Shown: piece by piece, positions 1 through 64,000 of the stretch
Numbering within the stretch: position 1 is the stretch's first letter
Layout: every line of letters begins with the position of its first letter
Assembly: GCF_004331915.1 (NCBI RefSeq)
Contig: NZ_CP036528.1
Location: 1,487,733 to 1,551,732, forward strand
Direction: 5' to 3'
Length of the DNA: 64,000 nucleotides
Origin: Ureibacillus thermophilus
GTDB taxonomy: Bacteria; Bacillota; Bacilli; Bacillales_A; Planococcaceae
Position numbers and translations under genes: made by a program
Notes under the pieces: generated by a model
Seen by the model: the letters and a program-made list of their open reading frames with translations, nothing else
Told to the model about the DNA's origin: nothing
The model's database searches: none

Positions 1-255
1 TTTATGCGAAGCGTAAAGTGGATGTCGAAAGTGTGTTCGGGAACATCAAGGGCAATTTGCGTTTCACTCGATTTCTGTTACGGGGGCTTCATAAAGTCCG
101 AACAGAATTCGGGATTGTGGCAATGGCCCACAACATACTGAAATGGGCCGCAAATTCCCAAACCAATTTCAAAAATAAGGAAACAGAGCGAATGGAAAAA
201 CTCATTGTTTTCTCCATTCGCTCTGTTTTTATGGACTTTTTAGACAAGCCACAGT
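1..255 (+). mobile_element. Right end of an IS1182-like insertion sequence (partial, runs off the left edge)
   Basis: The reading frame from base 3 encodes the conserved C-terminal tail of IS1182-family DDE transposases: a DVESVFGNIKGNLRF stretch, then RFLLRGLHKVRTE and AMAHNILKWAA. It is followed by a hairpin at 181-226 and the sequence GGACTTTTTAGACAAGCC, which resembles an IS terminal end. The border with host DNA is placed near 250-258, because MocR-like coding sequence resumes in frame from about 261. The transposase has no stop codon before this border, so its frame reads into the interrupted gene. The left end lies outside the window, so completeness and target duplication cannot be judged. 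Confidence 0.75.
181..230 (+). terminator. Hairpin at the end of the IS transposase
   Basis: The arm AAACAGAGCGAATGGAAAA (181-199) pairs with the complementary stretch at about 207-226, with a single-base bulge, and is followed by a short T run. It lies inside the IS near its right end and is probably the terminator of the element. Confidence 0.6.
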
Positions 256-764
256 GTCAATTTGGCACCTTTTCTAAAACGCTCATTCCATCTATTCGCA
301 TGAGTTATATGGTGCTGCCAAAATCGCTGGCAGCTGAATTCCGGCATTTTTATCAACATCAAAAGCCGACTGTTTCAAGAATCGACCAGCTGGTGGTAGC
401 TGAGTTTATGCATTCTGGCTATTATGCAAAGCATATTGAAAAAATGCGTACATTGTACCGCAAAAAAAGAAAAACATTATTGGAAGCATTGCAAACTTAT
501 TTGCCGGCTGAGTTTAATATTTTTGGTGATACCGCGGGGCTGCATGTTATTATTCAATTACCGGAGTGGCTTGAGGAAAAGCGGGCGGTTGAACTTGCAT
601 TGGAAATGGGGATTGCTATTGATCCGGTTTCAAAATGTTATCAAACCATTATCCCCCATAACTTAGTGATGATTGGATTTGGGGCCATCCCCATTGAACA
701 GATTCAACCAGTCATAAAAACTTTAGCCAAAGTTTGGCTACACTCAAGTTGTGAGCCCTTTTGA
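256..764 (+). pseudogene. C-terminal remnant of a MocR/GabR-type PLP-binding transcription regulator, cut by the IS
   Basis: From about base 261 the frame gives FGTFSKTLIPSIRMSYMVLP. This is the signature around the PLP-binding lysine (codon 276-278) of the aminotransferase-like domain of MocR-family regulators. The rest of the domain continues to the stop at 764. The N-terminal winged helix and the first half of the aminotransferase domain are missing, replaced by the IS tail. The product of the fused frame (18-764, 248 residues) would have no DNA-binding domain and is unlikely to regulate anything. Relatives include PdxR and GabR, which sense PLP or GABA, but the target of this one cannot be told. 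Confidence 0.8.
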
Positions 765-800
765 ATGCTAAATGGAAAATTTTCTATTAAAATAAAAATG

Positions 801-832
801 TTGTACATAAACTAATTTATTCCATGTATAGT
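801..832 (+). promoter_or_regulatory. Weak candidate promoter for the ymf operon
   Basis: TTGTAC at 801-806 and TATAGT at 827-832 lie about 100 bases upstream of the first ymf gene. The 20-base spacing is long for a sigma-A promoter, so only the -10 is convincing. Confidence 0.35.
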
Positions 833-933
833 AGTAATAGCGATTCTTCGTAGATTTTTGAATAATCTGATGGTCACTTGAGAAAATTATTTATGAGGAT
901 ATGCATAATATTGGAAAGTCAGGAGGAATTTTT

Positions 934-2196
934 TTGTTTGAAACGACGAAATTAGCGGAAGGTGTTTCGCTGCATATAAGAAAAACGACACAATTTAAAA
1001 CAGTGAATTTCTCTTTTAAATGGAGAACGCCATTAACGACAAAAGTTGCAGCAGAGCGGGCTGTGCTTTCCAATGTTCTTCAGCACAGCAATGCGAAATT
1101 TAAAAAGTCGGCAAAATTTCGCAGTTATTTAGACGATTTATATGGTACGATGCTGTATTTTGACGTGTCAAAACGTGGCGGAGAACATACGGTTATGTTA
1201 AATGTTGAAACGGTGAATGACCAATATTTATCCAATCAGCCTGTTTTAAACGATGTGATTGACTTATTGCAAACGGTCATTTTCCAGCCAAATTTGGAAA
1301 ACGGAAAATTTATTCCTTCGATTGTAGAAAGGGAGAAACAAATCATCATTCAACGCATTGAATCAGTGTTTGATGACAAAACTCGCTATGCCCAGCAGCG
1401 TTTAACGCAAATTTTGCGGCCGAACCACCCTGCATCCATTCCGGCAAGCGGCACGATTGAAACGGTGAAGGAAGTGACGCCTGAGTCCTTGACGGCGGCC
1501 TATCATTCCATGATTCATAACGATAAGATCGATATTTATGTTGCAGGGGATATCGATGTGGAAGAAATGAAGGAAAAAATGAAAAAGGCTTTTGCTTTTA
1601 AAGATCGTACTCCACAAAAGCCGATAATCAATGAACATTCAAAACCGGAACAGGAATATGCAAAAGAATATCAAGATATGAAGCAAGGGAAGCTGCATAT
1701 GGGCTTCAGCACACCAGTAAAATTTGGAGATCCAGACTTTCCAAAAATGCAAATTTTCAACGGTGTTTTTGGAGGATATGCCCATTCCAAATTATTTATG
1801 AATGTGCGTGAGCGAGAAAGTTTATGTTATTATGTTTCCAGCTCCTATTCCCCTCATTACGGCCTTCTTTATGTCGTATCAGGAATTGAGCCGAAAAACG
1901 AGAAAAAGGCCATAGAAATCATCTTTGAACAATTGGAAGAAATGAAAAAAGGCAATATTTCTGACCTGGAATTAAATCAAACAAGAGCCATGCTCATCAA
2001 CCAATTGCGGGAAGCGTTGGACTTGCCAAGAGGACAGATTGATATTTACGACCAGTATAAAGATTTAGACGAAGAATTTTCCGTGGAATTATGGAAGGAA
2101 CGTTGGAATAAAGTGACAAAGGAAGATCTAAAGCAAATGGCGTCACAACTGCAGCATGAAGCGACTTACTTCCTCTGCGGAAAGGAGGCAGAATAA
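934..2196 (+). CDS. ymfF: M16-family peptidase-like protein YmfF (catalytically inactive partner)
   Basis: The 420-residue product is a two-lobed insulinase (M16)-family protein matching YmfF of Bacillus in position and content. No HXXEH zinc motif is visible in the N-terminal lobe, so this is probably the non-catalytic half of a heterodimer with the next gene product. The TTG at 934 was chosen because AGGAGG at 921-926 lies seven bases upstream; the ATG at 901 has no ribosome binding site. The stop overlaps the start of ymfH by one base, so the pair is translationally coupled. Related M16 pairs process peptides in the cytoplasm. The substrate here is unknown. Confidence 0.87.
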   Translation: MFETTKLAEGVSLHIRKTTQFKTVNFSFKWRTPLTTKVAAERAVLSNVLQHSNAKFKKSAKFRSYLDDLYGTMLYFDVSKRGGEHTVMLNVETVNDQYLSNQPVLNDVIDLLQTVIFQPNLENGKFIPSIVEREKQIIIQRIESVFDDKTRYAQQRLTQILRPNHPASIPASGTIETVKEVTPESLTAAYHSMIHNDKIDIYVAGDIDVEEMKEKMKKAFAFKDRTPQKPIINEHSKPEQEYAKEYQDMKQGKLHMGFSTPVKFGDPDFPKMQIFNGVFGGYAHSKLFMNVRERESLCYYVSSSYSPHYGLLYVVSGIEPKNEKKAIEIIFEQLEEMKKGNISDLELNQTRAMLINQLREALDLPRGQIDIYDQYKDLDEEFSVELWKERWNKVTKEDLKQMASQLQHEATYFLCGKEAE

Positions 2197-3491
2197 TGGA
2201 AACTATTGAATTTCAACAGTTAGATGAAACTCTATATTATAAAAAGCTTGCCAATGGTCTTGAAGTCTATATTTTGCCGAAAAAAGGATTCTCGAAAACT
2301 TTCGTGACTTTTACGACAAAATATGGTTCCATTGACCGCACTTTTACGCCGATTGGTGAGGATGAGCCTATTACGGTTCCAGATGGCATCGCCCACTTCC
2401 TTGAACATAAAATGTTTGAAAAAGAGCAAGGCGACGTATTCCAAAAGTTCAGTGAAAGAGGAGCCTCCGCCAACGCTTTTACATCCTTTACAAGAACTGC
2501 TTATTTATTCTCTGCAACCGATCATATTTTTGAAAATACGGAAACGCTCCTGGATTTTGTGCAGGAACCGTATTTTACCGAAAAGACAGTAGAAAAAGAA
2601 AAGGGAATCATCGGTCAAGAGATTACGATGTATGACGACCAGCCGGATTGGCGCCTTTATTTTGGAACAATAGAAAATATGTATCACAACCATCCGGTAA
2701 AAATCGATATCGCTGGAACGATTGAATCGATTGACCAAATTACCGCTGAAAATTTATACACATGCTACAATACGTTCTATCATCCTTCCAATATGCTTTT
2801 ATTTATCGTTGGCAATGTGGACCCGATTGAGATGATGAACTTTATTGAAGAAAATCAGAACAAAAAATCTTTCAAAGAAGCGCCTGAAATCAAACGGTAC
2901 TTTGACGAAGAGCCGCTCGAGGTTGCAATCAAAGAACGGGAAATCCAAATGGATGTCCAACAGCCAAAAGTATATGTAGGATTGAAAGCGAAAGAAACGA
3001 ATTTAAGCGGCGAAGACATGCTCAAAAATGAACTTGCCATCCAAATCGGTTTAGAATCTTTATTCGGCAGAGCTTCTGAATTCTACACAGATGTATATGA
3101 AAACGGGCTCATTGACGAATCCTTTGCCTATGATTTCACGCTGGAGAAAGGTTTTGGTTTCGCCCTTATCGGTTCAGATACTCAAGACCCTGATGCCCTT
3201 GTTAAAAAAATTCTGCATGTTGTCAACAACGCAGAGGAGATTTTTGATGCAGATTCCATTGAGCGCATAAAGCGTAAAAAGATTGGATTTTTCTTAAGAG
3301 CGCTGAATTCTTTAGAATATATTGCGAATCAATTTACAAGATATAAATTTAATGATATGAATTTATTTGATGTAGTTCCGGTGGTTGAAAAAATCACATT
3401 GGAAGACGTAAAAGAAGCGTTCAAATCTATTCAAGGGGAATCTCAGCAAACGATTTTTAAAATTTTGCCGATAAGTAGGAATCAACAATGA
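2196..3491 (+). CDS. ymfH: Zinc M16 peptidase YmfH
   Basis: The 431-residue protein carries HFLEH at residues 67-71, the inverted zinc motif HXXEH of insulinase/processing peptidases, and an acidic stretch (EKEKGIIGQE, about 133-142) that should supply the third zinc ligand. Together with YmfF this makes an active/inactive M16 pair. Start ATG at 2196 overlaps the ymfF stop (TAATG), and the stop overlaps the next gene (ATGA). Acts in the cytoplasm, no signal peptide seen. Annotation of the family is firm. The natural substrate is not known from sequence. Confidence 0.9.
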   Translation: METIEFQQLDETLYYKKLANGLEVYILPKKGFSKTFVTFTTKYGSIDRTFTPIGEDEPITVPDGIAHFLEHKMFEKEQGDVFQKFSERGASANAFTSFTRTAYLFSATDHIFENTETLLDFVQEPYFTEKTVEKEKGIIGQEITMYDDQPDWRLYFGTIENMYHNHPVKIDIAGTIESIDQITAENLYTCYNTFYHPSNMLLFIVGNVDPIEMMNFIEENQNKKSFKEAPEIKRYFDEEPLEVAIKEREIQMDVQQPKVYVGLKAKETNLSGEDMLKNELAIQIGLESLFGRASEFYTDVYENGLIDESFAYDFTLEKGFGFALIGSDTQDPDALVKKILHVVNNAEEIFDADSIERIKRKKIGFFLRALNSLEYIANQFTRYKFNDMNLFDVVPVVEKITLEDVKEAFKSIQGESQQTIFKILPISRNQQ

Positions 3492-4216
3492 AAAAATTTG
3501 CACTAGTGGTCGGAGCATCCGGTGCAATTGGCAGTGCGATTGTAAAGCGTCTAGCTGAAGATGGCTGGTCGCTTTATTTGCATTATTTTAAAGGTCGAAA
3601 AAAAATCGACCAGTTAATGGAGGAGTTGACGGCCCTTTATCCCCAATCGGAGTTTATTCCTGTTCAAGCGGATTTTTCCGTCGATGGCGGGGCAGAGCAA
3701 TTGGCAAATCAAATTTTTTCTGTACAGGCAGTGATTTTTGCTGGCGGAACAGCCTATTATGGCTTGCTTGAAGATACGCCAACTTTTGTGATGGATCGAC
3801 TTTGGAAGGAGCATGTCCAAAATCCGATTCGCCTTGTTGCGCTATTATCCAAAAAACTTCGCCAACACAACATTAGTTATATACTGTTTATCGGCTCCAT
3901 TTGGGGAGAAGCAGGAGCTGCCTATGAAACGGTTTATGCTACTGTAAAAGGCGCCCAGCACGCTTTCGTAAAAGCCTATGCAAAAGAAGCTGCACACCAG
4001 CGAATCTTAGTTAATGCCATTGCACCAGGATTCATTAATACGGATATGAATCGACATTTATGGGAAGATGAAAAACAGGCAATCTATGAGGAAATTCCGC
4101 TTCATCGTCCTGGAGAGCCGGAAGAAGTAGCAAATTTCGTCTCCTTTTACATTAGTGGCCAAGCAGACTATGTTACTGGACAAATTATTCGTTTAAATGG
4201 CGGTTGGTACATATAA
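3488..4216 (+). CDS. ymfI: Short-chain dehydrogenase/reductase YmfI
   Basis: This 242-residue SDR has the Rossmann glycine motif GASGAIG at residues 9-15, and a catalytic triad of S137, Y150 and K154 (Y-A-T-V-K). The sequence N-A-I-A-P-G-F-I-N-T follows. It belongs to the 3-oxoacyl-ACP-reductase-like branch, but its substrate cannot be assigned. It overlaps ymfH by four bases (ATGA), so it is part of the ymfFHI operon. The order matches Bacillus. Confidence 0.88.
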   Translation: MKKFALVVGASGAIGSAIVKRLAEDGWSLYLHYFKGRKKIDQLMEELTALYPQSEFIPVQADFSVDGGAEQLANQIFSVQAVIFAGGTAYYGLLEDTPTFVMDRLWKEHVQNPIRLVALLSKKLRQHNISYILFIGSIWGEAGAAYETVYATVKGAQHAFVKAYAKEAAHQRILVNAIAPGFINTDMNRHLWEDEKQAIYEEIPLHRPGEPEEVANFVSFYISGQADYVTGQIIRLNGGWYI

Positions 4217-4263
4217 AACCCGTTGCTTGTCCATACTAATGATGAAAAGGAGGAGAGCAAAAT

Positions 4264-4521
4264 ATGGAACTATTGCAAAACTGGGAAAAATGGAAATCAT
4301 TCTTAGGACAACAAGTAGAAAATGCGAAAAACATGGGTTTATCGAACAACACCATTGAAAAAACAGCTGTTCAAATTGGCGAATATTTAGCAAAAAATGT
4401 GGACCCTAAAAACGAACAAGAGAGAGTGCTTGCTGACTTATGGTCAGTAGCTGATGAAAATGAAAAACAAGCCATTGCCAGCTGTGTGATGAAATTAGTC
4501 CAAGATAAAAAGGTGAACTAA
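4264..4521 (+). CDS. ymfJ: DUF3243 small protein YmfJ
   Basis: An 85-residue, probably all-helical cytoplasmic protein of the DUF3243 family, placed between ymfI and the DUF3388 gene as in Bacillus. The ribosome binding site AAAGGAGGAG (about 4247-4256) lies close to the ATG at 4264. The N-terminal LLQNWEKWKSFLGQ and the central NVDPKNEQERVLADLWSVAD are typical of the family. No enzymatic motif is visible and the function is not known. A terminator-like hairpin follows, so the operon probably ends or is attenuated here. Confidence 0.85.
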   Translation: MELLQNWEKWKSFLGQQVENAKNMGLSNNTIEKTAVQIGEYLAKNVDPKNEQERVLADLWSVADENEKQAIASCVMKLVQDKKVN

Positions 4522-4530
4522 TTTTATTGT

Positions 4531-4566
4531 AAAAAGAAAAAGGGGGAATTTCCTCCTTTTTCTTCA
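4531..4566 (+). terminator. Terminator after ymfJ
   Basis: AAAAAGAAAAAGGGGGA pairs with TCCTCCTTTTTCTT across a short loop, with T-rich sequence on the 3' arm. Slightly imperfect stem. Confidence 0.65.
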
Positions 4567-4652
4567 TTCTTCAAATTGAATATTTGAATTTTTCAATGTA
4601 AAATAGAGCATGATTTTGTCCCAATTTGGCGCAATTTAGTCCTATTGCAAAC

Positions 4653-4681
4653 TTTTCAATACATACAAAATCCGCTATGAT
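4653..4681 (+). promoter_or_regulatory. Candidate promoter of the DUF3388 gene
   Basis: TTTTCA (4653-4658) and TATGAT (4676-4681) are separated by 17 bases, just upstream of the DUF3388 gene and downstream of the ymfJ terminator. The -35 is weak. Confidence 0.4.
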
Positions 4682-4732
4682 GAAACTCAAAGGGAAATTT
4701 TTTCGTTTCTAAATATAAGGGGACGGTTGGGT

Positions 4733-5512
4733 ATGGGTGAATGGTACTTTGAATATGAAATTCAAGTAAATCGTCCAGGTTTATTAGGTGATATTGCCTC
4801 ATTGCTAGGCATGCTGAAAGTCAATATTGTTACCATTAATGGTGTTGACGAAGGACGTCGAGGTTTGTTGTTAAAAGCCGAAAATGATGAATCTATTAAA
4901 CGGTTTCAGTCAATCGTCAATACGATTGATGATATACGTGTAACAAAATTTCGCGAGCCAAAAGTCCGGGATCGTTTAGCAGTTCGTCATGGCCAATATA
5001 TAGAGAGGGATGCAGATGAAAAAAATACGTTTCGCTTTGTGCGGGATGAACTTGGAATCTTAGTGGACTTTATGGCTGAACTATTCAAAACCGATGGACA
5101 TAAGTTAATCGGCATTCGCGGCATGCCTCGGGTTGGAAAAACAGAATCCATCGTCGCAGCAAGTGTCTGCGCAAATAAAAAATGGATTTTTTTATCTTCT
5201 ACAATGATTAAACAAACTGTTCGGAAACAACTCATAGGGGATGAATTTAATACAAATAATATATTTATCCTCGATGGTGTTGTGACGAGAATGACGTCGG
5301 ATGAACAGCATTTGCGGCTGGTTCGTGAAGTAATGAAAATGCCTAGCGTGAAAGTAATCGAACACCCTGACATCTTTGTTCAACAATCTGAATATTCTAT
5401 TGAAGATTTTGATTATATTATTGAATTGCGTCATCATCCAGATGAAGAAATCGGGTATGATGCAATTGGCAAAAATGACACTTTTGCGAATGATGATTTT
5501 TTTACTTTTTAA
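4733..5512 (+). CDS. ymfK: DUF3388 protein YmfK: ACT-like domain plus P-loop
   Basis: A 259-residue protein in two parts. Residues about 4-75 look like an ACT domain (NRPGLLGDIASLLGML), the small-ligand sensor fold. Residues 130-137 (GMPRVGKT) form a Walker A P-loop in a domain that should bind a nucleotide. The ATG at 4733 sits eight bases from the AAGGGGAC ribosome site. A TTG six bases earlier is too close to it. Located just upstream of rodZ, as in Bacillus. The combination suggests a ligand-regulated nucleotide-binding protein. Its role is uncharacterised as far as I know. Confidence 0.83.
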   Translation: MGEWYFEYEIQVNRPGLLGDIASLLGMLKVNIVTINGVDEGRRGLLLKAENDESIKRFQSIVNTIDDIRVTKFREPKVRDRLAVRHGQYIERDADEKNTFRFVRDELGILVDFMAELFKTDGHKLIGIRGMPRVGKTESIVAASVCANKKWIFLSSTMIKQTVRKQLIGDEFNTNNIFILDGVVTRMTSDEQHLRLVREVMKMPSVKVIEHPDIFVQQSEYSIEDFDYIIELRHHPDEEIGYDAIGKNDTFANDDFFTF

Positions 5513-5539
5513 TAATATTAGATAAAGTAGGTGTTATGG

Positions 5540-6424
5540 TTGACAGAACTTGGTACCCGCCTAAAGGAAGCGAGATTATCTAAAGGCTATAGTTTAGATG
5601 ATTTGCAAGAGATTACAAAGATTCAAAAGAGGTACTTAGTTGGCATTGAAGAAGGAAATTATTCAATGATGCCTGGTACCTTTTATGTTCGTGCGTTTAT
5701 TAAGCAATATGCGGAAGCAGTCGGATTAGATCCAGATGAAATTTTCGAACAATATAAACATGAAATTCCTAGTCAGCAAACAGAGGAAGTGGCTCAATCA
5801 TTCTCCCAAAGCCCAACTCGGAAAAGATTAAAAACTACCTCTACCAATAAATTAATGGAATCTTTGCCAAAATACGTCGTAATTCTGTTTATCATCATTA
5901 TTATTGGTGTGCTTTGGTTTTTCTTCTCCCACAGACCATCTTCTGAAGACGAATCGGTAACGGAAAACGGAGATTCGTTTGAATATGAAGAAACGCAGTT
6001 GCAAACACCACCTGTAAAAGATAATGAAGAAAATGAAGAAACAGAAGAAGAGCCAGCTGCTAATGAAGAAGAGGAGAATGAGGAAGAAGAAGAAACGGGA
6101 CAAGTGATTTCTGCTGGCGAAGTACAACCGGATGGAGTTACAACCATTTATAATTTATCAGGTACAGATAAAATGCACATCCGTGTGGAAGTATTAGGTG
6201 ATACATGGGTAAGTATCCGTGATGCCAATGGTAATGAACAAGTGCAACCGGGTATTTATAAGCAAGGCGATGTGGTTGAGCACGATTCGACAGCAAACGG
6301 TTATGCCCGTATTCGACTTGGTTTCTCCAACAATGCAAAAGTATTTGTGAACGACGAAGAAATTAAATACGTTCAAAACGTCACTACACAAAACATCATT
6401 ATCCAATTAAGCGAGGAACAGTAG
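5540..6424 (+). CDS. rodZ: RodZ-like cytoskeletal/cell-shape protein (YmfM)
   Basis: 294 residues with the RodZ architecture. An N-terminal Xre-type helix-turn-helix (about 2-70, TELGTRLKEARLSKGYSLDD) is followed by one membrane segment (about 112-130). A highly acidic Glu-rich linker (about 145-185) and a C-terminal DUF4115-like beta domain (about 205-294) complete it. RodZ links MreB filaments to the elongation machinery in the membrane. TTG at 5540 was preferred because AGGTG at 5529-5533 lies six bases upstream; a GTG at 5531 overlaps that site. It precedes pgsA, as in Bacillus, with a terminator between them. Confidence 0.85.
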   Translation: MTELGTRLKEARLSKGYSLDDLQEITKIQKRYLVGIEEGNYSMMPGTFYVRAFIKQYAEAVGLDPDEIFEQYKHEIPSQQTEEVAQSFSQSPTRKRLKTTSTNKLMESLPKYVVILFIIIIIGVLWFFFSHRPSSEDESVTENGDSFEYEETQLQTPPVKDNEENEETEEEPAANEEEENEEEEETGQVISAGEVQPDGVTTIYNLSGTDKMHIRVEVLGDTWVSIRDANGNEQVQPGIYKQGDVVEHDSTANGYARIRLGFSNNAKVFVNDEEIKYVQNVTTQNIIIQLSEEQ

Positions 6425-6452
6425 TCATCTGAATAAGATGACTATTTTCTTT
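6423..6452 (+). terminator. Terminator after rodZ
   Basis: AGTCATCT (6423-6430), loop GAATA, AGATGACT (6436-6443), then a T-rich run. The 5' arm overlaps the rodZ stop codon. Confidence 0.75.
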
Positions 6453-6520
6453 CGCATAAAAGTTGTATAGTAAATAATGGATGTACCAATATTTTCTTTC
6501 TCGAAAGGTTGTAGAGATCA

Positions 6521-7099
6521 ATGAATTTACCAAATAAAATTACGGTTTCCCGGATTCTCTTGATACCGATTTTTGTCATTATTTTGATGTTTGACTTTAA
6601 CTGGGGAACGATGGAATTGTTTGGAGCGGAGATGCCAGTCCACCATTTTGTCGGTGCGTTAATTTTTATCGTTGCATCATGCACCGATTGGATTGACGGA
6701 CATTTCGCCCGAAAATATAATCTTGTCACAAACTTAGGAAAATTTTTAGACCCGTTGGCAGATAAATTGCTCGTCACTTCTGCTTTCATTCTTCTAGTGG
6801 AAATGGGCTTTGTTCCTGCATGGGTCGTGATTGTCATTTTAAGCCGCGAATTTGCTGTGACGGGCTTAAGGTCCATTTTGGCGGGAGAAGGAAAAATTGT
6901 CGCAGCCAGCAAATTAGGAAAAATCAAAACATGGACGCAAATTGTAGCCATTGTAGCATTGCTTTTGCACAATACGATTTTTACAATGGCAGGCATACCA
7001 TTTGACGATATTATGCTTTATGTAGCATTGTTCTTTACAATTTGGTCCGGCTGGGATTATTTCTATTTAAACCGCCATGTGTTTGTCAATTCCAAATAA
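6521..7099 (+). CDS. pgsA: CDP-diacylglycerol--glycerol-3-phosphate phosphatidyltransferase
   Basis: 192-residue integral membrane enzyme of the CDP-alcohol phosphotransferase family. The signature D-x2-D-G-x2-A-R-x8-G-x3-D-x3-D is complete: D56, D59, G60, A63, R64, G73, D77, D81. It makes phosphatidylglycerophosphate, the committed step to phosphatidylglycerol and cardiolipin. Several hydrophobic segments flank the motif. It overlaps no neighbour and is followed 13 bases later by cinA, so the two are probably co-transcribed. Confidence 0.93.
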   Translation: MNLPNKITVSRILLIPIFVIILMFDFNWGTMELFGAEMPVHHFVGALIFIVASCTDWIDGHFARKYNLVTNLGKFLDPLADKLLVTSAFILLVEMGFVPAWVVIVILSREFAVTGLRSILAGEGKIVAASKLGKIKTWTQIVAIVALLLHNTIFTMAGIPFDDIMLYVALFFTIWSGWDYFYLNRHVFVNSK

Positions 7100-7112
7100 G
7101 CGAGGGAAAAAG

Positions 7113-8366
7113 ATGAATGCCGAAATTATTGCTGTGGGTTCCGAACTGCTGTTAGGCCAAATTGCGAATACGAATGCCACATTTATTTCCAGCCAATTAT
7201 CTGAAATAGGCATTAATGTCTACTTTCATTCGGTCATTGGCGACAATGGGGGAAGGCTGAAAAAAGCCATTGAAATTGCAGAATCCCGCGCAGATTTAAT
7301 CATTTTTTCCGGGGGATTAGGCCCAACGAAGGACGATTTAACAAAAGAAACGCTTGCTGAACATTTAAAAGTTCCCCTTGTATATGATGAAAAGGCGTTG
7401 GAAACCATTGAACGCTTTTTTCAAAATCAAGGAAGAACAATGACAGAAAATAATCGAAAACAGGCGCTGGTGCTTGAAGGAAGCGACGTTTTGCCAAACC
7501 ACCATGGTCTAGCTCCGGGCATGATGCTCCAAAAAGGTGGAAGAACTTACATCTTATTGCCGGGTCCGCCAAAAGAATTGGAGCCGATGTTTCAGTTTGA
7601 AGCAAAACCGCGCCTAGTCTCCCTCATCAGCCAAGGCGGAGTCATCCTTTCCCATGTTCTGCGTTTTTATGGCATAGGAGAGGCGGAGTTGGAAACGAAA
7701 ATTCAGCATATTTTAGATGCTCAAACAAATCCGACCATTGCTCCTCTAGCTTCGGATGGGGAAGTGATGCTGCGCATTACAGCAAAAGCCAATTCAAAAG
7801 ATGAAGCTTGGCAGTTCATTCATGAAAAGAAACAAGAGATTCTAGCCATTGTTGGAAAATACAATTATGGTGTAGATGATGATACGCTTGCTTCTAAGAC
7901 GGTTGAAATGCTGCTTTATCACAAACTCACCATTTCAGCGGCGGAAAGTTTAACGGCGGGGCTGTTTCTTTCGGAACTTGCAGAAATCCCTGGCGTTAGC
8001 GGTGCCCTTGTCGGCGGAATGGTTACTTATACAAAAGAAGCAAAAATGAACCAGCTGGGCGTGCCTAATGAAATTCTTGACCAGCATGGCATTGTTAGCA
8101 GCGAATGTGCTGAACATATGGCAAAATGCGTTCGGGAAAAGTTTGGAACGGATATTGGCATTGGGCTGACAGGTGCTGCTGGCCCAGACCCCCATGATGG
8201 GCAGCCCGCTGGAACAATTTGGATCGGCATTGCAATCGGCGATGATGTAGTGACAAGAAAACTGCAATTGTCCGGTTTTCGAAATACCAACCGTTTGCGC
8301 ACAGTGAAATATACGTTGAGCTATTTAATCCGATTGCTTGAAGAAAAAGGGTATAAAAAGGTGTGA
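7113..8366 (+). CDS. cinA: CinA: competence/damage-inducible protein, NMN amidohydrolase
   Basis: 417 residues in two domains. The N-terminal half is a MoCF-like (molybdopterin-binding) fold (SGGLGPTKDD, LPGPPKELEPM). The C-terminal half is PncC-like (AESLTAG, GLTGAAGPDPHDGQPAG) and is known in relatives to deamidate nicotinamide mononucleotide. Start ATG at 7113 follows GAGGG with good spacing; an earlier in-frame ATG at 7077 lies inside pgsA. It stands directly upstream of recA, the arrangement seen in many Gram-positives where cinA and recA are co-induced in competence. Here a strong terminator and a separate recA promoter lie between them. Confidence 0.92.
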   Translation: MNAEIIAVGSELLLGQIANTNATFISSQLSEIGINVYFHSVIGDNGGRLKKAIEIAESRADLIIFSGGLGPTKDDLTKETLAEHLKVPLVYDEKALETIERFFQNQGRTMTENNRKQALVLEGSDVLPNHHGLAPGMMLQKGGRTYILLPGPPKELEPMFQFEAKPRLVSLISQGGVILSHVLRFYGIGEAELETKIQHILDAQTNPTIAPLASDGEVMLRITAKANSKDEAWQFIHEKKQEILAIVGKYNYGVDDDTLASKTVEMLLYHKLTISAAESLTAGLFLSELAEIPGVSGALVGGMVTYTKEAKMNQLGVPNEILDQHGIVSSECAEHMAKCVREKFGTDIGIGLTGAAGPDPHDGQPAGTIWIGIAIGDDVVTRKLQLSGFRNTNRLRTVKYTLSYLIRLLEEKGYKKV

Positions 8367-8409
8367 AAAATAAAATTTGAGCCTAAAATTGGGCTCAAAT
8401 TTTATTTTT
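8366..8409 (+). terminator. Terminator between cinA and recA
   Basis: AAATAAAATTTGAGCC (8368-8383) pairs perfectly with GGCTCAAATTTTATTT (8392-8407), and the 3' end is T-rich. Confidence 0.85.
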
Positions 8410-8410
8410 G

Positions 8411-8424
8411 CGAAAATACGTTCG
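8411..8424 (+). promoter_or_regulatory. LexA box upstream of recA
   Basis: CGAAAATACGTTCG matches the Gram-positive LexA consensus CGAACnnnnGTTCG except for one base in the left half. It lies nine bases upstream of the recA -35, so recA should belong to the SOS regulon. Confidence 0.8.
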
Positions 8425-8432
8425 CTTTTTTA

Positions 8433-8461
8433 TTGATTATTTCTCAAAAAAGAAGTATAGT
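8433..8461 (+). promoter_or_regulatory. recA promoter
   Basis: TTGATT (8433-8438), 17-base spacer, TATAGT (8456-8461): a good sigma-A promoter, 43 bases upstream of the recA start. Confidence 0.75.
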
Positions 8462-8503
8462 AGAAACAGAACAATACAGATTCGTTTTTAAGGAGGAAAT
8501 AGT

Positions 8504-9568
8504 TTGAGTGATCGTAAAGCTGCCTTAGAAATGGCGTTAAAACAAATTGAAAAGCAATTCGGCAAAGGCTCTATCATGAAACTCGGCGAAAAAACAGACT
8601 TGCAAATTTCTACAGTGCCAAGCGGTTCGTTGGCCCTTGATGCAGCTCTTGGAGTTGGAGGATATCCTAGAGGACGCATTATCGAAATTTATGGTCCAGA
8701 ATCATCTGGTAAAACAACGGTGGCACTGCATGCGATTGCGGAAGTGCAGGCGCAAGGTGGACAAGCGGCATTTATTGATGCAGAACACGCGTTAGACCCA
8801 ATTTATGCTCAAAAATTAGGCGTCAACATTGATGAATTGATTCTTTCCCAACCAGATACAGGCGAGCAGGCATTGGAAATTGCGGAAGCCCTAGTGCGAA
8901 GCGGCGCCATTGATATTATTGTCATTGACTCAGTTGCAGCATTAGTGCCGAAAGCGGAAATAGAAGGCGAGATGGGTGATTCTCACATGGGATTGCAAGC
9001 GCGCCTCATGTCCCAAGCTTTACGAAAATTATCTGGCGTCATTAATAAATCCAACACGATCTGCATTTTCATCAACCAAGTGCGGGATAAAATCGGCGTT
9101 ATGTTTGGAAATCCAGAAACGACACCTGGAGGTCGAGCATTAAAATTCTATTCTTCCATCCGCTTAGAAGTTCGCCGTGCGGAAACGATTAAACAAGGAA
9201 GCGAAATGGTGGGGAACAAAACAAAAATTAAAGTGGTAAAAAATAAAGTAGCTCCGCCATTCCGAACAGCTGAAGTGGATATTATGTTTGGCGAAGGAAT
9301 TTCAAAAGAAGGCGAAATTATTGATATCGGCGTTGAGTTGGACATCATTCAAAAAAGCGGTTCCTGGTATTCATACAACGATGAACGAATTGGCCAAGGC
9401 CGGGAGAATGCAAAACAATTTTTAAAAGCAAATCCGGAAATCCGCGATGAAATTGCAGAAAAAATTCGCGAATCTTTTGGCATGGCTTCCAACACATATA
9501 TGATTGCCGCTCATGCTGATGACGACGAAGAGATTGCAGAAGAATTACCGTTATTTGATGAAGAATAA
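8504..9568 (+). CDS. recA: Recombinase RecA
   Basis: 354 residues, normal family length. Walker A is GPESSGKT at residues 64-71; MAW-type sequences ([22 protein letters not shown]) and the acidic C-terminal tail are present. RecA forms the strand-exchange filament on single-stranded DNA and triggers LexA self-cleavage. The start codon is TTG at 8504 after a strong AAGGAGGAAAT site. Its own sigma-A promoter and a LexA box lie upstream, so it is damage-inducible and independent of cinA. Confidence 0.97.
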
Positions 9569-9575
9569 TGAATGG

Positions 9576-9923
9576 AAAAGAGGCTGGGGCATAAACAAAC
9601 AATTATAGGCTAGCTGAAAGAGTTTTTGATAAAAAATTGATATAACGAAAAATTGATATAACGAAAAATTGATTGGAGTGACGGGGCGAGTTCCTGTCGC
9701 GCACGCTTAGTCGCAAAGCGGAGCAAGTTCAAGGAAGTAAATTCAAAGCTTTCCTGCGACGAGCCTTCTCGAGGAGCGAAGGGATGACTCAGAGGAGAAA
9801 CGAGCCGGGTCCGCGGAAATCAATTTTAATAACATATCAAAAAAACATCATTTTCTCCTTGGAGAAAATGATGTTTTTTTAGATTTGTCCCAACCTCTTT
9901 TTTAGATTTGTCCCAGCCTCTTT
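9576..9923. repeat. Composite intergenic repeat with imperfect terminal inverted repeats (MITE-like)
   Basis: The segment begins AAAGAGGCTGGGGCAT (from 9577) and ends with the near-inverse GTCCCAGCCTCTTT (9910-9923). Inside are a 16-base unit AAAAATTGATATAACG repeated 2.6 times (9632-9673), and a more GC-rich core (about 9674-9818) bounded by inverted ATTGAT/ATCAAT. There is also a perfect hairpin at 9842-9879 and a 23-base unit duplicated head to tail (9878-9900, 9901-9923, one mismatch). No coding frame is convincing. Structure and base composition differ from the flanks and resemble the dispersed intergenic repeats of Bacillaceae. Confidence 0.65.
9842..9880 (+). terminator. Perfect hairpin with T tail inside the repeat, probable recA terminator
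   Basis: A 17-base perfect stem, CATCATTTTCTCC paired with GGAGAAAATGATG plus flanking A/T pairs, with a two-base loop and T7. It is the only strong terminator after recA. Confidence 0.75.
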
Positions 9924-10139
9924 CTATTTTTGTATATATTCCTATTCCACGAAGTATAAAATTAATCAAAATATGGAAAAATAAGAAAAAGAACCTATAA
10001 TGAATGGGAAGAGGAAATTTTATATACTTAGAAAGTTAATAATTTTATTCTAAAAAAATAACAAAAAATCATCGTATTTTATTATCCAATGAAAAGTTTA
10101 AAATAAGGCAAATTCAGTAGCTGCAAGCGGTGGCAATCC

Positions 10140-10168
10140 TTGACAGAGCAAACTCCGGACTATACAAT
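10140..10168 (+). promoter_or_regulatory. rny promoter
   Basis: TTGACA (10140-10145), 17-base spacer, TACAAT (10163-10168). A second TATAAT follows at 10176-10181. The region 9924-10139 shows nothing else recognisable. Confidence 0.65.
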
Positions 10169-10283
10169 TAGACTGTATAATTTTTTTCAATGATGAAAAT
10201 GAATTTGGCAATATGTTGAGAATTGTTATCAATATATGAGCCGACTGTAAATGCATGTGATAATAGCAAGAGGAGGTGTTCGT

Positions 10284-11837
10284 ATGGAATACATGATCTC
10301 CGCTTTGCTTGGGCTCGTTGTCGGTGCCGCTGTTATCTATTTCTATATGAAAAAAGTGAATGAATCGAAAGTAAATGGTGCTAAACACTCAGCTGAGCTC
10401 ATTATAGATGAAGCTAAGCGACAAGCAGAAGCGCTGAAAAAAGAAGCACTATTGGAAGCAAAAGATGAAACTCACAAACTTCGAACTGAAGCTGAGAAAG
10501 AAATTCGTGAAAGACGTGCTGAGCTTCAGAAACAAGAGAACCGGTTATTGCAAAAAGAAGAAAATCTTGATCGCAAGGATGATGCTCTAAATAAGAGAGA
10601 AGCAAGTCTAGAGAGAAAAGAAGAGGCTCTAGCCGAGAGACAACAGCATATTGAAGAAATGGAAAGTAAAGTGGAAGAGCTCGTAAAAAAGCAGGAGTCA
10701 GAATTAGAACGCATTGCTTCTTTATCTAAAGAAGAAGCAAGGGATATTATTTTAAAACAAGTGGAGCAAGAACTTTCAACGGAAATTGCGTTGATGATTA
10801 AAGAAGCCGAAACTCGTGCGAAAGAAGAATCTGACAAAAAAGCAAAAGAAATTTTGGCATTAGCGATGCAGCGTTATGCCGCTGATTACGTGGCAGAAAC
10901 AACGGTATCGGTTGTGAACTTGCCGAATGATGAAATGAAAGGACGAATCATCGGTCGAGAAGGTCGGAATATTCGTACCCTTGAAACGCTTACTGGTGTG
11001 GATTTAATTATTGACGATACGCCAGAAGCGGTTATTTTATCCGGTTTTGATCCGATTCGCCGTGAAACAGCCCGCCTTGCCCTTGAAAAATTGGTGCAAG
11101 ATGGACGGATTCACCCGGCTCGAATCGAAGAAATGGTGGAAAAATCCCGCAGAGAAATGGATGAACATATCCGCGAAACGGGTGAGTTGACAACTTTTGA
11201 AGTGGGTGTTCATAACTTACATCCAGATTTAATTAAAATTTTGGGCCGCATGAAATATCGGACAAGCTATGGCCAAAATGTATTGAAACATTCCATCGAA
11301 GTCGCTCATTTGGCAGGGCTCATGGCTGCTGAATTAGGCGAAGATGTCGCTCTTGCGAAACGGGCAGGACTCTTGCATGATATTGGTAAAGCCATCGATC
11401 ATGAAGTGGAAGGAAGCCACGTGGAAATTGGCGTTGAGCTTGCAACGAAGTACAATGAACATCCGGTGGTTATCAACAGCATTGCCTCCCACCATGGCGA
11501 TGTGGAACCAACAAGTGTCATTGCTGTGATTGTGGCAGCAGCAGACGCTTTATCGGCTGCTCGTCCAGGTGCCCGCAGTGAAACCCTTGAAAACTATATT
11601 CGCCGTTTGGAAAAATTAGAAGAAATTTCCGAATCCTATGAAGGCGTTGAAAAATCATACGCTATCCAAGCAGGCCGTGAAATCCGAATTATTGTGCAGC
11701 CTGAAAAAATTGATGATTTGCAGGCTCACCGACTTGCGCGGGATATTCGTAAACAAATTGAGGAAGAACTCAACTATCCAGGTCACATTAAAGTGACAGT
11801 TATTCGCGAAACGCGAGCAGTGGAATACGCGAAGTAA
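10284..11837 (+). CDS. rny: Ribonuclease Y
   Basis: 517 residues with the RNase Y layout. One N-terminal membrane segment (about 3-21) is followed by a long charged coiled coil (about 30-200). A KH domain contains [12 protein letters not shown] near residue 219, and an HD domain contains [10 protein letters not shown] near residue 365. It is the membrane-anchored endonuclease that starts turnover of many mRNAs. The ATG at 10284 follows AGGAGGTG. An in-frame ATG at 10251 has no such site. Its partner RicA (ymcA) lies further along in this window. Confidence 0.96.
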
Positions 11838-11842
11838 ACAAA

Positions 11843-11880
11843 ACCCTCTTTTGACAATCGTCAAGAGAGGGTATTATTCA
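11843..11880 (+). terminator. Terminator after rny
   Basis: ACCCTCTTTTGAC (11843-11855) pairs with GTCAAGAGAGGGT (11860-11872), followed by a short AT run. One G-U/mismatch region in the stem. Confidence 0.65.
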
Positions 11881-11941
11881 TTGGAGGTTTTGTAAAAGCC
11901 ATTTTTTAGGAACATCAGAAACTCTCCATTTATAAAATTTT

Positions 11942-11972
11942 GGACAAGGGAATGAATGCCCTTGTTTTTTTA
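11942..11972 (+). terminator. Second terminator-like hairpin before ymdB
   Basis: CAAGGG (11945-11950), loop AATGAATG, CCCTTG (11959-11964), then T7. Short stem with a good T tail. Confidence 0.6.
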
Positions 11973-12105
11973 TCATAGTACCGGCTGTTTGGGCGAAAAA
12001 TTAAATGAATCCTTTTTAGAGATTGTACAACATAACATTCCATTAGATTTACGAACAGTAAAATGGTAAAATTGAATCGATTTTATAGAAAGTGTGGTAG
12101 TAACA

Positions 12106-12903
12106 TTGAAGGTACTATTTATTGGTGATATCGTCGGCTCCATTGGACGAGAGGCGGTAGAAAAATATTTGCCTAGATTAAAGAAAAAATACGAACCTGA
12201 TATCGTTATTGCGAACGGAGAAAATGCAGCAGCGGGTCGAGGCATTACTCAAAAAATTTATCAGCAGCTTTTGCAAATGGGCATTGATGTGATTACAATG
12301 GGCAATCACACTTGGGATAATAAGGAAATTTTTGAGTTTATTGATGAAGCCCCATACTTGATTCGTCCTGCAAACTTTTCGAAAGAGGCGCCTGGAAAAG
12401 GAATTGTTCAAATTACAAAAAATGGACATATTTTAACGGTCATCAATTTACATGGCCGCGTATTTCTTCCTCCCCATGAAGATCCGTTTCGAATGGCAGA
12501 TGAATTAGTCGAAGAAGCGAGAAAAATTTCACCATTAATTTTTATTGATTTTCATGGTGAAGCAACGAGCGAAAAAATTGCATTTGGATGGTATGTGGAT
12601 GGACGGGTTTCTGCAGTGGTAGGCACCCATACCCATGTTCAAACAGCAGATGCGAGAATATTCCCAGGAGGTACTGCATATATAACAGATGTAGGGATGA
12701 CGGGACCATACGATGAAATTTTAGGAATGAAAAAAGAAAGCGTCATCTACAAATTTCAAACGAATATGCCTTCTCGATTCGAAGTTCCAAAATCGGGAAG
12801 AGACGTATTCAGCGGTTTTTTCGTAGATATTGATAATGAAACCGGAAAAGCCACATACTGCGAAAGAATCTACATCAATGATGACTATCCTTTTCAAGGC
12901 TAG
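12106..12903 (+). CDS. ymdB: YmdB-type phosphodiesterase
   Basis: 265 residues, calcineurin-like metallophosphoesterase of the YmdB family. Metal ligands are visible in LFIGDIVGS (D8), IANGENAAAGRG, MGNHTWDN and GTHTHVQTAD. In Bacillus YmdB hydrolyses 2',3'-cyclic nucleotides and influences biofilm/motility decisions. The TTG at 12106 was chosen because it gives the usual N-terminus M-K-V-L-F-I-G-D; a GTG 12 bases earlier is possible. It follows rny, as in Bacillus, but behind two terminator hairpins, so it probably has its own promoter. Confidence 0.92.
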   Translation: MKVLFIGDIVGSIGREAVEKYLPRLKKKYEPDIVIANGENAAAGRGITQKIYQQLLQMGIDVITMGNHTWDNKEIFEFIDEAPYLIRPANFSKEAPGKGIVQITKNGHILTVINLHGRVFLPPHEDPFRMADELVEEARKISPLIFIDFHGEATSEKIAFGWYVDGRVSAVVGTHTHVQTADARIFPGGTAYITDVGMTGPYDEILGMKKESVIYKFQTNMPSRFEVPKSGRDVFSGFFVDIDNETGKATYCERIYINDDYPFQG

Positions 12904-13045
12904 TTCCCAAGTTTTTTTGCATGATTCCCTTCCAAAATGATTCTATTTTTCTACTTTGCTGCATACAATGTGCTACGGACACAAGTTCAAGTCCTTTGAA
13001 TGAATGCCAAAATCATTAAAAATGCAAGTATGGGGAGGAATAAAT

Positions 13046-13312
13046 GTGGATTCATTGAAAGTATCATCTCGCTCAAATCCAAATTCTGTAGCAGGTGCGC
13101 TTGTTGCGGTAATTCGTGAGCAAGGATTTGCGGAAATGCAGGCTGTAGGTGCTGGTGCTTTGAACCAAGCGGTAAAGGCTGTTGCCATCGCTCGCGGGTA
13201 TGTAGCACCTAGCGGAACAGATTTAGTTTGCTCACCAGCTTTTGCAGACATCCAAATTGGTGGCGAAGATCGTACTGCACTAAAACTTGTAGTAGAGAAA
13301 CGCCAGCGTTAA
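13046..13312 (+). CDS. spoVS: Stage V sporulation protein S
   Basis: 88 residues, the Alba-like SpoVS protein that is extremely conserved in spore formers: VSSRSNPNSVAGALVAVIRE, GAGALNQAVKAVAIARG and GGEDRTALKLVVE are all present. In Bacillus it is needed for normal progress of engulfment and coat formation. GTG at 13046 lies six bases after GGGGAGGA and gives the standard N-terminus. The single gene is closed by a terminator. Supports an endospore-forming host. Confidence 0.95.
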   Translation: MDSLKVSSRSNPNSVAGALVAVIREQGFAEMQAVGAGALNQAVKAVAIARGYVAPSGTDLVCSPAFADIQIGGEDRTALKLVVEKRQR

Positions 13313-13351
13313 ATCATTCAAAGTGGCGAATGAAAACTTTTCTTCCAAATG

Positions 13352-13391
13352 AACGGAGAAAAACGAAATGTTTTCTCCGTTATTTTTTTTG
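13352..13391 (+). terminator. Terminator after spoVS
   Basis: AACGGAGAAAA pairs with TTTTCTCCGTT, followed by T-rich sequence ending in T8. From here to 13624 no further feature is evident. Confidence 0.8.
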
Positions 13392-13624
13392 CATAAAAAA
13401 CCTATTCGGAAATAATAATTTTCAAGCCTTTCCAAAATGAAAATTATCTTGAATAAATTAAGCGCTCTAAAGTGGTTACAAAATAATGAACAACGCTTTC
13501 CGTCAAAGGTCTGAAATTGAGAAGAACGATTGTTTTTCATATTTCAAGGTGCTGGATTCATGTTATATTTAGATAAAGAAAATGTATGTAATGAGTAATT
13601 AAATGTTTCTAAGGAGATGTTAAA

Positions 13625-15364
13625 ATGTTACATCAGCTTTCGTGGAAAGTCGGTGGGCAACAAGGTGAAGGTATTGAAAGTACTGGAGAAATTTTTGCGA
13701 TGGCCATGAACCGTTTAGGATATTATCTTTACGGCTATCGTCATTTCTCTTCCCGCATTAAAGGGGGACATACAAACAATAAAATTACCGTTCGCCCAAC
13801 ACCAGTTCGTGCCATTGCGGACGATTTAAATATTTTAGTTGCTTTCGACCAGGAAACAATTGAAGTCAACTATAAGGAATTAACAGAAGACAGCATTATT
13901 TTAGCGGACAGCAAATTTGAACCAGTCAATCCAGAAGACTCAAAGGCACCTCTTTTTGCTGTTCCATTTACTGAAATCGCTTCCGAGTTAGGTACTTCAT
14001 TGATGAAAAACATGGTTGCGATTGGCGCCACTAGTGCTTTATTAAACTTGCCAATTGATAATTTCCAGGAAGTCGTTGAGGAAATTTTTGGCCGCAAAGG
14101 GGAAGAAGTGGTCAAAAAGAACATGGAAGCAATCCAACGTGGATATGCTGCTACTTGTGATCTTATTGGCGATAAAGTTGGCAAGTGGCAATTGGAGCCA
14201 GCAGACGGCAAACGCCGATTATTCATGATCGGAAATGATGCTGTAGCTTTAGGTGCGATTGCTGCAGGTGCACGATTTATGGCAGCTTATCCAATCACTC
14301 CGGCTTCAGAAATTATGGAATATTTAATTAAAAAACTTCCGAAATTCGGTGGTACAGTAATTCAAACGGAAGATGAAATATCCGCATGTACAATGGCCAT
14401 CGGTGCAAACTTTGGCGGAGTTCGGGCGTTCACAGCTTCAGCGGGACCAGGTTTGTCACTCATGATGGAATCCATTGGTTTATCCGGCATGACAGAGCAG
14501 CCGCTTGTTATTGTAGATACGCAGCGTGGCGGTCCATCAACAGGGCTTCCAACAAAACAAGAACAATCTGATTTGATGGCGCTGCTTTATGGTACCCACG
14601 GGGAAATTCCAAAAGTGGTTATTGCCCCATCTACCATTGAAGAAGCCTTTTACGATACAATCCAAGCTTTTAATATCGCAGAAGAACTGCAGCTCCCAGT
14701 CATTGTCATGACCGATTTGCAATTGGCTTTAGGTAAACAAACAGCAGAGCCTTTTGATTACTCAAAAATTGAAATTCGCCGAGGCAAATTGAACTTGGGA
14801 GAATTGCCTGAAAAAGATCCAAAAGAAGATTTTAAACGTTTTGAAGTTACTGATGACGGCATTTCAACGCGCGTTGTACCTGGCCAGCTTCACGGCATTC
14901 ATCACGTAACAGGTAATGAGCATGATGAAACAGGAAAACCTGCAGAAGCGCCGTTAAATCGAAAAATTCAAATGGACAAGCGTTTGCGCAAATTGAATTA
15001 TGTGAATTTCAAAGATCCAATTTATGTGGATGCGCCGCATGAAGAAGCCGATGTATTAATCGTTGGTTTTAACTCAACAAGAGGCGCCATTGAAGAAGTT
15101 CGTCCACAATTGGATGAAGAAGGCATTAAAACGAATCATGTGCATGTACGCTTAATTCATCCATTCCCATCAAATGAATTGCGTCCTTATGTTGAACGGG
15201 CGAAAAAAGTCATCGTAGTGGAAAATAATGCAACTGGGCAGCTAGCCAATATCATGAAAATGAACATCGGCGCTCATGATAAAACATTTAATATTACGAA
15301 ATATGACGGCACTCCATTCTTGCCTCTTGAACTAAAAACTCGTGTAAAGGAGTTGCTTGACTAA
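13625..15364 (+). CDS. korA: 2-oxoacid:ferredoxin oxidoreductase, alpha (gamma-alpha fused) subunit
   Basis: 579 residues, with the gamma domain (about 1-190: VGGQQGEGIESTGEIFA, RIKGGHTNN) fused to the alpha pyrimidine-binding domain (about 200-579: AYPITPASEIMEYL, GGPSTGLPTKQEQSDL). With the next gene it forms a CoA-dependent 2-oxoacid:ferredoxin oxidoreductase, most likely acting on 2-oxoglutarate, that uses thiamine diphosphate and an Fe-S cluster. The stop overlaps the korB start by one base (TAATG). Substrate choice between 2-oxoglutarate and other 2-oxoacids cannot be fixed from sequence. Confidence 0.9.
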   Translation: MLHQLSWKVGGQQGEGIESTGEIFAMAMNRLGYYLYGYRHFSSRIKGGHTNNKITVRPTPVRAIADDLNILVAFDQETIEVNYKELTEDSIILADSKFEPVNPEDSKAPLFAVPFTEIASELGTSLMKNMVAIGATSALLNLPIDNFQEVVEEIFGRKGEEVVKKNMEAIQRGYAATCDLIGDKVGKWQLEPADGKRRLFMIGNDAVALGAIAAGARFMAAYPITPASEIMEYLIKKLPKFGGTVIQTEDEISACTMAIGANFGGVRAFTASAGPGLSLMMESIGLSGMTEQPLVIVDTQRGGPSTGLPTKQEQSDLMALLYGTHGEIPKVVIAPSTIEEAFYDTIQAFNIAEELQLPVIVMTDLQLALGKQTAEPFDYSKIEIRRGKLNLGELPEKDPKEDFKRFEVTDDGISTRVVPGQLHGIHHVTGNEHDETGKPAEAPLNRKIQMDKRLRKLNYVNFKDPIYVDAPHEEADVLIVGFNSTRGAIEEVRPQLDEEGIKTNHVHVRLIHPFPSNELRPYVERAKKVIVVENNATGQLANIMKMNIGAHDKTFNITKYDGTPFLPLELKTRVKELLD

Positions 15365-16230
15365 TGGCAACATTTAAAGATTTTCGTAACAATGTAAAAC
15401 CTAACTGGTGTCCTGGATGCGGGGATTTCTCCGTACAGGCGGCTATTCAAAGAGCGGCTGCCAATGTGGGAATTGAACCCCATGAACTAGCAGTCATTTC
15501 CGGAATTGGCTGTTCAGGACGCATCAGCGGCTATATCAACTCCTATGGATTCCACGGTACCCATGGCCGTGCATTGCCAATCGCCCAAGGTTTGAAAATT
15601 GCCAACCGCGATTTGCATGTAATTGCAACAGGCGGTGACGGGGACGGTTATGCCATTGGGATGGCTCATACGGTTCATGCTATTCGCCGAAACATCAATA
15701 TCACATATATCGTAATGGATAACCAAATTTATGGTTTAACAAAAGGACAAACTTCGCCGCGTTCTGCATACGGTTTCGTTACAAAATCATCGCCGCAAGG
15801 TTCCAAAGAGCCTTCTATTAATCCATTGGAACTTGCTTTATCAGCCGGTGCAACATTTGTTGCCCAAGGTTTTTCATCCGATATTAAAGAATTAACGGCT
15901 TTGATTGAAGCGGGAATCCAGCACAAAGGATTTTCATTCATTAATGTCTTCAGCCCTTGTGTAACGTACAATAAAGTAAATACCTATGAATGGTTTAAAG
16001 AACATTTAACAAAATTAGATGACATTGAAGGATACGATCCTCAAAACAGAGAACTTGCGATGCAAACGGTAATGGAAAAAGAAGGGCTTGTCACAGGAAT
16101 TGTTTACCAAGACCTTGAATCTGTACCATATGAAGAACAATTGGAAGGCTTCTCTGAAAAACCGCTAGTTGACATGGATTTGAAAATTAGCGAGGAACAA
16201 TTTAACGAGTTAGTCAAAGAATTCCTGTAA
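15364..16230 (+). CDS. korB: 2-oxoacid:ferredoxin oxidoreductase, beta subunit
   Basis: 288 residues, thiamine-diphosphate-binding beta subunit. WCPGCGDF near the N-terminus contributes Fe-S ligands, the TPP/Mg site is GGDGDGYAIGM with MDNQIYGLTKGQ, and CVTYNK is conserved downstream. It is translationally coupled to korA by a one-base overlap. The pair offers a ferredoxin-linked alternative to the NAD-dependent 2-oxoacid dehydrogenases. Confidence 0.92.
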   Translation: MATFKDFRNNVKPNWCPGCGDFSVQAAIQRAAANVGIEPHELAVISGIGCSGRISGYINSYGFHGTHGRALPIAQGLKIANRDLHVIATGGDGDGYAIGMAHTVHAIRRNINITYIVMDNQIYGLTKGQTSPRSAYGFVTKSSPQGSKEPSINPLELALSAGATFVAQGFSSDIKELTALIEAGIQHKGFSFINVFSPCVTYNKVNTYEWFKEHLTKLDDIEGYDPQNRELAMQTVMEKEGLVTGIVYQDLESVPYEEQLEGFSEKPLVDMDLKISEEQFNELVKEFL

Positions 16231-16239
16231 TGAAATTTT

Positions 16240-16290
16240 AGTACCATCTAACAGAAAGCATATTTCCGTAGATGGTACTTCATTTTTGTT
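16240..16290 (+). terminator. Terminator after korB
   Basis: GTACCATCTA (16241-16250) pairs with TAGATGGTAC (16269-16278), followed by a T-rich run. The loop is 18 bases. Confidence 0.7.
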
Positions 16291-16428
16291 TCTTCGCAAT
16301 ATATTTTTTATCAACAAATCGTTCCTTTGAAAACTGCAACAATTCACATCAATTATTTTTATTCATATAAAAAAGAGGGTAATATGGATAGTAAGGGCGC
16401 AATTTTATAAAAAGTCGAGGTCTTTCCA

Positions 16429-16785
16429 TTGAGCGATGTCATTGATTTTTTCTCCATCAAAAAGAAAAGGCAGGAAGAACAAATCGTTAAATTATTCCGC
16501 AAAGCAAATTCTTTTCAAAATCGGGAACAAATTGATAAGCTGATAGATGAAAACAAGCTGTCGGTAGACGATCATAAAAATTTCCTTGCTTTTTTGGCCT
16601 ATTTGCAAGAAAAAAAGATCGAACCGACAAAGCTTTTTATATCGGTTTTGGAAATGCCCAAGCACCAATTTGAACAAAATTATCAATTAAACTGGTTTTC
16701 CGTTGTTCAATATTGCCTCATTTTTTTAACGATTTTAAAAGAAAAAAATCAAGAACAATATGAACAATTTTTTTCAGAACCATAA
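16429..16785 (+). CDS. Unrecognised 118-residue protein
   Basis: I do not recognise this protein. It starts at TTG 16429, with GAGG nine bases upstream. The product is charged and probably helical (IDFFSIKKKRQEEQIVKLFR, ENKLSVDDHKNFLAFLAYLQ). It has no cysteines except one near the C-terminus, no signal peptide and no clear membrane segment, although the stretch WFSVVQYCLIFLTIL is hydrophobic. It stands alone between korAB and miaB. Codon use is like its neighbours. Likely a lineage-specific cytoplasmic protein. Confidence 0.7.
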   Translation: MSDVIDFFSIKKKRQEEQIVKLFRKANSFQNREQIDKLIDENKLSVDDHKNFLAFLAYLQEKKIEPTKLFISVLEMPKHQFEQNYQLNWFSVVQYCLIFLTILKEKNQEQYEQFFSEP

Positions 16786-16819
16786 ATATGTCAAAAAGCG
16801 CATAATTGTATTATTCATA

Positions 16820-16849
16820 TTGTCCTATTATTGAATTATTCGTTATAAT
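16820..16849 (+). promoter_or_regulatory. miaB promoter
   Basis: TTGTCC (16820-16825), 18-base spacer, TATAAT (16844-16849), about 53 bases upstream of miaB. Confidence 0.6.
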
Positions 16850-16901
16850 ATTAAAATGGGATTCCTCTATGAATCCAGTAGAAAGGAGTCATTCATAATC
16901 A

Positions 16902-18443
16902 ATGAACGAAGAACAACGTTTAGCGAATAATCAGGCAGCACAGCCGAAGCCACAAAAAACGGAAAAAGATTATAGTAAATATTTTGAACGAGTGATTACT
17001 GCTCCTTCTTTAAAAGATGCGAAAAAACGCGGTAAAGAAGAAGTGAAATACTATAAAGATTTCAAAATTCCTGAAGAATTTCGAGGCATGGGAGACGGCC
17101 GCAAATTCTATATCCGCACTTATGGATGCCAAATGAACGAACACGATTCAGAAGTCATGGCTGGCATTTTCCTTCAACTAGGCTATGAACCGACGGATAC
17201 GGTAGAGGATGCGGATGTCGTTCTATTAAATACATGCGCCATTCGCGAAAATGCGGAAAATAAAGTATTTGGCGAATTAGGCCTTCTTGCAAAATACAAA
17301 CGGGAAAAACCAGATATGCTTCTTGGTGTATGCGGCTGCATGTCCCAAGAAGAATCCGTTGTCAATAAAATTTTAACTCAATATCAGCACGTGGATATGG
17401 TGTTTGGTACCCATAACATACACCGCCTTCCATTTATCTTAAAAGAAGCTTATATGTCCAAAGAAATGGTCATTGAAGTTTGGTCTAAGGAAGGGGACGT
17501 TATTGAAAACCTTCCAAAAGCCCGCCAAGGTTCTATCAAAGCATGGGTAAACATTATGTATGGCTGCGATAAATTCTGCACATACTGCATCGTTCCATAT
17601 ACACGCGGTAAAGAGCGCAGCAGAAGACCGGAAGAAATTATTCAAGAAGTAAGAGAACTTGCAGCACAAGGCTATAAAGAAATCATGCTTCTTGGCCAAA
17701 ACGTCAATGCTTATGGAAAAGATTTCACGGATATCAACTACCGTCTTGGCGATTTAATGGATGAATTGCGCAAAATCGATATTCCGCGCATTCGCTTTAC
17801 AACAAGCCATCCGCGCGACTTCGACGATCACTTAATCGAAGTGTTGGCAAAAGGCGGAAACTTGGTAGAGCATATTCATTTGCCTGTTCAATCAGGTTCC
17901 AATGAGATTTTGAAAATCATGGCTCGCAAATATACAAGAGAACAATTCTTAGAACTTGTTCGCAAAATTAAAGCGGCCATTCCTAATGTGGCATTGACAA
18001 CAGACATTATTGTTGGCTATCCAAATGAGACGGAAGAGCAATTCCAAGAAACACTTGATTTATATCGTGAAGTTGGTTTTGAATCTGCATTCACATACAT
18101 TTATTCACCTCGTGAAGGAACGCCAGCTGCAAAAATGAAAGACAATGTTCCAATGGAAGTGAAAAAAGATCGCTTACAACGACTCAACCAAGTAGTGGAA
18201 GAATTTTCAAGAGCTGCTTTGAAAAAATACGAAAACCAAATTGTTGAAGTGCTTGTTGAAGGCGAGAGCAAAAAACGTAGCGACGTATTAGCTGGATATA
18301 CTCGAAGAAACAAATTAGTCAACTTTGAAGGTCCAAAAGAATTGATTGGCCAGTTGGTGAAAGTGAAAATTACGAAAGCTAGTTCCTACTCACTCCGCGG
18401 GGAATTCGTGGAAGTAGTAAAACGGGATGAGGTGAATGTATAA
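16902..18443 (+). CDS. miaB: tRNA-2-methylthio-N6-dimethylallyladenosine synthase MiaB
   Basis: 513 residues. An N-terminal UPF0004 domain carries the first Fe-S cluster cysteines ([27 protein letters not shown]). The radical-SAM motif C-DKF-C-TY-C is at residues 222-229, and a C-terminal TRAM domain ends near 505. It adds the methylthio group to i6A37 of tRNAs reading UNN codons; the isopentenyl step is made by MiaA, also in this window. The N-terminus, with a 60-residue polar extension, matches the Bacillus enzyme, supporting the ATG at 16902. It overlaps ymcA by one base. Confidence 0.96.
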
Positions 18444-18880
18444 TGTCAACAAAACTTTATACAAAAGATGAAATCGTTGAAAAGGCTAAGGAAATTGCTC
18501 ACATGATTGCCCAAACTGAAGAAGTGGAATTTTTCAAAAGGGCGGAAGCGCAAATCAATGAAAACCAATTTGTTCGTGAAAAAATTGCCAGCTTAAAATC
18601 GCTCCAAAAACAAGCGGTTAACTTTCAACATTTAGGAAAAGAAAAAGCATTGAAATTAGTGGAGAAAAAAATTGAGGAAATTGAAAAAGAAATCGATGAA
18701 ATTCCAGTTGTACAGCAATTTAAGCAATCCCAATTGGAAGTGAATGATTTGCTGCAATTAGTATCCAACGCCATCGCAACAACGGTGACAAACGATATTA
18801 TCGAAGCAACAGGCGGCAATTTGCTAACAGGCGAAACAGGTTCGAAAGTGAAATATTCCAACCCTGGCAGCTGCTCATAA
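18443..18880 (+). CDS. ymcA: RicA (YmcA): RNase Y specificity factor
   Basis: 145-residue helical protein of the YlbF/YmcA family. In Bacillus, RicA forms a complex with RicF (YlbF) and RicT (YaaT), binds Fe-S clusters and directs RNase Y to operon mRNAs; it is also needed for competence, biofilm and sporulation. The conserved C-terminal NPGSCS tail with its cysteine is present. Start ATG overlaps the miaB stop (TAATG). A strong terminator follows, so miaB-ymcA is the transcription unit. Confidence 0.93.
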   Translation: MSTKLYTKDEIVEKAKEIAHMIAQTEEVEFFKRAEAQINENQFVREKIASLKSLQKQAVNFQHLGKEKALKLVEKKIEEIEKEIDEIPVVQQFKQSQLEVNDLLQLVSNAIATTVTNDIIEATGGNLLTGETGSKVKYSNPGSCS

Positions 18881-18885
18881 TGAAT

Positions 18886-18936
18886 GAAAGCTACGAGGAA
18901 AATCAAGCAAGATTTTCCAGTAGCTTTTTCTTTTTG
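18886..18936 (+). terminator. Terminator after ymcA
   Basis: AAAGCTACGAGGAAAATC pairs with GATTTTCCAGTAGCTTT (one mismatch), followed by T5CT5. Confidence 0.85.
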
Positions 18937-19068
18937 AAAAAACATGCAAATTGGAACACATTTTGACCTTCTTTAATACGATATGTTTGTTAGGCAAATG
19001 CCCCAACGTATTCCAATCCTCAAAACGACAATCTCTACCGGATTTCGATAAAATCAAAAAAATTTTTC

Positions 19069-19096
19069 ACCAATTAGGCATTTGTCGCATACAATA
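19069..19096 (+). promoter_or_regulatory. Mother-cell (sigma-E/sigma-K type) promoter of cotE
   Basis: CATACAATA at 19088-19096 matches both the sigma-E -10 (CATACAaT) and the full sigma-K -10 (CATAnnnTA). An AC at 19069-19070 could serve as the sigma-K -35 with a spacing of 17. The start of cotE is 30 bases downstream. Mother-cell transcription is what is known for cotE in Bacillus. Confidence 0.6.
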
Positions 19097-19125
19097 GGTC
19101 GACGAGATGTAAAGGAGGAAAATAT

Positions 19126-19704
19126 TTGAAACGTTTGCGTCAAATTGTGACAAAAGCGGTTATTGCAAAGGGGAAAAAACGTACCGAATCCAGTGAAGTG
19201 TTGCGTCCACCGAACACGCCAACAAGCATTTTAGGATGCTGGGTGATCAATCATCACTACTCTGCGAAAAAAGTCGGAAAATATGTTGAGGTTTCTGGTA
19301 AATACGATGTTAACGTATGGTATGCTTACAATAACCATTCCAAAACAGCTGTTTATTCAGAAACAATTCCATATAAAGACCGCATTAAATTGCATTATCG
19401 CGATGAAGAAATCATCGACTCCAATGAAGTGCATGTAAAAGTGTTGCAGCAGCCTAACTGCATAGAAGCTATCATCAATCAAAAAGGCGATTGCTTCAAC
19501 ATTGTAATAGAACGGGAATTCTTAGTTGAACTCATCGGTGAAACAAAAATCGTTGTATCTGTACATCCAATTGAATTTGAAGAAGAATGGAATTTTGACG
19601 ATGCTGAAGACGAAGATGAATCCTCTAGCTCTTCATCCTCTTCAAGTTCATCAGACTTTGATTACAAAGAGTCAAACCGCAGCGACTCTTCATCCTTTCA
19701 ATAA
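19126..19704 (+). CDS. cotE: Outer spore coat morphogenetic protein CotE
   Basis: 192 residues, slightly longer than the Bacillus subtilis protein because of an acidic, serine-rich tail (a run of 11 serines after EDEDE). CotE directs assembly of the outer spore coat around the forespore. TTG at 19126 follows AAAGGAGG by seven bases. The N-terminal RLRQIVTKAVIAKGKK and the central beta-rich region are characteristic. Monocistronic, with a sporulation-type -10 just upstream. Confidence 0.95.
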   Translation: MKRLRQIVTKAVIAKGKKRTESSEVLRPPNTPTSILGCWVINHHYSAKKVGKYVEVSGKYDVNVWYAYNNHSKTAVYSETIPYKDRIKLHYRDEEIIDSNEVHVKVLQQPNCIEAIINQKGDCFNIVIEREFLVELIGETKIVVSVHPIEFEEEWNFDDAEDEDESSSSSSSSSSSDFDYKESNRSDSSSFQ

Positions 19705-19714
19705 TCTGCATTAA

Positions 19715-19757
19715 GGGCACCATCAACTATAAAATGAGATGGTGCTCCTAATGTTTT
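19715..19757 (+). terminator. Hairpin after cotE
   Basis: GCACCATC (19717-19724 region) pairs with GATGGTGC (19738-19745), loop 13 bases. Only a weak T run follows, so termination efficiency is uncertain. Confidence 0.5.
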
Positions 19758-19797
19758 AAAAAGGGTTTGTTCTCATTACTCGCAGTAATTTTCATCG

Positions 19798-19806
19798 TGT
19801 TATAAT
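19798..19806 (+). promoter_or_regulatory. Extended -10 promoter of mutS
   Basis: TGTTATAAT (19798-19806) gives an extended -10 30 bases before the mutS start. No good -35 is seen. Confidence 0.5.
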
Positions 19807-19836
19807 ATGTTAGAGAAATTTAAGTGAGGGAATATC

Positions 19837-22407
19837 ATGACTACATACACACCAATGATGCAACAGTATTTAACTATTAAAGCGGAATATGAAGATGCTT
19901 TTCTTTTTTTTCGCTTAGGCGATTTTTATGAAATGTTTTTTGAAGATGCCATTAAAGCATCTCAAATTCTTGAGATTACATTAACTGGCCGGGATGCGGG
20001 GGGAGAGGAACGGGTGCCGATGTGCGGCGTACCTTATCACTCCGCCCAAAGTTATATTGAAACGTTAGTATCAAAAGGGTATAAAGTAGCCATATGTGAA
20101 CAGGTGGAAGACCCAAAACAGGCAAAGGGCGTTGTGAAACGGGAAGTGATTCAAGTCATCACACCTGGGACGCTGGTAGAAGGAAAAACGATTGATAATA
20201 AATCCAATATTTTTATTGGTTGTGCCGAGCGGTTGTCAGAACAAGAATTTGCTTTGGCGTATTTGGATGTATCCACGGGAGAAGGGAATTCTTTCATCGT
20301 TGAAGGCGGCATAAAAGGGCTTTTTCAACAGCTCCAAGCCTACAATATTCGGGAACTAGTTGTGACGGAAGAATTGAAGCTCGTTCTACAGGAGCAGGCG
20401 GCAAACCTTGGCATCGTGTTATCCATTGAAAATGAAGAGATGGAAGAAGGGAAAGCAAGCAAATATTTAATTCATTTGCCAAAAAAATGCTGCGGCGCGG
20501 CGAAATATTTGCTCCAATATATTGAAAAAACACAAATGCGCTCCCTATCCCATATTAAGCCTTTTGCTTATACGGAATCAAAACAATATTTGCAAATTGA
20601 TGCTAATTCAAAGCGGAATCTGGAATTGCTCCAATCCATTCGAGGCAAAGATCAAAAAGGAACATTATTATGGATTTTAGATGAGACGGTCACAGCCATG
20701 GGAGGAAGGAAGCTGAAACAATGGCTCCATCAACCTCTTGCCAATCGTACGCTTATTGAAGAACGATTAAATACCGTCACAGATTTAATCGATGAATTTT
20801 TCCTGCGAGATGAACTGAGAGAACTTTTAAGAAAAGTATATGATTTGGAACGACTGGCTGGCCGAGTGGCATTTGGAAATGTCGGGGGCAGAGATTTGGC
20901 CCAGCTCCGAGAGTCCCTTAGACAAGTACCTGCCATTAAAGAAAAGCTATTGGAAAGCAATAAAGAGATGCTTATAAACCTTGCCAATAAAATAGATGCT
21001 TGTGAAGATATTGAAGACTTGCTTTCCAAGGCCATCACCGACCATCCGCCTATTGCGATTAAAGAAGGGGACGTCATCCGTGAAGGCTACAGCAAAGAAC
21101 TGGATGAACTGCGCTACATTGCACGAAACGGAAAAGATTGGATTGCCCAATTGGAACAAAAGGAACGGGAAAGAACGGGCATTAAGAATTTGAAAATCGG
21201 TTTTAACAGAGTGTTTGGTTATTACATTGAAGTAACGAAATCGAATTTAACAAATATCGATTCTTCACGCTATCTCAGAAAGCAAACCTTAGCCAATGCC
21301 GAACGCTTTATCACAGAGGAATTAAAAGAAAAAGAAACGCAAATTTTACATGCGGAAGAACAAAGTTTAGCCCTTGAATATGAATTGTTTGTGAAGTTGA
21401 GGGAACAGCTGAAAGAATATATTCCCCGCGTTCAGCAGCTCGCTTCACTCATCAGCGAATTGGATGTGTATTTAAGCTTTGCGGTCGTTTCCGAAAAATA
21501 TCAATTTACAAAACCAAAATTCCACGATGGAAAAAGTTTGAAAATTCTCGGAGGAAGACACCCGGTCGTTGAAAAAATGCTGAATAAACAAGGGTATGTA
21601 CCAAACGATTGTGTGTTGACAGAAGAGAAAAATATGATGCTGATTACCGGACCAAATATGTCTGGGAAAAGTACATATATGCGTCAAGTGGCGCTCATTG
21701 TCATTATGGCGCAAATGGGTTGCTACGTGCCTTGCGATGAAGCCGAATTGCCAATTACAGACCAAATTTTCACACGGATTGGTGCAGCGGATGACTTAGC
21801 CAGTGGACAATCTACCTTTATGGTGGAAATGCTTGAAAGCCAAAATGCCATTACGAATGCAACGGAAAGAAGTTTGTTGTTATTTGATGAAATCGGGCGC
21901 GGTACATCCACATATGATGGCATGGCTCTAGCCCAAGCAATGATGGAATATATTCATGACCATATCGGCGCAAACACTTTATTCTCTACCCACTATCATG
22001 AACTTACGGCGTTGGAAGAAGAGCTTCAAAGACTGCAAAATGTACATGTCAGCGCAGTTGAGAAACATGGCAATGTGGTATTTTTGCATAAAGTAAAAAA
22101 AGGGGCGGCAGATAAAAGCTATGGCGTGCATGTAGCAAAACTTGCCAACATGCCGCAGGAAATTATCGACCGAGCCCAAACCCTTTTGGAACAATTTGAA
22201 TCCCAGCAAGTGGGGGGCGCAAAACAAGAAAAAGAAGAAGTTTTTCAACTTTCTTTATTTGAAGAGGAACCAAAACAGGAGAAAATTTCGTTAAACTCCA
22301 ATGAACAGGAAGTAATAAAAGCGCTGCAAAAAGCTGACATCGTATCAATGACGCCGATCGAAGCCATGAATCTGCTTTATCAATTGCAGCAATCACTAAA
22401 GAATTAA
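19837..22407 (+). CDS. mutS: DNA mismatch repair protein MutS
   Basis: 856 residues, standard length. The mismatch-reading N-terminus has the Phe-x-Glu region (RLGDFYEMFFEDA). The ABC-type ATPase has Walker A GPNMSGKST near residue 605 and DEIGRGTSTYDGMALA as Walker B/signature region. A C-terminal QLSLFEEE motif resembles the beta-clamp binding sequence of Bacillus MutS. It recognises mismatches and recruits MutL, encoded 12 bases downstream. Confidence 0.97.
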   Translation: MTTYTPMMQQYLTIKAEYEDAFLFFRLGDFYEMFFEDAIKASQILEITLTGRDAGGEERVPMCGVPYHSAQSYIETLVSKGYKVAICEQVEDPKQAKGVVKREVIQVITPGTLVEGKTIDNKSNIFIGCAERLSEQEFALAYLDVSTGEGNSFIVEGGIKGLFQQLQAYNIRELVVTEELKLVLQEQAANLGIVLSIENEEMEEGKASKYLIHLPKKCCGAAKYLLQYIEKTQMRSLSHIKPFAYTESKQYLQIDANSKRNLELLQSIRGKDQKGTLLWILDETVTAMGGRKLKQWLHQPLANRTLIEERLNTVTDLIDEFFLRDELRELLRKVYDLERLAGRVAFGNVGGRDLAQLRESLRQVPAIKEKLLESNKEMLINLANKIDACEDIEDLLSKAITDHPPIAIKEGDVIREGYSKELDELRYIARNGKDWIAQLEQKERERTGIKNLKIGFNRVFGYYIEVTKSNLTNIDSSRYLRKQTLANAERFITEELKEKETQILHAEEQSLALEYELFVKLREQLKEYIPRVQQLASLISELDVYLSFAVVSEKYQFTKPKFHDGKSLKILGGRHPVVEKMLNKQGYVPNDCVLTEEKNMMLITGPNMSGKSTYMRQVALIVIMAQMGCYVPCDEAELPITDQIFTRIGAADDLASGQSTFMVEMLESQNAITNATERSLLLFDEIGRGTSTYDGMALAQAMMEYIHDHIGANTLFSTHYHELTALEEELQRLQNVHVSAVEKHGNVVFLHKVKKGAADKSYGVHVAKLANMPQEIIDRAQTLLEQFESQQVGGAKQEKEEVFQLSLFEEEPKQEKISLNSNEQEVIKALQKADIVSMTPIEAMNLLYQLQQSLKN

Positions 22408-22419
22408 GGAGGGATACCG

Positions 22420-24282
22420 ATGGGAAAAATTCGGCTCATGGATGAATGGCTTTCCAATAAAATTGCAGCAGGGGAAGTAGTGGAAAGGCCTTCATCCGTT
22501 GTCAAAGAGCTGGTGGAAAACGCCATAGATGCCGGAAGTACTTCCATTGAAGTGTTCCTTGAAGAAGCAGGGCTTTCCTCCATTCAAGTCATTGACAATG
22601 GGAGCGGCATGGATGAAGAGGATGCACAGCTTTGTTTTGCCCGCCATGCCACATCAAAAATTTCAAAGGAGCAAGATTTGTTTCGCATCCGTACGCTCGG
22701 TTTCCGTGGAGAGGCGTTGGCATCTATCGCAGCTGTTTCGAAATTGCGATTGGTGACATCTGACGGAGAGTCGGGAGTGGAACTGGAGCTTGAAGGAGGA
22801 ACAATTGTATCGAAAAAACCTGGGCCGCTTAGAAGAGGAACGGAAATTACCGTTTCCCAATTGTTTTATAATACACCGGCACGGCTGAAATATTTAAAAA
22901 CGATTCAAACGGAACTTGGCCATTCCATTGATTTAATGAATCGCTTAGCCCTCGCGTATCCCAATATTGCTTTTAAGCTCGTCCATAACGGAGGAACTCT
23001 TCTTCAAACCAATGGCCGAGGAAATGTTCAACAAGTATTAGCAGCTATTTACGGAATGCAAAATGCCAAAAAAATGATTCCTTTTCGGGGAGAATCAAAG
23101 GACTATATCATCCACGGCTATGCAACGCTGCCTGAAATTTCTCGGGCATCCAAAAACTATATGTCCATCTTTGTAAACGGAAGATGGGTGAAGCATTATA
23201 TTATTCAAAAAACTATTGTGGATGCCTACCATACCTTTTTGCCGATTGAAAGATATCCAATCGTCGTGTTGTATATTGAAGGAGATCCGTATTTAACGGA
23301 TGTAAATGTGCATCCTGCCAAGCTGCAAATTCGTCTTAGTAAAGAGGAAGAACTGCTTCCTTTAATTGAAAACACCATCCGCAATGCCATCCGCGGGCAT
23401 ATGAATGTTCCGTTAGTGCAAAAAAAAGAGAAGGTGTCCCGTCCGGCAAATGAACAATTGAATATTTGGAAACAACCGACCATTAATGAATCGAAATTCC
23501 AAACGATTGTGGAACGGTTAAAAAAAGACGCTGAGGTGGTTAATGAAAGTCCAACAAGTGAATTAGAAGAAATATCGCCGACTGACTATGTGGAAGAATG
23601 GGCAGAACCAAAAAGCGATGAAAACCAAAGGGAAGCTCAACTAGCGGAACAAACAACTCCTGTGTTGGATGAAGAAGCCCCCAAGGAGAAAAAAGAGCCT
23701 TTTCCTGAGCTTGAAGTGGTCGGCCAAATTCATGGAACATATATCGTAGCCCAAATGGAAGACGGATTTTATTTAATTGACCAGCACGCTGCCCAAGAGC
23801 GTATTAAATATGAATATTTTCGGGAAAAAGTAGGTGAAGTGGATCCGAATGAGCGGCAGGCGCTGCTTCTCCCGTTGACGTTCCATTACACGCAAGATGA
23901 AGCGTTGATTTTAAAAGAAAATCGAAATGCCCTTGAGGAAGTGGGGGTATTTCTTGAAGACTTTGGACCTTCTTCCTTTGTCGTGAGGGAACATCCGACT
24001 TGGTTTCCAAAAGGATTTGAACAGGAAATTATTGAGGAATTAATCCAACAAGTATTGAAAACGAAAAAAACCGATGTCAAAAAACTGCGGGAAGATGCGG
24101 CCATTATGATGAGCTGCAAACGTTCCATTAAAGCCAATTATTATTTAACAAAAGAGCAAATGGAAGCTTTAATCCGAGATTTGAGAAAAGCGGAAGATCC
24201 ATTTACTTGCCCTCATGGACGTCCAGTAATGATTCATTTCTCAACTTACGAGATTGAAAAAATGTTTAAACGGGTGATGTAA
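22420..24282 (+). CDS. mutL: DNA mismatch repair endonuclease MutL
   Basis: 620 residues. The GHKL ATPase N-terminus has conserved IAAGEVVERPSSVVKELVEN, DNGSGM and TLGFRGEALASI. The C-terminal domain carries DQHAAQERIKYE near residue 454, the metal-dependent endonuclease motif DQHA(x)2E(x)4E of MutL proteins in bacteria lacking MutH. Strong AAGGAGG ribosome site; co-transcribed with mutS. Confidence 0.97.
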   Translation: MGKIRLMDEWLSNKIAAGEVVERPSSVVKELVENAIDAGSTSIEVFLEEAGLSSIQVIDNGSGMDEEDAQLCFARHATSKISKEQDLFRIRTLGFRGEALASIAAVSKLRLVTSDGESGVELELEGGTIVSKKPGPLRRGTEITVSQLFYNTPARLKYLKTIQTELGHSIDLMNRLALAYPNIAFKLVHNGGTLLQTNGRGNVQQVLAAIYGMQNAKKMIPFRGESKDYIIHGYATLPEISRASKNYMSIFVNGRWVKHYIIQKTIVDAYHTFLPIERYPIVVLYIEGDPYLTDVNVHPAKLQIRLSKEEELLPLIENTIRNAIRGHMNVPLVQKKEKVSRPANEQLNIWKQPTINESKFQTIVERLKKDAEVVNESPTSELEEISPTDYVEEWAEPKSDENQREAQLAEQTTPVLDEEAPKEKKEPFPELEVVGQIHGTYIVAQMEDGFYLIDQHAAQERIKYEYFREKVGEVDPNERQALLLPLTFHYTQDEALILKENRNALEEVGVFLEDFGPSSFVVREHPTWFPKGFEQEIIEELIQQVLKTKKTDVKKLREDAAIMMSCKRSIKANYYLTKEQMEALIRDLRKAEDPFTCPHGRPVMIHFSTYEIEKMFKRVM

Positions 24283-24317
24283 GGGGAAGCAGCCAAACAG
24301 AATAAAGGAGTGCTCGG

Positions 24318-25976
24318 ATGTTTTCATTTCAAGATCGTTCCAAAATTTTGCATTTATTGAATAGCTATTCTTTTGATGTACTAGTAATCGGCGGCGGTAT
24401 TACCGGTGCTGGCATTGCTCTGGATGCTGCATCAAGAGGCTTGTCCGTTGCGCTTGTTGATATGCAAGATTTCGCTGGCGGCACTTCCAGCCGTTCAACC
24501 AAGCTGATTCATGGGGGGCTGCGCTATTTAAAACAATTGGAATTTCGACTAGTTGCAGAAGTAGGAAAAGAGCGGGAAATCGTCTATGAAAATAGCATTC
24601 ATGTGACCACCCCTGAGAAAATGCTGCTCCCCATTTATAAAGATGGCTCTTTGGGAATGATATCAACATCAATTGGATTAAAACTCTACGATTTTCTTGC
24701 GAGAGTCCGCAAATCGGAGCGGCGGAAAATGCTTTCAAAGAGGGAAACATTGGCACTCGTTCCTTTTTTGAAAGAAGAAGGATTGCTAGGTGCAGGATAT
24801 TATGTGGAATATAAAACCGATGATTCAAGACTCACCCTTGAAGTGTTGAAGAAAGCGGTGGAGTATAAAGCCATCTGCTTGAATTATGCCAGGGTGACAG
24901 ATTTTATTTATCATCAAAACCGCATTGCAGCAGCGAAAGTGCGCGATGAAATTTCCGGTGAAATGATTACGATTCATGCAACTCAAATCATTAATGCTAC
25001 CGGGCCATGGGTGGATGAGCTGTTAAAAAAAGACGTGCCAAATCAAAAGAAAGAAAAAACATTGAGATTAACAAAAGGCATCCACATTGTGCTGGATCAA
25101 TCCGTGCTTCCTTTAGAGCAAGCTATATATTTTGATGCAAAGGATGGACGGATGGTTTTTGCCATTCCAAGGGAACAAAAAATATATGTGGGAACAACCG
25201 ACACTTTTTATGAAGATGATCCGATTCATCCTGTTGCAGAAAAAGAAGATATAGAATATTTGCTGGATGCTTTAAAATCTGTCTTTCCAACTCTCTCTAT
25301 AGGGTTTAAGGATATCGAATCCACTTGGGCGGGCATTCGTCCTCTGATATATGAAGAGAAAAAGAACCCGTCAGACATCTCCAGGAAAGATGAAGTTTGG
25401 ACGTCCCCAAGCGGCTTGATGACCATCGCCGGCGGAAAGCTCACAGGGTATCGGCTGATGTCGGAGCGAATTGTGGACAAAATTGTAAAAAAACATCGTT
25501 TCCGGCATGCCAAAAAGTGCATGACGAAAAAGCTTCCTTTATCCGGTTCAGAAGGGCTTCGTTCCTCTCGTTTTGAGGATTTTCTAAACAAAAAGGCAAT
25601 GGAAGGAGCAAAATATGGGCTCAATTTCGGTGATGCCAAAATGCTTGCCAAAATGTATGGCACCAATATCGACCGGGTTTTTGAGTTATTAGGCAAGGAA
25701 AAAGCTGCTGAAACCCTTCCGAAATCGTTGTATGCCCAGTTACTTTACAGCATTTACCAAGAAATGGCATACACGCCAGCCGATTTTTTCATCCGCAGAA
25801 CGAACCTCATGTATTTTAATCTCGCGCTGGTGGAACAAACAAAAGATGCAGTCATTGACATAATGAGTGAAAGGATTGGCTATTCTGAGAGTGAAAAATT
25901 ATTTTATACCATGCAGTTAAATCAATTGATTCATGATGCAAAGGGTGATGGCAATGAAAGAGGCGCGTTGGATTGA
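24318..25976 (+). CDS. glpD: Aerobic glycerol-3-phosphate dehydrogenase
   Basis: 552-residue FAD enzyme. The dinucleotide fold GGGITGAG is at residues 25-32, followed by GTSSRSTKLIHGGLRYL, a signature of GlpD. A C-terminal DAO_C-like helical domain is present. It oxidises glycerol 3-phosphate to dihydroxyacetone phosphate at the inner face of the membrane and feeds electrons to menaquinone. There is no glpF/glpK beside it; instead it lies 36 bases after mutL and overlaps the next gene, so it appears to be part of the mutSL-miaA-hfq run. No glp antiterminator site is seen upstream. Confidence 0.92.
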   Translation: MFSFQDRSKILHLLNSYSFDVLVIGGGITGAGIALDAASRGLSVALVDMQDFAGGTSSRSTKLIHGGLRYLKQLEFRLVAEVGKEREIVYENSIHVTTPEKMLLPIYKDGSLGMISTSIGLKLYDFLARVRKSERRKMLSKRETLALVPFLKEEGLLGAGYYVEYKTDDSRLTLEVLKKAVEYKAICLNYARVTDFIYHQNRIAAAKVRDEISGEMITIHATQIINATGPWVDELLKKDVPNQKKEKTLRLTKGIHIVLDQSVLPLEQAIYFDAKDGRMVFAIPREQKIYVGTTDTFYEDDPIHPVAEKEDIEYLLDALKSVFPTLSIGFKDIESTWAGIRPLIYEEKKNPSDISRKDEVWTSPSGLMTIAGGKLTGYRLMSERIVDKIVKKHRFRHAKKCMTKKLPLSGSEGLRSSRFEDFLNKKAMEGAKYGLNFGDAKMLAKMYGTNIDRVFELLGKEKAAETLPKSLYAQLLYSIYQEMAYTPADFFIRRTNLMYFNLALVEQTKDAVIDIMSERIGYSESEKLFYTMQLNQLIHDAKGDGNERGALD

Positions 25977-26880
25977 GATGAGTGATGGGCAGCAAATCTA
26001 TACTAGAATTTATGAAACAGAAAACCCTGTTGGAAACTTTTATATTCTTCACGGAATGGCGGAGCATGGCGAGCGTTATGACGAGTTTGCCCAATTGCTT
26101 TGCCGGGAAGGGTATCGGGTGATTGTCCATGACCATCGCGGCCACGGAAAAACGGGAGAAGCGAGCGGCAAATTCGGTTATTTTTGTGATGAAGATGGAT
26201 TTGAGCGGGTTGTAGAAGACGTTTATGAAATTATGAATGAAACGATGAATCGGCAATGCGACACTATTTTATTCGGGCATAGCATGGGTTCATTCCTTGC
26301 CCGAAGATTTATTCAGCTTCATTCAAGCCTCATTCATCAATGTATTCTTTGCGGAACCGGCTCAACAACAGCTTTGCATTATATCGGGAATATCCTTGCA
26401 AAATCTCTTGTCCGCTTCCAAGGAAAAGAGATAGAAAGCAAATTAATGAATGAATTATCATTCTCAAGTTTCAATAAACATTTTGAAAACGCAAGAACGC
26501 CTTTCGATTGGTTGACAAGCGATGTGAAAGAAGTGAGAACATATATAGAAGACCCATATTGCGGATTCATCCCAACCCATCAATTTTTTAAAGATTTAAC
26601 GGATGGGTTATTGCTCATTAGCCGAAAAGAGGAAAATAAAAAAATCCGCAAAGATTTGCCTGTCCTTTTCATCAGCGGCAGCATAGACCCAGTTGGGAAT
26701 AATGGAAAAGGGGTTTTCCAAGTTGCCAAAGAGTTGACAAAAGCAGGTCTTGAAAACGTGGCGGTTTATTTATTTGAAGGGATGCGCCACGAAATTTTAA
26801 ATGAACAAAATAAAGAACTAGTTTATGAAGTATTATTACGGTGGTTAAGAAAATGGAAAAACAAAAATATATTGATGTAG
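25954..26880 (+). CDS. Alpha/beta hydrolase, lysophospholipase/monoglyceride-lipase-like
   Basis: 308 residues with a serine-hydrolase core. [14 protein letters not shown] is typical of the Hydrolase_4/monoacylglycerol lipase group, the nucleophile elbow G-H-S-M-G places Ser110, and a late GMRHEIL supplies the catalytic His. Cytoplasmic, no signal peptide. ATG at 25954 follows AAGGGTG by about seven bases; earlier in-frame ATGs lie upstream of that site. It overlaps the end of glpD by 23 bases and the start of miaA by about 28. Natural substrate unknown; the link to glpD suggests glycerolipid breakdown, which is only inference. Confidence 0.83.
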
Positions 26881-27785
26881 TGACCATCGTTGGTCCAACG
26901 GCTTCAGGAAAAACGGCATTAAGCATTAAAATGGCAAAAGCCTTTGACGGTGAAATTATTAACGGGGATTCGATGCAAGTATATAAAGGGCTAGATATCG
27001 GCACCGCCAAAATCCGTGAAGAAGAAATGGAAGGCATCCCCCACCATTTATTAAGCTTTAAAGAGCCGACAGAAAGTTTTTCCGTTGCGGAATATCAACG
27101 ATTGGTACGGGAAAAAATAAAAGAAATACAAAGCCGAAAAAAATTGCCGATTATTGTTGGCGGTACAGGCTTGTATATTCAAGCGGTTTTGTATGATTTT
27201 CAATTTGCAGAAGAAAAAGTAGATGAAGAAGCGCGGAAAAAATATTATGAAGAATTGGCAAAAATCGGGCCAAAAGCAATGCATGAAAAACTGGCGGCCC
27301 TCGACCCGGAAACGGCAAAACAAATTCATCCAAATAATACCCGCCGCGTCATCCGAGCACTGGAATTAATAGAACTGCATGGCATATCCAAACAATCGGA
27401 AGAGCTGAACCGAGGCCATGTTCCATTGTACAATCACTTCATTATCGGAATGAATATCGACCGGGAAGAATTGTACAAACGCATCAATGAGCGGGTGGAT
27501 ATAATGATGGAACAAGGGTTGCTTGATGAGGTTCGAAGTTTGTGGGAAAGAAATATCCGAGATGTGCAGGCCGTCAAAGCCATAGGGTATAAAGAATTGT
27601 ATGAATATTTGGACGGCCGCATTTCCCTTGATGAAGCAGTGGAGCAAATCAAGCAAAACTCCCGCCGCTATGCCAAAAGGCAATTAACCTATTTTCGAAA
27701 TAAAATGGACGTACACTGGATAGGAAATGATTGGGGAAGTATTATAAAAATGTCTAAATTTTTTTATAATAAAGAAGGAAATTAA
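26853..27785 (+). CDS. miaA: tRNA dimethylallyltransferase MiaA
   Basis: 310 residues with P-loop GPTASGKT at residues 14-21, [17 protein letters not shown] and GGTGLY, all typical of MiaA. It transfers the dimethylallyl group to A37 of tRNAs, making the substrate for MiaB. The start at ATG 26853 overlaps the preceding hydrolase gene; a GTG four codons earlier is possible, and neither has a strong ribosome site. Followed by hfq, the widely conserved miaA-hfq pairing. Confidence 0.95.
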
Positions 27786-27839
27786 ATTCATGCTATCGAA
27801 TATTTTACACTAGAGAAAAAAATAGATGAGGTGTGCGGT

Positions 27840-28070
27840 GTGAAATCAATCAATTTACAAGATACTTTCTTAAACAATTTGCGTAAAAGCAATACTTTTG
27901 TTACTGTCTTTTTATTAAATGGCTTCCAATTAAAAGGAACAGTCAAATCCTACGATAACTTTACTGTGTTAATTGAATCGGAAGGAAAACAGCATTTAAT
28001 TTATAAACATGCTATTTCAACATTTTCACCATCCAAAAATGTTCAGTTTCAATCTGAAGAAAACAACTAA
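27840..28070 (+). CDS. hfq: RNA chaperone Hfq
   Basis: 76 residues with both Sm motifs: [24 protein letters not shown] (Sm1) and the YKHAIS element (Sm2). The hexameric ring binds sRNAs and A/U-rich RNA. GTG at 27840 was chosen because it gives the canonical N-terminus (M-K-S-I-N-L-Q-D), with GATGAGG upstream; a GTG at 27831 overlaps that site. Located 55 bases after miaA. Confidence 0.94.
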
Positions 28071-28099
28071 AATTTCATAAGAAGTCTTTGCAAAAAAAA

Positions 28100-28156
28100 G
28101 ATGGGCATGATGTGTTTGCGCAGTAGATTGCGCAACAATCATGTCCATTCGTTTTA
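28100..28156 (+). terminator. Long two-step hairpin after hfq
   Basis: An outer stem (ATGGGCATGAT, 28101-28111, with ATCATGTCCAT, 28138-28148, one G-U pair) encloses an inner stem (TTGCGCA/TGCGCAA, 28116-28122 and 28129-28135). TCGTTTTAT follows. Probably the hfq terminator. Confidence 0.65.
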
Positions 28157-28249
28157 TAGCAAATGTAAGATGAGAAGTTTCAGACTCGCCGATTTTTCTA
28201 TTGTAGATTATAATAAGTAGCATATGAAAAGGTTTGGAGGGTTTTTTTC

Positions 28250-28552
28250 ATGAAAACAATGACTACAGAAGAATTAATCAATTTATTGGATGCTAATGAG
28301 GACTTGAATATTATTGACGTTCGGGAAGATTTTGAAGTTGCTAATGGCATGATTCCTGGAGCAGTACATATTCCCCTTGGCTCCATTCCTGAACGCATGA
28401 ATGAATTAGATCCGTCAAAACAATACATTATCGTATGCCGGTCTGGAAACCGCAGCGGGAAAGCTTGCGAATTTTTGGAAGCCAATGGATTTAATGTAGT
28501 CAACCTTGAAGGCGGTATGTTGGAATACGACGGAGAGTTGGAATTTAAATAA
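28250..28552 (+). CDS. Rhodanese-domain protein
   Basis: 100-residue single rhodanese domain with the active-site loop C-R-S-G-N-R-S-G (Cys63), and the preceding DVRED and NGMIPGAVHIP signatures. Such proteins carry sulfane sulfur as a persulfide and hand it on in sulfur transfer. GGAGGG lies upstream of the ATG at 28250. A TATAAT at 28209-28214 may be its -10. The physiological partner is unknown; the next gene is a PLP enzyme of sulfur amino acid type, which may or may not be related. Confidence 0.87.
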   Translation: MKTMTTEELINLLDANEDLNIIDVREDFEVANGMIPGAVHIPLGSIPERMNELDPSKQYIIVCRSGNRSGKACEFLEANGFNVVNLEGGMLEYDGELEFK

Positions 28553-28747
28553 TATAAATGAGAAGGGGTTCTTCACAGGACTCCGCTTTTTTTATGGAAT
28601 TGGATGGACATTCGCTATTCGAAATTTCCTGCATAAGTTTAAAATGGATTTTGAAAAAACCATCCCTTACAATACAGTTGACTCCTAACAACGAATTGAT
28701 AAGATGATATAGGATAAACAGTAAGATTTTAGACAGGAGTATTCGAA

Positions 28748-29998
28748 ATGTTTGTATCAAACTTAAAACCGGAAATCGTAGAACTTGCAAAAAAAATAGA
28801 AGAAAAAATAAAACCGTACATTGAAAAAGTGGAAGAAACAGCTTTTTTCAATCAGCAAAAAGTATTAACAGCCTTCCGAAAACATCAAGTAAGCGACTTT
28901 CATTTGAATCCATCCACTGGCTACGGCTATGACGATGAAGGACGAGATACGCTAGAGCGGGTATATGCGGAAGTATTTGGTGCAGAAAGCGCCCTTGTTA
29001 GAAGCCAAATCATCTCCGGAACCCATGCCATCACCTTAAGCTTATTCGGCGTGCTTCGTCCGGGAGATGAACTCATCTATATAACAGGGAAACCTTACGA
29101 TACCCTTCAATCCATTGTCGATGGAGGAGAAAAAGATACAGGTTCTTTAAAAGATTTTGGCATCCGCTATCGGCATATCGACTTAATTAACGATCGGGAA
29201 ATCGATTGGGAAGGCGTCCAAAAAGCCATCAATGAAAACACAAAAATGATAGCCATTCAGCGTTCAAAAGGTTATGCCACTAGACCATCCTTTACCATTG
29301 AACAAATTCGCGAAATGTGTGAAAAAGTGCGGGAAATCAAGAAAGATGTCGTCATTTTTGTGGACAATTGCTATGGGGAGTTTGTGGAAAAGCTTGAACC
29401 AATCGAAGTTGGAGCGGATTTAATGGCAGGCTCTCTCATTAAAAATCCGGGGGGAGGTCTTGCAAAAACGGGCGGTTACATCGCTGGAAGAGCCGATTTA
29501 GTGGAAAAATGCGCCTTTCGGATGACGAGCCCAGGAATTGGTGCAGAAGCAGGCGCTTCATTAAATACGCTGATCGATTTTTATCAAGGATTTTTCTTAG
29601 CGCCTCATGTAGTTGCTCAAAGTTTGAAAGGAGCAATTTTCACTTCTGCGATGCTGGAAGAGGTGGGAATGAAAACAACTCCTCACTATACGGAATACCG
29701 CACCGATTTAATCCAGACCGTTTCATTCCAAACGGCAGAGCAAATGGTTGCCTTTTGCCAAGAAATCCAAGCAGCTTCTCCAATCAACGCCCACTATGCG
29801 CCTGTGCCATCCTATATGCCTGGTTATGAAGATGATGTCATTATGGCTGCAGGCACCTTTGTGCAAGGCTCCAGCATCGAACTGACAGCTGACGGCCCAA
29901 TCCGTCCGCCGTATACTGCATACGTGCAGGGAGGATTAACTTACGAACACGTGAAATATGCGGTTTGCAGCGCGGTTCAAAAACTGAAATTTTCTTAA
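28748..29998 (+). CDS. ynbB: PLP-dependent methionine gamma-lyase-like protein YnbB
   Basis: 416 residues, Cys/Met-metabolism PLP fold of the YnbB family, sometimes annotated as aluminium-resistance protein. The PLP lysine is K232 in S-L-I-K-N-P-G-G-G. The N-terminal DFHLNPSTGYGYDDEGRDTLE and TSPGIGAEAG are typical. Known members are predicted C-S lyases, but the substrate is not established. In Bacillus the gene stands between hfq/hflX and glnRA. Here hflX is absent and a cobamide gene set intervenes before glnR. Confidence 0.87.
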   Translation: MFVSNLKPEIVELAKKIEEKIKPYIEKVEETAFFNQQKVLTAFRKHQVSDFHLNPSTGYGYDDEGRDTLERVYAEVFGAESALVRSQIISGTHAITLSLFGVLRPGDELIYITGKPYDTLQSIVDGGEKDTGSLKDFGIRYRHIDLINDREIDWEGVQKAINENTKMIAIQRSKGYATRPSFTIEQIREMCEKVREIKKDVVIFVDNCYGEFVEKLEPIEVGADLMAGSLIKNPGGGLAKTGGYIAGRADLVEKCAFRMTSPGIGAEAGASLNTLIDFYQGFFLAPHVVAQSLKGAIFTSAMLEEVGMKTTPHYTEYRTDLIQTVSFQTAEQMVAFCQEIQAASPINAHYAPVPSYMPGYEDDVIMAAGTFVQGSSIELTADGPIRPPYTAYVQGGLTYEHVKYAVCSAVQKLKFS

Positions 29999-30028
29999 AG
30001 CCGTTCAACTTGAGCTGCTTTTTCTTTA
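29997..30028 (+). terminator. Terminator overlapping the ynbB stop
   Basis: AAAGCCGTTC and GAGCTGCTTT pair with one mismatch and one G-U across a short loop, followed by TTCTTT. Confidence 0.5.
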
Positions 30029-30133
30029 GAGTCTGAGAATCAACTGTCATCATGGACGCCAAAAAATTTTGGCTCGCACCATACTATTATTTGTGTTAAC
30101 GTACATATAGAGTTTACAAAAAGAGGGAAAATC

Positions 30134-30808
30134 ATGATAACACTCAACTCTATCAAATATTATGGAGAATATATCGCCATTGAGGCAGAAAAACCGCTTC
30201 GCACCATCAGTACGGCCATCCACAACGCAGGTTATGGATATTATCAATATTTTATTAATCGAACTGTTGACCCGACTTATAATCCATCAGATGCCCATGA
30301 AGAAATGAAGCAATTTCTTCAGTCGAAAGGGTTTCCTTTGGACAAAACCGTTGCCATGATGACCGCGGTTGATATGAAATTTGCCTTTTCGCGCTTTTAC
30401 CATGACGGGGATACTTCCATCCTATTGCTCGTTACAGCAGGATTAAATAATGCAGTGGATGTGACGAACGCTTACAACGATTCCTCCGATCCTTCAATCG
30501 GTACAATCAATATTTTTATTTTGATTAACGGCCGTTTGACGGATGAGGCATTGATTCAAGCCATGTGCTGCGCAGTGGAAGCGAAAACGAAAGTGCTCTC
30601 TGAAAAACAAATACTTGACAAAACCACCGGAACAATTGCGACAGGCACTTCCACCGACAGCATTTGCATTGCTTCCACACAAAATGGGGAGTTTCATCAA
30701 TATGGAGGTTCCATTACAAAAGTAGGTTCCCTTATTGGAAAAGGATTATATGAAACGTTAAGTGAAGCCGTTGATGAATATATCGCTTTTAAGAAAGGAA
30801 CATCATAA
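30134..30808 (+). CDS. cbiZ: Adenosylcobinamide amidohydrolase CbiZ
   Basis: 224 residues, CbiZ family: TAGLNNAVDVTNAY, TINIFILINGRLTDEAL, AVEAKTKVL and ATGTSTDS are the diagnostic blocks. CbiZ removes the aminopropanol side chain of adenosylcobinamide to give adenosylcobyric acid, so that incomplete corrinoids can be remodelled. It is followed immediately by cbiB, which re-attaches the side chain. No cobalamin riboswitch could be recognised in the 135 bases upstream. Confidence 0.9.
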   Translation: MITLNSIKYYGEYIAIEAEKPLRTISTAIHNAGYGYYQYFINRTVDPTYNPSDAHEEMKQFLQSKGFPLDKTVAMMTAVDMKFAFSRFYHDGDTSILLLVTAGLNNAVDVTNAYNDSSDPSIGTINIFILINGRLTDEALIQAMCCAVEAKTKVLSEKQILDKTTGTIATGTSTDSICIASTQNGEFHQYGGSITKVGSLIGKGLYETLSEAVDEYIAFKKGTS

Positions 30809-30809
30809 C

Positions 30810-31763
30810 ATGACCATCCTAGCTGTAATCATCGGGCAATTGCTGGATCTTATCATCGGCGATCCTCCAAAAATGCCTCATCCCATTCGATGGATCGGCT
30901 CTTTTATTCGCTTTCTTACAACGAAATTGAATCATGGATCTCATCGATTTTTTAAAGGTGCTGTCACGGCTATTCTCGTAGTATCGACTGCTGCCGTCAC
31001 GACGTTTTTGATCGTTTATGTGTCCTATGGAATTCATGTGATGGTGGGCATTATCGTGGAAGGAATTTTAATCGGAGTTGGACTAGCCCAAAGAAGCTTA
31101 AAGGAAGCGGCGATGGAAGTTTATGTAGCCTTAGAAAAAGGAGATCTGAAAGAAGCAAGAAAAAAGTTATCGTGGATTGTCGGACGGGATACGGAACATT
31201 TAAATGAACCGGAAATCGTGCGCGGTGTCGTGGAAACGGTTTCTGAAAATACAAGCGATGGGGTGACGGCTCCATTATTTTATGCATGCCTTTTTGGTGC
31301 AACAGGTTTATGGACATATAAAGCCATTAATACATTGGATTCCATGATTGGCTATAAAAATGAGGAGTATATGGAATTCGGAAAATTCAGCGCAAGGCTC
31401 GATGATATAGCCAATTTCATTCCAAGCAGACTGACAGGATTTATCATATTATGTTTCACGAAAAATAAAACAAATCGACCGTTGAAAGAACGCTTTCGTT
31501 TATGGCTAGAGGATGCGAAAAAGCATCCAAGTCCCAACAGCGGCTATTTGGAAGCAGCAACAAGTTATCAATTGGGCATCCGTCTTGGAGGCTACAACTC
31601 TTATCAAGGCATTCCATCTTTTCGGGCATATATGGGAATCGCCGATGTTCCATTGGAAGCCGAACATATAAAAGAAACAATTCGGCAAATGCTCATTGCG
31701 TCCTTTTTGTTTACCATCTTAATCGGGGGTGTCATCGTTGCAATATCCATCCCATGGAGCTAA
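30810..31763 (+). CDS. cbiB: Adenosylcobinamide-phosphate synthase CbiB
   Basis: 317-residue membrane protein, CbiB/CobD family. The N-terminal QLLDLIIGDPPKMPHPIRWIG and the GRDTEHLNEPEIVRGVVETVSEN block are signatures. It condenses adenosylcobyric acid with aminopropanol phosphate. ATG at 30810 is one base beyond the cbiZ stop and is preceded by AAAGGA. It overlaps the next gene by about 26 bases. Confidence 0.93.
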   Translation: MTILAVIIGQLLDLIIGDPPKMPHPIRWIGSFIRFLTTKLNHGSHRFFKGAVTAILVVSTAAVTTFLIVYVSYGIHVMVGIIVEGILIGVGLAQRSLKEAAMEVYVALEKGDLKEARKKLSWIVGRDTEHLNEPEIVRGVVETVSENTSDGVTAPLFYACLFGATGLWTYKAINTLDSMIGYKNEEYMEFGKFSARLDDIANFIPSRLTGFIILCFTKNKTNRPLKERFRLWLEDAKKHPSPNSGYLEAATSYQLGIRLGGYNSYQGIPSFRAYMGIADVPLEAEHIKETIRQMLIASFLFTILIGGVIVAISIPWS

Positions 31764-32814
31764 TTACCAAACTCTTTACGAACGTTTTCAAATTCCGATG
31801 CCAGAAAAAGTATACGATTTAAGCGAAAATGTAAATGCTTTCGGTTTTCCTGCGGCGATAAAAGAAAAATGGCATCAATTGCTGCGCCATATTATGACTT
31901 ATCCCCATCCAGAAGCTGAACCGTTGCGAACGCTTTTGGCACAGAAACATCATGTCAAACGGGAAAACCTTCTCATCGGCAACGGGGCTGCTGAATTATT
32001 GACTTTTTTTGCCGGGAGATTTACAAATCAAAAAGTGATCATTGTACATCCAACCTTTTCGGAATATAAAACAACCCTTGAAGCTCAAAAAGCAAAATTG
32101 GTGGAACTGGCCGTGGAAAACATTACTGCCTATCAGCTCCCAATTGAGCAAATCAAAAAACAGATGAAGGATGCAGCCTGCCTTTATTTATGCAACCCTA
32201 ATAATCCCACAGGCTCCCTCATCCCAAAGAAAACGATTGAAGAACTGCTGATTTTTGGGAAAGCTTTGGGATGTGAAATTTTGGTGGATGAAGCCTTTAT
32301 GGATTGGACTGATGAAACTCAATCGGCCATACCGCTGATTGAATGGTATCCGAATTTAACCGTTTTAAGGTCCATGACGAAAATGTATGGCATTGCAGGC
32401 ATTCGGTTGGGCTATTTCATTGGACGGAAAGAACTGGTGGAGGAATTAAACGATAAGCTTCCCCATTGGCATGTTAATGCGTTGGCCATTGAAGTTGGCA
32501 AATGGTGTTTGGAAGATGAAGCATTCCGGCATGAAAGCATTGCAAAACACGCTGAGATAAAAGCTCGTCTTGAACACTATTTACTTGAGAAACAATGCAT
32601 CATCACGAACAGCGCAACGAACTTTCTATGCTTTCAGCTGAAAGAACCGGAAAAGACGCAGGACTTTTATTTTGATTGTCTTCGAAAAGGCGTAGTGTTG
32701 CGGCATACAGAAAACTTCTACGGCATGGATGGCAAGTGGCTCCGAATCGGCATTAAGAAAGCAGAAGCGATGGAGAAATTTCAACAAATAATGGATGAAT
32801 GGTATGGACAATAA
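31738..32814 (+). CDS. cobD: Threonine-phosphate decarboxylase-like aminotransferase CobD
   Basis: 358-residue fold-type-I PLP enzyme close to HisC. The N-terminal Y-P-S-H-G-A-N-Y motif favours L-threonine-O-3-phosphate decarboxylase, as in the B12 pathway, over histidinol-phosphate aminotransferase. The PLP lysine is K215 in S-M-T-K-M-Y-G, and NPNNPTGSL is conserved. It would make the aminopropanol phosphate that CbiB uses. TTG at 31738 lies seven bases after GGGGGTG; the GTG at 31729 overlaps that site. Overlaps both neighbours, indicating tight coupling. Confidence 0.87.
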   Translation: MQYPSHGANYQTLYERFQIPMPEKVYDLSENVNAFGFPAAIKEKWHQLLRHIMTYPHPEAEPLRTLLAQKHHVKRENLLIGNGAAELLTFFAGRFTNQKVIIVHPTFSEYKTTLEAQKAKLVELAVENITAYQLPIEQIKKQMKDAACLYLCNPNNPTGSLIPKKTIEELLIFGKALGCEILVDEAFMDWTDETQSAIPLIEWYPNLTVLRSMTKMYGIAGIRLGYFIGRKELVEELNDKLPHWHVNALAIEVGKWCLEDEAFRHESIAKHAEIKARLEHYLLEKQCIITNSATNFLCFQLKEPEKTQDFYFDCLRKGVVLRHTENFYGMDGKWLRIGIKKAEAMEKFQQIMDEWYGQ

Positions 32815-33415
32815 ATTAGAACTTTTTTTCGTGCGCCATGGGGAAACGGAATGGAATCGGGAAGGGCGATTGCAAGGCTGGCTTGATTCCCCGTTAACAC
32901 CGAATGGCATCAGACAAATCAACCGTTTAAAGGAACAATTAAAAGAAATCTGTTTTGATGCGGCTTTTTCCAGTACTTCCGAAAGGGCATTTCACACGGC
33001 CCAATTATTAGCGGGATATGATTTAACGATTAAAAAAGATGAAAGATTATTGGAAATTCATTTAGGCAGCTGGCAGGGAAAACGGATTGTCGATATAGAA
33101 ACATTCGACGCTGAAAGATATGCCCATTATTGCCATCAGCCTGAAAAATACATTCCTGATACAGGCGAAAGCTTTCAACAAGTCATCCAAAGAATGAACA
33201 ACTTTCTAGAATATTGTGAAAGCAGCTTCAGCGAGGGGAAAATTTTAGTAATATCCCATGGCGTCGCCATAAGGGCACTCATTATATCCATTTTGCAGCT
33301 GCCCATAAACCATATTTGGGACTTTGAGATTGATGGAGCCAGTGTGACAAAAATTGTCTCTTTCAAAAAACAAAGAATGATTGAGTATATCGGCAAAACC
33401 GATTTTCTTGAATAA
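32804..33415 (+). CDS. cobC: Histidine-phosphatase family protein, probable alpha-ribazole phosphatase CobC
   Basis: 203 residues of the phosphoglycerate-mutase-like superfamily. FFVRHGETEWN carries the phospho-histidine (H12), LQGWLDSPLT follows, and a second catalytic SHGVAIRAL is near the C-terminus. The family is broad; the alpha-ribazole-5'-phosphate phosphatase role is inferred from its position as last gene of the cobamide set. Overlaps the end of cobD. An ATG nine bases earlier is an alternative start. Confidence 0.78.
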   Translation: MDNKLELFFVRHGETEWNREGRLQGWLDSPLTPNGIRQINRLKEQLKEICFDAAFSSTSERAFHTAQLLAGYDLTIKKDERLLEIHLGSWQGKRIVDIETFDAERYAHYCHQPEKYIPDTGESFQQVIQRMNNFLEYCESSFSEGKILVISHGVAIRALIISILQLPINHIWDFEIDGASVTKIVSFKKQRMIEYIGKTDFLE

Positions 33416-33416
33416 G

Positions 33417-33464
33417 ACAACTCCATAGAAAAATATATTGAATTAGATCATCAAATGGAGTTGT
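33417..33464 (+). repeat. 10-base inverted repeat covering the ribosome site of the next gene
   Basis: ACAACTCCAT (33417-33426) and ATGGAGTTGT (33455-33464) are perfect inverse complements. The second arm contains the GGAG that should serve the ATG at 33469. There is no T run, so it does not look like a terminator. Confidence 0.65.
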
Positions 33465-33468
33465 TGCC

Positions 33469-34083
33469 ATGTACGGCCATCATGTAAGTCTTGTTTTAAA
33501 ACATTTTGCCTTGATGTGGGCACTATCGGCGCTCAGTTTTATATTGGCGGTATTTCTTCCTTCTTCCATTGTTCTTGTGGTTTCTATTATAGATATCCTT
33601 TTCCTGCTTGTTGTTCGATTCGTCCGAAATTTGGTTATCGCCGAAGTTTTCTTGTATATGATCCCATTTTTTACAGGGATGTTGTTCTTTTGGCTGGCGC
33701 AGTTTGTCATTAGCATTGGAACAGCATTTCTATACTCTATTTTCATTGGAACAGCGATTCTTTTTATTTTCCTTGCTCTATTGGGATTGAAAATGCTCCT
33801 GTATATGACAGATGGAGCAGCCTATATTGCGGCAAGTTTACTGATTCTCGTTTTCTTTGTTTTTATTTATTTTTTCATTCCTTATAAGAGCATCATTTAT
33901 TTATTGCTTTCATGTTTCCTAGTGTTGGCCTTAGTGCTTTTTACAGTTCATCATTTTAACTTGATTCGAAAACATTATGTAAGGGAGAATGAAGTGATCA
34001 ATACCGCCCTCAGGTTATATTTGTCTTTTATCAATATCTTGTTCTTTTCATTGGAATTTCTAACCGGATACAAAAGAAGATAG
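33469..34083 (+). CDS. Bax-inhibitor-1-like multi-spanning membrane protein
   Basis: 204 residues, almost wholly hydrophobic, with about six to seven membrane segments. The C-terminal stretch RLYLSFINILFFSLEFLTG resembles the conserved end of the TMBIM/Bax inhibitor-1 family (Y-L-D-F-I-N), but the aspartate of that motif is replaced by serine. Assignment is therefore to a divergent member. Family members are calcium-leak or stress-related channels; no role can be assigned here. Between cobC and glnR, with a hairpin over its ribosome site and a terminator behind. Confidence 0.65.
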   Translation: MYGHHVSLVLKHFALMWALSALSFILAVFLPSSIVLVVSIIDILFLLVVRFVRNLVIAEVFLYMIPFFTGMLFFWLAQFVISIGTAFLYSIFIGTAILFIFLALLGLKMLLYMTDGAAYIAASLLILVFFVFIYFFIPYKSIIYLLLSCFLVLALVLFTVHHFNLIRKHYVRENEVINTALRLYLSFINILFFSLEFLTGYKRR

Positions 34084-34088
34084 AGTAT

Positions 34089-34139
34089 TAGAAAAAACTG
34101 TAGAAATGAACAGATTAATTTTCTGCAGTTTTTTCTTTT
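34089..34139 (+). terminator. Terminator before glnR
   Basis: GAAAAAACTGTAGAAA (34091-34106) pairs with TTTCTGCAGTTTTTTC (34120-34135) with one mismatch, followed by T-rich sequence. Confidence 0.8.
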
Positions 34140-34214
34140 GGTTAAAACGCAAAAAAGAAAAATATTTCATGGAAAAATGCAGAAAATTTTTCGTTCATAC
34201 AATTCTTTTGATTA

Positions 34215-34231
34215 TGTAAGGTTTCCTTACA
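34215..34231 (+). promoter_or_regulatory. GlnR/TnrA operator
   Basis: TGTAAGGTTTCCTTACA is a perfect TGTNA-N7-TNACA site. It lies five bases upstream of the glnR -35, the position of the autoregulatory operator in Bacillus. Confidence 0.92.
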
Positions 34232-34236
34232 TAACA

Positions 34237-34265
34237 TTGACAAACAAGATGACAGATAGTAAAAT
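34237..34265 (+). promoter_or_regulatory. glnRA promoter
   Basis: TTGACA (34237-34242), 17-base spacer, TAAAAT (34260-34265). Confidence 0.85.
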
Positions 34266-34288
34266 GAACTTCATTGGAGGGGAGTGAC

Positions 34289-34684
34289 ATGACATATCGG
34301 ACAAGCGAAATTCGAAAATCAATGCCGTTATTGCCTATAGGAACGGTCATTCAATTAACAGACTTGACTGCACGGCAAATTCGCTATTACGAGGAGCAAG
34401 GTTTAATTTGCCCTCATCGTACAGAAGGCAATCAGCGAATGTTTTCTTTAAATGATGTAGATTTGCTTTTAGAAATTAAAGATTTGCTTGAACAAGGGTT
34501 GAATATAGCGGGGATAAAAAAGGTTTTTGAGATGAAAAAAGAGGCAAAATTAGAAAGAAAGTTGGATAAAGAACTTTCTGAGGAAAAAATCCGCAGCATT
34601 TTGCGGGAGGAAATGAAAATTGCCCAATCCCGTTCCCAAAAACCTTCGCTTAGATATGCAGATGTTACTCGATATTACCAATAA
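34289..34684 (+). CDS. glnR: Nitrogen repressor GlnR (MerR family)
   Basis: 131 residues. The N-terminal MerR-type winged helix is clear (LTARQIRYYEEQGLICPHRT). A short C-terminal tail should respond to feedback-inhibited glutamine synthetase, as known in Bacillus. ATG at 34289 follows GGAGGGGAG. It represses its own operon through the site at 34215-34231. glnA begins 22 bases after its stop. Confidence 0.95.
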   Translation: MTYRTSEIRKSMPLLPIGTVIQLTDLTARQIRYYEEQGLICPHRTEGNQRMFSLNDVDLLLEIKDLLEQGLNIAGIKKVFEMKKEAKLERKLDKELSEEKIRSILREEMKIAQSRSQKPSLRYADVTRYYQ

Positions 34685-34706
34685 TAACAAATAGGAGAGT
34701 GGAATT

Positions 34707-36041
34707 GTGGGTCGATACACAAAAGAAGACATCTATCGATTAGTGGAAGAAAAGGAAGTAAAATTCATCCGACTACAATTTACAGATATTTTAGGAACCA
34801 TTAAAAACGTAGAAATCCCTGTAAGCCAATTAGATAAAGCGCTGGACAATAAAATGATGTTCGATGGTTCATCCATTGAAGGTTTTGTGCGCATTGAAGA
34901 ATCCGATATGTACCTATACCCAGATTTCGATACATTTATGGTCTTCCCTTGGACAACAGGAAAAGGAAAAGTGGCTCGCTTTATTTGCGATATATATACT
35001 GCTGATGGGGAGCCGTTCTTAGGCGACCCTCGCACAAATTTAAAACGTGTATTAAAAGAAATGGAAGCAATGGGCTTTACACATTTTAATTTAGGGCCGG
35101 AACCAGAATTCTTCTTATTTAAATTAGATGAAAACGGAGAACCGACTCTTGAAGTGAACGACCATGGAGGCTATTTTGACTTAGCCCCAACGGACCTAGG
35201 GGAAAACTGCCGCCGCGATATCGTCCTTGAATTGGAAGAAATGGGCTTTGAAGTGGAAGCTTCCCACCATGAAGTGGCGCCAGGCCAACATGAAATTGAC
35301 TTCAAATACGCGGATGTTATTACAGCTTGCGACAATATTCAAACTTTCAAATTAGTGGTGAAAACCATTGCCCGCAAACATGGTTTACACGCAACATTTA
35401 TGCCGAAGCCATTATTTGGCGAAGCCGGTTCAGGAATGCACTGCAACGTTTCTTTATTCAAAGGAAATGAAAATGCCTTCTTTGATCCAAACACTGAACT
35501 TGGATTATCTGAAACAGCAATGCAATTTATGGCTGGTTTGTTAAAACATGTGCAAAGTTTTACTGCCATTACAAACCCTACAGTGAACTCATATAAACGT
35601 TTAGTTCCGGGTTTTGAAGCGCCTGTATATGTTGCTTGGTCTGCCCAAAACCGTTCGCCGTTGATTCGCGTTCCAGCGTCCCGTGGTGTGTCAACACGTC
35701 TTGAAGTGCGTTCTGTTGACCCATCTGCAAACCCATATTTAGCGATGGCGGTTATTTTAGCTGCTGGTTTGGATGGGATTAAAAACAAATTAACTCCACC
35801 AGCTCCAATTAACCGAAACATTTATGTGATGACGGAAGAGGAACGCCGCGAAAACGGAATTGAAAACTTGCCTGCACAGCTCGATGATGCTCTTCGTTTG
35901 CTTGAAAAAGATGAAGTGGTGAAAAACGCACTTGGACCACACATCTATCAAAACTTTAAAGAAGCGAAGGAAATCGAATTCGAAATGTACCGCTCCACAG
36001 TTCACCCGTGGGAGAGAGAGCATTATTTGAAAATGTATTAA
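34707..36041 (+). CDS. glnA: Glutamine synthetase type I
   Basis: 444 residues, the GSI-alpha length of Firmicutes. [13 protein letters not shown]-type N-terminus, [10 protein letters not shown], the glutamate/ammonia loop region [17 protein letters not shown] and the C-terminal EREHYLKMY are present. It makes glutamine from glutamate and ammonia, and in its feedback-inhibited form controls GlnR and TnrA. GTG start after AGGAGAGTGG. Ends in a terminator shared with the convergent pilus genes. Confidence 0.97.
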
Positions 36042-36057
36042 TTAGTTAAGTATACAA

Positions 36058-36096
36058 ACACAGCAGCCTTAGAATTATCTATTGGCTGCTGTTTTA
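36058..36096. terminator. Bidirectional terminator between glnA and the minor pilin operon
   Basis: ACAGCAGCC (36060-36068) pairs with GGCTGCTGT (36084-36092). T-rich on the plus side, and the minus side also reads into a T-containing stretch. Confidence 0.75.
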
Positions 36097-36100
36097 CATT

Positions 36101-38008
36101 TTACATTTGTTTATCTATATATCTCGGTATGTCAACATTGTAGATTAGTTCTTCTGTTCGATTTAATTGAAGATATGTGGCAACTACATCTTCGTTATAA
36201 TGAACTTGCAAACGTGAGTGGTATTTATAGCATTTTTGTTGGTTATTTTTATTCGGATAACTACAGCGAGAATCATTCGGAGATTGATATGAATTGTAAG
36301 TATCATAATCATCTTGTTTTTCACTTATTAAGTAATAATCGTCTCCATATTTTTTACTATTCGAAAACGAACTTTTACTAGATTTTCCCCTGATAGCATG
36401 TAAAGTAATTCTATTCCCATAAATACCGCCATGGATTTTCATATTGGATCCTACACCGTATATTTCAAGTTCTTGATCTGAATAAAGATAACCATAAATT
36501 TCACTCGGTTTATCATGTTCAGACCATAATGAATTATTAGCTAATTCTACTTTTCCTTTTGAGAAAATAACTAACGTACCATTTGAATTTTCGCCATTAT
36601 CATTTTTGTAAGTAAGGCTGTTTATTTTCGAATATTGAATATCAACTCCTGATTGACCATTTACATAAATTAATGCATTAGCTGATAAGTCAGAATTTTC
36701 AATAATGAGTTTTCCATTCACAAAGATACTACCTTGCAGTTCAACTTTACCTGTAATCGTCAAATCACCATTTACATACAAAGTATCGTTTATCTTGACT
36801 TTTGTAGAAGTTCTATCTCCACCTTTAATACTTAAATTCGCATTCGTAGCAAGGCGATCAAACTCAAAATTACCGTATAATAATACAAAGGTTTCTGTAT
36901 TATTTGGTACATAGTATCTTGTTTTTGTACAAGGGACTAATCCACACCAACCTAAATAAGTTTTTGTATAAACTAAGTATCTTTTACCTTTATAAGTACC
37001 ACTTGATATGTTGTAACTATCTGGAATTGATTGTAAATCTGTTGTATTAGGTGAATTTCTTTCGTATTTATAAGCAGATTTTTTACTCTCTATATCCACT
37101 GGTTTTATTTCTGAATCGGTAGTGATAACCGAAGGAGCAGTATCAAATACGCTAGTATCAAATAAATCGCTTATTTTATCTTTTTCGATGTTACGTAATA
37201 CGCTATTATTCAATAAGTGAATCCTATCGTAACGTTCTTTATTAGTTAGTTTGTCTACCACTTGATAAAATTTACTATTATTACCTACTACAATTTTTGG
37301 GCTACTATGTTTACTTGTTGATTTCATACTTGGCTTTAAGCTTTCAACCCAATAGTGATGATTATCATTAATTATATGAGCTTTTTCGTAAGTGGTTAAG
37401 CTTCCGTTAAACCTTAAATCGCCAGTTATTTGTACCGCACCGTTTAAATGAATATTTCCTTGTGAAGTGAGTGCATATTTTAACTGTTCAGGAACTTTAT
37501 CAGCTCCAATTTCTACAAATGTTGTTAATTGTTTTCTTTTCCCATTAACATTACCAATGCTTACTATTTCTAATTTTCTTTTTAATACATTTAATTCCCC
37601 GTCTTCATCATAAACTGGATGTACCTCTTTAATACAAGCGATAGATTGGTCGGAAGCCTTACTTGTTGTAACGACTAATCCGCTAATAAGATTCCCGTTA
37701 GAGTCGAATGTACATCGATATTTCGGATGATTTTTGTCATATTTTTCTAACTCATCAATAAAATCATCTTTTGATTTTCCGCTTTTTGTAAAATCGGCAA
37801 GGCTAGTATTGATATCATTTACAATATAATCTAAGCCCTTTTCTGCTAAATTTAATGATTGAACATTTTCTTCGCGAGTAGTGTTTCTTACGGTCCCGTT
37901 CATAGATAATGTAACTAATGAAAAAGCTATTACTGAAAATAATATGATAATCGCAAAGGTAAGGAATAGGGTGTATCCTTGTGAATTGTTAATATATTTT
38001 TTTAACAT
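36101..38008 (-). CDS. Large PilX-like minor pilin/adhesin candidate
   Basis: 635 residues starting at the ATG at 38008, with GAGGAGGG upstream. The N-terminus (SQGYTLFLTFAIIILFSVIAFSLVTL) is a single hydrophobic helix like PilX-type minor pilins, but without the usual Glu5. A short helical part is followed by a long extracellular region. There, hydrophobic-glycine repeats (LTSQGNIHLNGAVQITGDL; LYVNGDLTITGKVELQGS; IFVNGKLIIENS) suggest a beta-helix or bactofilin-like stack. At least seven cysteines lie in this region, some paired closely (GWCGLVPC; RCSYP with QKCYK), suggesting disulfides. Last gene of the minus arm. Role inferred as pilus tip or adhesion. Confidence 0.75.
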   Translation of the reverse strand: MLKKYINNSQGYTLFLTFAIIILFSVIAFSLVTLSMNGTVRNTTREENVQSLNLAEKGLDYIVNDINTSLADFTKSGKSKDDFIDELEKYDKNHPKYRCTFDSNGNLISGLVVTTSKASDQSIACIKEVHPVYDEDGELNVLKRKLEIVSIGNVNGKRKQLTTFVEIGADKVPEQLKYALTSQGNIHLNGAVQITGDLRFNGSLTTYEKAHIINDNHHYWVESLKPSMKSTSKHSSPKIVVGNNSKFYQVVDKLTNKERYDRIHLLNNSVLRNIEKDKISDLFDTSVFDTAPSVITTDSEIKPVDIESKKSAYKYERNSPNTTDLQSIPDSYNISSGTYKGKRYLVYTKTYLGWCGLVPCTKTRYYVPNNTETFVLLYGNFEFDRLATNANLSIKGGDRTSTKVKINDTLYVNGDLTITGKVELQGSIFVNGKLIIENSDLSANALIYVNGQSGVDIQYSKINSLTYKNDNGENSNGTLVIFSKGKVELANNSLWSEHDKPSEIYGYLYSDQELEIYGVGSNMKIHGGIYGNRITLHAIRGKSSKSSFSNSKKYGDDYYLISEKQDDYDTYNSYQSPNDSRCSYPNKNNQQKCYKYHSRLQVHYNEDVVATYLQLNRTEELIYNVDIPRYIDKQM

Positions 38009-38009
38009 A

Positions 38010-38516
38010 CTAACCCTCCTCTTCTTCTTTTTTAAGATCATTGATTGATCGAACTTCAGTTTTAAAGGTTTTTTCAAAATTGTTTTTGGTAGATTGTAAA
38101 GTCAACATGATAGTATATGTACGATTAAGATTGGTATCCTCAGTGTACCCAATTTCGCTTTTTTCCCATACAACTTCAACGATTGCATCATTGTATTGAA
38201 GTGTTGAACCATTTAAATAAATTTGCCCATTTTTAAATCCGGTAATAGTTGAAGAATCATCAATTTTTTCAAGATAATAATTATTGTGACTAGGATCTTC
38301 TATAAATTTAAATTCAGAATTTTTTGAGGTATATATTTCTTTTATTAGACTCGACATAATAAAATCCGCTGCGTCTCTTATAGCAATTTCGGTGGTTACT
38401 TTTTCTTGTGTTTTAAAAGAATTTATTAAAAGGGTAGTAGAAAAAAGAAGTACAAAGCTGGAAATAATGATTGCTGCAAGTAGCTCAACTAAAGTGAGAC
38501 CTCTTTGATTATTCAT
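38010..38516 (-). CDS. Minor pilin, PilW/ComGF-like
   Basis: 168 residues with a class III/type IV prepilin signal. R-G before LTLVELLAAIIISSFVLLFS gives a prepilin peptidase cut after Gly, with Glu at +5. The rest is a polar pilin-type domain. Ends one base before the ATG of the 635-residue gene and overlaps the upstream pilin gene by eight bases, so the three are one operon. It would be processed by the peptidase at 50372-51124 and incorporated into the pilus by the PilBTC machine. Confidence 0.85.
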   Translation of the reverse strand: MNNQRGLTLVELLAAIIISSFVLLFSTTLLINSFKTQEKVTTEIAIRDAADFIMSSLIKEIYTSKNSEFKFIEDPSHNNYYLEKIDDSSTITGFKNGQIYLNGSTLQYNDAIVEVVWEKSEIGYTEDTNLNRTYTIMLTLQSTKNNFEKTFKTEVRSINDLKKEEEEG

Positions 38517-38934
38517 ATATTACGTACCCCTCTACAGTACTTTTTTTACCGTTATATTCAACAGTAACAATAACGTTAATTAATTTGTTGTTTTTTTCAT
38601 TGTTATTTTGTGTTGCAATAATTTCGAGGTCGTAAGTATCGCCGCCCGAATATATTTCTTTTGTTTTTCGAATAGTTTGATTATAATTTACTGAATAATC
38701 TACTGGGGGTAAATTACCGGTTTCAAAAGGAGATAACTTTATTCTTTCAAGTTCTGCTTCAGCTAAATTGATAGCAATTAACTTGTCATTATTGTAATTA
38801 GCAGTATTAAACGAAGAAATGAATAATGAATAAAAGCTAAGTAAAGCGATTGTAATTAAAACAATTGATGCGACAGCTTCAACTAACGAAAAACCTTGAT
38901 TATTCTTAATCATATTAAAAATTTTTAAATACAA
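38509..38934 (-). CDS. Minor pilin, PilV-like
   Basis: About 141 residues from the TTG at 38934, with AGGTG six bases upstream. The alternative GTG at 38943 overlaps that site. Prepilin signal Q-G before FSLVEAVASIVLITIALLSF, Glu at +5. The following NLAEAELERIKLSP resembles the PilV/GspI group. It is the first gene of the three-gene minor pilin operon. Confidence 0.82.
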   Translation of the reverse strand: MYLKIFNMIKNNQGFSLVEAVASIVLITIALLSFYSLFISSFNTANYNNDKLIAINLAEAELERIKLSPFETGNLPPVDYSVNYNQTIRKTKEIYSGGDTYDLEIIATQNNNEKNNKLINVIVTVEYNGKKSTVEGYVIYE

Positions 38935-39555
38935 TTTCTTCACCTACCTGTCATAACAACAAAAAATGTCTTTGATGAATAGAGATTGATCAATGAAAAA
39001 CGAATGCATAAAGTATGGATTTGAGTAGCAGTGATTATTATTTATTGAATGAATGATCCCAAATATTGAAGAAATCTTTTTCATTGTATTTTATGAGTAA
39101 ACTTTCAGATTTGATGAAATAGTAGTAATAAAGACATATTTTAAATAGAATAGTTTTAAGATTAATTATTAATATAATACAAATGTAATAGGTGGTTGAA
39201 AATGGGTATAAAGTTATAAAAATGCTATGAACTCACATTTATGACTTAGAAATTAGTAAAAATTTCTTTTGGAGTGTAGGTCGTTCCACTTCTTTTTTTT
39301 CACATTTTTAATATCCAGTTTGTTTGCAACAATAAATGTCATTGTGTGTAATAAAACAATATATTTTCTCGTTAAGGGATGAGTAGTAAAATTTTCTTAT
39401 TCAATATCATTATATGTGAAGGATAAATGAAGAAAATTACATTTCTATTGAAATATTGACAATAAAGTGATTTTTTCTGCTTACTCATTAGAGATCCTTA
39501 AAATGTTTATATTAATATTGAATCGATCCAATAAAAAAGGGGCATGTCTAAAAAA
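38935..39555. other. AT-rich intergenic stretch
   Basis: About 620 bases, strongly AT-rich, between the minor pilin operon and the IS3-family element. No supported reading frame, repeat or RNA was found. The promoter of the minor pilin operon must lie here or further upstream, but no convincing -35/-10 pair could be chosen. Confidence 0.5.
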
Positions 39556-39601
39556 TGAACTGCTCCCTGTCAAATAGACAGTGTAAAAAATAAAAATGTT
39601 A

Positions 39602-40502
39602 CTAAGCGGCTTGAGCCCTGTATTCTAAGGGATTTAAGCCGTTTAATTTTTTCTGATAACGGAAATGGTTATAAAAATAAATAGATTCATCAATCGATTG
39701 TTTCCGTGCTTGATATGAATCATAGGTATTCAAATGATATTTTTCACATTTGAATTTACTCCAAAAGGATTCAGTTGGAGCGTTATCGATGCATTGACCC
39801 ACACGAGACATACTTTGTGTTCATTGTGCCTCGTCTATGATCTCCTTATATTTTTTGGACGTATATTGGAATCCTCGATCGCTATGTACGAGTGGATGTT
39901 CATCAGGTTTCAGGGTTTGGATTGCTTTTCGTATGGTTTTAAAAACGAATTGATTATTGGAATGGCCCAATTCATAACTCGCAATAGAACCATCATGCAA
40001 ATCAATAATGGCACTTAAATAGGCTTTTTTTTTCGTTCCCATATTTCAGCTCCGTTACATCTGTACACCATTTCGTATTGGGCTTTTCTGCAGTAAACTC
40101 GCGATTTAATCGATTTTCAGCGACGTGTTGAACAGGTGATTTCTTATATCGTTCTCGTTTTCTTCGAATCACTGCTTGAATCTTCGCAATTTTCATCAAA
40201 CAATCAATGCGTTTTTTATTGACAAGGGGCTCATTCGCCATTTTTCTGTATCGATTAATGGTGATGGTCATGCGACGATAACCATAGATTCCATTGACTT
40301 GTTCGTGAAGCGTTTTAATGCCCTCTAACAGTGATTCATTCAATTGTTCACGCGCTGATAGAGTGCGTTTCAGCCATTTATAATAAGCTGCTCGTGAAAC
40401 GCCTGCGATGTGACAAAGTAAAATGATAGATAAGCGTTCGGTTTCATGTAATTCTTGAATGGCCTCATATCGAGTTTGTAATCGTACTTGGGTTAACGAC
40501 AC
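39602..40502 (-). pseudogene. IS3-family transposase orfB, disrupted
   Basis: The HTH_21 region and DDE core are recognisable (DVTELKYG, YLSAIIDLHDGSIASYELG, HSDRGFQYTS, SMSRVGQCIDNAP). The frame shifts at an A9 run (about 40027-40035), after which KKAYLSAI continues in another frame. A TGA at 39821-39823 interrupts it again, in front of the T-Q-S-M-S-R-V-G block. Full-length product would be about 300 residues. The A9 run could also be a sequencing error, but the stop is independent. Confidence 0.85.
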
Positions 40503-40528
40503 TTCCTTTCGATTTCCTCTAATTTTTT

Positions 40529-41173
40529 TTAAAATAGATTTTCTGCACGTAAACGTTCATTCTCGCGTTCAATTCGTTTGATTTCTAATTTAAATTTTTC
40601 TTCCGTCGTTAATTCAGCCTCTGATTTTGTGCGTCCACGGCGATCTTGTAGCCCTTCTTCTCCATGTAACTCAAATTTTTTCACCCATTGGTATACATGT
40701 TGATAAGAAACTTGATAAGTTTGGGCTGCTAATTGATAATTTTTATGGTGCTTTAAGCAAAAATCGACTATCTCCATTCGTTCTAGTAGGGTTGTTTTTC
40801 TACCTTTTGTCATTGTTTTACTCAATCCTTTACCCGAATCTTTTATATTACCATGACTAGTATACTTTTTCACCCACTTCAATAAAATCGTTCTACCTGA
40901 AATTTGATGTTTTTTCATTAATTCGAGTAAAGAATATTCACCAGATAAATAATCCTCCACCGCTTGAATCTTCTGTTTTCTTGTATAGCATCGTGGAGAA
41001 AAGTTAGAGCGAAAGACCGCTTCACCAAAAGCTTCATACTTTCGAACCCATTCTTTTAAAATGCTTTGGTGAATTTTATATTGACGAGCAAGCTTTTTAA
41101 ATGAATAATCACCCATTAAATATAAATGAATCAGTTTTAACATGAACTCTTTAGGATACTTGTAAAAGGTCAT
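40529..41173 (-). CDS. IS3-family orfA (helix-turn-helix protein)
   Basis: 214 residues with three consecutive helix-turn-helix units (about 1-60, 60-115 and 135-185: LARQYKIHQSILKEWVRKY; LMKKHQISGRTILLKWVKKY; AAQTYQVSYQHVYQWVKKF). A leucine-zipper-like end follows (KRIERENERLRAENL). It is intact, and in an active element would be joined to orfB by frameshifting at the following A8 tract. Confidence 0.85.
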   Translation of the reverse strand: MTFYKYPKEFMLKLIHLYLMGDYSFKKLARQYKIHQSILKEWVRKYEAFGEAVFRSNFSPRCYTRKQKIQAVEDYLSGEYSLLELMKKHQISGRTILLKWVKKYTSHGNIKDSGKGLSKTMTKGRKTTLLERMEIVDFCLKHHKNYQLAAQTYQVSYQHVYQWVKKFELHGEEGLQDRRGRTKSEAELTTEEKFKLEIKRIERENERLRAENLF

Positions 41174-41254
41174 AATGAAAGCCCCCTATTAGGTCAGATG
41201 AATTTTTATTTTTTCATCTGTCTACCTAATAGGGAGCATATCACCTTAAAATGA

Positions 41255-41713
41255 TTATTCATTTTCTGACGTTTCCCATTTCAAAACATTATTTTTTTCT
41301 ATGATTCGAGAACCGCTTTTCTTATCGAATACAGCGACGTTTATTATGGATAAATTTTTTTCTGTTTTATGGGGCCTCATTTTCAAAATAACGTAAAATT
41401 CATCATCTTCATCATATTCCTTTTCGAAGGTGAAGACGGCGTACTCTCCTTCTTTCGGTTCACGATAACCAATCGATTGGATTGCTTCGAAACGTTTTTC
41501 AAAGGGATATTTTTCAGTAACGGCAAAGACTTTAGCAAGCTCTGCTTCTGCCACTTTTGTAGCTTCTGCTACCACTTCTTCTGAAAATTTTAAATTTCGG
41601 TCTTTCATAGTAAAATAAACCGTTGCAACGCCTGAAATTAGGAAAAAAACACAAAGAATGACTACTGTAATGATAAGAGGTTTACCGCCTCTTTCGTTTT
41701 TTAGGTATTTCAC
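41255..41713 (-). CDS. Small membrane-anchored pilus-associated protein, unrecognised
   Basis: 152 residues starting at the GTG at 41713, with AAGGTG six bases upstream; a GTG at 41722 is less well placed. N-terminal ERGGKPLIITVVILCVFFLISGV is one hydrophobic helix after a charged, glycine-containing leader, reminiscent of PilX-type or pilin-like proteins but without the Glu5 motif. The rest is an acidic, beta-rich extracytoplasmic domain (DEDDEFYVILKMRP). I do not recognise the family. It is divergent from the pil operon, and its separation from the minor pilins is due to the IS, so it probably belonged to that operon. Confidence 0.65.
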   Translation of the reverse strand: MKYLKNERGGKPLIITVVILCVFFLISGVATVYFTMKDRNLKFSEEVVAEATKVAEAELAKVFAVTEKYPFEKRFEAIQSIGYREPKEGEYAVFTFEKEYDEDDEFYVILKMRPHKTEKNLSIINVAVFDKKSGSRIIEKNNVLKWETSENE

Positions 41714-41722
41714 TATATGCAC

Positions 41723-42153
41723 CTTCTTATATATGTGGTTTGAAATCTATCTTCAATGTAACCGAAAAAGGTGAAAATCGCTAGTGGATTCAAAGGTTTG
41801 TTCTCTCATTGTCACAATTTTAAGTATTTATGGCGGATGATCCTCTTGAATATAATGGAAAATATCAGGGTACAAAAAAGAAACAAAATATACAAATCTT
41901 AATACATGTAACAAAGTTTTATTAATACAATAATAGCATAAGAGAACGATTATTTTTTAATAAAAGATATCAGCGATTCTATAGTTAATGAAAAAACAGC
42001 TAAATTTTCACAAATTAGGCATAAAGAATCATACAAAATTATAGAAAATACTGTAATCTATAATTATAGTGACTTATTAATCAATTCGACATCTTTTGTT
42101 TTAGTATTTTTTAGCTAAAATAATGAAAAAAATTACAGCGACGAGGTGATAGG
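41723..42153. other. Divergent AT-rich control region of the pilus island
   Basis: 430 bases between the minus-strand small membrane protein and the plus-strand pil operon. It must hold both promoters. TATAAT-like hexamers occur (for example TATAAT at 42059-42064 and TAAAAT at 42116-42121), but none has a well-spaced -35. No binding-site palindrome was found. Confidence 0.4.
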
Positions 42154-43470
42154 TTGAAGTACATAAAATACCATAAAGCATTCACCTTCATCCTTGTGAT
42201 TATTGCAATGATTTGCTTAATTGTTTTCATGCAAACTTCATTAAAAGCTTCTGCGGACGGGAAACGAGCAAATGGTTCTACTATTGGTGGAGTCAATGTT
42301 TCTGGTTTGAAAGATGATGAAATAAAAGAAGTGCTGGAAAATGCAATTCTTGAATGGAAATCAGAGCCAATCATCATACAGGGTGGCGGTGCAGAACTGA
42401 CGATTAATCCACAGGAAATACAATTTGATATCGAACGGTCAATAAAAAATTACCGAAATCTAACAGACAAACCATTTTTCCTGTTTTGGACATCTGATAG
42501 GAAAGTGCAAGTTCCAATATATATATCAGAGAGTGACGTTGTAAAAAATCAAATTTCTAACATCTCCATTTGGGATACGGAGGAAACTTACAATCAAGTT
42601 GTTATGCAAGCTTCTTATTTAAAATCCCATGAAATTGAGGCAATTGTAACCGATACGACACAGCTTAAAAATGAAAGAATCGCATTATCCATTGAGGAAA
42701 TTCCCGAAAACGCAATAGGCGTACAATTATTAGCGGAAGCTTTGGACGAATATATATTAAAGCCGAACAACCCATTTTCTTTGTTGACAGATTTAGAAAA
42801 TCTAACAGATTCCGCAAACATTGAAGGATTAAATTTTTTTGGCTCAATGATTTACAATACAGTTTTACAAAGCAAAGTGGAGATTTTGGAAAGACACCCG
42901 CAAAAAGAGATTCCAGATTATTTGCAGCCCGGCATGGATGTATATATAGATGCTTTTACAGAGAAGGATTTACAATTTGTTAATGTTTCTGAGCATCCAT
43001 ATTTGCTGAAAACAACCGTTGAAGACAATCGGTTGAAAGTGGAGTTGTATTCTAGCGTAAAAGAAGCGACAGTCCAAGTTTATGTTGATCAACAACCTAT
43101 CGCACCTCGAATCATAAACAGATACTCTAAAGATTTGCCAATGGGTGCAACGAAGTTAATTCAAGAAGAGAAACAGGGTCTTCAAGTAACGGTTACAAGA
43201 AAGATTTCGGAAAATGGGGACGAACAAATACAAGAGATTAGTAGAGATTATTATGCTCCAATAAATCGAATCGTGTTGAAATCAACAAGTCAACCAGTTT
43301 CTGATGCGATTGAAGAACAGGGCAATAACACAAATTCTAGTCTAGTAGAAAACGTGGATTTAGATGGTGATGGATTACCGGATTACGACAACAGCAATGA
43401 AGTGAGTCTTGATGAAGATTTGCCTCCTGGAAGTTACTATGATAAAGGCGGTAATTTAGTAACTCCATAG
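42154..43470 (+). CDS. VanW/YoaR-like surface protein with G5-like domain
   Basis: 438 residues, TTG start after GAGGTGATAGG. N-terminal membrane anchor or signal (AFTFILVIIAMICLIVFMQT). A peptidoglycan-binding-4-like module follows (about 40-150: GVNVSGLKDDEIKEVLENA). A degenerate VanW core (about 180-290) contains KPNNPFSLL, MIYNTVLQSKVEILERHP and YLQPGMDVYID, but the usual GGGICQ is missing. Next come a G5-like segment (about 325-375) and a D-L-D-G-D-G-L-P-D-Y-D acidic loop resembling a calcium-binding motif. First gene of the pilBTC operon. Probably acts at the cell wall, perhaps guiding or holding the pilus. Confidence 0.75.
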   Translation: MKYIKYHKAFTFILVIIAMICLIVFMQTSLKASADGKRANGSTIGGVNVSGLKDDEIKEVLENAILEWKSEPIIIQGGGAELTINPQEIQFDIERSIKNYRNLTDKPFFLFWTSDRKVQVPIYISESDVVKNQISNISIWDTEETYNQVVMQASYLKSHEIEAIVTDTTQLKNERIALSIEEIPENAIGVQLLAEALDEYILKPNNPFSLLTDLENLTDSANIEGLNFFGSMIYNTVLQSKVEILERHPQKEIPDYLQPGMDVYIDAFTEKDLQFVNVSEHPYLLKTTVEDNRLKVELYSSVKEATVQVYVDQQPIAPRIINRYSKDLPMGATKLIQEEKQGLQVTVTRKISENGDEQIQEISRDYYAPINRIVLKSTSQPVSDAIEEQGNNTNSSLVENVDLDGDGLPDYDNSNEVSLDEDLPPGSYYDKGGNLVTP

Positions 43471-43485
43471 AAAGGAGAGGACAAA

Positions 43486-45153
43486 ATGATTGCAAAAAAT
43501 CGGAAACGATTAGGGGACTTGCTTGTAGAAGCAGGAGTCATTACACCTGAACAACTCGACTATGCATTGAAAAATAAATCAAAAGATGAGAAACTGGGAG
43601 ACTTTTTAATCAGAGAAAACTTTATAACAGAGCAACAATTGATTGAAGTGCTTGAATTCCAATTGGGCGTTCCGCATATTAACTTAAGCCAATATCATAT
43701 CGATCCGGAAGTGCTTCAATTAGTGCCGGCAGAATTGGCAAAACGGGTACAAATAATGCCTATCAGAAAAGATAAAAATAGATTGTTCATTGCAATGGCT
43801 GACCCAATGGACTATTTTGCCATCGAGGAAGTTCGGATGGCAACTGGTTGCCATATTGAAACGGCCATTGCTGCAAAAGATGATTTGTACAGAACCATTG
43901 CAAAATATTATGATTTGCAAGAGTCTTTGGATAAGGCGATGGCAGATTTAAACGATACAACTTCTGAAACTGTGGAGCAGCAAATCACCGATGAGGAATC
44001 ACCAATCGTCCGCTTAGTGAACCAATTAATTTCCAATGCCGTATTGCAACGGGCGAGCGACATTCACTTTGAGCCGCTAGAAACGAAATTTCGGGTAAGA
44101 TACCGGATAGATGGTGTGCTCAGAACGGAGCGTTCCCTTCCAAAACATATGCAAAATATGATCACTGCCCGCATTAAAATTTTGGGGAATCTAAATATTA
44201 CTGAAAACCGATTACCGCAAGATGGGCGCATTAAAACAACTGTCAATTTTCGACCGGTGGATATACGTTTATCAACTTTGCCGACGATTTACGGCGAAAA
44301 AATCGTTATGCGTATCCTCGATTTGAACAATGCTGCCACGAGTATTGATAAATTAGGGTTTAGCGAACAAAATGAAAAATTATTCCGGTACATGATTTCT
44401 AGACCAAACGGCATCGTACTCATTTCCGGTCCAACTGGATCAGGTAAATCGACGACGTTGTATGCCGCTTTATCTGAGCTGAACCAAGAAGGTGTTAATA
44501 TCATAACGGTTGAAGATCCTGTGGAATATCGATTGGAAGGAATCAACCAAATACAAGTAAGAGAAGAAGTTGGATTAACTTTTGCCACAGGATTGCGCTC
44601 CATACTCCGCCAAGACCCAGATATTATTATGATTGGAGAAATCCGTGACACTGAAACAGCAGAGATTGCCACTCGAGCTTCCCTTACTGGTCACTTAGTT
44701 TTAAGTACTCTCCATACAAACAGCGCCGTAGAATCGATTTCTCGACTTGAAGATATGGGGATTGAGCCGTTTTTAATTGCATCTTCTGTAGTCGGAGTTA
44801 TCGCACAACGTTTAGTAAGACGAGTATGCCGTGACTGTGCAGAAACTGTACCTGCAACCTTGCGGGAAAAGGAGCTATTTTCTAAGGAAGGGCTTCAAAT
44901 AGAACATGTGCTTCGAGGTCGCGGTTGCGCAGTTTGTAACCATACCGGCTATAGAGGAAGAATTGCAATTCATGAAATCTTGCCTATCGATCGTACCGTG
45001 AGAGAATACATTTTGCAGCGGAAAGGGACTCCAGCAATTATGGATTATATGAAACGTGAAGGCTATCGCACATTACTTGGAGATGGATTTTTGAAAGTTT
45101 TACAAGGCTTGACTACAACAGAAGAAGTATTACGTGTTTCAAGGGTCGAATAG
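43486..45153 (+). CDS. pilB: Type IV pilus assembly ATPase PilB
   Basis: 555 residues. The N-terminal MshEN/GspE-N domain (about 5-150, LGDLLVEAGVITPEQLDYAL) could bind cyclic di-GMP or PilM. The ATPase core has Walker A GPTGSGKST near residue 315, Asp/His boxes, and DPDIIMIGEIRD as Walker B. Four cysteines (C-R-D-C and C-A-V-C-N-H-T-G-Y) form the zinc site of extension ATPases. It powers pilus extension from the cytoplasmic side. GAAAGGAGAGG precedes the ATG. Confidence 0.94.
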   Translation: MIAKNRKRLGDLLVEAGVITPEQLDYALKNKSKDEKLGDFLIRENFITEQQLIEVLEFQLGVPHINLSQYHIDPEVLQLVPAELAKRVQIMPIRKDKNRLFIAMADPMDYFAIEEVRMATGCHIETAIAAKDDLYRTIAKYYDLQESLDKAMADLNDTTSETVEQQITDEESPIVRLVNQLISNAVLQRASDIHFEPLETKFRVRYRIDGVLRTERSLPKHMQNMITARIKILGNLNITENRLPQDGRIKTTVNFRPVDIRLSTLPTIYGEKIVMRILDLNNAATSIDKLGFSEQNEKLFRYMISRPNGIVLISGPTGSGKSTTLYAALSELNQEGVNIITVEDPVEYRLEGINQIQVREEVGLTFATGLRSILRQDPDIIMIGEIRDTETAEIATRASLTGHLVLSTLHTNSAVESISRLEDMGIEPFLIASSVVGVIAQRLVRRVCRDCAETVPATLREKELFSKEGLQIEHVLRGRGCAVCNHTGYRGRIAIHEILPIDRTVREYILQRKGTPAIMDYMKREGYRTLLGDGFLKVLQGLTTTEEVLRVSRVE

Positions 45154-45167
45154 AAAGGGATGTACAT

Positions 45168-46211
45168 ATGGCATATTCAATCCATGATTTACTGCAAAAA
45201 GCTTTTGAATACAATGCATCGGATTTGCACATTACGGTTGGTACTCCGCCAGTGTATCGAATACATGGCCGACTTGAAAGGTTTGGAGAGTTCGGTTTGA
45301 CTGCCGAAGAAATTGAAGACATGGTGAAAGCCATCATTCCGGACCACAAAATGAAAGATTACCAAACAATAGGCGATGCGGATTTTAACTACGCTTTCAA
45401 CGAAAACTTTCGATTCCGCGTCAATGCTTATCATCAACGAAATGCACCAGCACTCGCTTTTCGCTTGATTCCAACGAAAATCCCGACAATTGAATCGCTC
45501 GGAATGCCGAAAGTGTTATATGATTTGGCGGAAAAACCCCAAGGACTTGTATTAGTTACCGGTCCAACCGGCTCGGGGAAATCGTCCACGTTGGCGGCAA
45601 TGATTAACCATATCAATTCAACGAAGGCTAAACATATCATTACTCTGGAAGATCCGGTTGAATATATTCATCCGCATAAAAAATCCATTGTCAATCAACG
45701 GGAAATTGGAATTGACGCGAAAGATTTTGCAACAGGACTAAGAGCGGCTCTTCGTCAAGACCCGGATGTTATTCTTGTTGGGGAGATGCGGGATTTAGAA
45801 ACGATTTCAACAGCGATTACTGCGGCAGAAACAGGCCATTTAGTAATGGCGACACTTCATACATCAAGTGCTGCTACAACAATTGACCGCATTATAGATG
45901 TATTTCCACCGCATCAACAAAACCAAATTCGCAATCAACTTGCAAATGTATTGCAAGGGATCATTTCCCAGCGCCTTTTCGTCCGAAAAGATAAAAAAGG
46001 CCGCATCGCAGCAACTGAAATACTAGTTGCAGTGCCTTCGGTGACAAATTTAATACGCAGCGAAAAGATTCAACAAATTCAAAATGTTATGCAGACTAGC
46101 CGTGCTTTAGGCATGCATACATTGCAACATTCAATTCAAGAATTGCTGTCGAGAGGAATAGTGTCGATGGAGGAAGTCAAGCCATACATGAACGTTGGTG
46201 ATTACCATTGA
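45168..46211 (+). CDS. pilT: Type IV pilus retraction ATPase PilT
   Basis: 347 residues. Walker A GPTGSGKSS near residue 131, DPDVILVGEMRD as Walker B, HLVMATLHTSSA, and a C-terminal TNLIRSEKIQQIQN resembling the AIRNLIRE retraction motif. No zinc cysteines. Its presence argues for dynamic pili able to retract, not only for a static competence pseudopilus. The stop overlaps the pilC start (TTGA). Confidence 0.94.
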   Translation: MAYSIHDLLQKAFEYNASDLHITVGTPPVYRIHGRLERFGEFGLTAEEIEDMVKAIIPDHKMKDYQTIGDADFNYAFNENFRFRVNAYHQRNAPALAFRLIPTKIPTIESLGMPKVLYDLAEKPQGLVLVTGPTGSGKSSTLAAMINHINSTKAKHIITLEDPVEYIHPHKKSIVNQREIGIDAKDFATGLRAALRQDPDVILVGEMRDLETISTAITAAETGHLVMATLHTSSAATTIDRIIDVFPPHQQNQIRNQLANVLQGIISQRLFVRKDKKGRIAATEILVAVPSVTNLIRSEKIQQIQNVMQTSRALGMHTLQHSIQELLSRGIVSMEEVKPYMNVGDYH

Positions 46212-47416
46212 CCATCTACAGGTATGAAGGCAGGACGAAAGCGGGTGAAATAAAAAAAGGAAAAATCGATGCGGCAAGTAAAAAAGAAGCGATTGCCAAG
46301 TTGCGAGGGCTAGGCATTAATCCTCGGGAAGTATATGAATCATCGAGCATCTTTGACAAAGAGCTGAAAATGGGCTGGGCAAAAGTAAAAAATCAGGATT
46401 TCGTCATCTATTGTCGGCAATTTGCTACGCTGATTCGCGCAGGTGTATCGATTGTTGATTCTACAAATATATTATCTCGCCAAACAAAGAGCAAGCCGTT
46501 AAAAAAAGCCTTGGAGATGGTGGAGGAGGATATTCGAACGGGGATTTCCTTCTCCGATGCGACAAAAAAACATCCGAAAGTGTTTCCCGAATTGTTTACC
46601 AACATGATCGCTTCCGCAGAAGTATCAGGGAATATGGATATTACTTTGGATAAATTGGCTACAACCTTCGAAAAGCAATATAACTTAAAGAAAAAGATTC
46701 GATCGACGATGACATATCCGTTAATATTGCTTTTACTAACTATTGCTGTAGCCATATTTATGATGATAGTCATCGTACCTACATTTGTTGAATCATTTGA
46801 AAGCATGGGAGCAGAGCTGCCAACTTTAACGGTCGTTACCATCAAAATCAGCGGAATGCTGCAAAAATATTGGTGGATTGTTCTTATCCTTCTCGTAGTA
46901 ACAATTATGTTGCTTTATTACCTATATAAAAACAACAAAAAGTTCAACTATATAGCGAATTACGTATTGTTGAAAACCCCAATTTTTGGACCATTATTAC
47001 AGAAAACCGTCATTGCTCGGATGGTGTCAACTTTATCTTCTTTATTTAGCAGCGCTGTTCCAATTCTTCAAAGTTTAACGATTGTAGAAAAAGTGGTTGG
47101 AAATCCTGTCGTTTCAAAAGTCGTAAAAGAGCTAAGAGATAGTTTGGAAAAAGGGAATACACTATCAGAGCCGTTAGAGAAAAGTTGGCTCTTTCCGCCG
47201 CTTGTAACTTCAATGGTATCAATTGGAGAGTCCACAGGATCACTCGATTACATGTTGGAAAAAGTTGCGGAATTTTATGAAGCAGAAGTGGATCGAAATG
47301 TAGATACGTTAAAGTCGTTAATTGAACCTATCATGATTCTATTTCTGGCAGTAATTGTAGGTGGAATCGTTGCAGCCATCTTCTTGCCGATGTTTAGCTT
47401 ATATGAACATATGTAG
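46208..47416 (+). CDS. pilC: Type IV pilus platform protein PilC
   Basis: 402 residues, GspF/PilC family with two T2SSF domains and at least three membrane segments (about 170-200, 215-245 and the C-terminal LIEPIMILFLAVIVGGIVAAIFLPMF). TTG at 46208 overlaps the pilT stop (TTGA). It gives the N-terminus T-I-Y-R-Y-E-G-R-T found in relatives. It is the inner-membrane platform rotated by PilB/PilT. Confidence 0.93.
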   Translation: MTIYRYEGRTKAGEIKKGKIDAASKKEAIAKLRGLGINPREVYESSSIFDKELKMGWAKVKNQDFVIYCRQFATLIRAGVSIVDSTNILSRQTKSKPLKKALEMVEEDIRTGISFSDATKKHPKVFPELFTNMIASAEVSGNMDITLDKLATTFEKQYNLKKKIRSTMTYPLILLLLTIAVAIFMMIVIVPTFVESFESMGAELPTLTVVTIKISGMLQKYWWIVLILLVVTIMLLYYLYKNNKKFNYIANYVLLKTPIFGPLLQKTVIARMVSTLSSLFSSAVPILQSLTIVEKVVGNPVVSKVVKELRDSLEKGNTLSEPLEKSWLFPPLVTSMVSIGESTGSLDYMLEKVAEFYEAEVDRNVDTLKSLIEPIMILFLAVIVGGIVAAIFLPMFSLYEHM

Positions 47417-47454
47417 GAAAATAGATTACTAGTTTTCGGAGTGTTTTTAAGGAG

Positions 47455-47502
47455 GTGAGAGAAACGGCAACAACATTTCCGAGCTCAATCAAAACCCACT
47501 AA
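47455..47502 (+). other. Second strong Shine-Dalgarno with a 15-codon reading frame before the major pilin
   Basis: TTTTTAAGGAGGTGAGAG at about 47444-47461 is a perfect ribosome site that is not followed by the pilin start. A GTG at 47455, overlapping it, opens 15 codons ending at TAA 47500-47502. The pilin itself has a separate AAGGAGG about 60 bases downstream. Could be a leader, a remnant of an older pilin start, or an RNA-stability element. Confidence 0.4.
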
Positions 47503-47527
47503 CGAATAAACTTAAGGAGGTTTTTAT

Positions 47528-47998
47528 ATGTTGAATTTATTGAAAAAACGTTTGAAAAATGAAAAAGGTTTAACATTAGTCGAATTATTAGCGGTAATTG
47601 TTATTTTGGCCATTGTTGCAGCAATAGCGATTCCAGCGATTGGGAATATCATTGAAAATTCACGTTATAATGCCGTAAAAGCAGATGCAATCAATGTACT
47701 AAATGCAGCCAATTTATATTTTACAGAGAATAATGGAGAAACAACTGTTACTGTAAAAAAATTAAAAGAAGATGGATTCTTAGATAGCGAAGGAAAAATT
47801 CCAACTGACAGTACAATTACTAAAGCTAAGGGAGGTCATAAATTAAAAGCATCTGATATAACATATTCTGGTAATAAAAAAGTTACATTTAATGATGCTA
47901 CAATTCAAGCCATTAATGCTGATAATCAAGAAGGTAGTACTGAAGGTGATAAAACTATTCCACAAGGAACCCAAACCCCTTCACAAGGAACCCAATAG
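47528..47998 (+). CDS. pilA: Major type IV pilin (PilA/ComGC-like)
   Basis: 156 residues. The prepilin leader MLNLLKKRLKNEKG is cut before L-T-L-V-E-L-L-A-V-I-V-I-L, with Glu at +5 and proline within the helix (AIPAIGNIIENSRYN). The globular part is small and polar and contains no cysteine. The C-terminus ends in a repeat, QGTQTPSQGTQ. A strong AAGGAGG precedes it. A hairpin just after the gene separates it from pilM and may increase its share of message, as expected for the most abundant subunit. Confidence 0.87.
   Translation: MLNLLKKRLKNEKGLTLVELLAVIVILAIVAAIAIPAIGNIIENSRYNAVKADAINVLNAANLYFTENNGETTVTVKKLKEDGFLDSEGKIPTDSTITKAKGGHKLKASDITYSGNKKVTFNDATIQAINADNQEGSTEGDKTIPQGTQTPSQGTQ
47961..47995 (+). 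repeat. Direct repeat at the 3' end of the pilin gene
   Basis: CACAAGGAACCCAA occurs at 47961-47974 and 47982-47995, 21 bases apart (seven codons, in frame), encoding the QGTQ repeat of the pilin tail. Confidence 0.8.
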
Positions 47999-48007
47999 TT
48001 TTTCATA

Positions 48008-48036
48008 GAACACCCAACTCTTTTTGTTGGGTGTTC
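48008..48036 (+). terminator. Hairpin between pilin and pilM, without T tract
   Basis: GAACACCCAAC (48008-48018), loop TCTTTTT, GTTGGGTGTTC (48026-48036): a perfect 11-base stem with CATTGAG following. More likely a partial terminator or RNA-protecting structure than a full stop. Confidence 0.6.
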
Positions 48037-48103
48037 CATTGAGAAACTAATGACTAAATTCTATTTAAGTTAGAAGATAAATTATTCAAAAGGAGCCCTG
48101 CGT

Positions 48104-49081
48104 ATGTTTAGACGAAAGAAAAAATCCCATGTATCCATTGAAATCAATGATTACGTACTTCGCTCTTTAGTGATGAAGGGGTCAGATTTATCGCAGGCGA
48201 AAGTATTGGAAGTAGAAATACCAGAAGGAGTAATTGAAGAATCTGACGTCATAGATGAAATGGCGTTGTTCCAACTCTTTAAACAATACGCAACAAATTG
48301 GGGCGGGAAAAACCAAAATGTTCGTTTTATCGTTCCGGACTCTTTTATTTTATTAAAATCTTTTGAGCATCCGTATGATATTGAACCAACTAAATTAAGA
48401 GAATATGCGGAAATGGAAATCGGTTACTCCATTCATCTTCCATTCGAAGAGCCCCTCATTGATGTGTTTGACCCGGAGGAAGGGGACGGCAAGGCGATGA
48501 TGTTTGCAGCTAACTCCGAACAATTGAATAAGTACATACATTTATTTTTAGATATTTCGATGAATCCTGAAATCGCAGATGTTCGGGCCCTTTGCAATTT
48601 ACGATTGCTCGAATCGTTGAACTTGTTGGATGAACAAAAAACTTATTTGCTCACTTATTGGTTGATTAACGAACTATCTATTACCATTTATTCAAAAGGA
48701 AATGTTGAATTCCAACGGTTCCAATTGATCGATACGGATATGAATCAATGGAAGGCAAAAGAAGTGGATGAGCATCAACTAGACTTTTTCTATGATGGGG
48801 AACTGGAAGATTATCTAATGCTTATTTCGGACCAAGTGTTAGAACTTGACCGCATTATGAATTTCTTCCGATTCTCTTTAAATAAAGGAGAAAAGGGAGT
48901 CGATGAAATCATCGTGATGGGGGATAACCCGTATCTTGATAATATTTATTCCAATTTGCAGCAAAGTTTCGATTTACCGATGAAGTTGATTAACGACCAG
49001 TTTATGACTGAGCATTTTCAAGGATTCAAGGCAAAGCATGCAACATTAATCGGACTTGCCTTAAAGGAGGTTAAATCGTGA
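48104..49081 (+). CDS. pilM: Type IV pilus assembly protein PilM
   Basis: 325 residues, actin-like ATPase fold of PilM: the N-terminal KSHVSIEINDYVLRSLVMKG strand-turn-strand, and IVMGDNPYLDNIYSNL near the end. PilM is cytoplasmic and docks on the N-terminal tail of PilN (I-N-L-L-P), linking the membrane frame to PilB. AGGAG upstream of the ATG. Overlaps the pilN start by four bases (GTGA). Confidence 0.82.
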   Translation: MFRRKKKSHVSIEINDYVLRSLVMKGSDLSQAKVLEVEIPEGVIEESDVIDEMALFQLFKQYATNWGGKNQNVRFIVPDSFILLKSFEHPYDIEPTKLREYAEMEIGYSIHLPFEEPLIDVFDPEEGDGKAMMFAANSEQLNKYIHLFLDISMNPEIADVRALCNLRLLESLNLLDEQKTYLLTYWLINELSITIYSKGNVEFQRFQLIDTDMNQWKAKEVDEHQLDFFYDGELEDYLMLISDQVLELDRIMNFFRFSLNKGEKGVDEIIVMGDNPYLDNIYSNLQQSFDLPMKLINDQFMTEHFQGFKAKHATLIGLALKEVKS

Positions 49082-49653
49082 TTCCAGATATTAACCTGTT
49101 GCCGAAAATCGATAAGAGGCAGTCCACATCGAAATGGCTTTATATTCTATTATCTGTACTCACGCTTTTACTCATTGCTTTTTTGGTGTTCCAATATTTT
49201 GAACTTGGAGGCAAAATTTCTGATTTACGGAACGAAGAGCAACAAGTTTTAGCTGAAAGGAATCAATTGCAAGCACAATTAGACAACATGGCAGTCGATA
49301 CAGGTTCATTAAAGCAATCAGTGGAATTTATTGAAAAAATTTCCTATGCTGTTTCGCCAATTATCGATGAAACGGTACGTCTGCAACCGAGACAAACTTA
49401 TTTAAGAGAATATGCTTTTGATGCCCAGTCTGTACAACTGTCAATGGATTTTGAAACTTTAAGTGACATTTCCAACTATATATCTCGATTATCAAGAAGC
49501 TCTTACTTTCAAGATGTTCAAGTAACAACTATTGAACATTTTGAAGTTGGTCATCAAGAAGCGGCAAATAACTTCCATGAAATTCCTCGGTATAAAGTAA
49601 AATTCACAATGATGATCGATCAAGATTATTTAGCTGCTGGAGGTGTTGAATGA
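49078..49653 (+). CDS. pilN: Type IV pilus assembly protein PilN
   Basis: 191 residues. The start M-I-P-D-I-N-L-L-P-K is the PilM-binding motif of PilN. One membrane helix (about 21-43) is followed by a short coiled coil (NEEQQVLAERNQLQAQLDNM) and a ferredoxin-like periplasm-equivalent domain. GTG start overlapping pilM. Overlaps pilO by four bases. Confidence 0.87.
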   Translation: MIPDINLLPKIDKRQSTSKWLYILLSVLTLLLIAFLVFQYFELGGKISDLRNEEQQVLAERNQLQAQLDNMAVDTGSLKQSVEFIEKISYAVSPIIDETVRLQPRQTYLREYAFDAQSVQLSMDFETLSDISNYISRLSRSSYFQDVQVTTIEHFEVGHQEAANNFHEIPRYKVKFTMMIDQDYLAAGGVE

Positions 49654-50345
49654 TGAAGTTGACAAGTGGCAAAAATTCATCCACATTACTATTAATAGCC
49701 CTCGTAGCAGCTCTATTATTTGCTCTATACTATTACATTTTATTGCCGAAAAAAGAGGAAGCGGCATCACTTGAATCGTCCATCTTATCGACCCGCTCTG
49801 AAATCGAATCGATTCAACAACAAATTGAGGAATTGAATGCCAGTAAAAATGCAGAGCATGCGACTTTATTTGAATTGAGAAAAAAAGTTCCTGCTACAAG
49901 AAACTTGGATGATATCGTTTTAAAAATAGAAGAAACTCAATATGTTACGGGAACGAAAATTTTATCTATCCATTTTAACAACTATGATGAACTTGTATCG
50001 AGTTCGCAGTTGGAAAGCCCTAATGTTCCAACTGAAGAAGGAGAAAATGGGGAAGATGCAACTACAGAAGCTGAAGATTCGGAAGAAACTCCTGTATCCC
50101 CAATAGCAAAAGAGAATTTGCCATCGGAGTTGAAATTAATTACTTTTGAAGTCCGTGTAGAATCTCCAGACTTCAATCATTTAGTGAATTTTATTAAAGA
50201 AATTGAAAAAATTAAGCGCATTATGCACATTGACGCTATCAATTTTTCTTTACCGGGTGAAGAAAGTGAATTTGATGAGGATTCAGAAGATAGCATCACG
50301 GCAACTGTAAAAGTAACGACCTTTTATTATGAAGGAGAAGAGTAA
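49650..50345 (+). CDS. pilO: Type IV pilus assembly protein PilO
   Basis: 231 residues: one N-terminal membrane helix (about 10-28), a coiled coil (about 32-75), then a compact domain interrupted by a Glu-rich insertion (about 122-150, EEGENGEDATTEAEDSEE). Layout and position after pilN fit PilO, the partner that forms the alignment complex with PilN. Sequence similarity is weak by nature in this family, so assignment depends on context. Confidence 0.8.
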   Translation: MMKLTSGKNSSTLLLIALVAALLFALYYYILLPKKEEAASLESSILSTRSEIESIQQQIEELNASKNAEHATLFELRKKVPATRNLDDIVLKIEETQYVTGTKILSIHFNNYDELVSSSQLESPNVPTEEGENGEDATTEAEDSEETPVSPIAKENLPSELKLITFEVRVESPDFNHLVNFIKEIEKIKRIMHIDAINFSLPGEESEFDEDSEDSITATVKVTTFYYEGEE

Positions 50346-50371
50346 TTGTTATTTTATGAGGAGCGTTTTTC

Positions 50372-51124
50372 ATGGTAATGATGTATGAAATTTTTTTCTT
50401 CCTATTTGGAATTGCATTGGGATCATTTTATAACGTTGTGGGACTAAGAATTCCTAATCATGCGTCAATCATTGCACCACCGTCCCATTGTCCACATTGT
50501 CAAAGGAAACTTTCTGCCATTGATTTAATTCCTGTACTTTCATACATACTATTACGTGGAAAATGCCGAACGTGCGGTGCTAAAATTTCCCCCATTTACA
50601 TCATAACAGAACTTATAGCAGGTTTGCTTTTTGTATGGAGTTATCACCAATTAGGATTTTCCATTGAATTGTTTGTTGCGTTATTCTTCTTTTCATTGCT
50701 GCTGATTATTGTCGTATCGGATCTTCAATATATGTTAATTCCGGATAAAGTGCTTCTTTTCTTTTTGCCATTCCTGCTTATCGGACGCATTGCTTCCCCC
50801 CTTGAGCCATGGTGGGATGCGCTGCTTGGTGGTGTTGTAGGCTTTGCCATTTTATTTGTAATTGCAGTGATTTCAAAAGGCGGCATGGGAGGCGGAGATA
50901 TTAAGTTGTTTTTCTTGATTGGTTTGGTGCTGGGAACGGTGAAAACATTGCTTACATTGTTTGTAGCCAGCGTCATCGGCATGATCATTGGCATCATCGT
51001 ATTAAAAGTTCGAAAGCAAGGCCGAAAAACACCGGTTCCCTTTGGTCCATCCATCGCCATCGCCAGCTGCATAGTTTATTTTTATGGAGATTCTATAATC
51101 GATTGGTATTGGAATTTATTTTGA
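50372..51124 (+). CDS. pilD: Prepilin peptidase (leader peptidase/N-methyltransferase)
   Basis: 250 residues, multi-spanning aspartic peptidase of the PilD/ComC family. A cytoplasmic zinc loop has C-P-H-C and C-R-T-C; the catalytic aspartates are in SDLQYMLIPD and GGGDIKLFFLIG (G-x-G-D). It cuts prepilin leaders after Gly and methylates the new N-terminus. It is the last gene of the pil operon and should process the major and minor pilins described here. Confidence 0.93.
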   Translation: MVMMYEIFFFLFGIALGSFYNVVGLRIPNHASIIAPPSHCPHCQRKLSAIDLIPVLSYILLRGKCRTCGAKISPIYIITELIAGLLFVWSYHQLGFSIELFVALFFFSLLLIIVVSDLQYMLIPDKVLLFFLPFLLIGRIASPLEPWWDALLGGVVGFAILFVIAVISKGGMGGGDIKLFFLIGLVLGTVKTLLTLFVASVIGMIIGIIVLKVRKQGRKTPVPFGPSIAIASCIVYFYGDSIIDWYWNLF

Positions 51125-51149
51125 AGAGTAGCCGCTTAAGTTATAAAAG

Positions 51150-51238
51150 GCGTTTGTGGGGATAAATTGTTCATTTGCGCGAATCGATTGGCCATTCGCG
51201 CAGATAACGGTTTTATTCGTATACAAACGCTATTTTTT
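51150..51238 (+). terminator. Nested hairpin terminator after the pil operon
   Basis: GCGTTTGT (51150-51157) pairs with ACAAACGC (51223-51230), followed by TATTTTTT. Inside it a second stem, GCGCGAAT (51177-51184) with ATTCGCGC (51194-51201). Large loop, so folding is less certain. Confidence 0.5.
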
Positions 51239-51328
51239 GTAATATTTTTCCATTTTTATGAAGGCATAGAAAACGGTTCTATCTTATATTGAATTATTAT
51301 AATATAAAAAATTCGAGGGGGGATGTTT

Positions 51329-52033
51329 ATGAAACCAATGATTGGCGTCACATTGGATTGGGAAAAAGGGGTTTATCAAATAAATGAAACATATATCAAG
51401 GCAATCATAGAAGCTGGTGGGATTCCAGTATGTCTTCCATATGTTGAGGAGGAAGACGGAGATAAAATCATCCAAGCTATTGATGGTCTGCTTTTGACCG
51501 GTGGTGGAGATATTCATCCATTTTTCTTTCGGGAGGAGCCTAAGCCTAAATTAGGAAGAGTCATTACTAAGCGGGATGAGCGGGAAATTCAATGGACAAA
51601 ATTGGCCCTTCAACGCAACATTCCAATCCTTGGCATTTGCCGCGGTTTGCAAATTTTAAATGTTGCGTTGGGCGGAACGATTTACCAAGATATATATGCT
51701 GAATATAAAGGTGAACTATTATTACATACGCAAACTTGCCAACGCAATGAAGCGTCCCATTTCGTTACCCTTCAGGAAAACAGCAAATTGAAGCAAATCT
51801 TAAAAGCGGCGAAAATTCAGGTAAACTCCTTCCATCACCAAGCCATCAATGAAGTGGCGAACGACTTGGAAGTTGTTGGAACAGCAAGCGATGGTATTAT
51901 CGAAGCTGTTGAACATAAAACTTCACCGTTTTGCATTGGTGTACAATGGCATCCAGAAGCGTTTGCGATTGAAGGAATAGAACAATCAAAAACTTTATTT
52001 CAAGCCTTTATAGAGGCTTGCAAAAATGCATAA
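51329..52033 (+). CDS. Gamma-glutamyl-gamma-aminobutyrate hydrolase-like (PuuD) amidotransferase
   Basis: 234 residues, class I glutamine amidotransferase fold of the peptidase C26/PuuD type. Nucleophile in L-G-I-C-R-G-L-Q-I, oxyanion region LLTGGGDIHP, and late G-V-Q-W-H-P-E-A for the His-Glu pair. Family members split gamma-glutamyl-GABA or related amides. The ATG at 51329 is six bases after GAGGGGGG; the ATG at 51323 directly abuts that site. Single gene between the pil operon and lexA. Confidence 0.87.
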   Translation: MKPMIGVTLDWEKGVYQINETYIKAIIEAGGIPVCLPYVEEEDGDKIIQAIDGLLLTGGGDIHPFFFREEPKPKLGRVITKRDEREIQWTKLALQRNIPILGICRGLQILNVALGGTIYQDIYAEYKGELLLHTQTCQRNEASHFVTLQENSKLKQILKAAKIQVNSFHHQAINEVANDLEVVGTASDGIIEAVEHKTSPFCIGVQWHPEAFAIEGIEQSKTLFQAFIEACKNA

Positions 52034-52037
52034 AGAA

Positions 52038-52078
52038 GAAAACTCGCATTCCAAGAAAGAGATTGCGAGTTTTTTTAT
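52038..52078. terminator. Bidirectional terminator between the amidohydrolase gene and lexA
   Basis: AAACTCGCA (52040-52048) pairs with TGCGAGTTT (52064-52072), followed by T7 on plus. A-rich before the 5' arm, giving a T tail on minus for lexA. Confidence 0.8.
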
Positions 52079-52079
52079 G

Positions 52080-52697
52080 TTAAGGCAATTTTCGATATAG
52101 ACCGACTACGATTCCTAAAATGGTAACATTATCTACAATGATTGGATCCATAGAAGGATTTTCAGGCTGCAAGCGGAAATAGCCTTTTTCTTTATAAAAG
52201 CGTTTCACGGTTGCTTCATTTTCATCAGTCATTGCAACCACAATATCCCCATTGTTCGCTGTGGCCGTTTGTTTCACAATGACATAATCCCCATCTAAAA
52301 TACCCGCTTCAATCATAGAGTCTCCCATTACTTCCAACATAAATAGCTGATCATCACTCGTTCCGTATGTAGCAGGCAATGGGAAATATTCTTCAATGTT
52401 TTCAATGGCAGTGATCGGATTGCCGGCAGTGACCTTACCCACCAACGGTACATGCACGACAGGTTGTTTTTGAGGTTCATCTTCGCCATCCAATATTTCA
52501 ATTGCTCGCGGTTTGGTTGGGTCTCTCCGAATATAGCCTTTTTGTTCTAAGCGCGTTAGGTGACCATGTACGGTTGAGCTAGAGGCAAGCCCAACTGCCT
52601 CACCTATTTCGCGGACGGATGGCGGATACCCTTTTTCCCGAACCTCCTTTTTAATAAATTCTAATATATCTTTTTGCCTTTTAGACAGCTTTTCCAT
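52080..52697 (-). CDS. lexA: SOS repressor LexA
   Basis: 205 residues, the same length as the Bacillus protein. Winged helix about 1-65 ([21 protein letters not shown]). The self-cleavage site is A91-G92 (K-V-T-A-G-N), with the catalytic dyad S127 (GDSM) and K165 (ATVKRF). The ATG at 52697 follows AGAGGTGA. It represses recA, yneA-yneB-ynzC and itself through boxes in the divergent region. Confidence 0.97.
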
Positions 52698-52740
52698 TGT
52701 GGTCACCTCTGAAGTGAAATGTTTTACATATTTTACATAT

Positions 52741-52769
52741 AGTATAGCAATGAATTCGCTAGAATGCAA
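52741..52769 (-). promoter_or_regulatory. lexA promoter
   Basis: On the minus strand TTGCAT (complement of 52764-52769), 17-base spacer, TATACT (complement of 52741-52746). A LexA box overlaps the -35. Confidence 0.75.
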
Positions 52770-52780
52770 ACACAAGTTCG
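52767..52780. promoter_or_regulatory. LexA box 1 (lexA side)
   Basis: CAAACACAAGTTCG: one mismatch to CGAACnnnnGTTCG. Overlaps the lexA -35. Confidence 0.75.
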
Positions 52781-52790
52781 AAAAAAACTC

Positions 52791-52820
52791 TTGACAAAAA
52801 ACGTACGTTCGTCTTATATT
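52791..52820 (+). promoter_or_regulatory. yneA promoter
   Basis: TTGACA (52791-52796), 18-base spacer, TATATT (52815-52820). A LexA box sits in the spacer. Confidence 0.8.
52798..52811. promoter_or_regulatory. LexA box 2 (yneA promoter)
   Basis: AAAACGTACGTTCG: the right half is perfect and the inner AACGTACGTT palindromic; two mismatches in the left half. It lies between the yneA -35 and -10. Confidence 0.75.
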
Positions 52821-52821
52821 A

Positions 52822-52848
52822 AGAACAGATATTCGGAACAAATATTCG
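52822..52848. promoter_or_regulatory. LexA boxes 3 and 4 (tandem, downstream of the yneA -10)
   Basis: AGAACAGATATTCG (52822-52835) and GGAACAAATATTCG (52835-52848) abut each other. Each has two mismatches to the 14-base consensus, with GAAC-N4-ATTC cores. Confidence 0.6.
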
Positions 52849-52866
52849 GGGAAGGGGAATACTTGT

Positions 52867-53876
<1,010 letters not shown>

Positions 53877-53913
53877 TATTCTTTTGATATTGACAAGGAA
53901 AGGTGTGATTGGA

Positions 53914-54144
53914 ATGTTATCAAAAGAAAAAATTGCCCGTATCAATGAATTAACAAAAAAAGCCAGAGAGGGTAAATTAACAGAAGCAGAAGCAAAAGAG
54001 CGGACAATGCTCAGAAAAGAATATTTAGAGGCTTTCCGGGAAAGTTTTAGACAAACTATCGAGAATGTCCAAATTTATGATGTGGAAGGCAATGATGTAA
54101 CACCTGAAAAAATAAAAGAGCTTCGCCGCAACAAATTAAATTAA
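53914..54144 (+). CDS. ynzC: DUF896 small protein YnzC
   Basis: 76 residues, DUF896: start M-L-S-K-E-K-I-A-R-I-N-E-L and end V-E-G-N-D-V-T-P-E-K are the family signatures; two helices with a disordered tail. It follows yneB and a terminator, so it is only partly coupled to SOS induction. The ATG at 53914 follows AAAGGTGTG. Cytoplasmic, function unknown. Confidence 0.92.
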   Translation: MLSKEKIARINELTKKAREGKLTEAEAKERTMLRKEYLEAFRESFRQTIENVQIYDVEGNDVTPEKIKELRRNKLN

Positions 54145-54272
54145 CGCAAGTTCCAATGTTCTTAAATGATGGTTAGATGAAACATAATATTCCTGAAAAA
54201 TTGATTGTTTTCTATAGAAATGTTGTCTAAACTGAATACGGAACCATTTTTAGTACGAGAAAGGATGTCAAA

Positions 54273-56270
54273 ATGATGACAACTACAGCGGACTTATTAG
54301 CAATTAATGCAATCCGAACTTTATCCATTGATGCAATTGAAAAAGCAAATTCAGGGCATCCAGGACTTCCAATGGGTGCAGCTCCAATGGCTTACACATT
54401 ATGGACAAAACAAATGCGCCATAATCCAAAAAATCCAAAATGGTTTAACCGCGACCGTTTCATTCTTTCAGCTGGACATGGATCCATGCTGCTATACAGC
54501 TTGCTTCATTTAAGCGGCTACGACTTAGAAATGGAAGAAATCAAAAATTTCCGCCAATGGGGTTCAAAAACGCCAGGGCATCCTGAATATGGCCACACTG
54601 TTGGGGTGGAAGCAACAACTGGCCCTCTTGGACAAGGCATTGCCATGGCAGTTGGAATGGCAATGGCAGAACGTCATTTAGCAAGCATGTATAATAAACC
54701 AGGTTATGAAATTGTCAACCATTATACGTATGCCCTTTGCGGCGATGGAGATTTAATGGAAGGCGTTGCAAGTGAAGCCATTTCATTAGCAGGACACTTG
54801 CAACTTGAAAAATTAATTGTCCTTTACGATTCCAATGATATTTCATTAGATGGCGACCTTTCAAAAGCATTCTCTGAAAACATTCAAAAACGTTTTGAAG
54901 CATGTGGATGGAATTACTTGCGTGTGGAAGACGGAACAGATTTAGAGGCTATTAATGAAGCCATTCAAAAAGCAAAAGAATCAAAGGGTAAACCTACATT
55001 AATTGAAGTAAAAACGATTATCGGCTATGGTTCTCCAAATAAATCAGGCAAATCTGATGTTCACGGGGCGCCCCTTGGAGCGGATGAATTGAAGTTAACA
55101 AAAGAATTTTACGGCTGGAAGCATGAACCATTTGAAATTCCAGATGAAGTATACGAAACATTTAAAGCGGCTATTGAAGCAAATGGTGTGCAAGCAGAAG
55201 CTGAATGGAACGAGATGTTCGAAAAATATCAAAAAGAATATCCGGAACTTGCAAAACAATTCATTCAAGCTATAAATAACGAACTTCCAGAAGATTTTGA
55301 TGCAGAGCTGCCTACTTATGAACCAGGCAAATCGGTTGCAACACGTTCTTCTTCCGGTGACGCAATTAATGCATTAGCGAAGAAAATTCCTTACTTCTTC
55401 GGAGGAAGTGCCGACCTTGCTGGTTCAAACAAAACAACCATTAAAGGCGGCGGTGATTTCTCCGCTGAGACACCTGAAGGACGAAACATTTGGTTCGGCG
55501 TACGCGAATTTGCGATGGGAGCAGCATTAAACGGTATGGCGTTACACGGCGGATTAAGAGTATTTGGAGGTACCTTCTTTGTATTCTCTGACTACGTTCG
55601 CCCAGCTGTTCGTTTGTCCGCATTGATGGGATTGCCAGTAACATATGTATTTACTCACGATTCCATCGCTGTTGGTGAAGATGGCCCAACCCATGAACCA
55701 ATCGAACATTTAGCATCTTTCCGGGCAATGCCAAATATTTCTGTGATTCGTCCAGCTGATGCAAATGAATCAAAGGAAGCATGGAAGCTTGCCATTCAAT
55801 CAAAAGACCAGCCAACTATTTTAGTGTTATCCCGCCAAAACTTGCCTGTGCTTGAAAACACAGCTGAGTTGGCAAAAGAAGGCGTGGCAAAAGGTGCTTA
55901 TGTTGTATCACCTGGCACAAAAGAAACGCCGGATGCGATTTTAATCGCTACAGGTTCTGAAGTTTCCTTGGCTGTGAAAGCCCAAGCAAAATTGCGAGAA
56001 GAAGGAATCGATGTATCTGTTGTATCCATGCCTTCCATCGATCGTTTTGAAAAACAATCTGAAGAATATAAAGAAGCTGTCTTGCCTAAAGCAGTGACAA
56101 AGCGTTTAGCCATCGAAATGGGATCTTCTTTAGGCTGGCACAAGTATGTTGGCGCTGAAGGAGACGTGCTTGCTATTGATACATTCGGTGCAAGTGCGCC
56201 AGGTGAAGTAGTGATGGAGAAATATGGCTTTACTGTTGAAAATATTGTGAATAAAGTGAAATCCTTATAA
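54273..56270 (+). CDS. tkt: Transketolase
   Basis: 665 residues. N-terminal TPP domain with [15 protein letters not shown] and [13 protein letters not shown]; pyrimidine domain with [20 protein letters not shown] and [20 protein letters not shown]. It transfers two-carbon units in the non-oxidative pentose phosphate pathway. Same neighbour (ynzC) as in Bacillus. The next backbone gene, sirA, is displaced by the lia-type operon. Confidence 0.97.
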
Positions 56271-56277
56271 TGATTAA

Positions 56278-56325
56278 AAGAGGCTGTCCAGAAAGTCGAA
56301 CACTTTCTGAACAGCCTTACTTCTT
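56278..56325 (+). terminator. Terminator after tkt
   Basis: AGGCTGTCCAGAAAGT pairs with ACTTTCTGAACAGCCT (one mismatch), loop CGAAC. Confidence 0.8.
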
Positions 56326-56388
56326 ATAGGAATATTCTCTTAAAAACTTTCCCTGCGGTGGTCACATCAAAGGCGCCTCCTCTTCGCC

Positions 56389-56457
56389 ATTTATCTGCGG
56401 CAAAAACTCTAGCTACAGCCGCAATTTATCTGCGGCGAAACTCTAGCTACAGCCGCA
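56389..56457. repeat. Two tandem 34/35-base units
   Basis: Two copies (56389-56423 and 56424-56457) that differ by one base and a one-base indel. Each starts ATTTATCTGCGGC, ends CTACAGCCGCA and so contains an internal inverted repeat TGCGGC...GCCGCA. No coding sense. Confidence 0.75.
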
Positions 56458-56460
56458 AAG

Positions 56461-56492
56461 GGGGCGTCTTGAAATGACTTTTCAGACGCCCC
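56461..56492. repeat. GC-rich hairpin next to the tandem repeats
   Basis: GGGGCGTCT (56461-56469) pairs with AGACGCCCC (56484-56492), plus a few inner A/T pairs. May end liaR transcription from the minus strand, though it is 200 bases past the gene. Confidence 0.6.
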
Positions 56493-56550
56493 GACAAGCC
56501 CCTTTTCAATTTCAACAATTGTACATCGTAATAGATTGGAGGCGCTGTTC

Positions 56551-56586
56551 ATGGGCAAGTATTCATGCAAAAAGTTGGAAGCATAA
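56551..56586 (+). pseudogene. Translation start of a decayed gene (11 codons left)
   Basis: GGAGG at 56538-56542 and ATG at 56551 are ideally spaced. The frame M-G-K-Y-S-C-K-K-L-E-A stops at once. The beginning resembles OrfA of IS3-family elements, so this may be the remnant of an IS or other small gene. Low confidence. Apart from the repeats, nothing else is seen in 56325-56688. Confidence 0.3.
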
Positions 56587-56688
56587 TGAAATCTGCCATT
56601 TTGTGATGGACACAGAAGGGCAGATGATTATATAGGAAGCATTCAAGCAATCGCAATGATAAAAGTTCTCTCTTCTCAACGCAATCCA

Positions 56689-57327
56689 TCACTTCACAAG
56701 CCCGTTTTGAAAGGCATAAACAACGGCTTGAGTGCGGTCTTGCACTTCCAATTTGGAAAGGATGTTGCTGACATGGGTTTTCACCGTTTTCAATGCAATA
56801 AAGAGTTCATCGGCAATTTCTTGATTGGATTTTCCTTTTGCAATAAGAAGCAGCACTTCCATTTCCCGCTCAGTCAATTGTTCATGAAGAGGGGGGGCTC
56901 CCGTATTGCGCATCCGATGAATCATTTTCGATGTGACTTCAGGCTCCAATACCGACTCGCCTTGAACCGTTTTTCGAATCGCATCGGCAATTTGTTTGGC
57001 ATTGGACGTTTTTAAAATATAGCTGATGGCTCCCGCTTTCAATGCAGGATAAACTTTATCATCATCAAGGAAACTTGTCACCATCATAATTTTGGCTTCT
57101 GGCCAGCTTTTTAAAATTTCCCTTGTTGCTTCAGCCCCGTTCATGACCGGCATAACATTATCCATTAAAATAATATCAATATTTGGCTTTAACTGAATCA
57201 CTTTTTCGACTGCTTCTTTTCCATTTGCAGCTTCTCCCACTACGGTCATATCCGGTTGAGCAGAGAGGTAAGTGGAGACGCCAATGCGAACCATTTCGTG
57301 ATCATCGGCAATGAACACTTTAATCAT
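56689..57327 (-). CDS. liaR: LiaR/VraR-type response regulator
   Basis: 212 residues, NarL/LuxR family. The receiver has acidic D8-D9 and phospho-acceptor D56 (I-L-M-D-N-V-M-P). C-terminal [25 protein letters not shown] and [12 protein letters not shown]. The ATG at 57327 follows GGGAGGTG by six bases. It overlaps the kinase gene by eight bases. Regulates the operon of which it is the last gene; known partners respond to bacitracin, vancomycin and other lipid-II damage. Confidence 0.9.
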
Positions 57328-58384
57328 TAGACGCACCTCCCGTTTCCTGTACTTCTTCCTCTGAAGATTTTTCTTCCTCCTTCAAAGGCACTTTTACTTC
57401 AACAATCGTTCCTTCGCCTGGAACGGAGACGATTTTATAGTTCGCTCCGATTTCCACAGCCCGTTCAGCAATATTTTTTAAACCGTATGAAGTGGAGTTT
57501 TTCTCTTCATTCATATCAAATCCGCGGCCGTTGTCTTGAATTCTTAAAATCGCCAAATGGTGTCTTTTAACGAGCAACATTTCCACTTCCGTTGCCTTTG
57601 CATGGCGCAGAGTATTTGATAATGCTTCTTGGGCAATGCGGAATAAATGGTCTTCCTGTGCTCTGGAAAGTTGAATTTCTTCAATTTGAAATTCAATTTC
57701 AAAATTGACCTTCTGTTTTAATTCAAATATTAAATCTTTCAACCCTTGGGCGAGGGTATTATTGTTTAAGGCAATTGGACGAAGATGCAATAGCAAAGCC
57801 CGCATTTCCAATTGAGCTTGCTGCACCAATTTCTCAATTTGCTGCAATATTTGTTTGGCGTTTTCTGGCGGTGTATCCATTTCGGTGATGGAAGAAAGGA
57901 GCATCGATGCGGCAAATAGCTGTTGAGAAACGGAGTCGTGAAGCTCTCTTGCAAGTCTTTGTCTTTCTGCAATAATTCGCTCTTGTATAATTTTGTCGTT
58001 GGCTTCCGCTTTTTCATTGGATAGCCGCTGCAAACTTTTTCGCTGTGTGTCGATTAATTCATTGGCTTCTTTTAATGCTTTTCGAAGAGGGAAGGATACA
58101 TTGCTTTTTACTGTAAGCTCCGGCTCTGCCAATTGTTTCACATATTTGAATGTAATGAATTCCTTCGATTTTTCCGAAATCATCCACCATAAACTTATAA
58201 CAAAACTGATGAGGAACACACTGCAAAGAATGATGGCACCAAGCGGCATGTCATTATATGTGTTTTCCCATAAAGGGCTCCACTCTGCAGCATTTGGAAC
58301 ATCATATAATAAATAGAAAACCCCGAAAAACATGCTTATTAATATGATAGAGATCGCAAGGGTGCGGAATAAAAGTGATATCAT
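57320..58384 (-). CDS. liaS: LiaS/VraS-type sensor histidine kinase
   Basis: 354 residues, two N-terminal membrane helices (about 7-27 and 49-68) with a short extracellular loop, then HisKA_3 with the phosphorylated H149 ([11 protein letters not shown]) and an ATPase domain ([16 protein letters not shown]). Intramembrane-sensing kinase of the LiaFSR type. The ATG at 58384 follows GGAGGTGA. Overlaps liaF by four bases. Confidence 0.9.
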
Positions 58385-59067
58385 TTTCGAATCACCTCCA
58401 CATCCCCGAGCCATGTGGCGACATGAATGACCAATTTTCTTTTAGAGTTTACAGGATTGCCGTCTTCAAAAGTTATTCGCTCATTCCATAACCGCTTTGG
58501 TGGATAATCCAATAATTTGGCTTCTCCAATCAGAGTGGAATATTGAAGTTTGAATGGGATTTCATAAGGCAAGATGATGGTGACTTTCCCAATTCCTTGG
58601 CGAATGGTGATGACCGAAGTGCCGGAGGGTAAAATCGTTTCTGTTGCATCAATAGTGTAATCCCCAAGAAAATTTTGAATTAGAATATCTTGCCATTTAT
58701 AATGTTCCATCGGCGGCATAGAAGAGGGAAGCAGCAAATCGTTTTTTTGAATCATTCCCTGTTCAAAGTGTTCCCCTTGAATGGCCGTTTCTTTATGTTG
58801 ATTCGTTGCATTTTTATACAAAATATAAATCAATATACAGACGATGAATAAACGTAAACTCCAAATCGTTAATAGGGCGATGAAGAAAAATAAAGCGCCG
58901 ATCCAAAAATAGATTTTTTTCCCTTTAGAGAAACTTCGGTAAAGGAAGAATGCCCCAAGTATTAAAAAGAAGGCACCACCATTATTAAAGAAGGTTAACT
59001 CAACAAAGAAAATCAGCAGCATGATGAGAATCCCCGTTGTTAACTGTTTCGTCGTAAAATTGTTCAA
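58381..59067 (-). CDS. liaF: LiaF-type negative regulator
   Basis: 228 residues, three to four membrane helices in the first 90 residues, then a cytoplasmic or surface beta domain (DUF2154-like: IRQGIGKVTIILPYEIPF, VATWLGDVEVI), the LiaF layout. In Bacillus LiaF keeps LiaS off until the envelope is stressed. The start is TTG at 59067, six bases after AAGGAGGG. Confidence 0.87.
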   Translation of the reverse strand: MNNFTTKQLTTGILIMLLIFFVELTFFNNGGAFFLILGAFFLYRSFSKGKKIYFWIGALFFFIALLTIWSLRLFIVCILIYILYKNATNQHKETAIQGEHFEQGMIQKNDLLLPSSMPPMEHYKWQDILIQNFLGDYTIDATETILPSGTSVITIRQGIGKVTIILPYEIPFKLQYSTLIGEAKLLDYPPKRLWNERITFEDGNPVNSKRKLVIHVATWLGDVEVIRK

Positions 59068-59141
59068 AGTGGTCCCTCCTTTTTAGACAAGTTCATAATA
59101 ATAAAGAAGGGAATGCCCCCTTCTGCTTATGTTTCATTATA

Positions 59142-59777
59142 TCATGGTTCGATTGTTTCCTTCGAGGACGTATTTAATTGTTTTTGTTCAAGCAGCGCTA
59201 AACGCGTTTCCAATTGGGTATGTTCATAATTTTTTTCTATTTTGTTTGATAAATGATCGATGTAGGTTGATAGATTTTGAAAATCCATATCGTTTGAATC
59301 AAATACGCGGTTCATTTTCACATTTGCCCGAACGACATTTTCTTTCCCCATTAATTGCAATTGTCGAACTTTCATATCTTCAATTTTATGTTTCATCATT
59401 TCAAATTTTTGTTCTAATTGAATGATTTCATTGGCTGCCTGTTCTAAGCTTTCAGACAATATGTTTTGGCGGCTCTTGTAAACCTCCACTTCTTGGGCTG
59501 CAAAGAGAATTAAGTCTTCTTCTCCGCTTGCTTTTGCCAACTCCAGCTGTTTTGTTCTTTTCTCCAGCATTTCTCCTGTGGCTTTTAATTTTTGTTCCAA
59601 TTCTTCTTTTAATTTTCTTTGCCTTTCTAAAAGTTTCCCTGTTTGTTCCGTCATTTTTTCAGCTTCACGGATGTATTGATTCAACATAGCAATCGGGTTT
59701 TTTTCTTCCTTTTTATCAAAGAGGGCGTGCAAATCTGCTTCAAGCGTATAGCGGAATCGTTTCAATAAATCCATCAT
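59142..59777 (-). CDS. liaH: PspA/IM30-family protein, LiaH-like
   Basis: 211 residues, nearly all coiled coil (about 25-185), with the PspA N-terminal amphipathic start (LLKRFRYTLEADLHALFDKKEE) and PIAMLNQYIREAE. PspA-family proteins form large rings or rods on the damaged membrane. As it is encoded between a LiaI-like protein and LiaF it should be the LiaH of this operon. Confidence 0.88.
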   Translation of the reverse strand: MMDLLKRFRYTLEADLHALFDKKEEKNPIAMLNQYIREAEKMTEQTGKLLERQRKLKEELEQKLKATGEMLEKRTKQLELAKASGEEDLILFAAQEVEVYKSRQNILSESLEQAANEIIQLEQKFEMMKHKIEDMKVRQLQLMGKENVVRANVKMNRVFDSNDMDFQNLSTYIDHLSNKIEKNYEHTQLETRLALLEQKQLNTSSKETIEP

Positions 59778-60143
59778 TTAAAATCTCTCCTTATTTTGAA
59801 TTTTGGACCATTCATTTTCAAAATTTGTAAATGGATCATCTTCTTCCTTTGTTGAAAAAGAAACATCTTCATCCTTCCATTTTTTGTAGATGACATATAA
59901 GAGGATGATTGCAGCAAGTCCAACGAGTGCTGGGATATTGGACGCTGCCATCATAATGCCAAGCATGCCAACGAAAATCCATAGCACTTTGCTTACAATG
60001 GAATTGCTTTTTACATAATAGTGCATTCCGAGGAAGATGAATAAAAGTGCAAAGGCAAGCCCCATTAATGGCCCTAAAGTTGCAAGGACGATGCCAACTA
60101 AAAGGATGGCAAGTAGCAGTAAAAGTAATTTTTTCATTTTCAT
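59778..60143 (-). CDS. liaI: LiaI-like small membrane protein
   Basis: 121 residues with three to four membrane helices (about 4-24, 26-42, 50-68 and 70-84) and a charged cytoplasmic tail (KKWKDEDVSFSTKEED). Size, topology and place directly before the PspA gene fit LiaI, the membrane anchor of LiaH, though sequence similarity cannot be judged. It is followed without a gap by the PspA gene, so they are co-translated. First gene of the operon. Confidence 0.75.
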   Translation of the reverse strand: MKMKKLLLLLLAILLVGIVLATLGPLMGLAFALLFIFLGMHYYVKSNSIVSKVLWIFVGMLGIMMAASNIPALVGLAAIILLYVIYKKWKDEDVSFSTKEEDDPFTNFENEWSKIQNKERF

Positions 60144-60169
60144 TCTCCTTTCGTCTTTGTACGCTCATC

Positions 60170-60231
60170 TTACAATCCAATAGAATTTTTCAAAACGACC
60201 TGGAATTGTATTTTCTACTAAGTCTTGAGAC
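60170..60231 (-). promoter_or_regulatory. Candidate lia promoter with LiaR-like site
   Basis: The inverted repeat GTCTTGAGAC (60222-60231) lies about 35 bases upstream (minus sense) of a TTTTGA/TAAGAT pair with 17-base spacing. Position and symmetry resemble LiaR/VraR sites. Promoter hexamers are weak. Confidence 0.45.
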
Positions 60232-60318
60232 CGAGAGAGGTTTCAATCTATTGGCTAAGGGAAAAAATTAGTAGATAAACCGCTTGGAAATGTTGAAACG
60301 AAAGTATTTTCATCGGAT

Positions 60319-60360
60319 TTTGACAAAAAAAATTCTATCTCAAGGACAAGTTTTGACAAA
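60319..60360 (+). promoter_or_regulatory. Two Spo0A boxes upstream of sirA
   Basis: TTTGACAAA occurs at 60319-60327 and 60352-60360. On the other strand each reads TTTGTCAAA, an exact match to the 0A-box TTTGTCrAA. The copies are 33 bases apart, three helical turns. The second covers the -35. Confidence 0.75.
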
Positions 60361-60382
60361 AAATTCGAAATCTTTCTATTAT
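60353..60382 (+). promoter_or_regulatory. sirA promoter
   Basis: TTGACA (60353-60358) and TATTAT (60377-60382) with 18-base spacing. A TATAAT three bases later (60380-60385) would need a 21-base spacer, the kind of long spacing known at Spo0A-activated sigma-A promoters. Confidence 0.6.
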
Positions 60383-60409
60383 AATGAAGACAGAAGGGAG
60401 GACAAGTAC

Positions 60410-60838
60410 ATGCGAGTATATTCAATATTTAATATAAAAAAACAATATCAGTCATTTGTTTTTGGAAGGGAAAGAATGCTGCTAGAGATGGTGGCAAAAA
60501 TAGATGACCAAAAAGAGTCCTCTGCCAAAAAACAATTAAGTTATATATGTGAACCAATGGAAGGGAAAGTTGAGGGGAAAATATACGAACATCTACAAAA
60601 ATGTTTTCCTGATATGCACTGGATCGGTGATTATTTAGGATTTGAACATAAATTAAAAGGGCGTATTAAAATCAAAGTATATGAGTATTATATTGAAGCG
60701 ATTTGTGAAGGCTCTCGCATGTTGGATTTAGATTTGTTCCAATGCTTGAGCCAAATGAATGATTCATTTCTTGCGTTTAATAAAGAAGAATACGAATGTG
60801 GTTGGTTAAAGCCGGTGAAATATGCGTCGTATCGTTGA
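60410..60838 (+). CDS. sirA: Sporulation inhibitor of replication SirA
   Basis: 142 residues. F-G-R-E-R-M-L-L-E near the start and the C-terminal E-C-G-W-L-K-P-V-K align with the ends of Bacillus SirA. SirA binds DnaA domain I and blocks new rounds of replication when sporulation starts. The ATG at 60410 follows AGAAGGGAGGA. The gene stands after tkt in the backbone, as in Bacillus, with the lia operon inserted between. Regulated by Spo0A, as the boxes upstream suggest. Confidence 0.85.
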   Translation: MRVYSIFNIKKQYQSFVFGRERMLLEMVAKIDDQKESSAKKQLSYICEPMEGKVEGKIYEHLQKCFPDMHWIGDYLGFEHKLKGRIKIKVYEYYIEAICEGSRMLDLDLFQCLSQMNDSFLAFNKEEYECGWLKPVKYASYR

Positions 60839-60844
60839 AAACTG

Positions 60845-60882
60845 AAAACCCTGTTGTCGCTTAAGGACAACAGGGTTTTTGG
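60845..60882. terminator. Terminator between sirA and phaP
   Basis: AAAACCCTGTTGTC pairs perfectly with GACAACAGGGTTTT, loop GCTTAAG plus G, T5 on plus. Confidence 0.85.
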
Positions 60883-60947
60883 GGATATATGGGGATCATA
60901 TATATAAGGGGATATGTTAACTAAGATTAGGGTTTCGCAAAACGGAA

Positions 60948-61442
60948 TCAATCAGCCACCGCTAACAGTTTTTTATGAGTTTCTTTTAGTTGGCTAGCGA
61001 TTTCTTCAATCTTGCTGATTGTTTCTATGCGTTCTTGTTTTTGTTGTTCAATGGCTTGTTGAAGGGTGATCTCGATTTGTTTTTGAGCATTGGCAAATAA
61101 ATCAAGCAGCGCATTGTTTGGTTTCCAAGCCAGGTTTTGTGCTTTTTCTGTAATTTCTTGAACGCTTTCAAGCCATTTGGATATTTCAATGAATTGGCCT
61201 TCTTTGCCCAAATTTTGTAAGCTGTTTTCAAGTCTTTCTTGCCATTCTTTTGAAGCTTTTTTTGCTTCTTCTTCAATTGCATTGAGTGCACTTACGGAAG
61301 ACTCAATGAATTCTTTTTGGACATTAAATGCTTGAAGTGCTCTTTTTTCGAAATCTTCTTGTACTTTTTCGATGGTTTTTAAGCTATTAATCCAGCTATC
61401 CCATACTAAATCTACACCTTTTGCAATTTGCTCTTTTGCCAT
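60948..61442 (-). CDS. phaP: PHA granule-associated phasin PhaP
   Basis: 164 residues, wholly helical and amphipathic, matching the Bacillus megaterium-type PhaP phasin (KGVDLVWDSWINSLKTIEK, AFNVQKEF). Phasins coat polyhydroxyalkanoate granules and set their number and size. AAAGGAGG precedes the ATG. It lies opposite phaRBC in the usual phaPQ-RBC arrangement. Confidence 0.87.
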   Translation of the reverse strand: MAKEQIAKGVDLVWDSWINSLKTIEKVQEDFEKRALQAFNVQKEFIESSVSALNAIEEEAKKASKEWQERLENSLQNLGKEGQFIEISKWLESVQEITEKAQNLAWKPNNALLDLFANAQKQIEITLQQAIEQQKQERIETISKIEEIASQLKETHKKLLAVAD

Positions 61443-61490
61443 TGGTTGATTTCCTCCTTTAATTGAACAAAAAATTTAAATTTATAATGA

Positions 61491-61508
61491 ATGCATTGGG
61501 CAATGCAT
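61491..61508. repeat. Palindrome upstream of phaP
   Basis: ATGCATTG-GG-CAATGCAT: 8-base arms, 48 bases upstream of the phaP start, between phaQ and phaP. Candidate binding site or weak structure. Confidence 0.5.
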
Positions 61509-61526
61509 ACATCCAAAATGAGGAAG

Positions 61527-62045
61527 TTATTCTTTTGACTTTGATTGTTTTGTTTTGCGAGTGGATTTAGACTTTGATGTGGCTGCTTGAGATTTTGCTT
61601 TAGATGAGGCTGAGTTTGTTCGTGTAGATGCTGATTTAGGAGCTGCTTCGTCTTTTTGCTTCGAATTGGTCGTATTTGCTGAAAAGAATGGATTATATAA
61701 ATTGAAAAATTGATTTAACAGTTTTTGATATTCACTTAATGAATGGGCCCACATATCCAAATATTTTTCTCCAGCTTCTGTGATGGAGTAAATGCGTTTT
61801 GCAGGGCCACCAGAACTTGTATCCCAAACAGAAGTCACTAAATTTTCTTTTTCCAATTGTCTGAGAAGGCGATAAAAATTTCCGTGATCTAAAGATTCAA
61901 TACCGAATTTCGTCAGTTTTTCCATTAGTTCATATCCATGAGTATGAAATTCCCTTAGATGCAGCAGCATGAGGGGAATTAAAAAATTTTTCGGAGCACC
62001 GATGCTTGGACTTGTCGGCTTCTTTTTTTCCTCTTTTGATACCAA
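61527..62045 (-). CDS. phaQ: PadR-family regulator PhaQ
   Basis: 172 residues. PadR winged helix about 18-110 (NFLIPLMLLHLREFHTHGYELMEKL, HGNFYRLLRQLEKENLV), then a low-complexity Ser/Lys/Thr tail. PhaQ in Bacillus represses the phaPQ unit and is released by PHA. The start is TTG at 62045 with GGCGGTG upstream. The tail is longer than usual for PadR proteins. Confidence 0.87.
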   Translation of the reverse strand: MVSKEEKKKPTSPSIGAPKNFLIPLMLLHLREFHTHGYELMEKLTKFGIESLDHGNFYRLLRQLEKENLVTSVWDTSSGGPAKRIYSITEAGEKYLDMWAHSLSEYQKLLNQFFNLYNPFFSANTTNSKQKDEAAPKSASTRTNSASSKAKSQAATSKSKSTRKTKQSKSKE

Positions 62046-62074
62046 TATGTTTACACCGCCTTTTGCTATTACTT

Positions 62075-62095
62075 ATATATGTAATTTACATATAT
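62075..62095. promoter_or_regulatory. Probable PhaQ operator
   Basis: ATATATGTAA-T-TTACATATAT: a perfect 10-base inverted repeat with a single central base, resembling PadR-type sites (ATGT...ACAT). It covers the phaQ -10. Confidence 0.7.
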
Positions 62096-62111
62096 GTGTA
62101 GAACTTGTCAA
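62083..62111 (-). promoter_or_regulatory. phaQ(P) promoter
   Basis: On the minus strand TTGACA (complement of 62106-62111), 17-base spacer, TAAATT (complement of 62083-62088). The -10 is inside the palindrome. Confidence 0.7.
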
Positions 62112-62256
62112 TTGTTTTGTTAGAATTTTTTTAAAATTTTATCCAAAAATTTCATTAATTTGAAAACTGCTCATAATGAATAAAAAATTGGCATAAATAA
62201 TATATTGAAATATGCTGCTTTTTAGATTGAAAGATTAGTAGAGGAGATGATTCTCA

Positions 62257-62709
62257 TTGGTCCAATCATCCTTTGACGTTTTTACCCTTTGGAAAGAAAT
62301 TTATAACAAAACTGAAAACATTTGGAACAATACACTGCAAGAAACCCTTGAGAAAAAAATTTTTGCTGAAAGTTTAGGACAAATTCAAAGCCAATATGTG
62401 CAATATCAAGAATTGGTCAACAAATTGACAGAGAGCTACTTAAAGCAAGCGAATCTTCCTACCCGCGATGAAATTGCCAATGTCGCCTCTTTAATCATCA
62501 ATGTAGACTCTAAAATTGATCAGCTGGAAGACGAGTTTGATGCCCAGCGCGATCGGATTATAAAGGAAATTGAAAACTTAAGAAAATCTGTTTCTTCTTT
62601 AGAAAAGAAATTGGACAAAGTGATTGAATTACTAAACCAAACATTGGAAGCGGCTGAAGAATCAAAGACTTCCATAGCGGCTGCAGGGAATAAAACAGTT
62701 TCAAAATAA
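62257..62709 (+). CDS. phaR: PhaR subunit of class IV PHA synthase
   Basis: 150 residues, coiled-coil rich (about 85-135) with the PhaR N-terminus (FDVFTLWKEIYNKTE). It is the non-catalytic subunit needed by PhaC in Bacillus-type (class IV) synthases. The start is TTG at 62257 after GAGGAGATG. First gene of phaRBC. Confidence 0.88.
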   Translation: MVQSSFDVFTLWKEIYNKTENIWNNTLQETLEKKIFAESLGQIQSQYVQYQELVNKLTESYLKQANLPTRDEIANVASLIINVDSKIDQLEDEFDAQRDRIIKEIENLRKSVSSLEKKLDKVIELLNQTLEAAEESKTSIAAAGNKTVSK

Positions 62710-62754
62710 TGTTTATAAAAATACTAAAATAATTGAAGAAAGGAAGACTGTTTT

Positions 62755-63534
62755 ATGACAACTACAGTATTTGAAGTGGGAAAAGTAAATGCGTTAAAAC
62801 CATTGGAAGGAAAGGTGGCCATTGTGACGGGGGCATCCCGAGGCATCGGGGCGGAAATTGCAAAAGTGTTGGCGAGAAATGGTGCAACCGTTGTTGGCAC
62901 TTATCATAATAGTCCAAAGCATATACAAGATGTGGCCAAAACCATTGAGGAAGAAGGAGGAAAATTCCATGCGCTCCATGTGGATGTATCGGTTTACGAA
63001 GATGCAGAGAGATTGGCATTAGAAGTGATTGAAAACTTCGGCAAAATTGATATTTTAATCAACAATGCAGGCATTACAAAAGACCGCACCTTTAGAAAAA
63101 TGACAAAAGAAGAATGGGATACAGTTATTAACGTTAATTTAAATGGTGTGTTTAACACAACAAAAGCAGTGATTGAACATATGTTGGCACAAAATTATGG
63201 GCGTATTGTAAGCATTAGTTCCATTGTTGGCCAAGCGGGCGCTTTTGGTCAAACCAATTATGCGGCAACGAAAGCAGGCATTTTAGGATTTACAAAGTCT
63301 CTCGCATTGGAAACAGCATCGAAAGGAATTACCGTAAATGCTGTGTGCCCAGGTTACATTGGCACAGAAATGGTAGCTGCGATGCCGGAAGAAGTATTGA
63401 ATAATATTGTTTCGAAAGTTCCAATGAAACGATTAGGGGAACCGGGCGAAGTAGCTCAAGCTGTATTGTATTTGATTCAGGCAGACTATGTAACAGGTCA
63501 AGTCATTGCGGTAAACGGCGGCCTCTATATGTAA
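62755..63534 (+). CDS. phaB: Acetoacetyl-CoA reductase PhaB
   Basis: 259-residue SDR: TGASRGIG glycine motif near residue 24, NNAG, and catalytic S-x12-Y-A-A-T-K. It makes (R)-3-hydroxybutyryl-CoA with NADPH for the synthase. Assignment over other SDRs rests on its position between phaR and phaC. It is related to, but distinct from, ymfI at 3488. Confidence 0.9.
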   Translation: MTTTVFEVGKVNALKPLEGKVAIVTGASRGIGAEIAKVLARNGATVVGTYHNSPKHIQDVAKTIEEEGGKFHALHVDVSVYEDAERLALEVIENFGKIDILINNAGITKDRTFRKMTKEEWDTVINVNLNGVFNTTKAVIEHMLAQNYGRIVSISSIVGQAGAFGQTNYAATKAGILGFTKSLALETASKGITVNAVCPGYIGTEMVAAMPEEVLNNIVSKVPMKRLGEPGEVAQAVLYLIQADYVTGQVIAVNGGLYM

Positions 63535-63552
63535 TTTTTTAGGAGGGATTTT

Positions 63553-64000
63553 GTGGTTACTCTTGATGCAACACCAATTAAAGATTGGATTGAAAGTTTG
63601 CCAAAAAACGATACCATTGAAAAGCTGAAACGCTTAAACGAAGTATTATTTACGGATCCGGATCCGCAAGTGGGCCAAACGCCAAAAGAAGTAATTTGGA
63701 CGAAAAATAAAGCCAAACTTTACCGTTATCGACCGTATAAAGAAAAAACGAATAAAGTGCCTATTTTAATGATTTATGCACTGATTAATAAACCTTATAT
63801 TTTAGATTTATATCCTGGAAATAGTTTCATCGAATATTTAACAGACCGCGGACATGATGTGTATCTCTTGGATTGGGGGACGGCAGGTTTTGAAGACCGC
63901 CATATGAAATTGGAAGATTATATTGTTGATTATATTCCACGGGCAGCAAGAAAAGTGCTGAAACATTCCGGCGCTAAAGAAATCACGATGTTTGGATACT
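63553..64000 (+). CDS. phaC: Class IV PHA synthase catalytic subunit PhaC (partial)
   Basis: The first 149 residues are in the window. GTG at 63553 after AGGAGGG. GQTPKEVIWTKNKAKLYRY, YALINKPYILDLYPGNS and DRGHDVYLLDWGTAGFEDR are typical of class III/IV synthases. The frame runs off the edge just before the lipase-like box with the active cysteine (M-F-G-Y is the last part seen). It polymerises hydroxyacyl-CoA with PhaR. Confidence 0.92.
   Translation, partial: MVTLDATPIKDWIESLPKNDTIEKLKRLNEVLFTDPDPQVGQTPKEVIWTKNKAKLYRYRPYKEKTNKVPILMIYALINKPYILDLYPGNSFIEYLTDRGHDVYLLDWGTAGFEDRHMKLEDYIVDYIPRAARKVLKHSGAKEITMFGY

Follow-up and report, generated by a model that had tools for sequence, protein, structure and literature searches.

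In the passages of published work drawn on here, the type IVa pilus (T4aP) of S. sanguinis is a monoderm machine with PilM/N/O and PilT and without a secretin, and it has two large modular minor pilins, PilB and PilC, for adhesion (PMC6916266 and PMC10191384). Bacillales pil operons were reported in 2011 by Imam et al., who also found pilT in the pil operons of Gram-positive bacteria (PMC3244431); operons of the kind described below are present in Geobacillus, Exiguobacterium, and Bacillus sp. NRRL B-14911, whose genomes also carry com operons. The same operon kind occurs in another member of the Bacillales, Paenibacillus thiaminolyticus, where the T4P genes lie on a mobile element (PMC9765702). 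The Com pilus of B. subtilis is encoded by the comG operon and comC, whose product is homologous to PilD (PMC3244431). Com pili are devoid of PilM/N/O and PilT.

We analyzed a window of 64,000 nucleotides from Ureibacillus thermophilus (contig NZ_CP036528.1), in which a monoderm type IVa pilus locus, complete and including a PilT retraction ATPase, spans positions 36101-51124; from its genes it is predicted to build a retractable filament. Like S. sanguinis, it combines PilM/N/O and PilT with a large minor pilin; in contrast to that system, it has a VanW-G5 leader gene and a divergent tip cassette that is exchangeable and includes a large PilX-like subunit, and PilD is the only peptidase found, whereas in S. 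sanguinis a loner comC exists in addition to the pil locus (PMC10790768). The pilus kind itself is known, while the sharing of PilD together with orphan pilD genes, the swap of the tip cassette, and the link of VanW-G5 to the pilus go beyond the print that we found. The available text of PMC3244431 and PMC9765702 describes neither a shared peptidase nor a relic comC nor tip exchange. We consider the whole account, i.e., a retractable T4aP with a swappable tip, a VanW-G5 wall component, a shared PilD, and a relic comC, reasonably probable.

Gene content and class of the pil locus

All named pil genes were found with open reading frames, using an ORF list and profile searches. On the forward strand, pilB (43486..45153) encodes the extension ATPase with an MshEN/c-di-GMP-type N-terminal domain (T2SSE, 465.6 bits; MshEN, 76.8 bits); the solved structures closest to it in a PDB profile comparison are PilB chains, the c-di-GMP motif NF053729 is present at 66.3 bits (cut-off, 38), and the protein scores 627.8 under the NCBIfam T4P equivalog cut-off of 675.65. 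It is followed by pilT (45168..46211) for the retraction ATPase (TIGR01420, 473.6 bits with a cut-off of 319.1; PDB PilT chains at E ~1e-101), pilC (46208..47416) for the platform protein, which has two Pfam T2SSF stretches, scoring far above the Pfam cut-off as do the PilB domains, and falls below the NCBIfam equivalog cut-off for T4P, and pilA (47528..47998) for the major pilin, with the leader NEKG/LTLVE (PF07963, 31.5 bits). Downstream on the same strand lie pilM (48104..49081; PF11104, 29.0 bits, cut-off 27), pilN (49078..49653; PF05137, 26.3 bits, cut-off 22.8), and pilO (49650..50345; PF04350, 24.5 bits, cut-off 22), all three with Pfam scores only slightly above their cut-offs, and PilM is below the NCBIfam cut-off of TIGR01175 (44.7 against 133). 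The names of PilM, PilN, PilO, PilB, and PilC were settled by their places in the conserved gene order, which is retained in most loci of two sets (n = 80 and n = 79). Elsewhere in the genus, PilM was found in 20 of 24 genomes, and across a total of 101 genomes, its own included, in 66.

These profile matches and the gene order bear out the earlier note, which had claimed a complete T4P gene set and a machine beyond the competence pseudopilus. Its view that the layout is unusual or poorly described was not supported, as the same order recurs across Bacillales, where pil operons had been reported in 2011 (PMC3244431); nor is the divergent arm with a VanW leader an oddity, the minor-pilin arm being often divergent and the leader gene common in relatives. 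A search for the same gene order, proposed in that note, found it in dozens of relatives, which excludes a chance grouping.

Com pili are recognized by comGA-GG without PilM/N/O or PilT, and type II secretion systems by a secretin and the lack of PilT. The pil locus contains PilM, PilN, PilO, and PilT, and neither a secretin, whose absence had been claimed, nor PilP was detected among the locus proteins scanned. Separate comG genes, for which a check had also been suggested, lie elsewhere in this genome, approximately 340 kb from the locus: one encodes an ATPase passing the ComGA model, another a ComGC that exceeds its cut-off, and others look pilin-like. DNA uptake as the sole role of the pil locus is thus unlikely. 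That the locus encodes a pseudopilus for secretion or for a second route of DNA uptake, and not a motility or adhesion pilus, might be argued from the sole solved relative of the tip profile, Thermus ComZ, a DNA-binding, tip-associated protein; given the comG genes already present, the PilT, PilM/N/O, and several minor pilins of the locus, and the retention of ComGC in relatives without the pilus, we find this quite improbable. In the predicted motility or adhesion pilus, PilB, probably gated by c-di-GMP, would drive polymerization on PilC together with PilM/N/O, PilT would retract the pilus, and PilA and the minor pilins would be cut by PilD.

Riboswitch control is known for clostridial pilins. 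For this locus it was dropped, as an Rfam scan of positions 33000-53500 returned nothing near the gathering score (two sub-threshold matches, 27.3/81 and 24.9/76 bits). Consensus promoters and terminators at the locus were no commoner than in shuffled sequence.

The VanW-G5 leader gene

The leader gene (42154..43470, forward strand) encodes, according to profile searches, an N-terminal transmembrane anchor, a diverged VanW domain, and a G5 domain; the match to VanW (PF04294, 44.8-49 bits) is partial, covering positions 57-130 of 130. Low-scoring VanW proteins of this pilus type (26-45 bits) occurred in 7/7 genomes with the pilus and 0/18 without, and in 103 of 125 islands a VanW gene immediately precedes pilB. 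This tracking of the pilus and the position before pilB speak against the possibility that the gene is a passenger or a cell-wall housekeeping gene with no role in the pilus, a reading that draws on the high-scoring VanW proteins (136-177 bits) also found in genomes without pili, and on the 16/125 islands in which no VanW gene was found; we judge it unlikely. Instead, the VanW-G5 protein is probably, as a candidate, a cell-wall component of the pilus, which, anchored in the membrane on the wall side, may help the fiber to pass or anchor in peptidoglycan. VanW is absent from the main texts of PMC3244431 and PMC9765702 and is not named as a pilus part in the available text of the open-licence PMC matches listed; a mention found in PMC13234629, a pilus review from 2026, turned out to be an author's name.

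Beside vanW lies orf155 (41255..41722, reverse strand), encoding a 155-aa protein with a single transmembrane segment and no Pfam family above its cut-off, whose relatives stand next to the cassette in Ureibacillus and Lysinibacillus. It was rejected as a fourth pilin, the N-termini of its relatives having no constant Gly/Glu5 motif.

Minor pilins and exchange of the tip cassette

The divergent arm, on the reverse strand, carries the minor pilin genes pilW2 (38010..38516; PF07963, 29.6 bits) and pilV1 (38509..38943; PF07963, 23.2 bits). Both products have N_methyl and Glu5, and with the major pilin they make up the three locus pilins whose class III signal peptides exceed the N_methyl (PF07963) cut-off of 21.2 bits; PilV1 is weakly PilV/ComGE/GspI-like (TIGR02523, 26.4 bits, under its cut-off). 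To these two we add a third, tipX (36101..38008), a large PilX-like minor pilin of 635 aa, the most likely start of the 658-aa ORF at 36101-38077 being the ATG at 38008. Its leader ends in NNSQG and it lacks Glu5, a residue that may be missing from GspK/PilX-type subunits. TipX itself is below every Pfam cut-off; in the aligned set, PilX_N was found in 14 and DUF7305 in 17 of 46 relatives, and the TipX profile gave a weak PDB match to ComZ (6qvi, E 0.002). TipX is probably a beta-solenoid tip adhesin, and TipX, PilW2, and PilV1 would assemble as a tip complex, initiating the fiber and setting its binding specificity.

The three pilin genes lie in a cassette of ~3.6 kb (35949..39545), with a GC content of 29.3% compared to 38.2% for the core, which is 97.8% identical to that of U. 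thermosphaericus over 3544 bp. Identity at fourfold sites is 96.6-98.0% within the cassette and 36-65% in flanking genes (glnA, 48.6%; vanW, 56.3%; pilB, 52.4%; lexA, 52.3%), and it breaks off within the final 100 bases of glnA. A near-identical cassette between diverged flanks suggests a recent horizontal swap of the tip with another species. Neither strong purifying selection nor an assembly error is at all likely to account for this identity, even though just one species pair shows it so clearly: non-coding (98-99% identical) and fourfold-degenerate sites are as similar as protein positions, the break sits within glnA, the same proteins are only 30-42% identical in the next relatives, and a single misplaced sequence would not show the ~2% difference between the two copies. 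Within the genus (25 genomes, counting its own), only one other genome (G022) carried the cassette at length; matches were obtained in 4/25, two of them over just 67 and 29 bases, in a search that scored no more than 12 candidate places in each genome. More broadly, across the 70 locus pairs whose PilB identity is 88% or higher, median tip identity was 31%, compared to 83-88% for pilM, pilD, and pilC. Not all tips diverge, as 24 of the 64 scored pairs were at least 50% identical, some above 90%, and the median pilW2 identity was 61%.

At its right end the cassette borders an insertion sequence (39556..41243) within the divergent arm. The terminal inverted repeats of this element, 42 nt long, are imperfect, and of its transposase ORFs, 40529-41173 and 40002-40502, the latter looks short. 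The left breakpoint lies in the 3′ end of glnA without an IS end, which favors homologous recombination over IS-driven transposition, although the IS may have played some part at the right end; an origin from a mobile element was rejected, no match being found in plasmids or phages. Recombination anchored in glnA could replace a divergent cassette as a block. Minor-pilin diversity in Pseudomonas likewise gives varied tips on a conserved shaft, and IncI2-type plasmid pili vary the tip by shufflon. Compared to the PilV tip adhesins of IncI2 plasmid TP114 pili, also varied tips on a conserved shaft (PMC9045228), here a whole three-pilin cassette appears to be exchanged between species by recombination. 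The earlier note mentioned neither the imported look of this cassette nor the single-peptidase status of PilD.

PilD and loner comC genes

The prepilin peptidase gene pilD (50372..51124, forward strand) has A24_N and A24 over cut-off, and in a genome-wide search its product was the only A24 prepilin peptidase found, which suggests that PilD probably processes the ComG pilins as well. We compared 51 A24 neighborhoods, 11 of them picked for missing PilM. In 16 pilus-less genomes (no PilB-length PF00437 match in the genome), pilD stands alone, between glnA and lexA in 5 and at folC-maf/radC in 11. ComGC was over its cut-off in 15 of these 16. It was absent by profile search from one orphan-pilD genome (G098), and the ComGA match of another (G054) is split in two, so Com selection on pilD may not hold everywhere.

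Pieces of pilus genes lie beside several orphans: in G057 pilD is immediately preceded by a 74-aa pilO piece (73% identity), G045 has an 80-aa pilO piece (39% identity), G030 a pilN-pilO-pilD remnant, and G197 and G216 each a pilT-pilD remnant. A quick PilD tree of 148 rows, with 50 of its 145 inner branches open, gave 13 changes of island state, and a single clade of orphan pilD was rejected (p-AU 1e-5, 83 rows). In our reading, PilD would be common to the pilus and the Com system, and after pilus loss pilD would stay as the Com peptidase, its retention following from one peptidase serving both Com and T4a pili. Where comC stands alone between folC and maf, it would then be a relic left by a lost pilus operon. 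Because comC of B. subtilis lies between folC and maf (PMC7232415), the site of orphan pilD and one that pil islands use in relatives, it too probably is such a relic, its position being taken from that paper. The available text of the open-licence PMC matches listed does not trace comC back to a pilus operon.

Alternatively, the locus may be an ordinary T4aP and nothing else, orphan pilD being the ancestral comC beside which pilus operons were inserted several times. In S. sanguinis comC is a distant loner, an organization called widely conserved (PMC10790768), and prepilin peptidases are exchangeable between systems (PMC6668835), in the passages available. In addition, some orphans (f14, G263, and G098) sit on long or basal branches, which limits the loss reading, and three pilus-less genomes (G039, G051, and G056) have a distant peptidase (29-34%) at other sites. 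Against repeated insertion, many orphans are nested in island clades, consistent with the rejected single clade; in islands at the same sites pilD sits inside the operon, as last gene or between pilA and pilM; and the pilO, pilN, and pilT remnants indicate deletion. We therefore hold insertion beside an ancestral comC to be doubtful and favor loss of the pilus with retention of pilD. The combined proposal that the loner comC of Bacillus is the last gene of a lost T4aP operon, with a dedicated VanW-G5 protein and a traded tip cassette on a conserved shaft, stands at about even chances.

If true, the textbook oddity of a comC apart from comG would become a testable history of repeated pilus loss, and one peptidase would link surface pili and DNA uptake in Lysinibacillus and Ureibacillus. 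How monoderm pili pass the wall is named an open question in the available text of a 2019 review (PMC6916266), and VanW-G5 offers a concrete candidate for their passage through, or anchoring in, the wall. Species would appear to trade pilus tips as a block, giving a conserved shaft with switchable specificity.

A type IVa pilus locus and a distant comG operon

The pil locus occupies positions 36101-51124 of the window, between glnA (3' end at 36041) and lexA. On the plus strand, vanW (from 42154) is followed by pilB, pilT, pilC, pilA, pilM, pilN, pilO and pilD (to 51124), with a putative glutamine-amidotransferase relative just ahead of lexA. The minus-strand arm comprises orf155 (41255-41722), an insertion sequence, and the tip cassette, i.e., the minor pilin genes pilV1 and pilW2 and the large pilin-like gene tipX. 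Every pilus part was backed by Pfam, PilM, PilN and PilO barely over the cut-off, and the PilT model of NCBIfam was exceeded by a wide margin, bearing out the earlier note's claim of a pilus island with a retraction ATPase; the NCBIfam type IV pilus cut-offs were missed by PilM, PilB and PilC. The best structural relatives by sequence were solved PilB/PilF structures for PilB and PilT structures for PilT. PilB also has an MshEN domain (Pfam) and scores 66.3 bits against NF053729 (cut-off, 38), a c-di-GMP motif of the MshE type, and in many genomes a GAF-GGDEF protein adjoins folC and the pil island (e.g., 7434-9140 of compared locus L088); control of the pilus by c-di-GMP is thus possible from this neighbor and the PilB domain.

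A comG operon apart from the pil locus was looked for and found approximately 340 kb away, where ComGA (336.0 bits; cut-off, 300) and ComGC (113.7 bits; cut-off, 75) are accompanied by more ComG-type pilins. Because these genes exist, the alternative that the genome lacks comG and uses the pil genes for DNA uptake only does not hold. In another genome, G054, ComGC is present and a ComGA-sized PF00437 match lies in two pieces about 21 kb apart, as if comGA were interrupted by an inserted element.

The arrangement, which had been thought unusual and poorly described, proved to be widespread. PilM was detected in 66 of 101 genomes, U. thermophilus included; 20 of the 24 other genomes of the genus are among these 66. 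Among the best 80 of 269 confirmed matches in a PilB scan, the closest named relative was Ureibacillus thermosphaericus DSM 10633 (PilB, 91%), followed by other Ureibacillus and Lysinibacillus. The order vanW-pilB-pilT-pilC-pilA-pilM-pilN-pilO-pilD recurs in most of these 80 named loci and of 79 unnamed loci, often with a divergent minor-pilin arm; many Bacillaceae place pilD between pilA and pilM. One recurrent site is glnA-lexA, in Ureibacillus and Lysinibacillus; another, used by Psychrobacillus, Sporosarcina, Rummeliibacillus and many Bacillaceae, stretches between folC, frequently accompanied by a GGDEF gene, and maf-radC-mreB. Further sites occur. Imam et al. 2011 (PMC3244431) already reported pil operons in Bacillales and pilT inside Gram-positive pil operons.

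Lysinibacillus odysseyi NBRC 100172 (L111/L145) has two tandem islands, each with a tip cassette and pilD, and locus L061 (genome G033) has a second cluster of PilM/N/O-like genes, with no pilB match inside the stretch fetched. A record titled Arthrobacter beigongshangensis (L121) holds a Sporosarcina-like island whose PilD clusters with Sporosarcina; the record is probably misnamed.

A probably shared prepilin peptidase and orphan pilD genes

A PF01478 search of the 3.02-Mb, single-contig U. thermophilus genome returned one A24 peptidase only, the PilD of the pil locus. One or more A24 peptidases were found in 59 of 60 genomes from the genus and family, all but G018 (76% complete). A second occurs in five: in G059, which has two islands, and in four genomes whose short frames of 171-190 aa are probably Tad-type. 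Since ComG pilins need a peptidase and PilD is the only one found, PilD probably serves both the type IVa and Com pili.

We then compared 51 A24 neighborhoods, 11 picked for missing PilM and 40 from a class-wide list. An island was present at 28, while at 16 pilD stood alone, always in genomes without a PilB-length PF00437 match. These orphans lie at glnA-lexA (G001, G016, G023, whose contig stops after pilD, G041 and G054) or at folC-maf/radC (G057, G045, G073, G123, G208, G280, G094, G188, G217, G263 and G098). ComGC is kept in 15 of the 16 genomes and was not found in G098. In G196, an orphan pilD at folC-maf coexists with a pilus elsewhere in the genome, and G030, G197 and G216 retain a few pilus genes beside pilD; contrary to the orphan pattern, the peptidases of G039, G051 and G056 are distant (29-34% identity) and lie at other sites.

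Remnants of pilus genes were seen as 74 pilO residues (73% identity) immediately upstream of pilD in G057, an 80-residue pilO piece (39% identity) in G045, pilN-pilO-pilD in G030, and pilT-pilD in G197 and G216; the scan covered 20 loci, and 15 of them had no remnant. These remnants point to island loss as the direction of change. On a quick PilD tree (148 proteins), the island state switches at least 13 times, with 50 of 145 inner branches open, and a single orphan clade was rejected (p-AU 1e-5; 83 rows, 10 changes). As G263, G098 and a further orphan, f14, sit on long or basal branches, we do not extend the loss reading to them.

In B. subtilis, comC sits between folC and maf, with spoIIB adjoining, and in B. 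anthracis it is at a different location (PMC7232415). From the orphan pattern, remnants, trees and this position of comC, we propose that type IVa pilus operons once stood at folC-maf and that loner comC genes there are what remains of them. Prepilin peptidases were left out by Denise et al. 2019 (PMC6668835) because they are exchanged and because their tree was poorly supported, and we did not meet this proposal in the portions of that study consulted or in the literature searched.

Exchange of the tip cassette

Window positions 36001-39542 are 97.8% identical to U. thermosphaericus over 3,544 bp. Fourfold-degenerate agreement is 97.6% for tipX, 96.6% for pilW2 and 98.0% for pilV1, versus 35.5-64.8% for 14 other genes (glnA, 48.6%; orf155, 54.8%; vanW, 56.3%; pilB, 52.4%; pilC, 64.8%; lexA, 52.3%). 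On the left, identity rises from 81% at 35807-35906 to 93-100% in the next 100-base steps, with no mismatches between 35948 and 36070, a stretch that spans the glnA end; on the right, high identity stops at about 39545, at the start of the insertion sequence (39556-41243; 42-nt imperfect inverted ends). This element has its only full-length match in the genome here, plus several partial matches, and its second transposase frame (40002-40502) appears short. The GC content of the cassette block is 29.3%, versus 38.2% for the core. These data indicate one transfer of the cassette. In the next two relatives, the cassette proteins are only 30-42% identical, yet PilB is 88-89% identical.

Across 70 locus pairs with PilB at least 88% identical, median identities were 88% for pilC, 86% for pilD, 83% for pilM, 75% for pilO and 68% for vanW, and 61% for pilW2, 55% for pilA, 42% for pilV1 and 31% for the tip, scored by best match per pair (n = 64). 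Tip identity was below 50% in 40 of the 64 scored pairs; tips more than 90% identical persist in some close pairs. With a median so far below those of the machine, the tip turns over far faster than the pilus machine.

Among 46 aligned TipX members, PilX_N was found in 14, DUF7305 in 17 and bactofilin in 4; TipX of the window was below every cut-off in the same scan. The sole solved relative of the TipX profile was ComZ (6qvi; E 0.002), and our best guess is a pilin bearing a beta-solenoid head. Single-TM proteins of 137-169 aa (orf155 and those of loci L037, L098 and L102) adjoin the cassette, on its vanW side in thermophilic Ureibacillus loci and on its glnA side elsewhere.

A candidate VanW-G5 component of the pilus

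Among 52 aligned proteins picked by similarity to the VanW-G5 protein of the window, VanW was matched in all 52 and G5 in 51. vanW lies immediately upstream of pilB in 103 of 125 islands and elsewhere within the locus in 5; it was not found in 16, and in 1 the contig was too short. In a PF04294 search of 25 genomes, the pilus-type VanW (26-45 bits, beside pilB) occurred in 7 of 7 with a pilus and in 0 of 18 without. G5 domains, solved relatives included, occur in surface proteins and can bind wall or surface polymers; we therefore propose that VanW-G5 may be a wall-side guide or anchor of the pilus. The passage of monoderm pili through peptidoglycan has been called an open question (PMC6916266), and in Streptococcus sanguinis LytF has been tied to Com pilus extrusion (PMC13192262).

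The pilus per se is of a known kind, yet it is a variant, set apart by its probably shared peptidase with a proposed relic comC, its traded tip and its candidate VanW component, and as such is worth following up.
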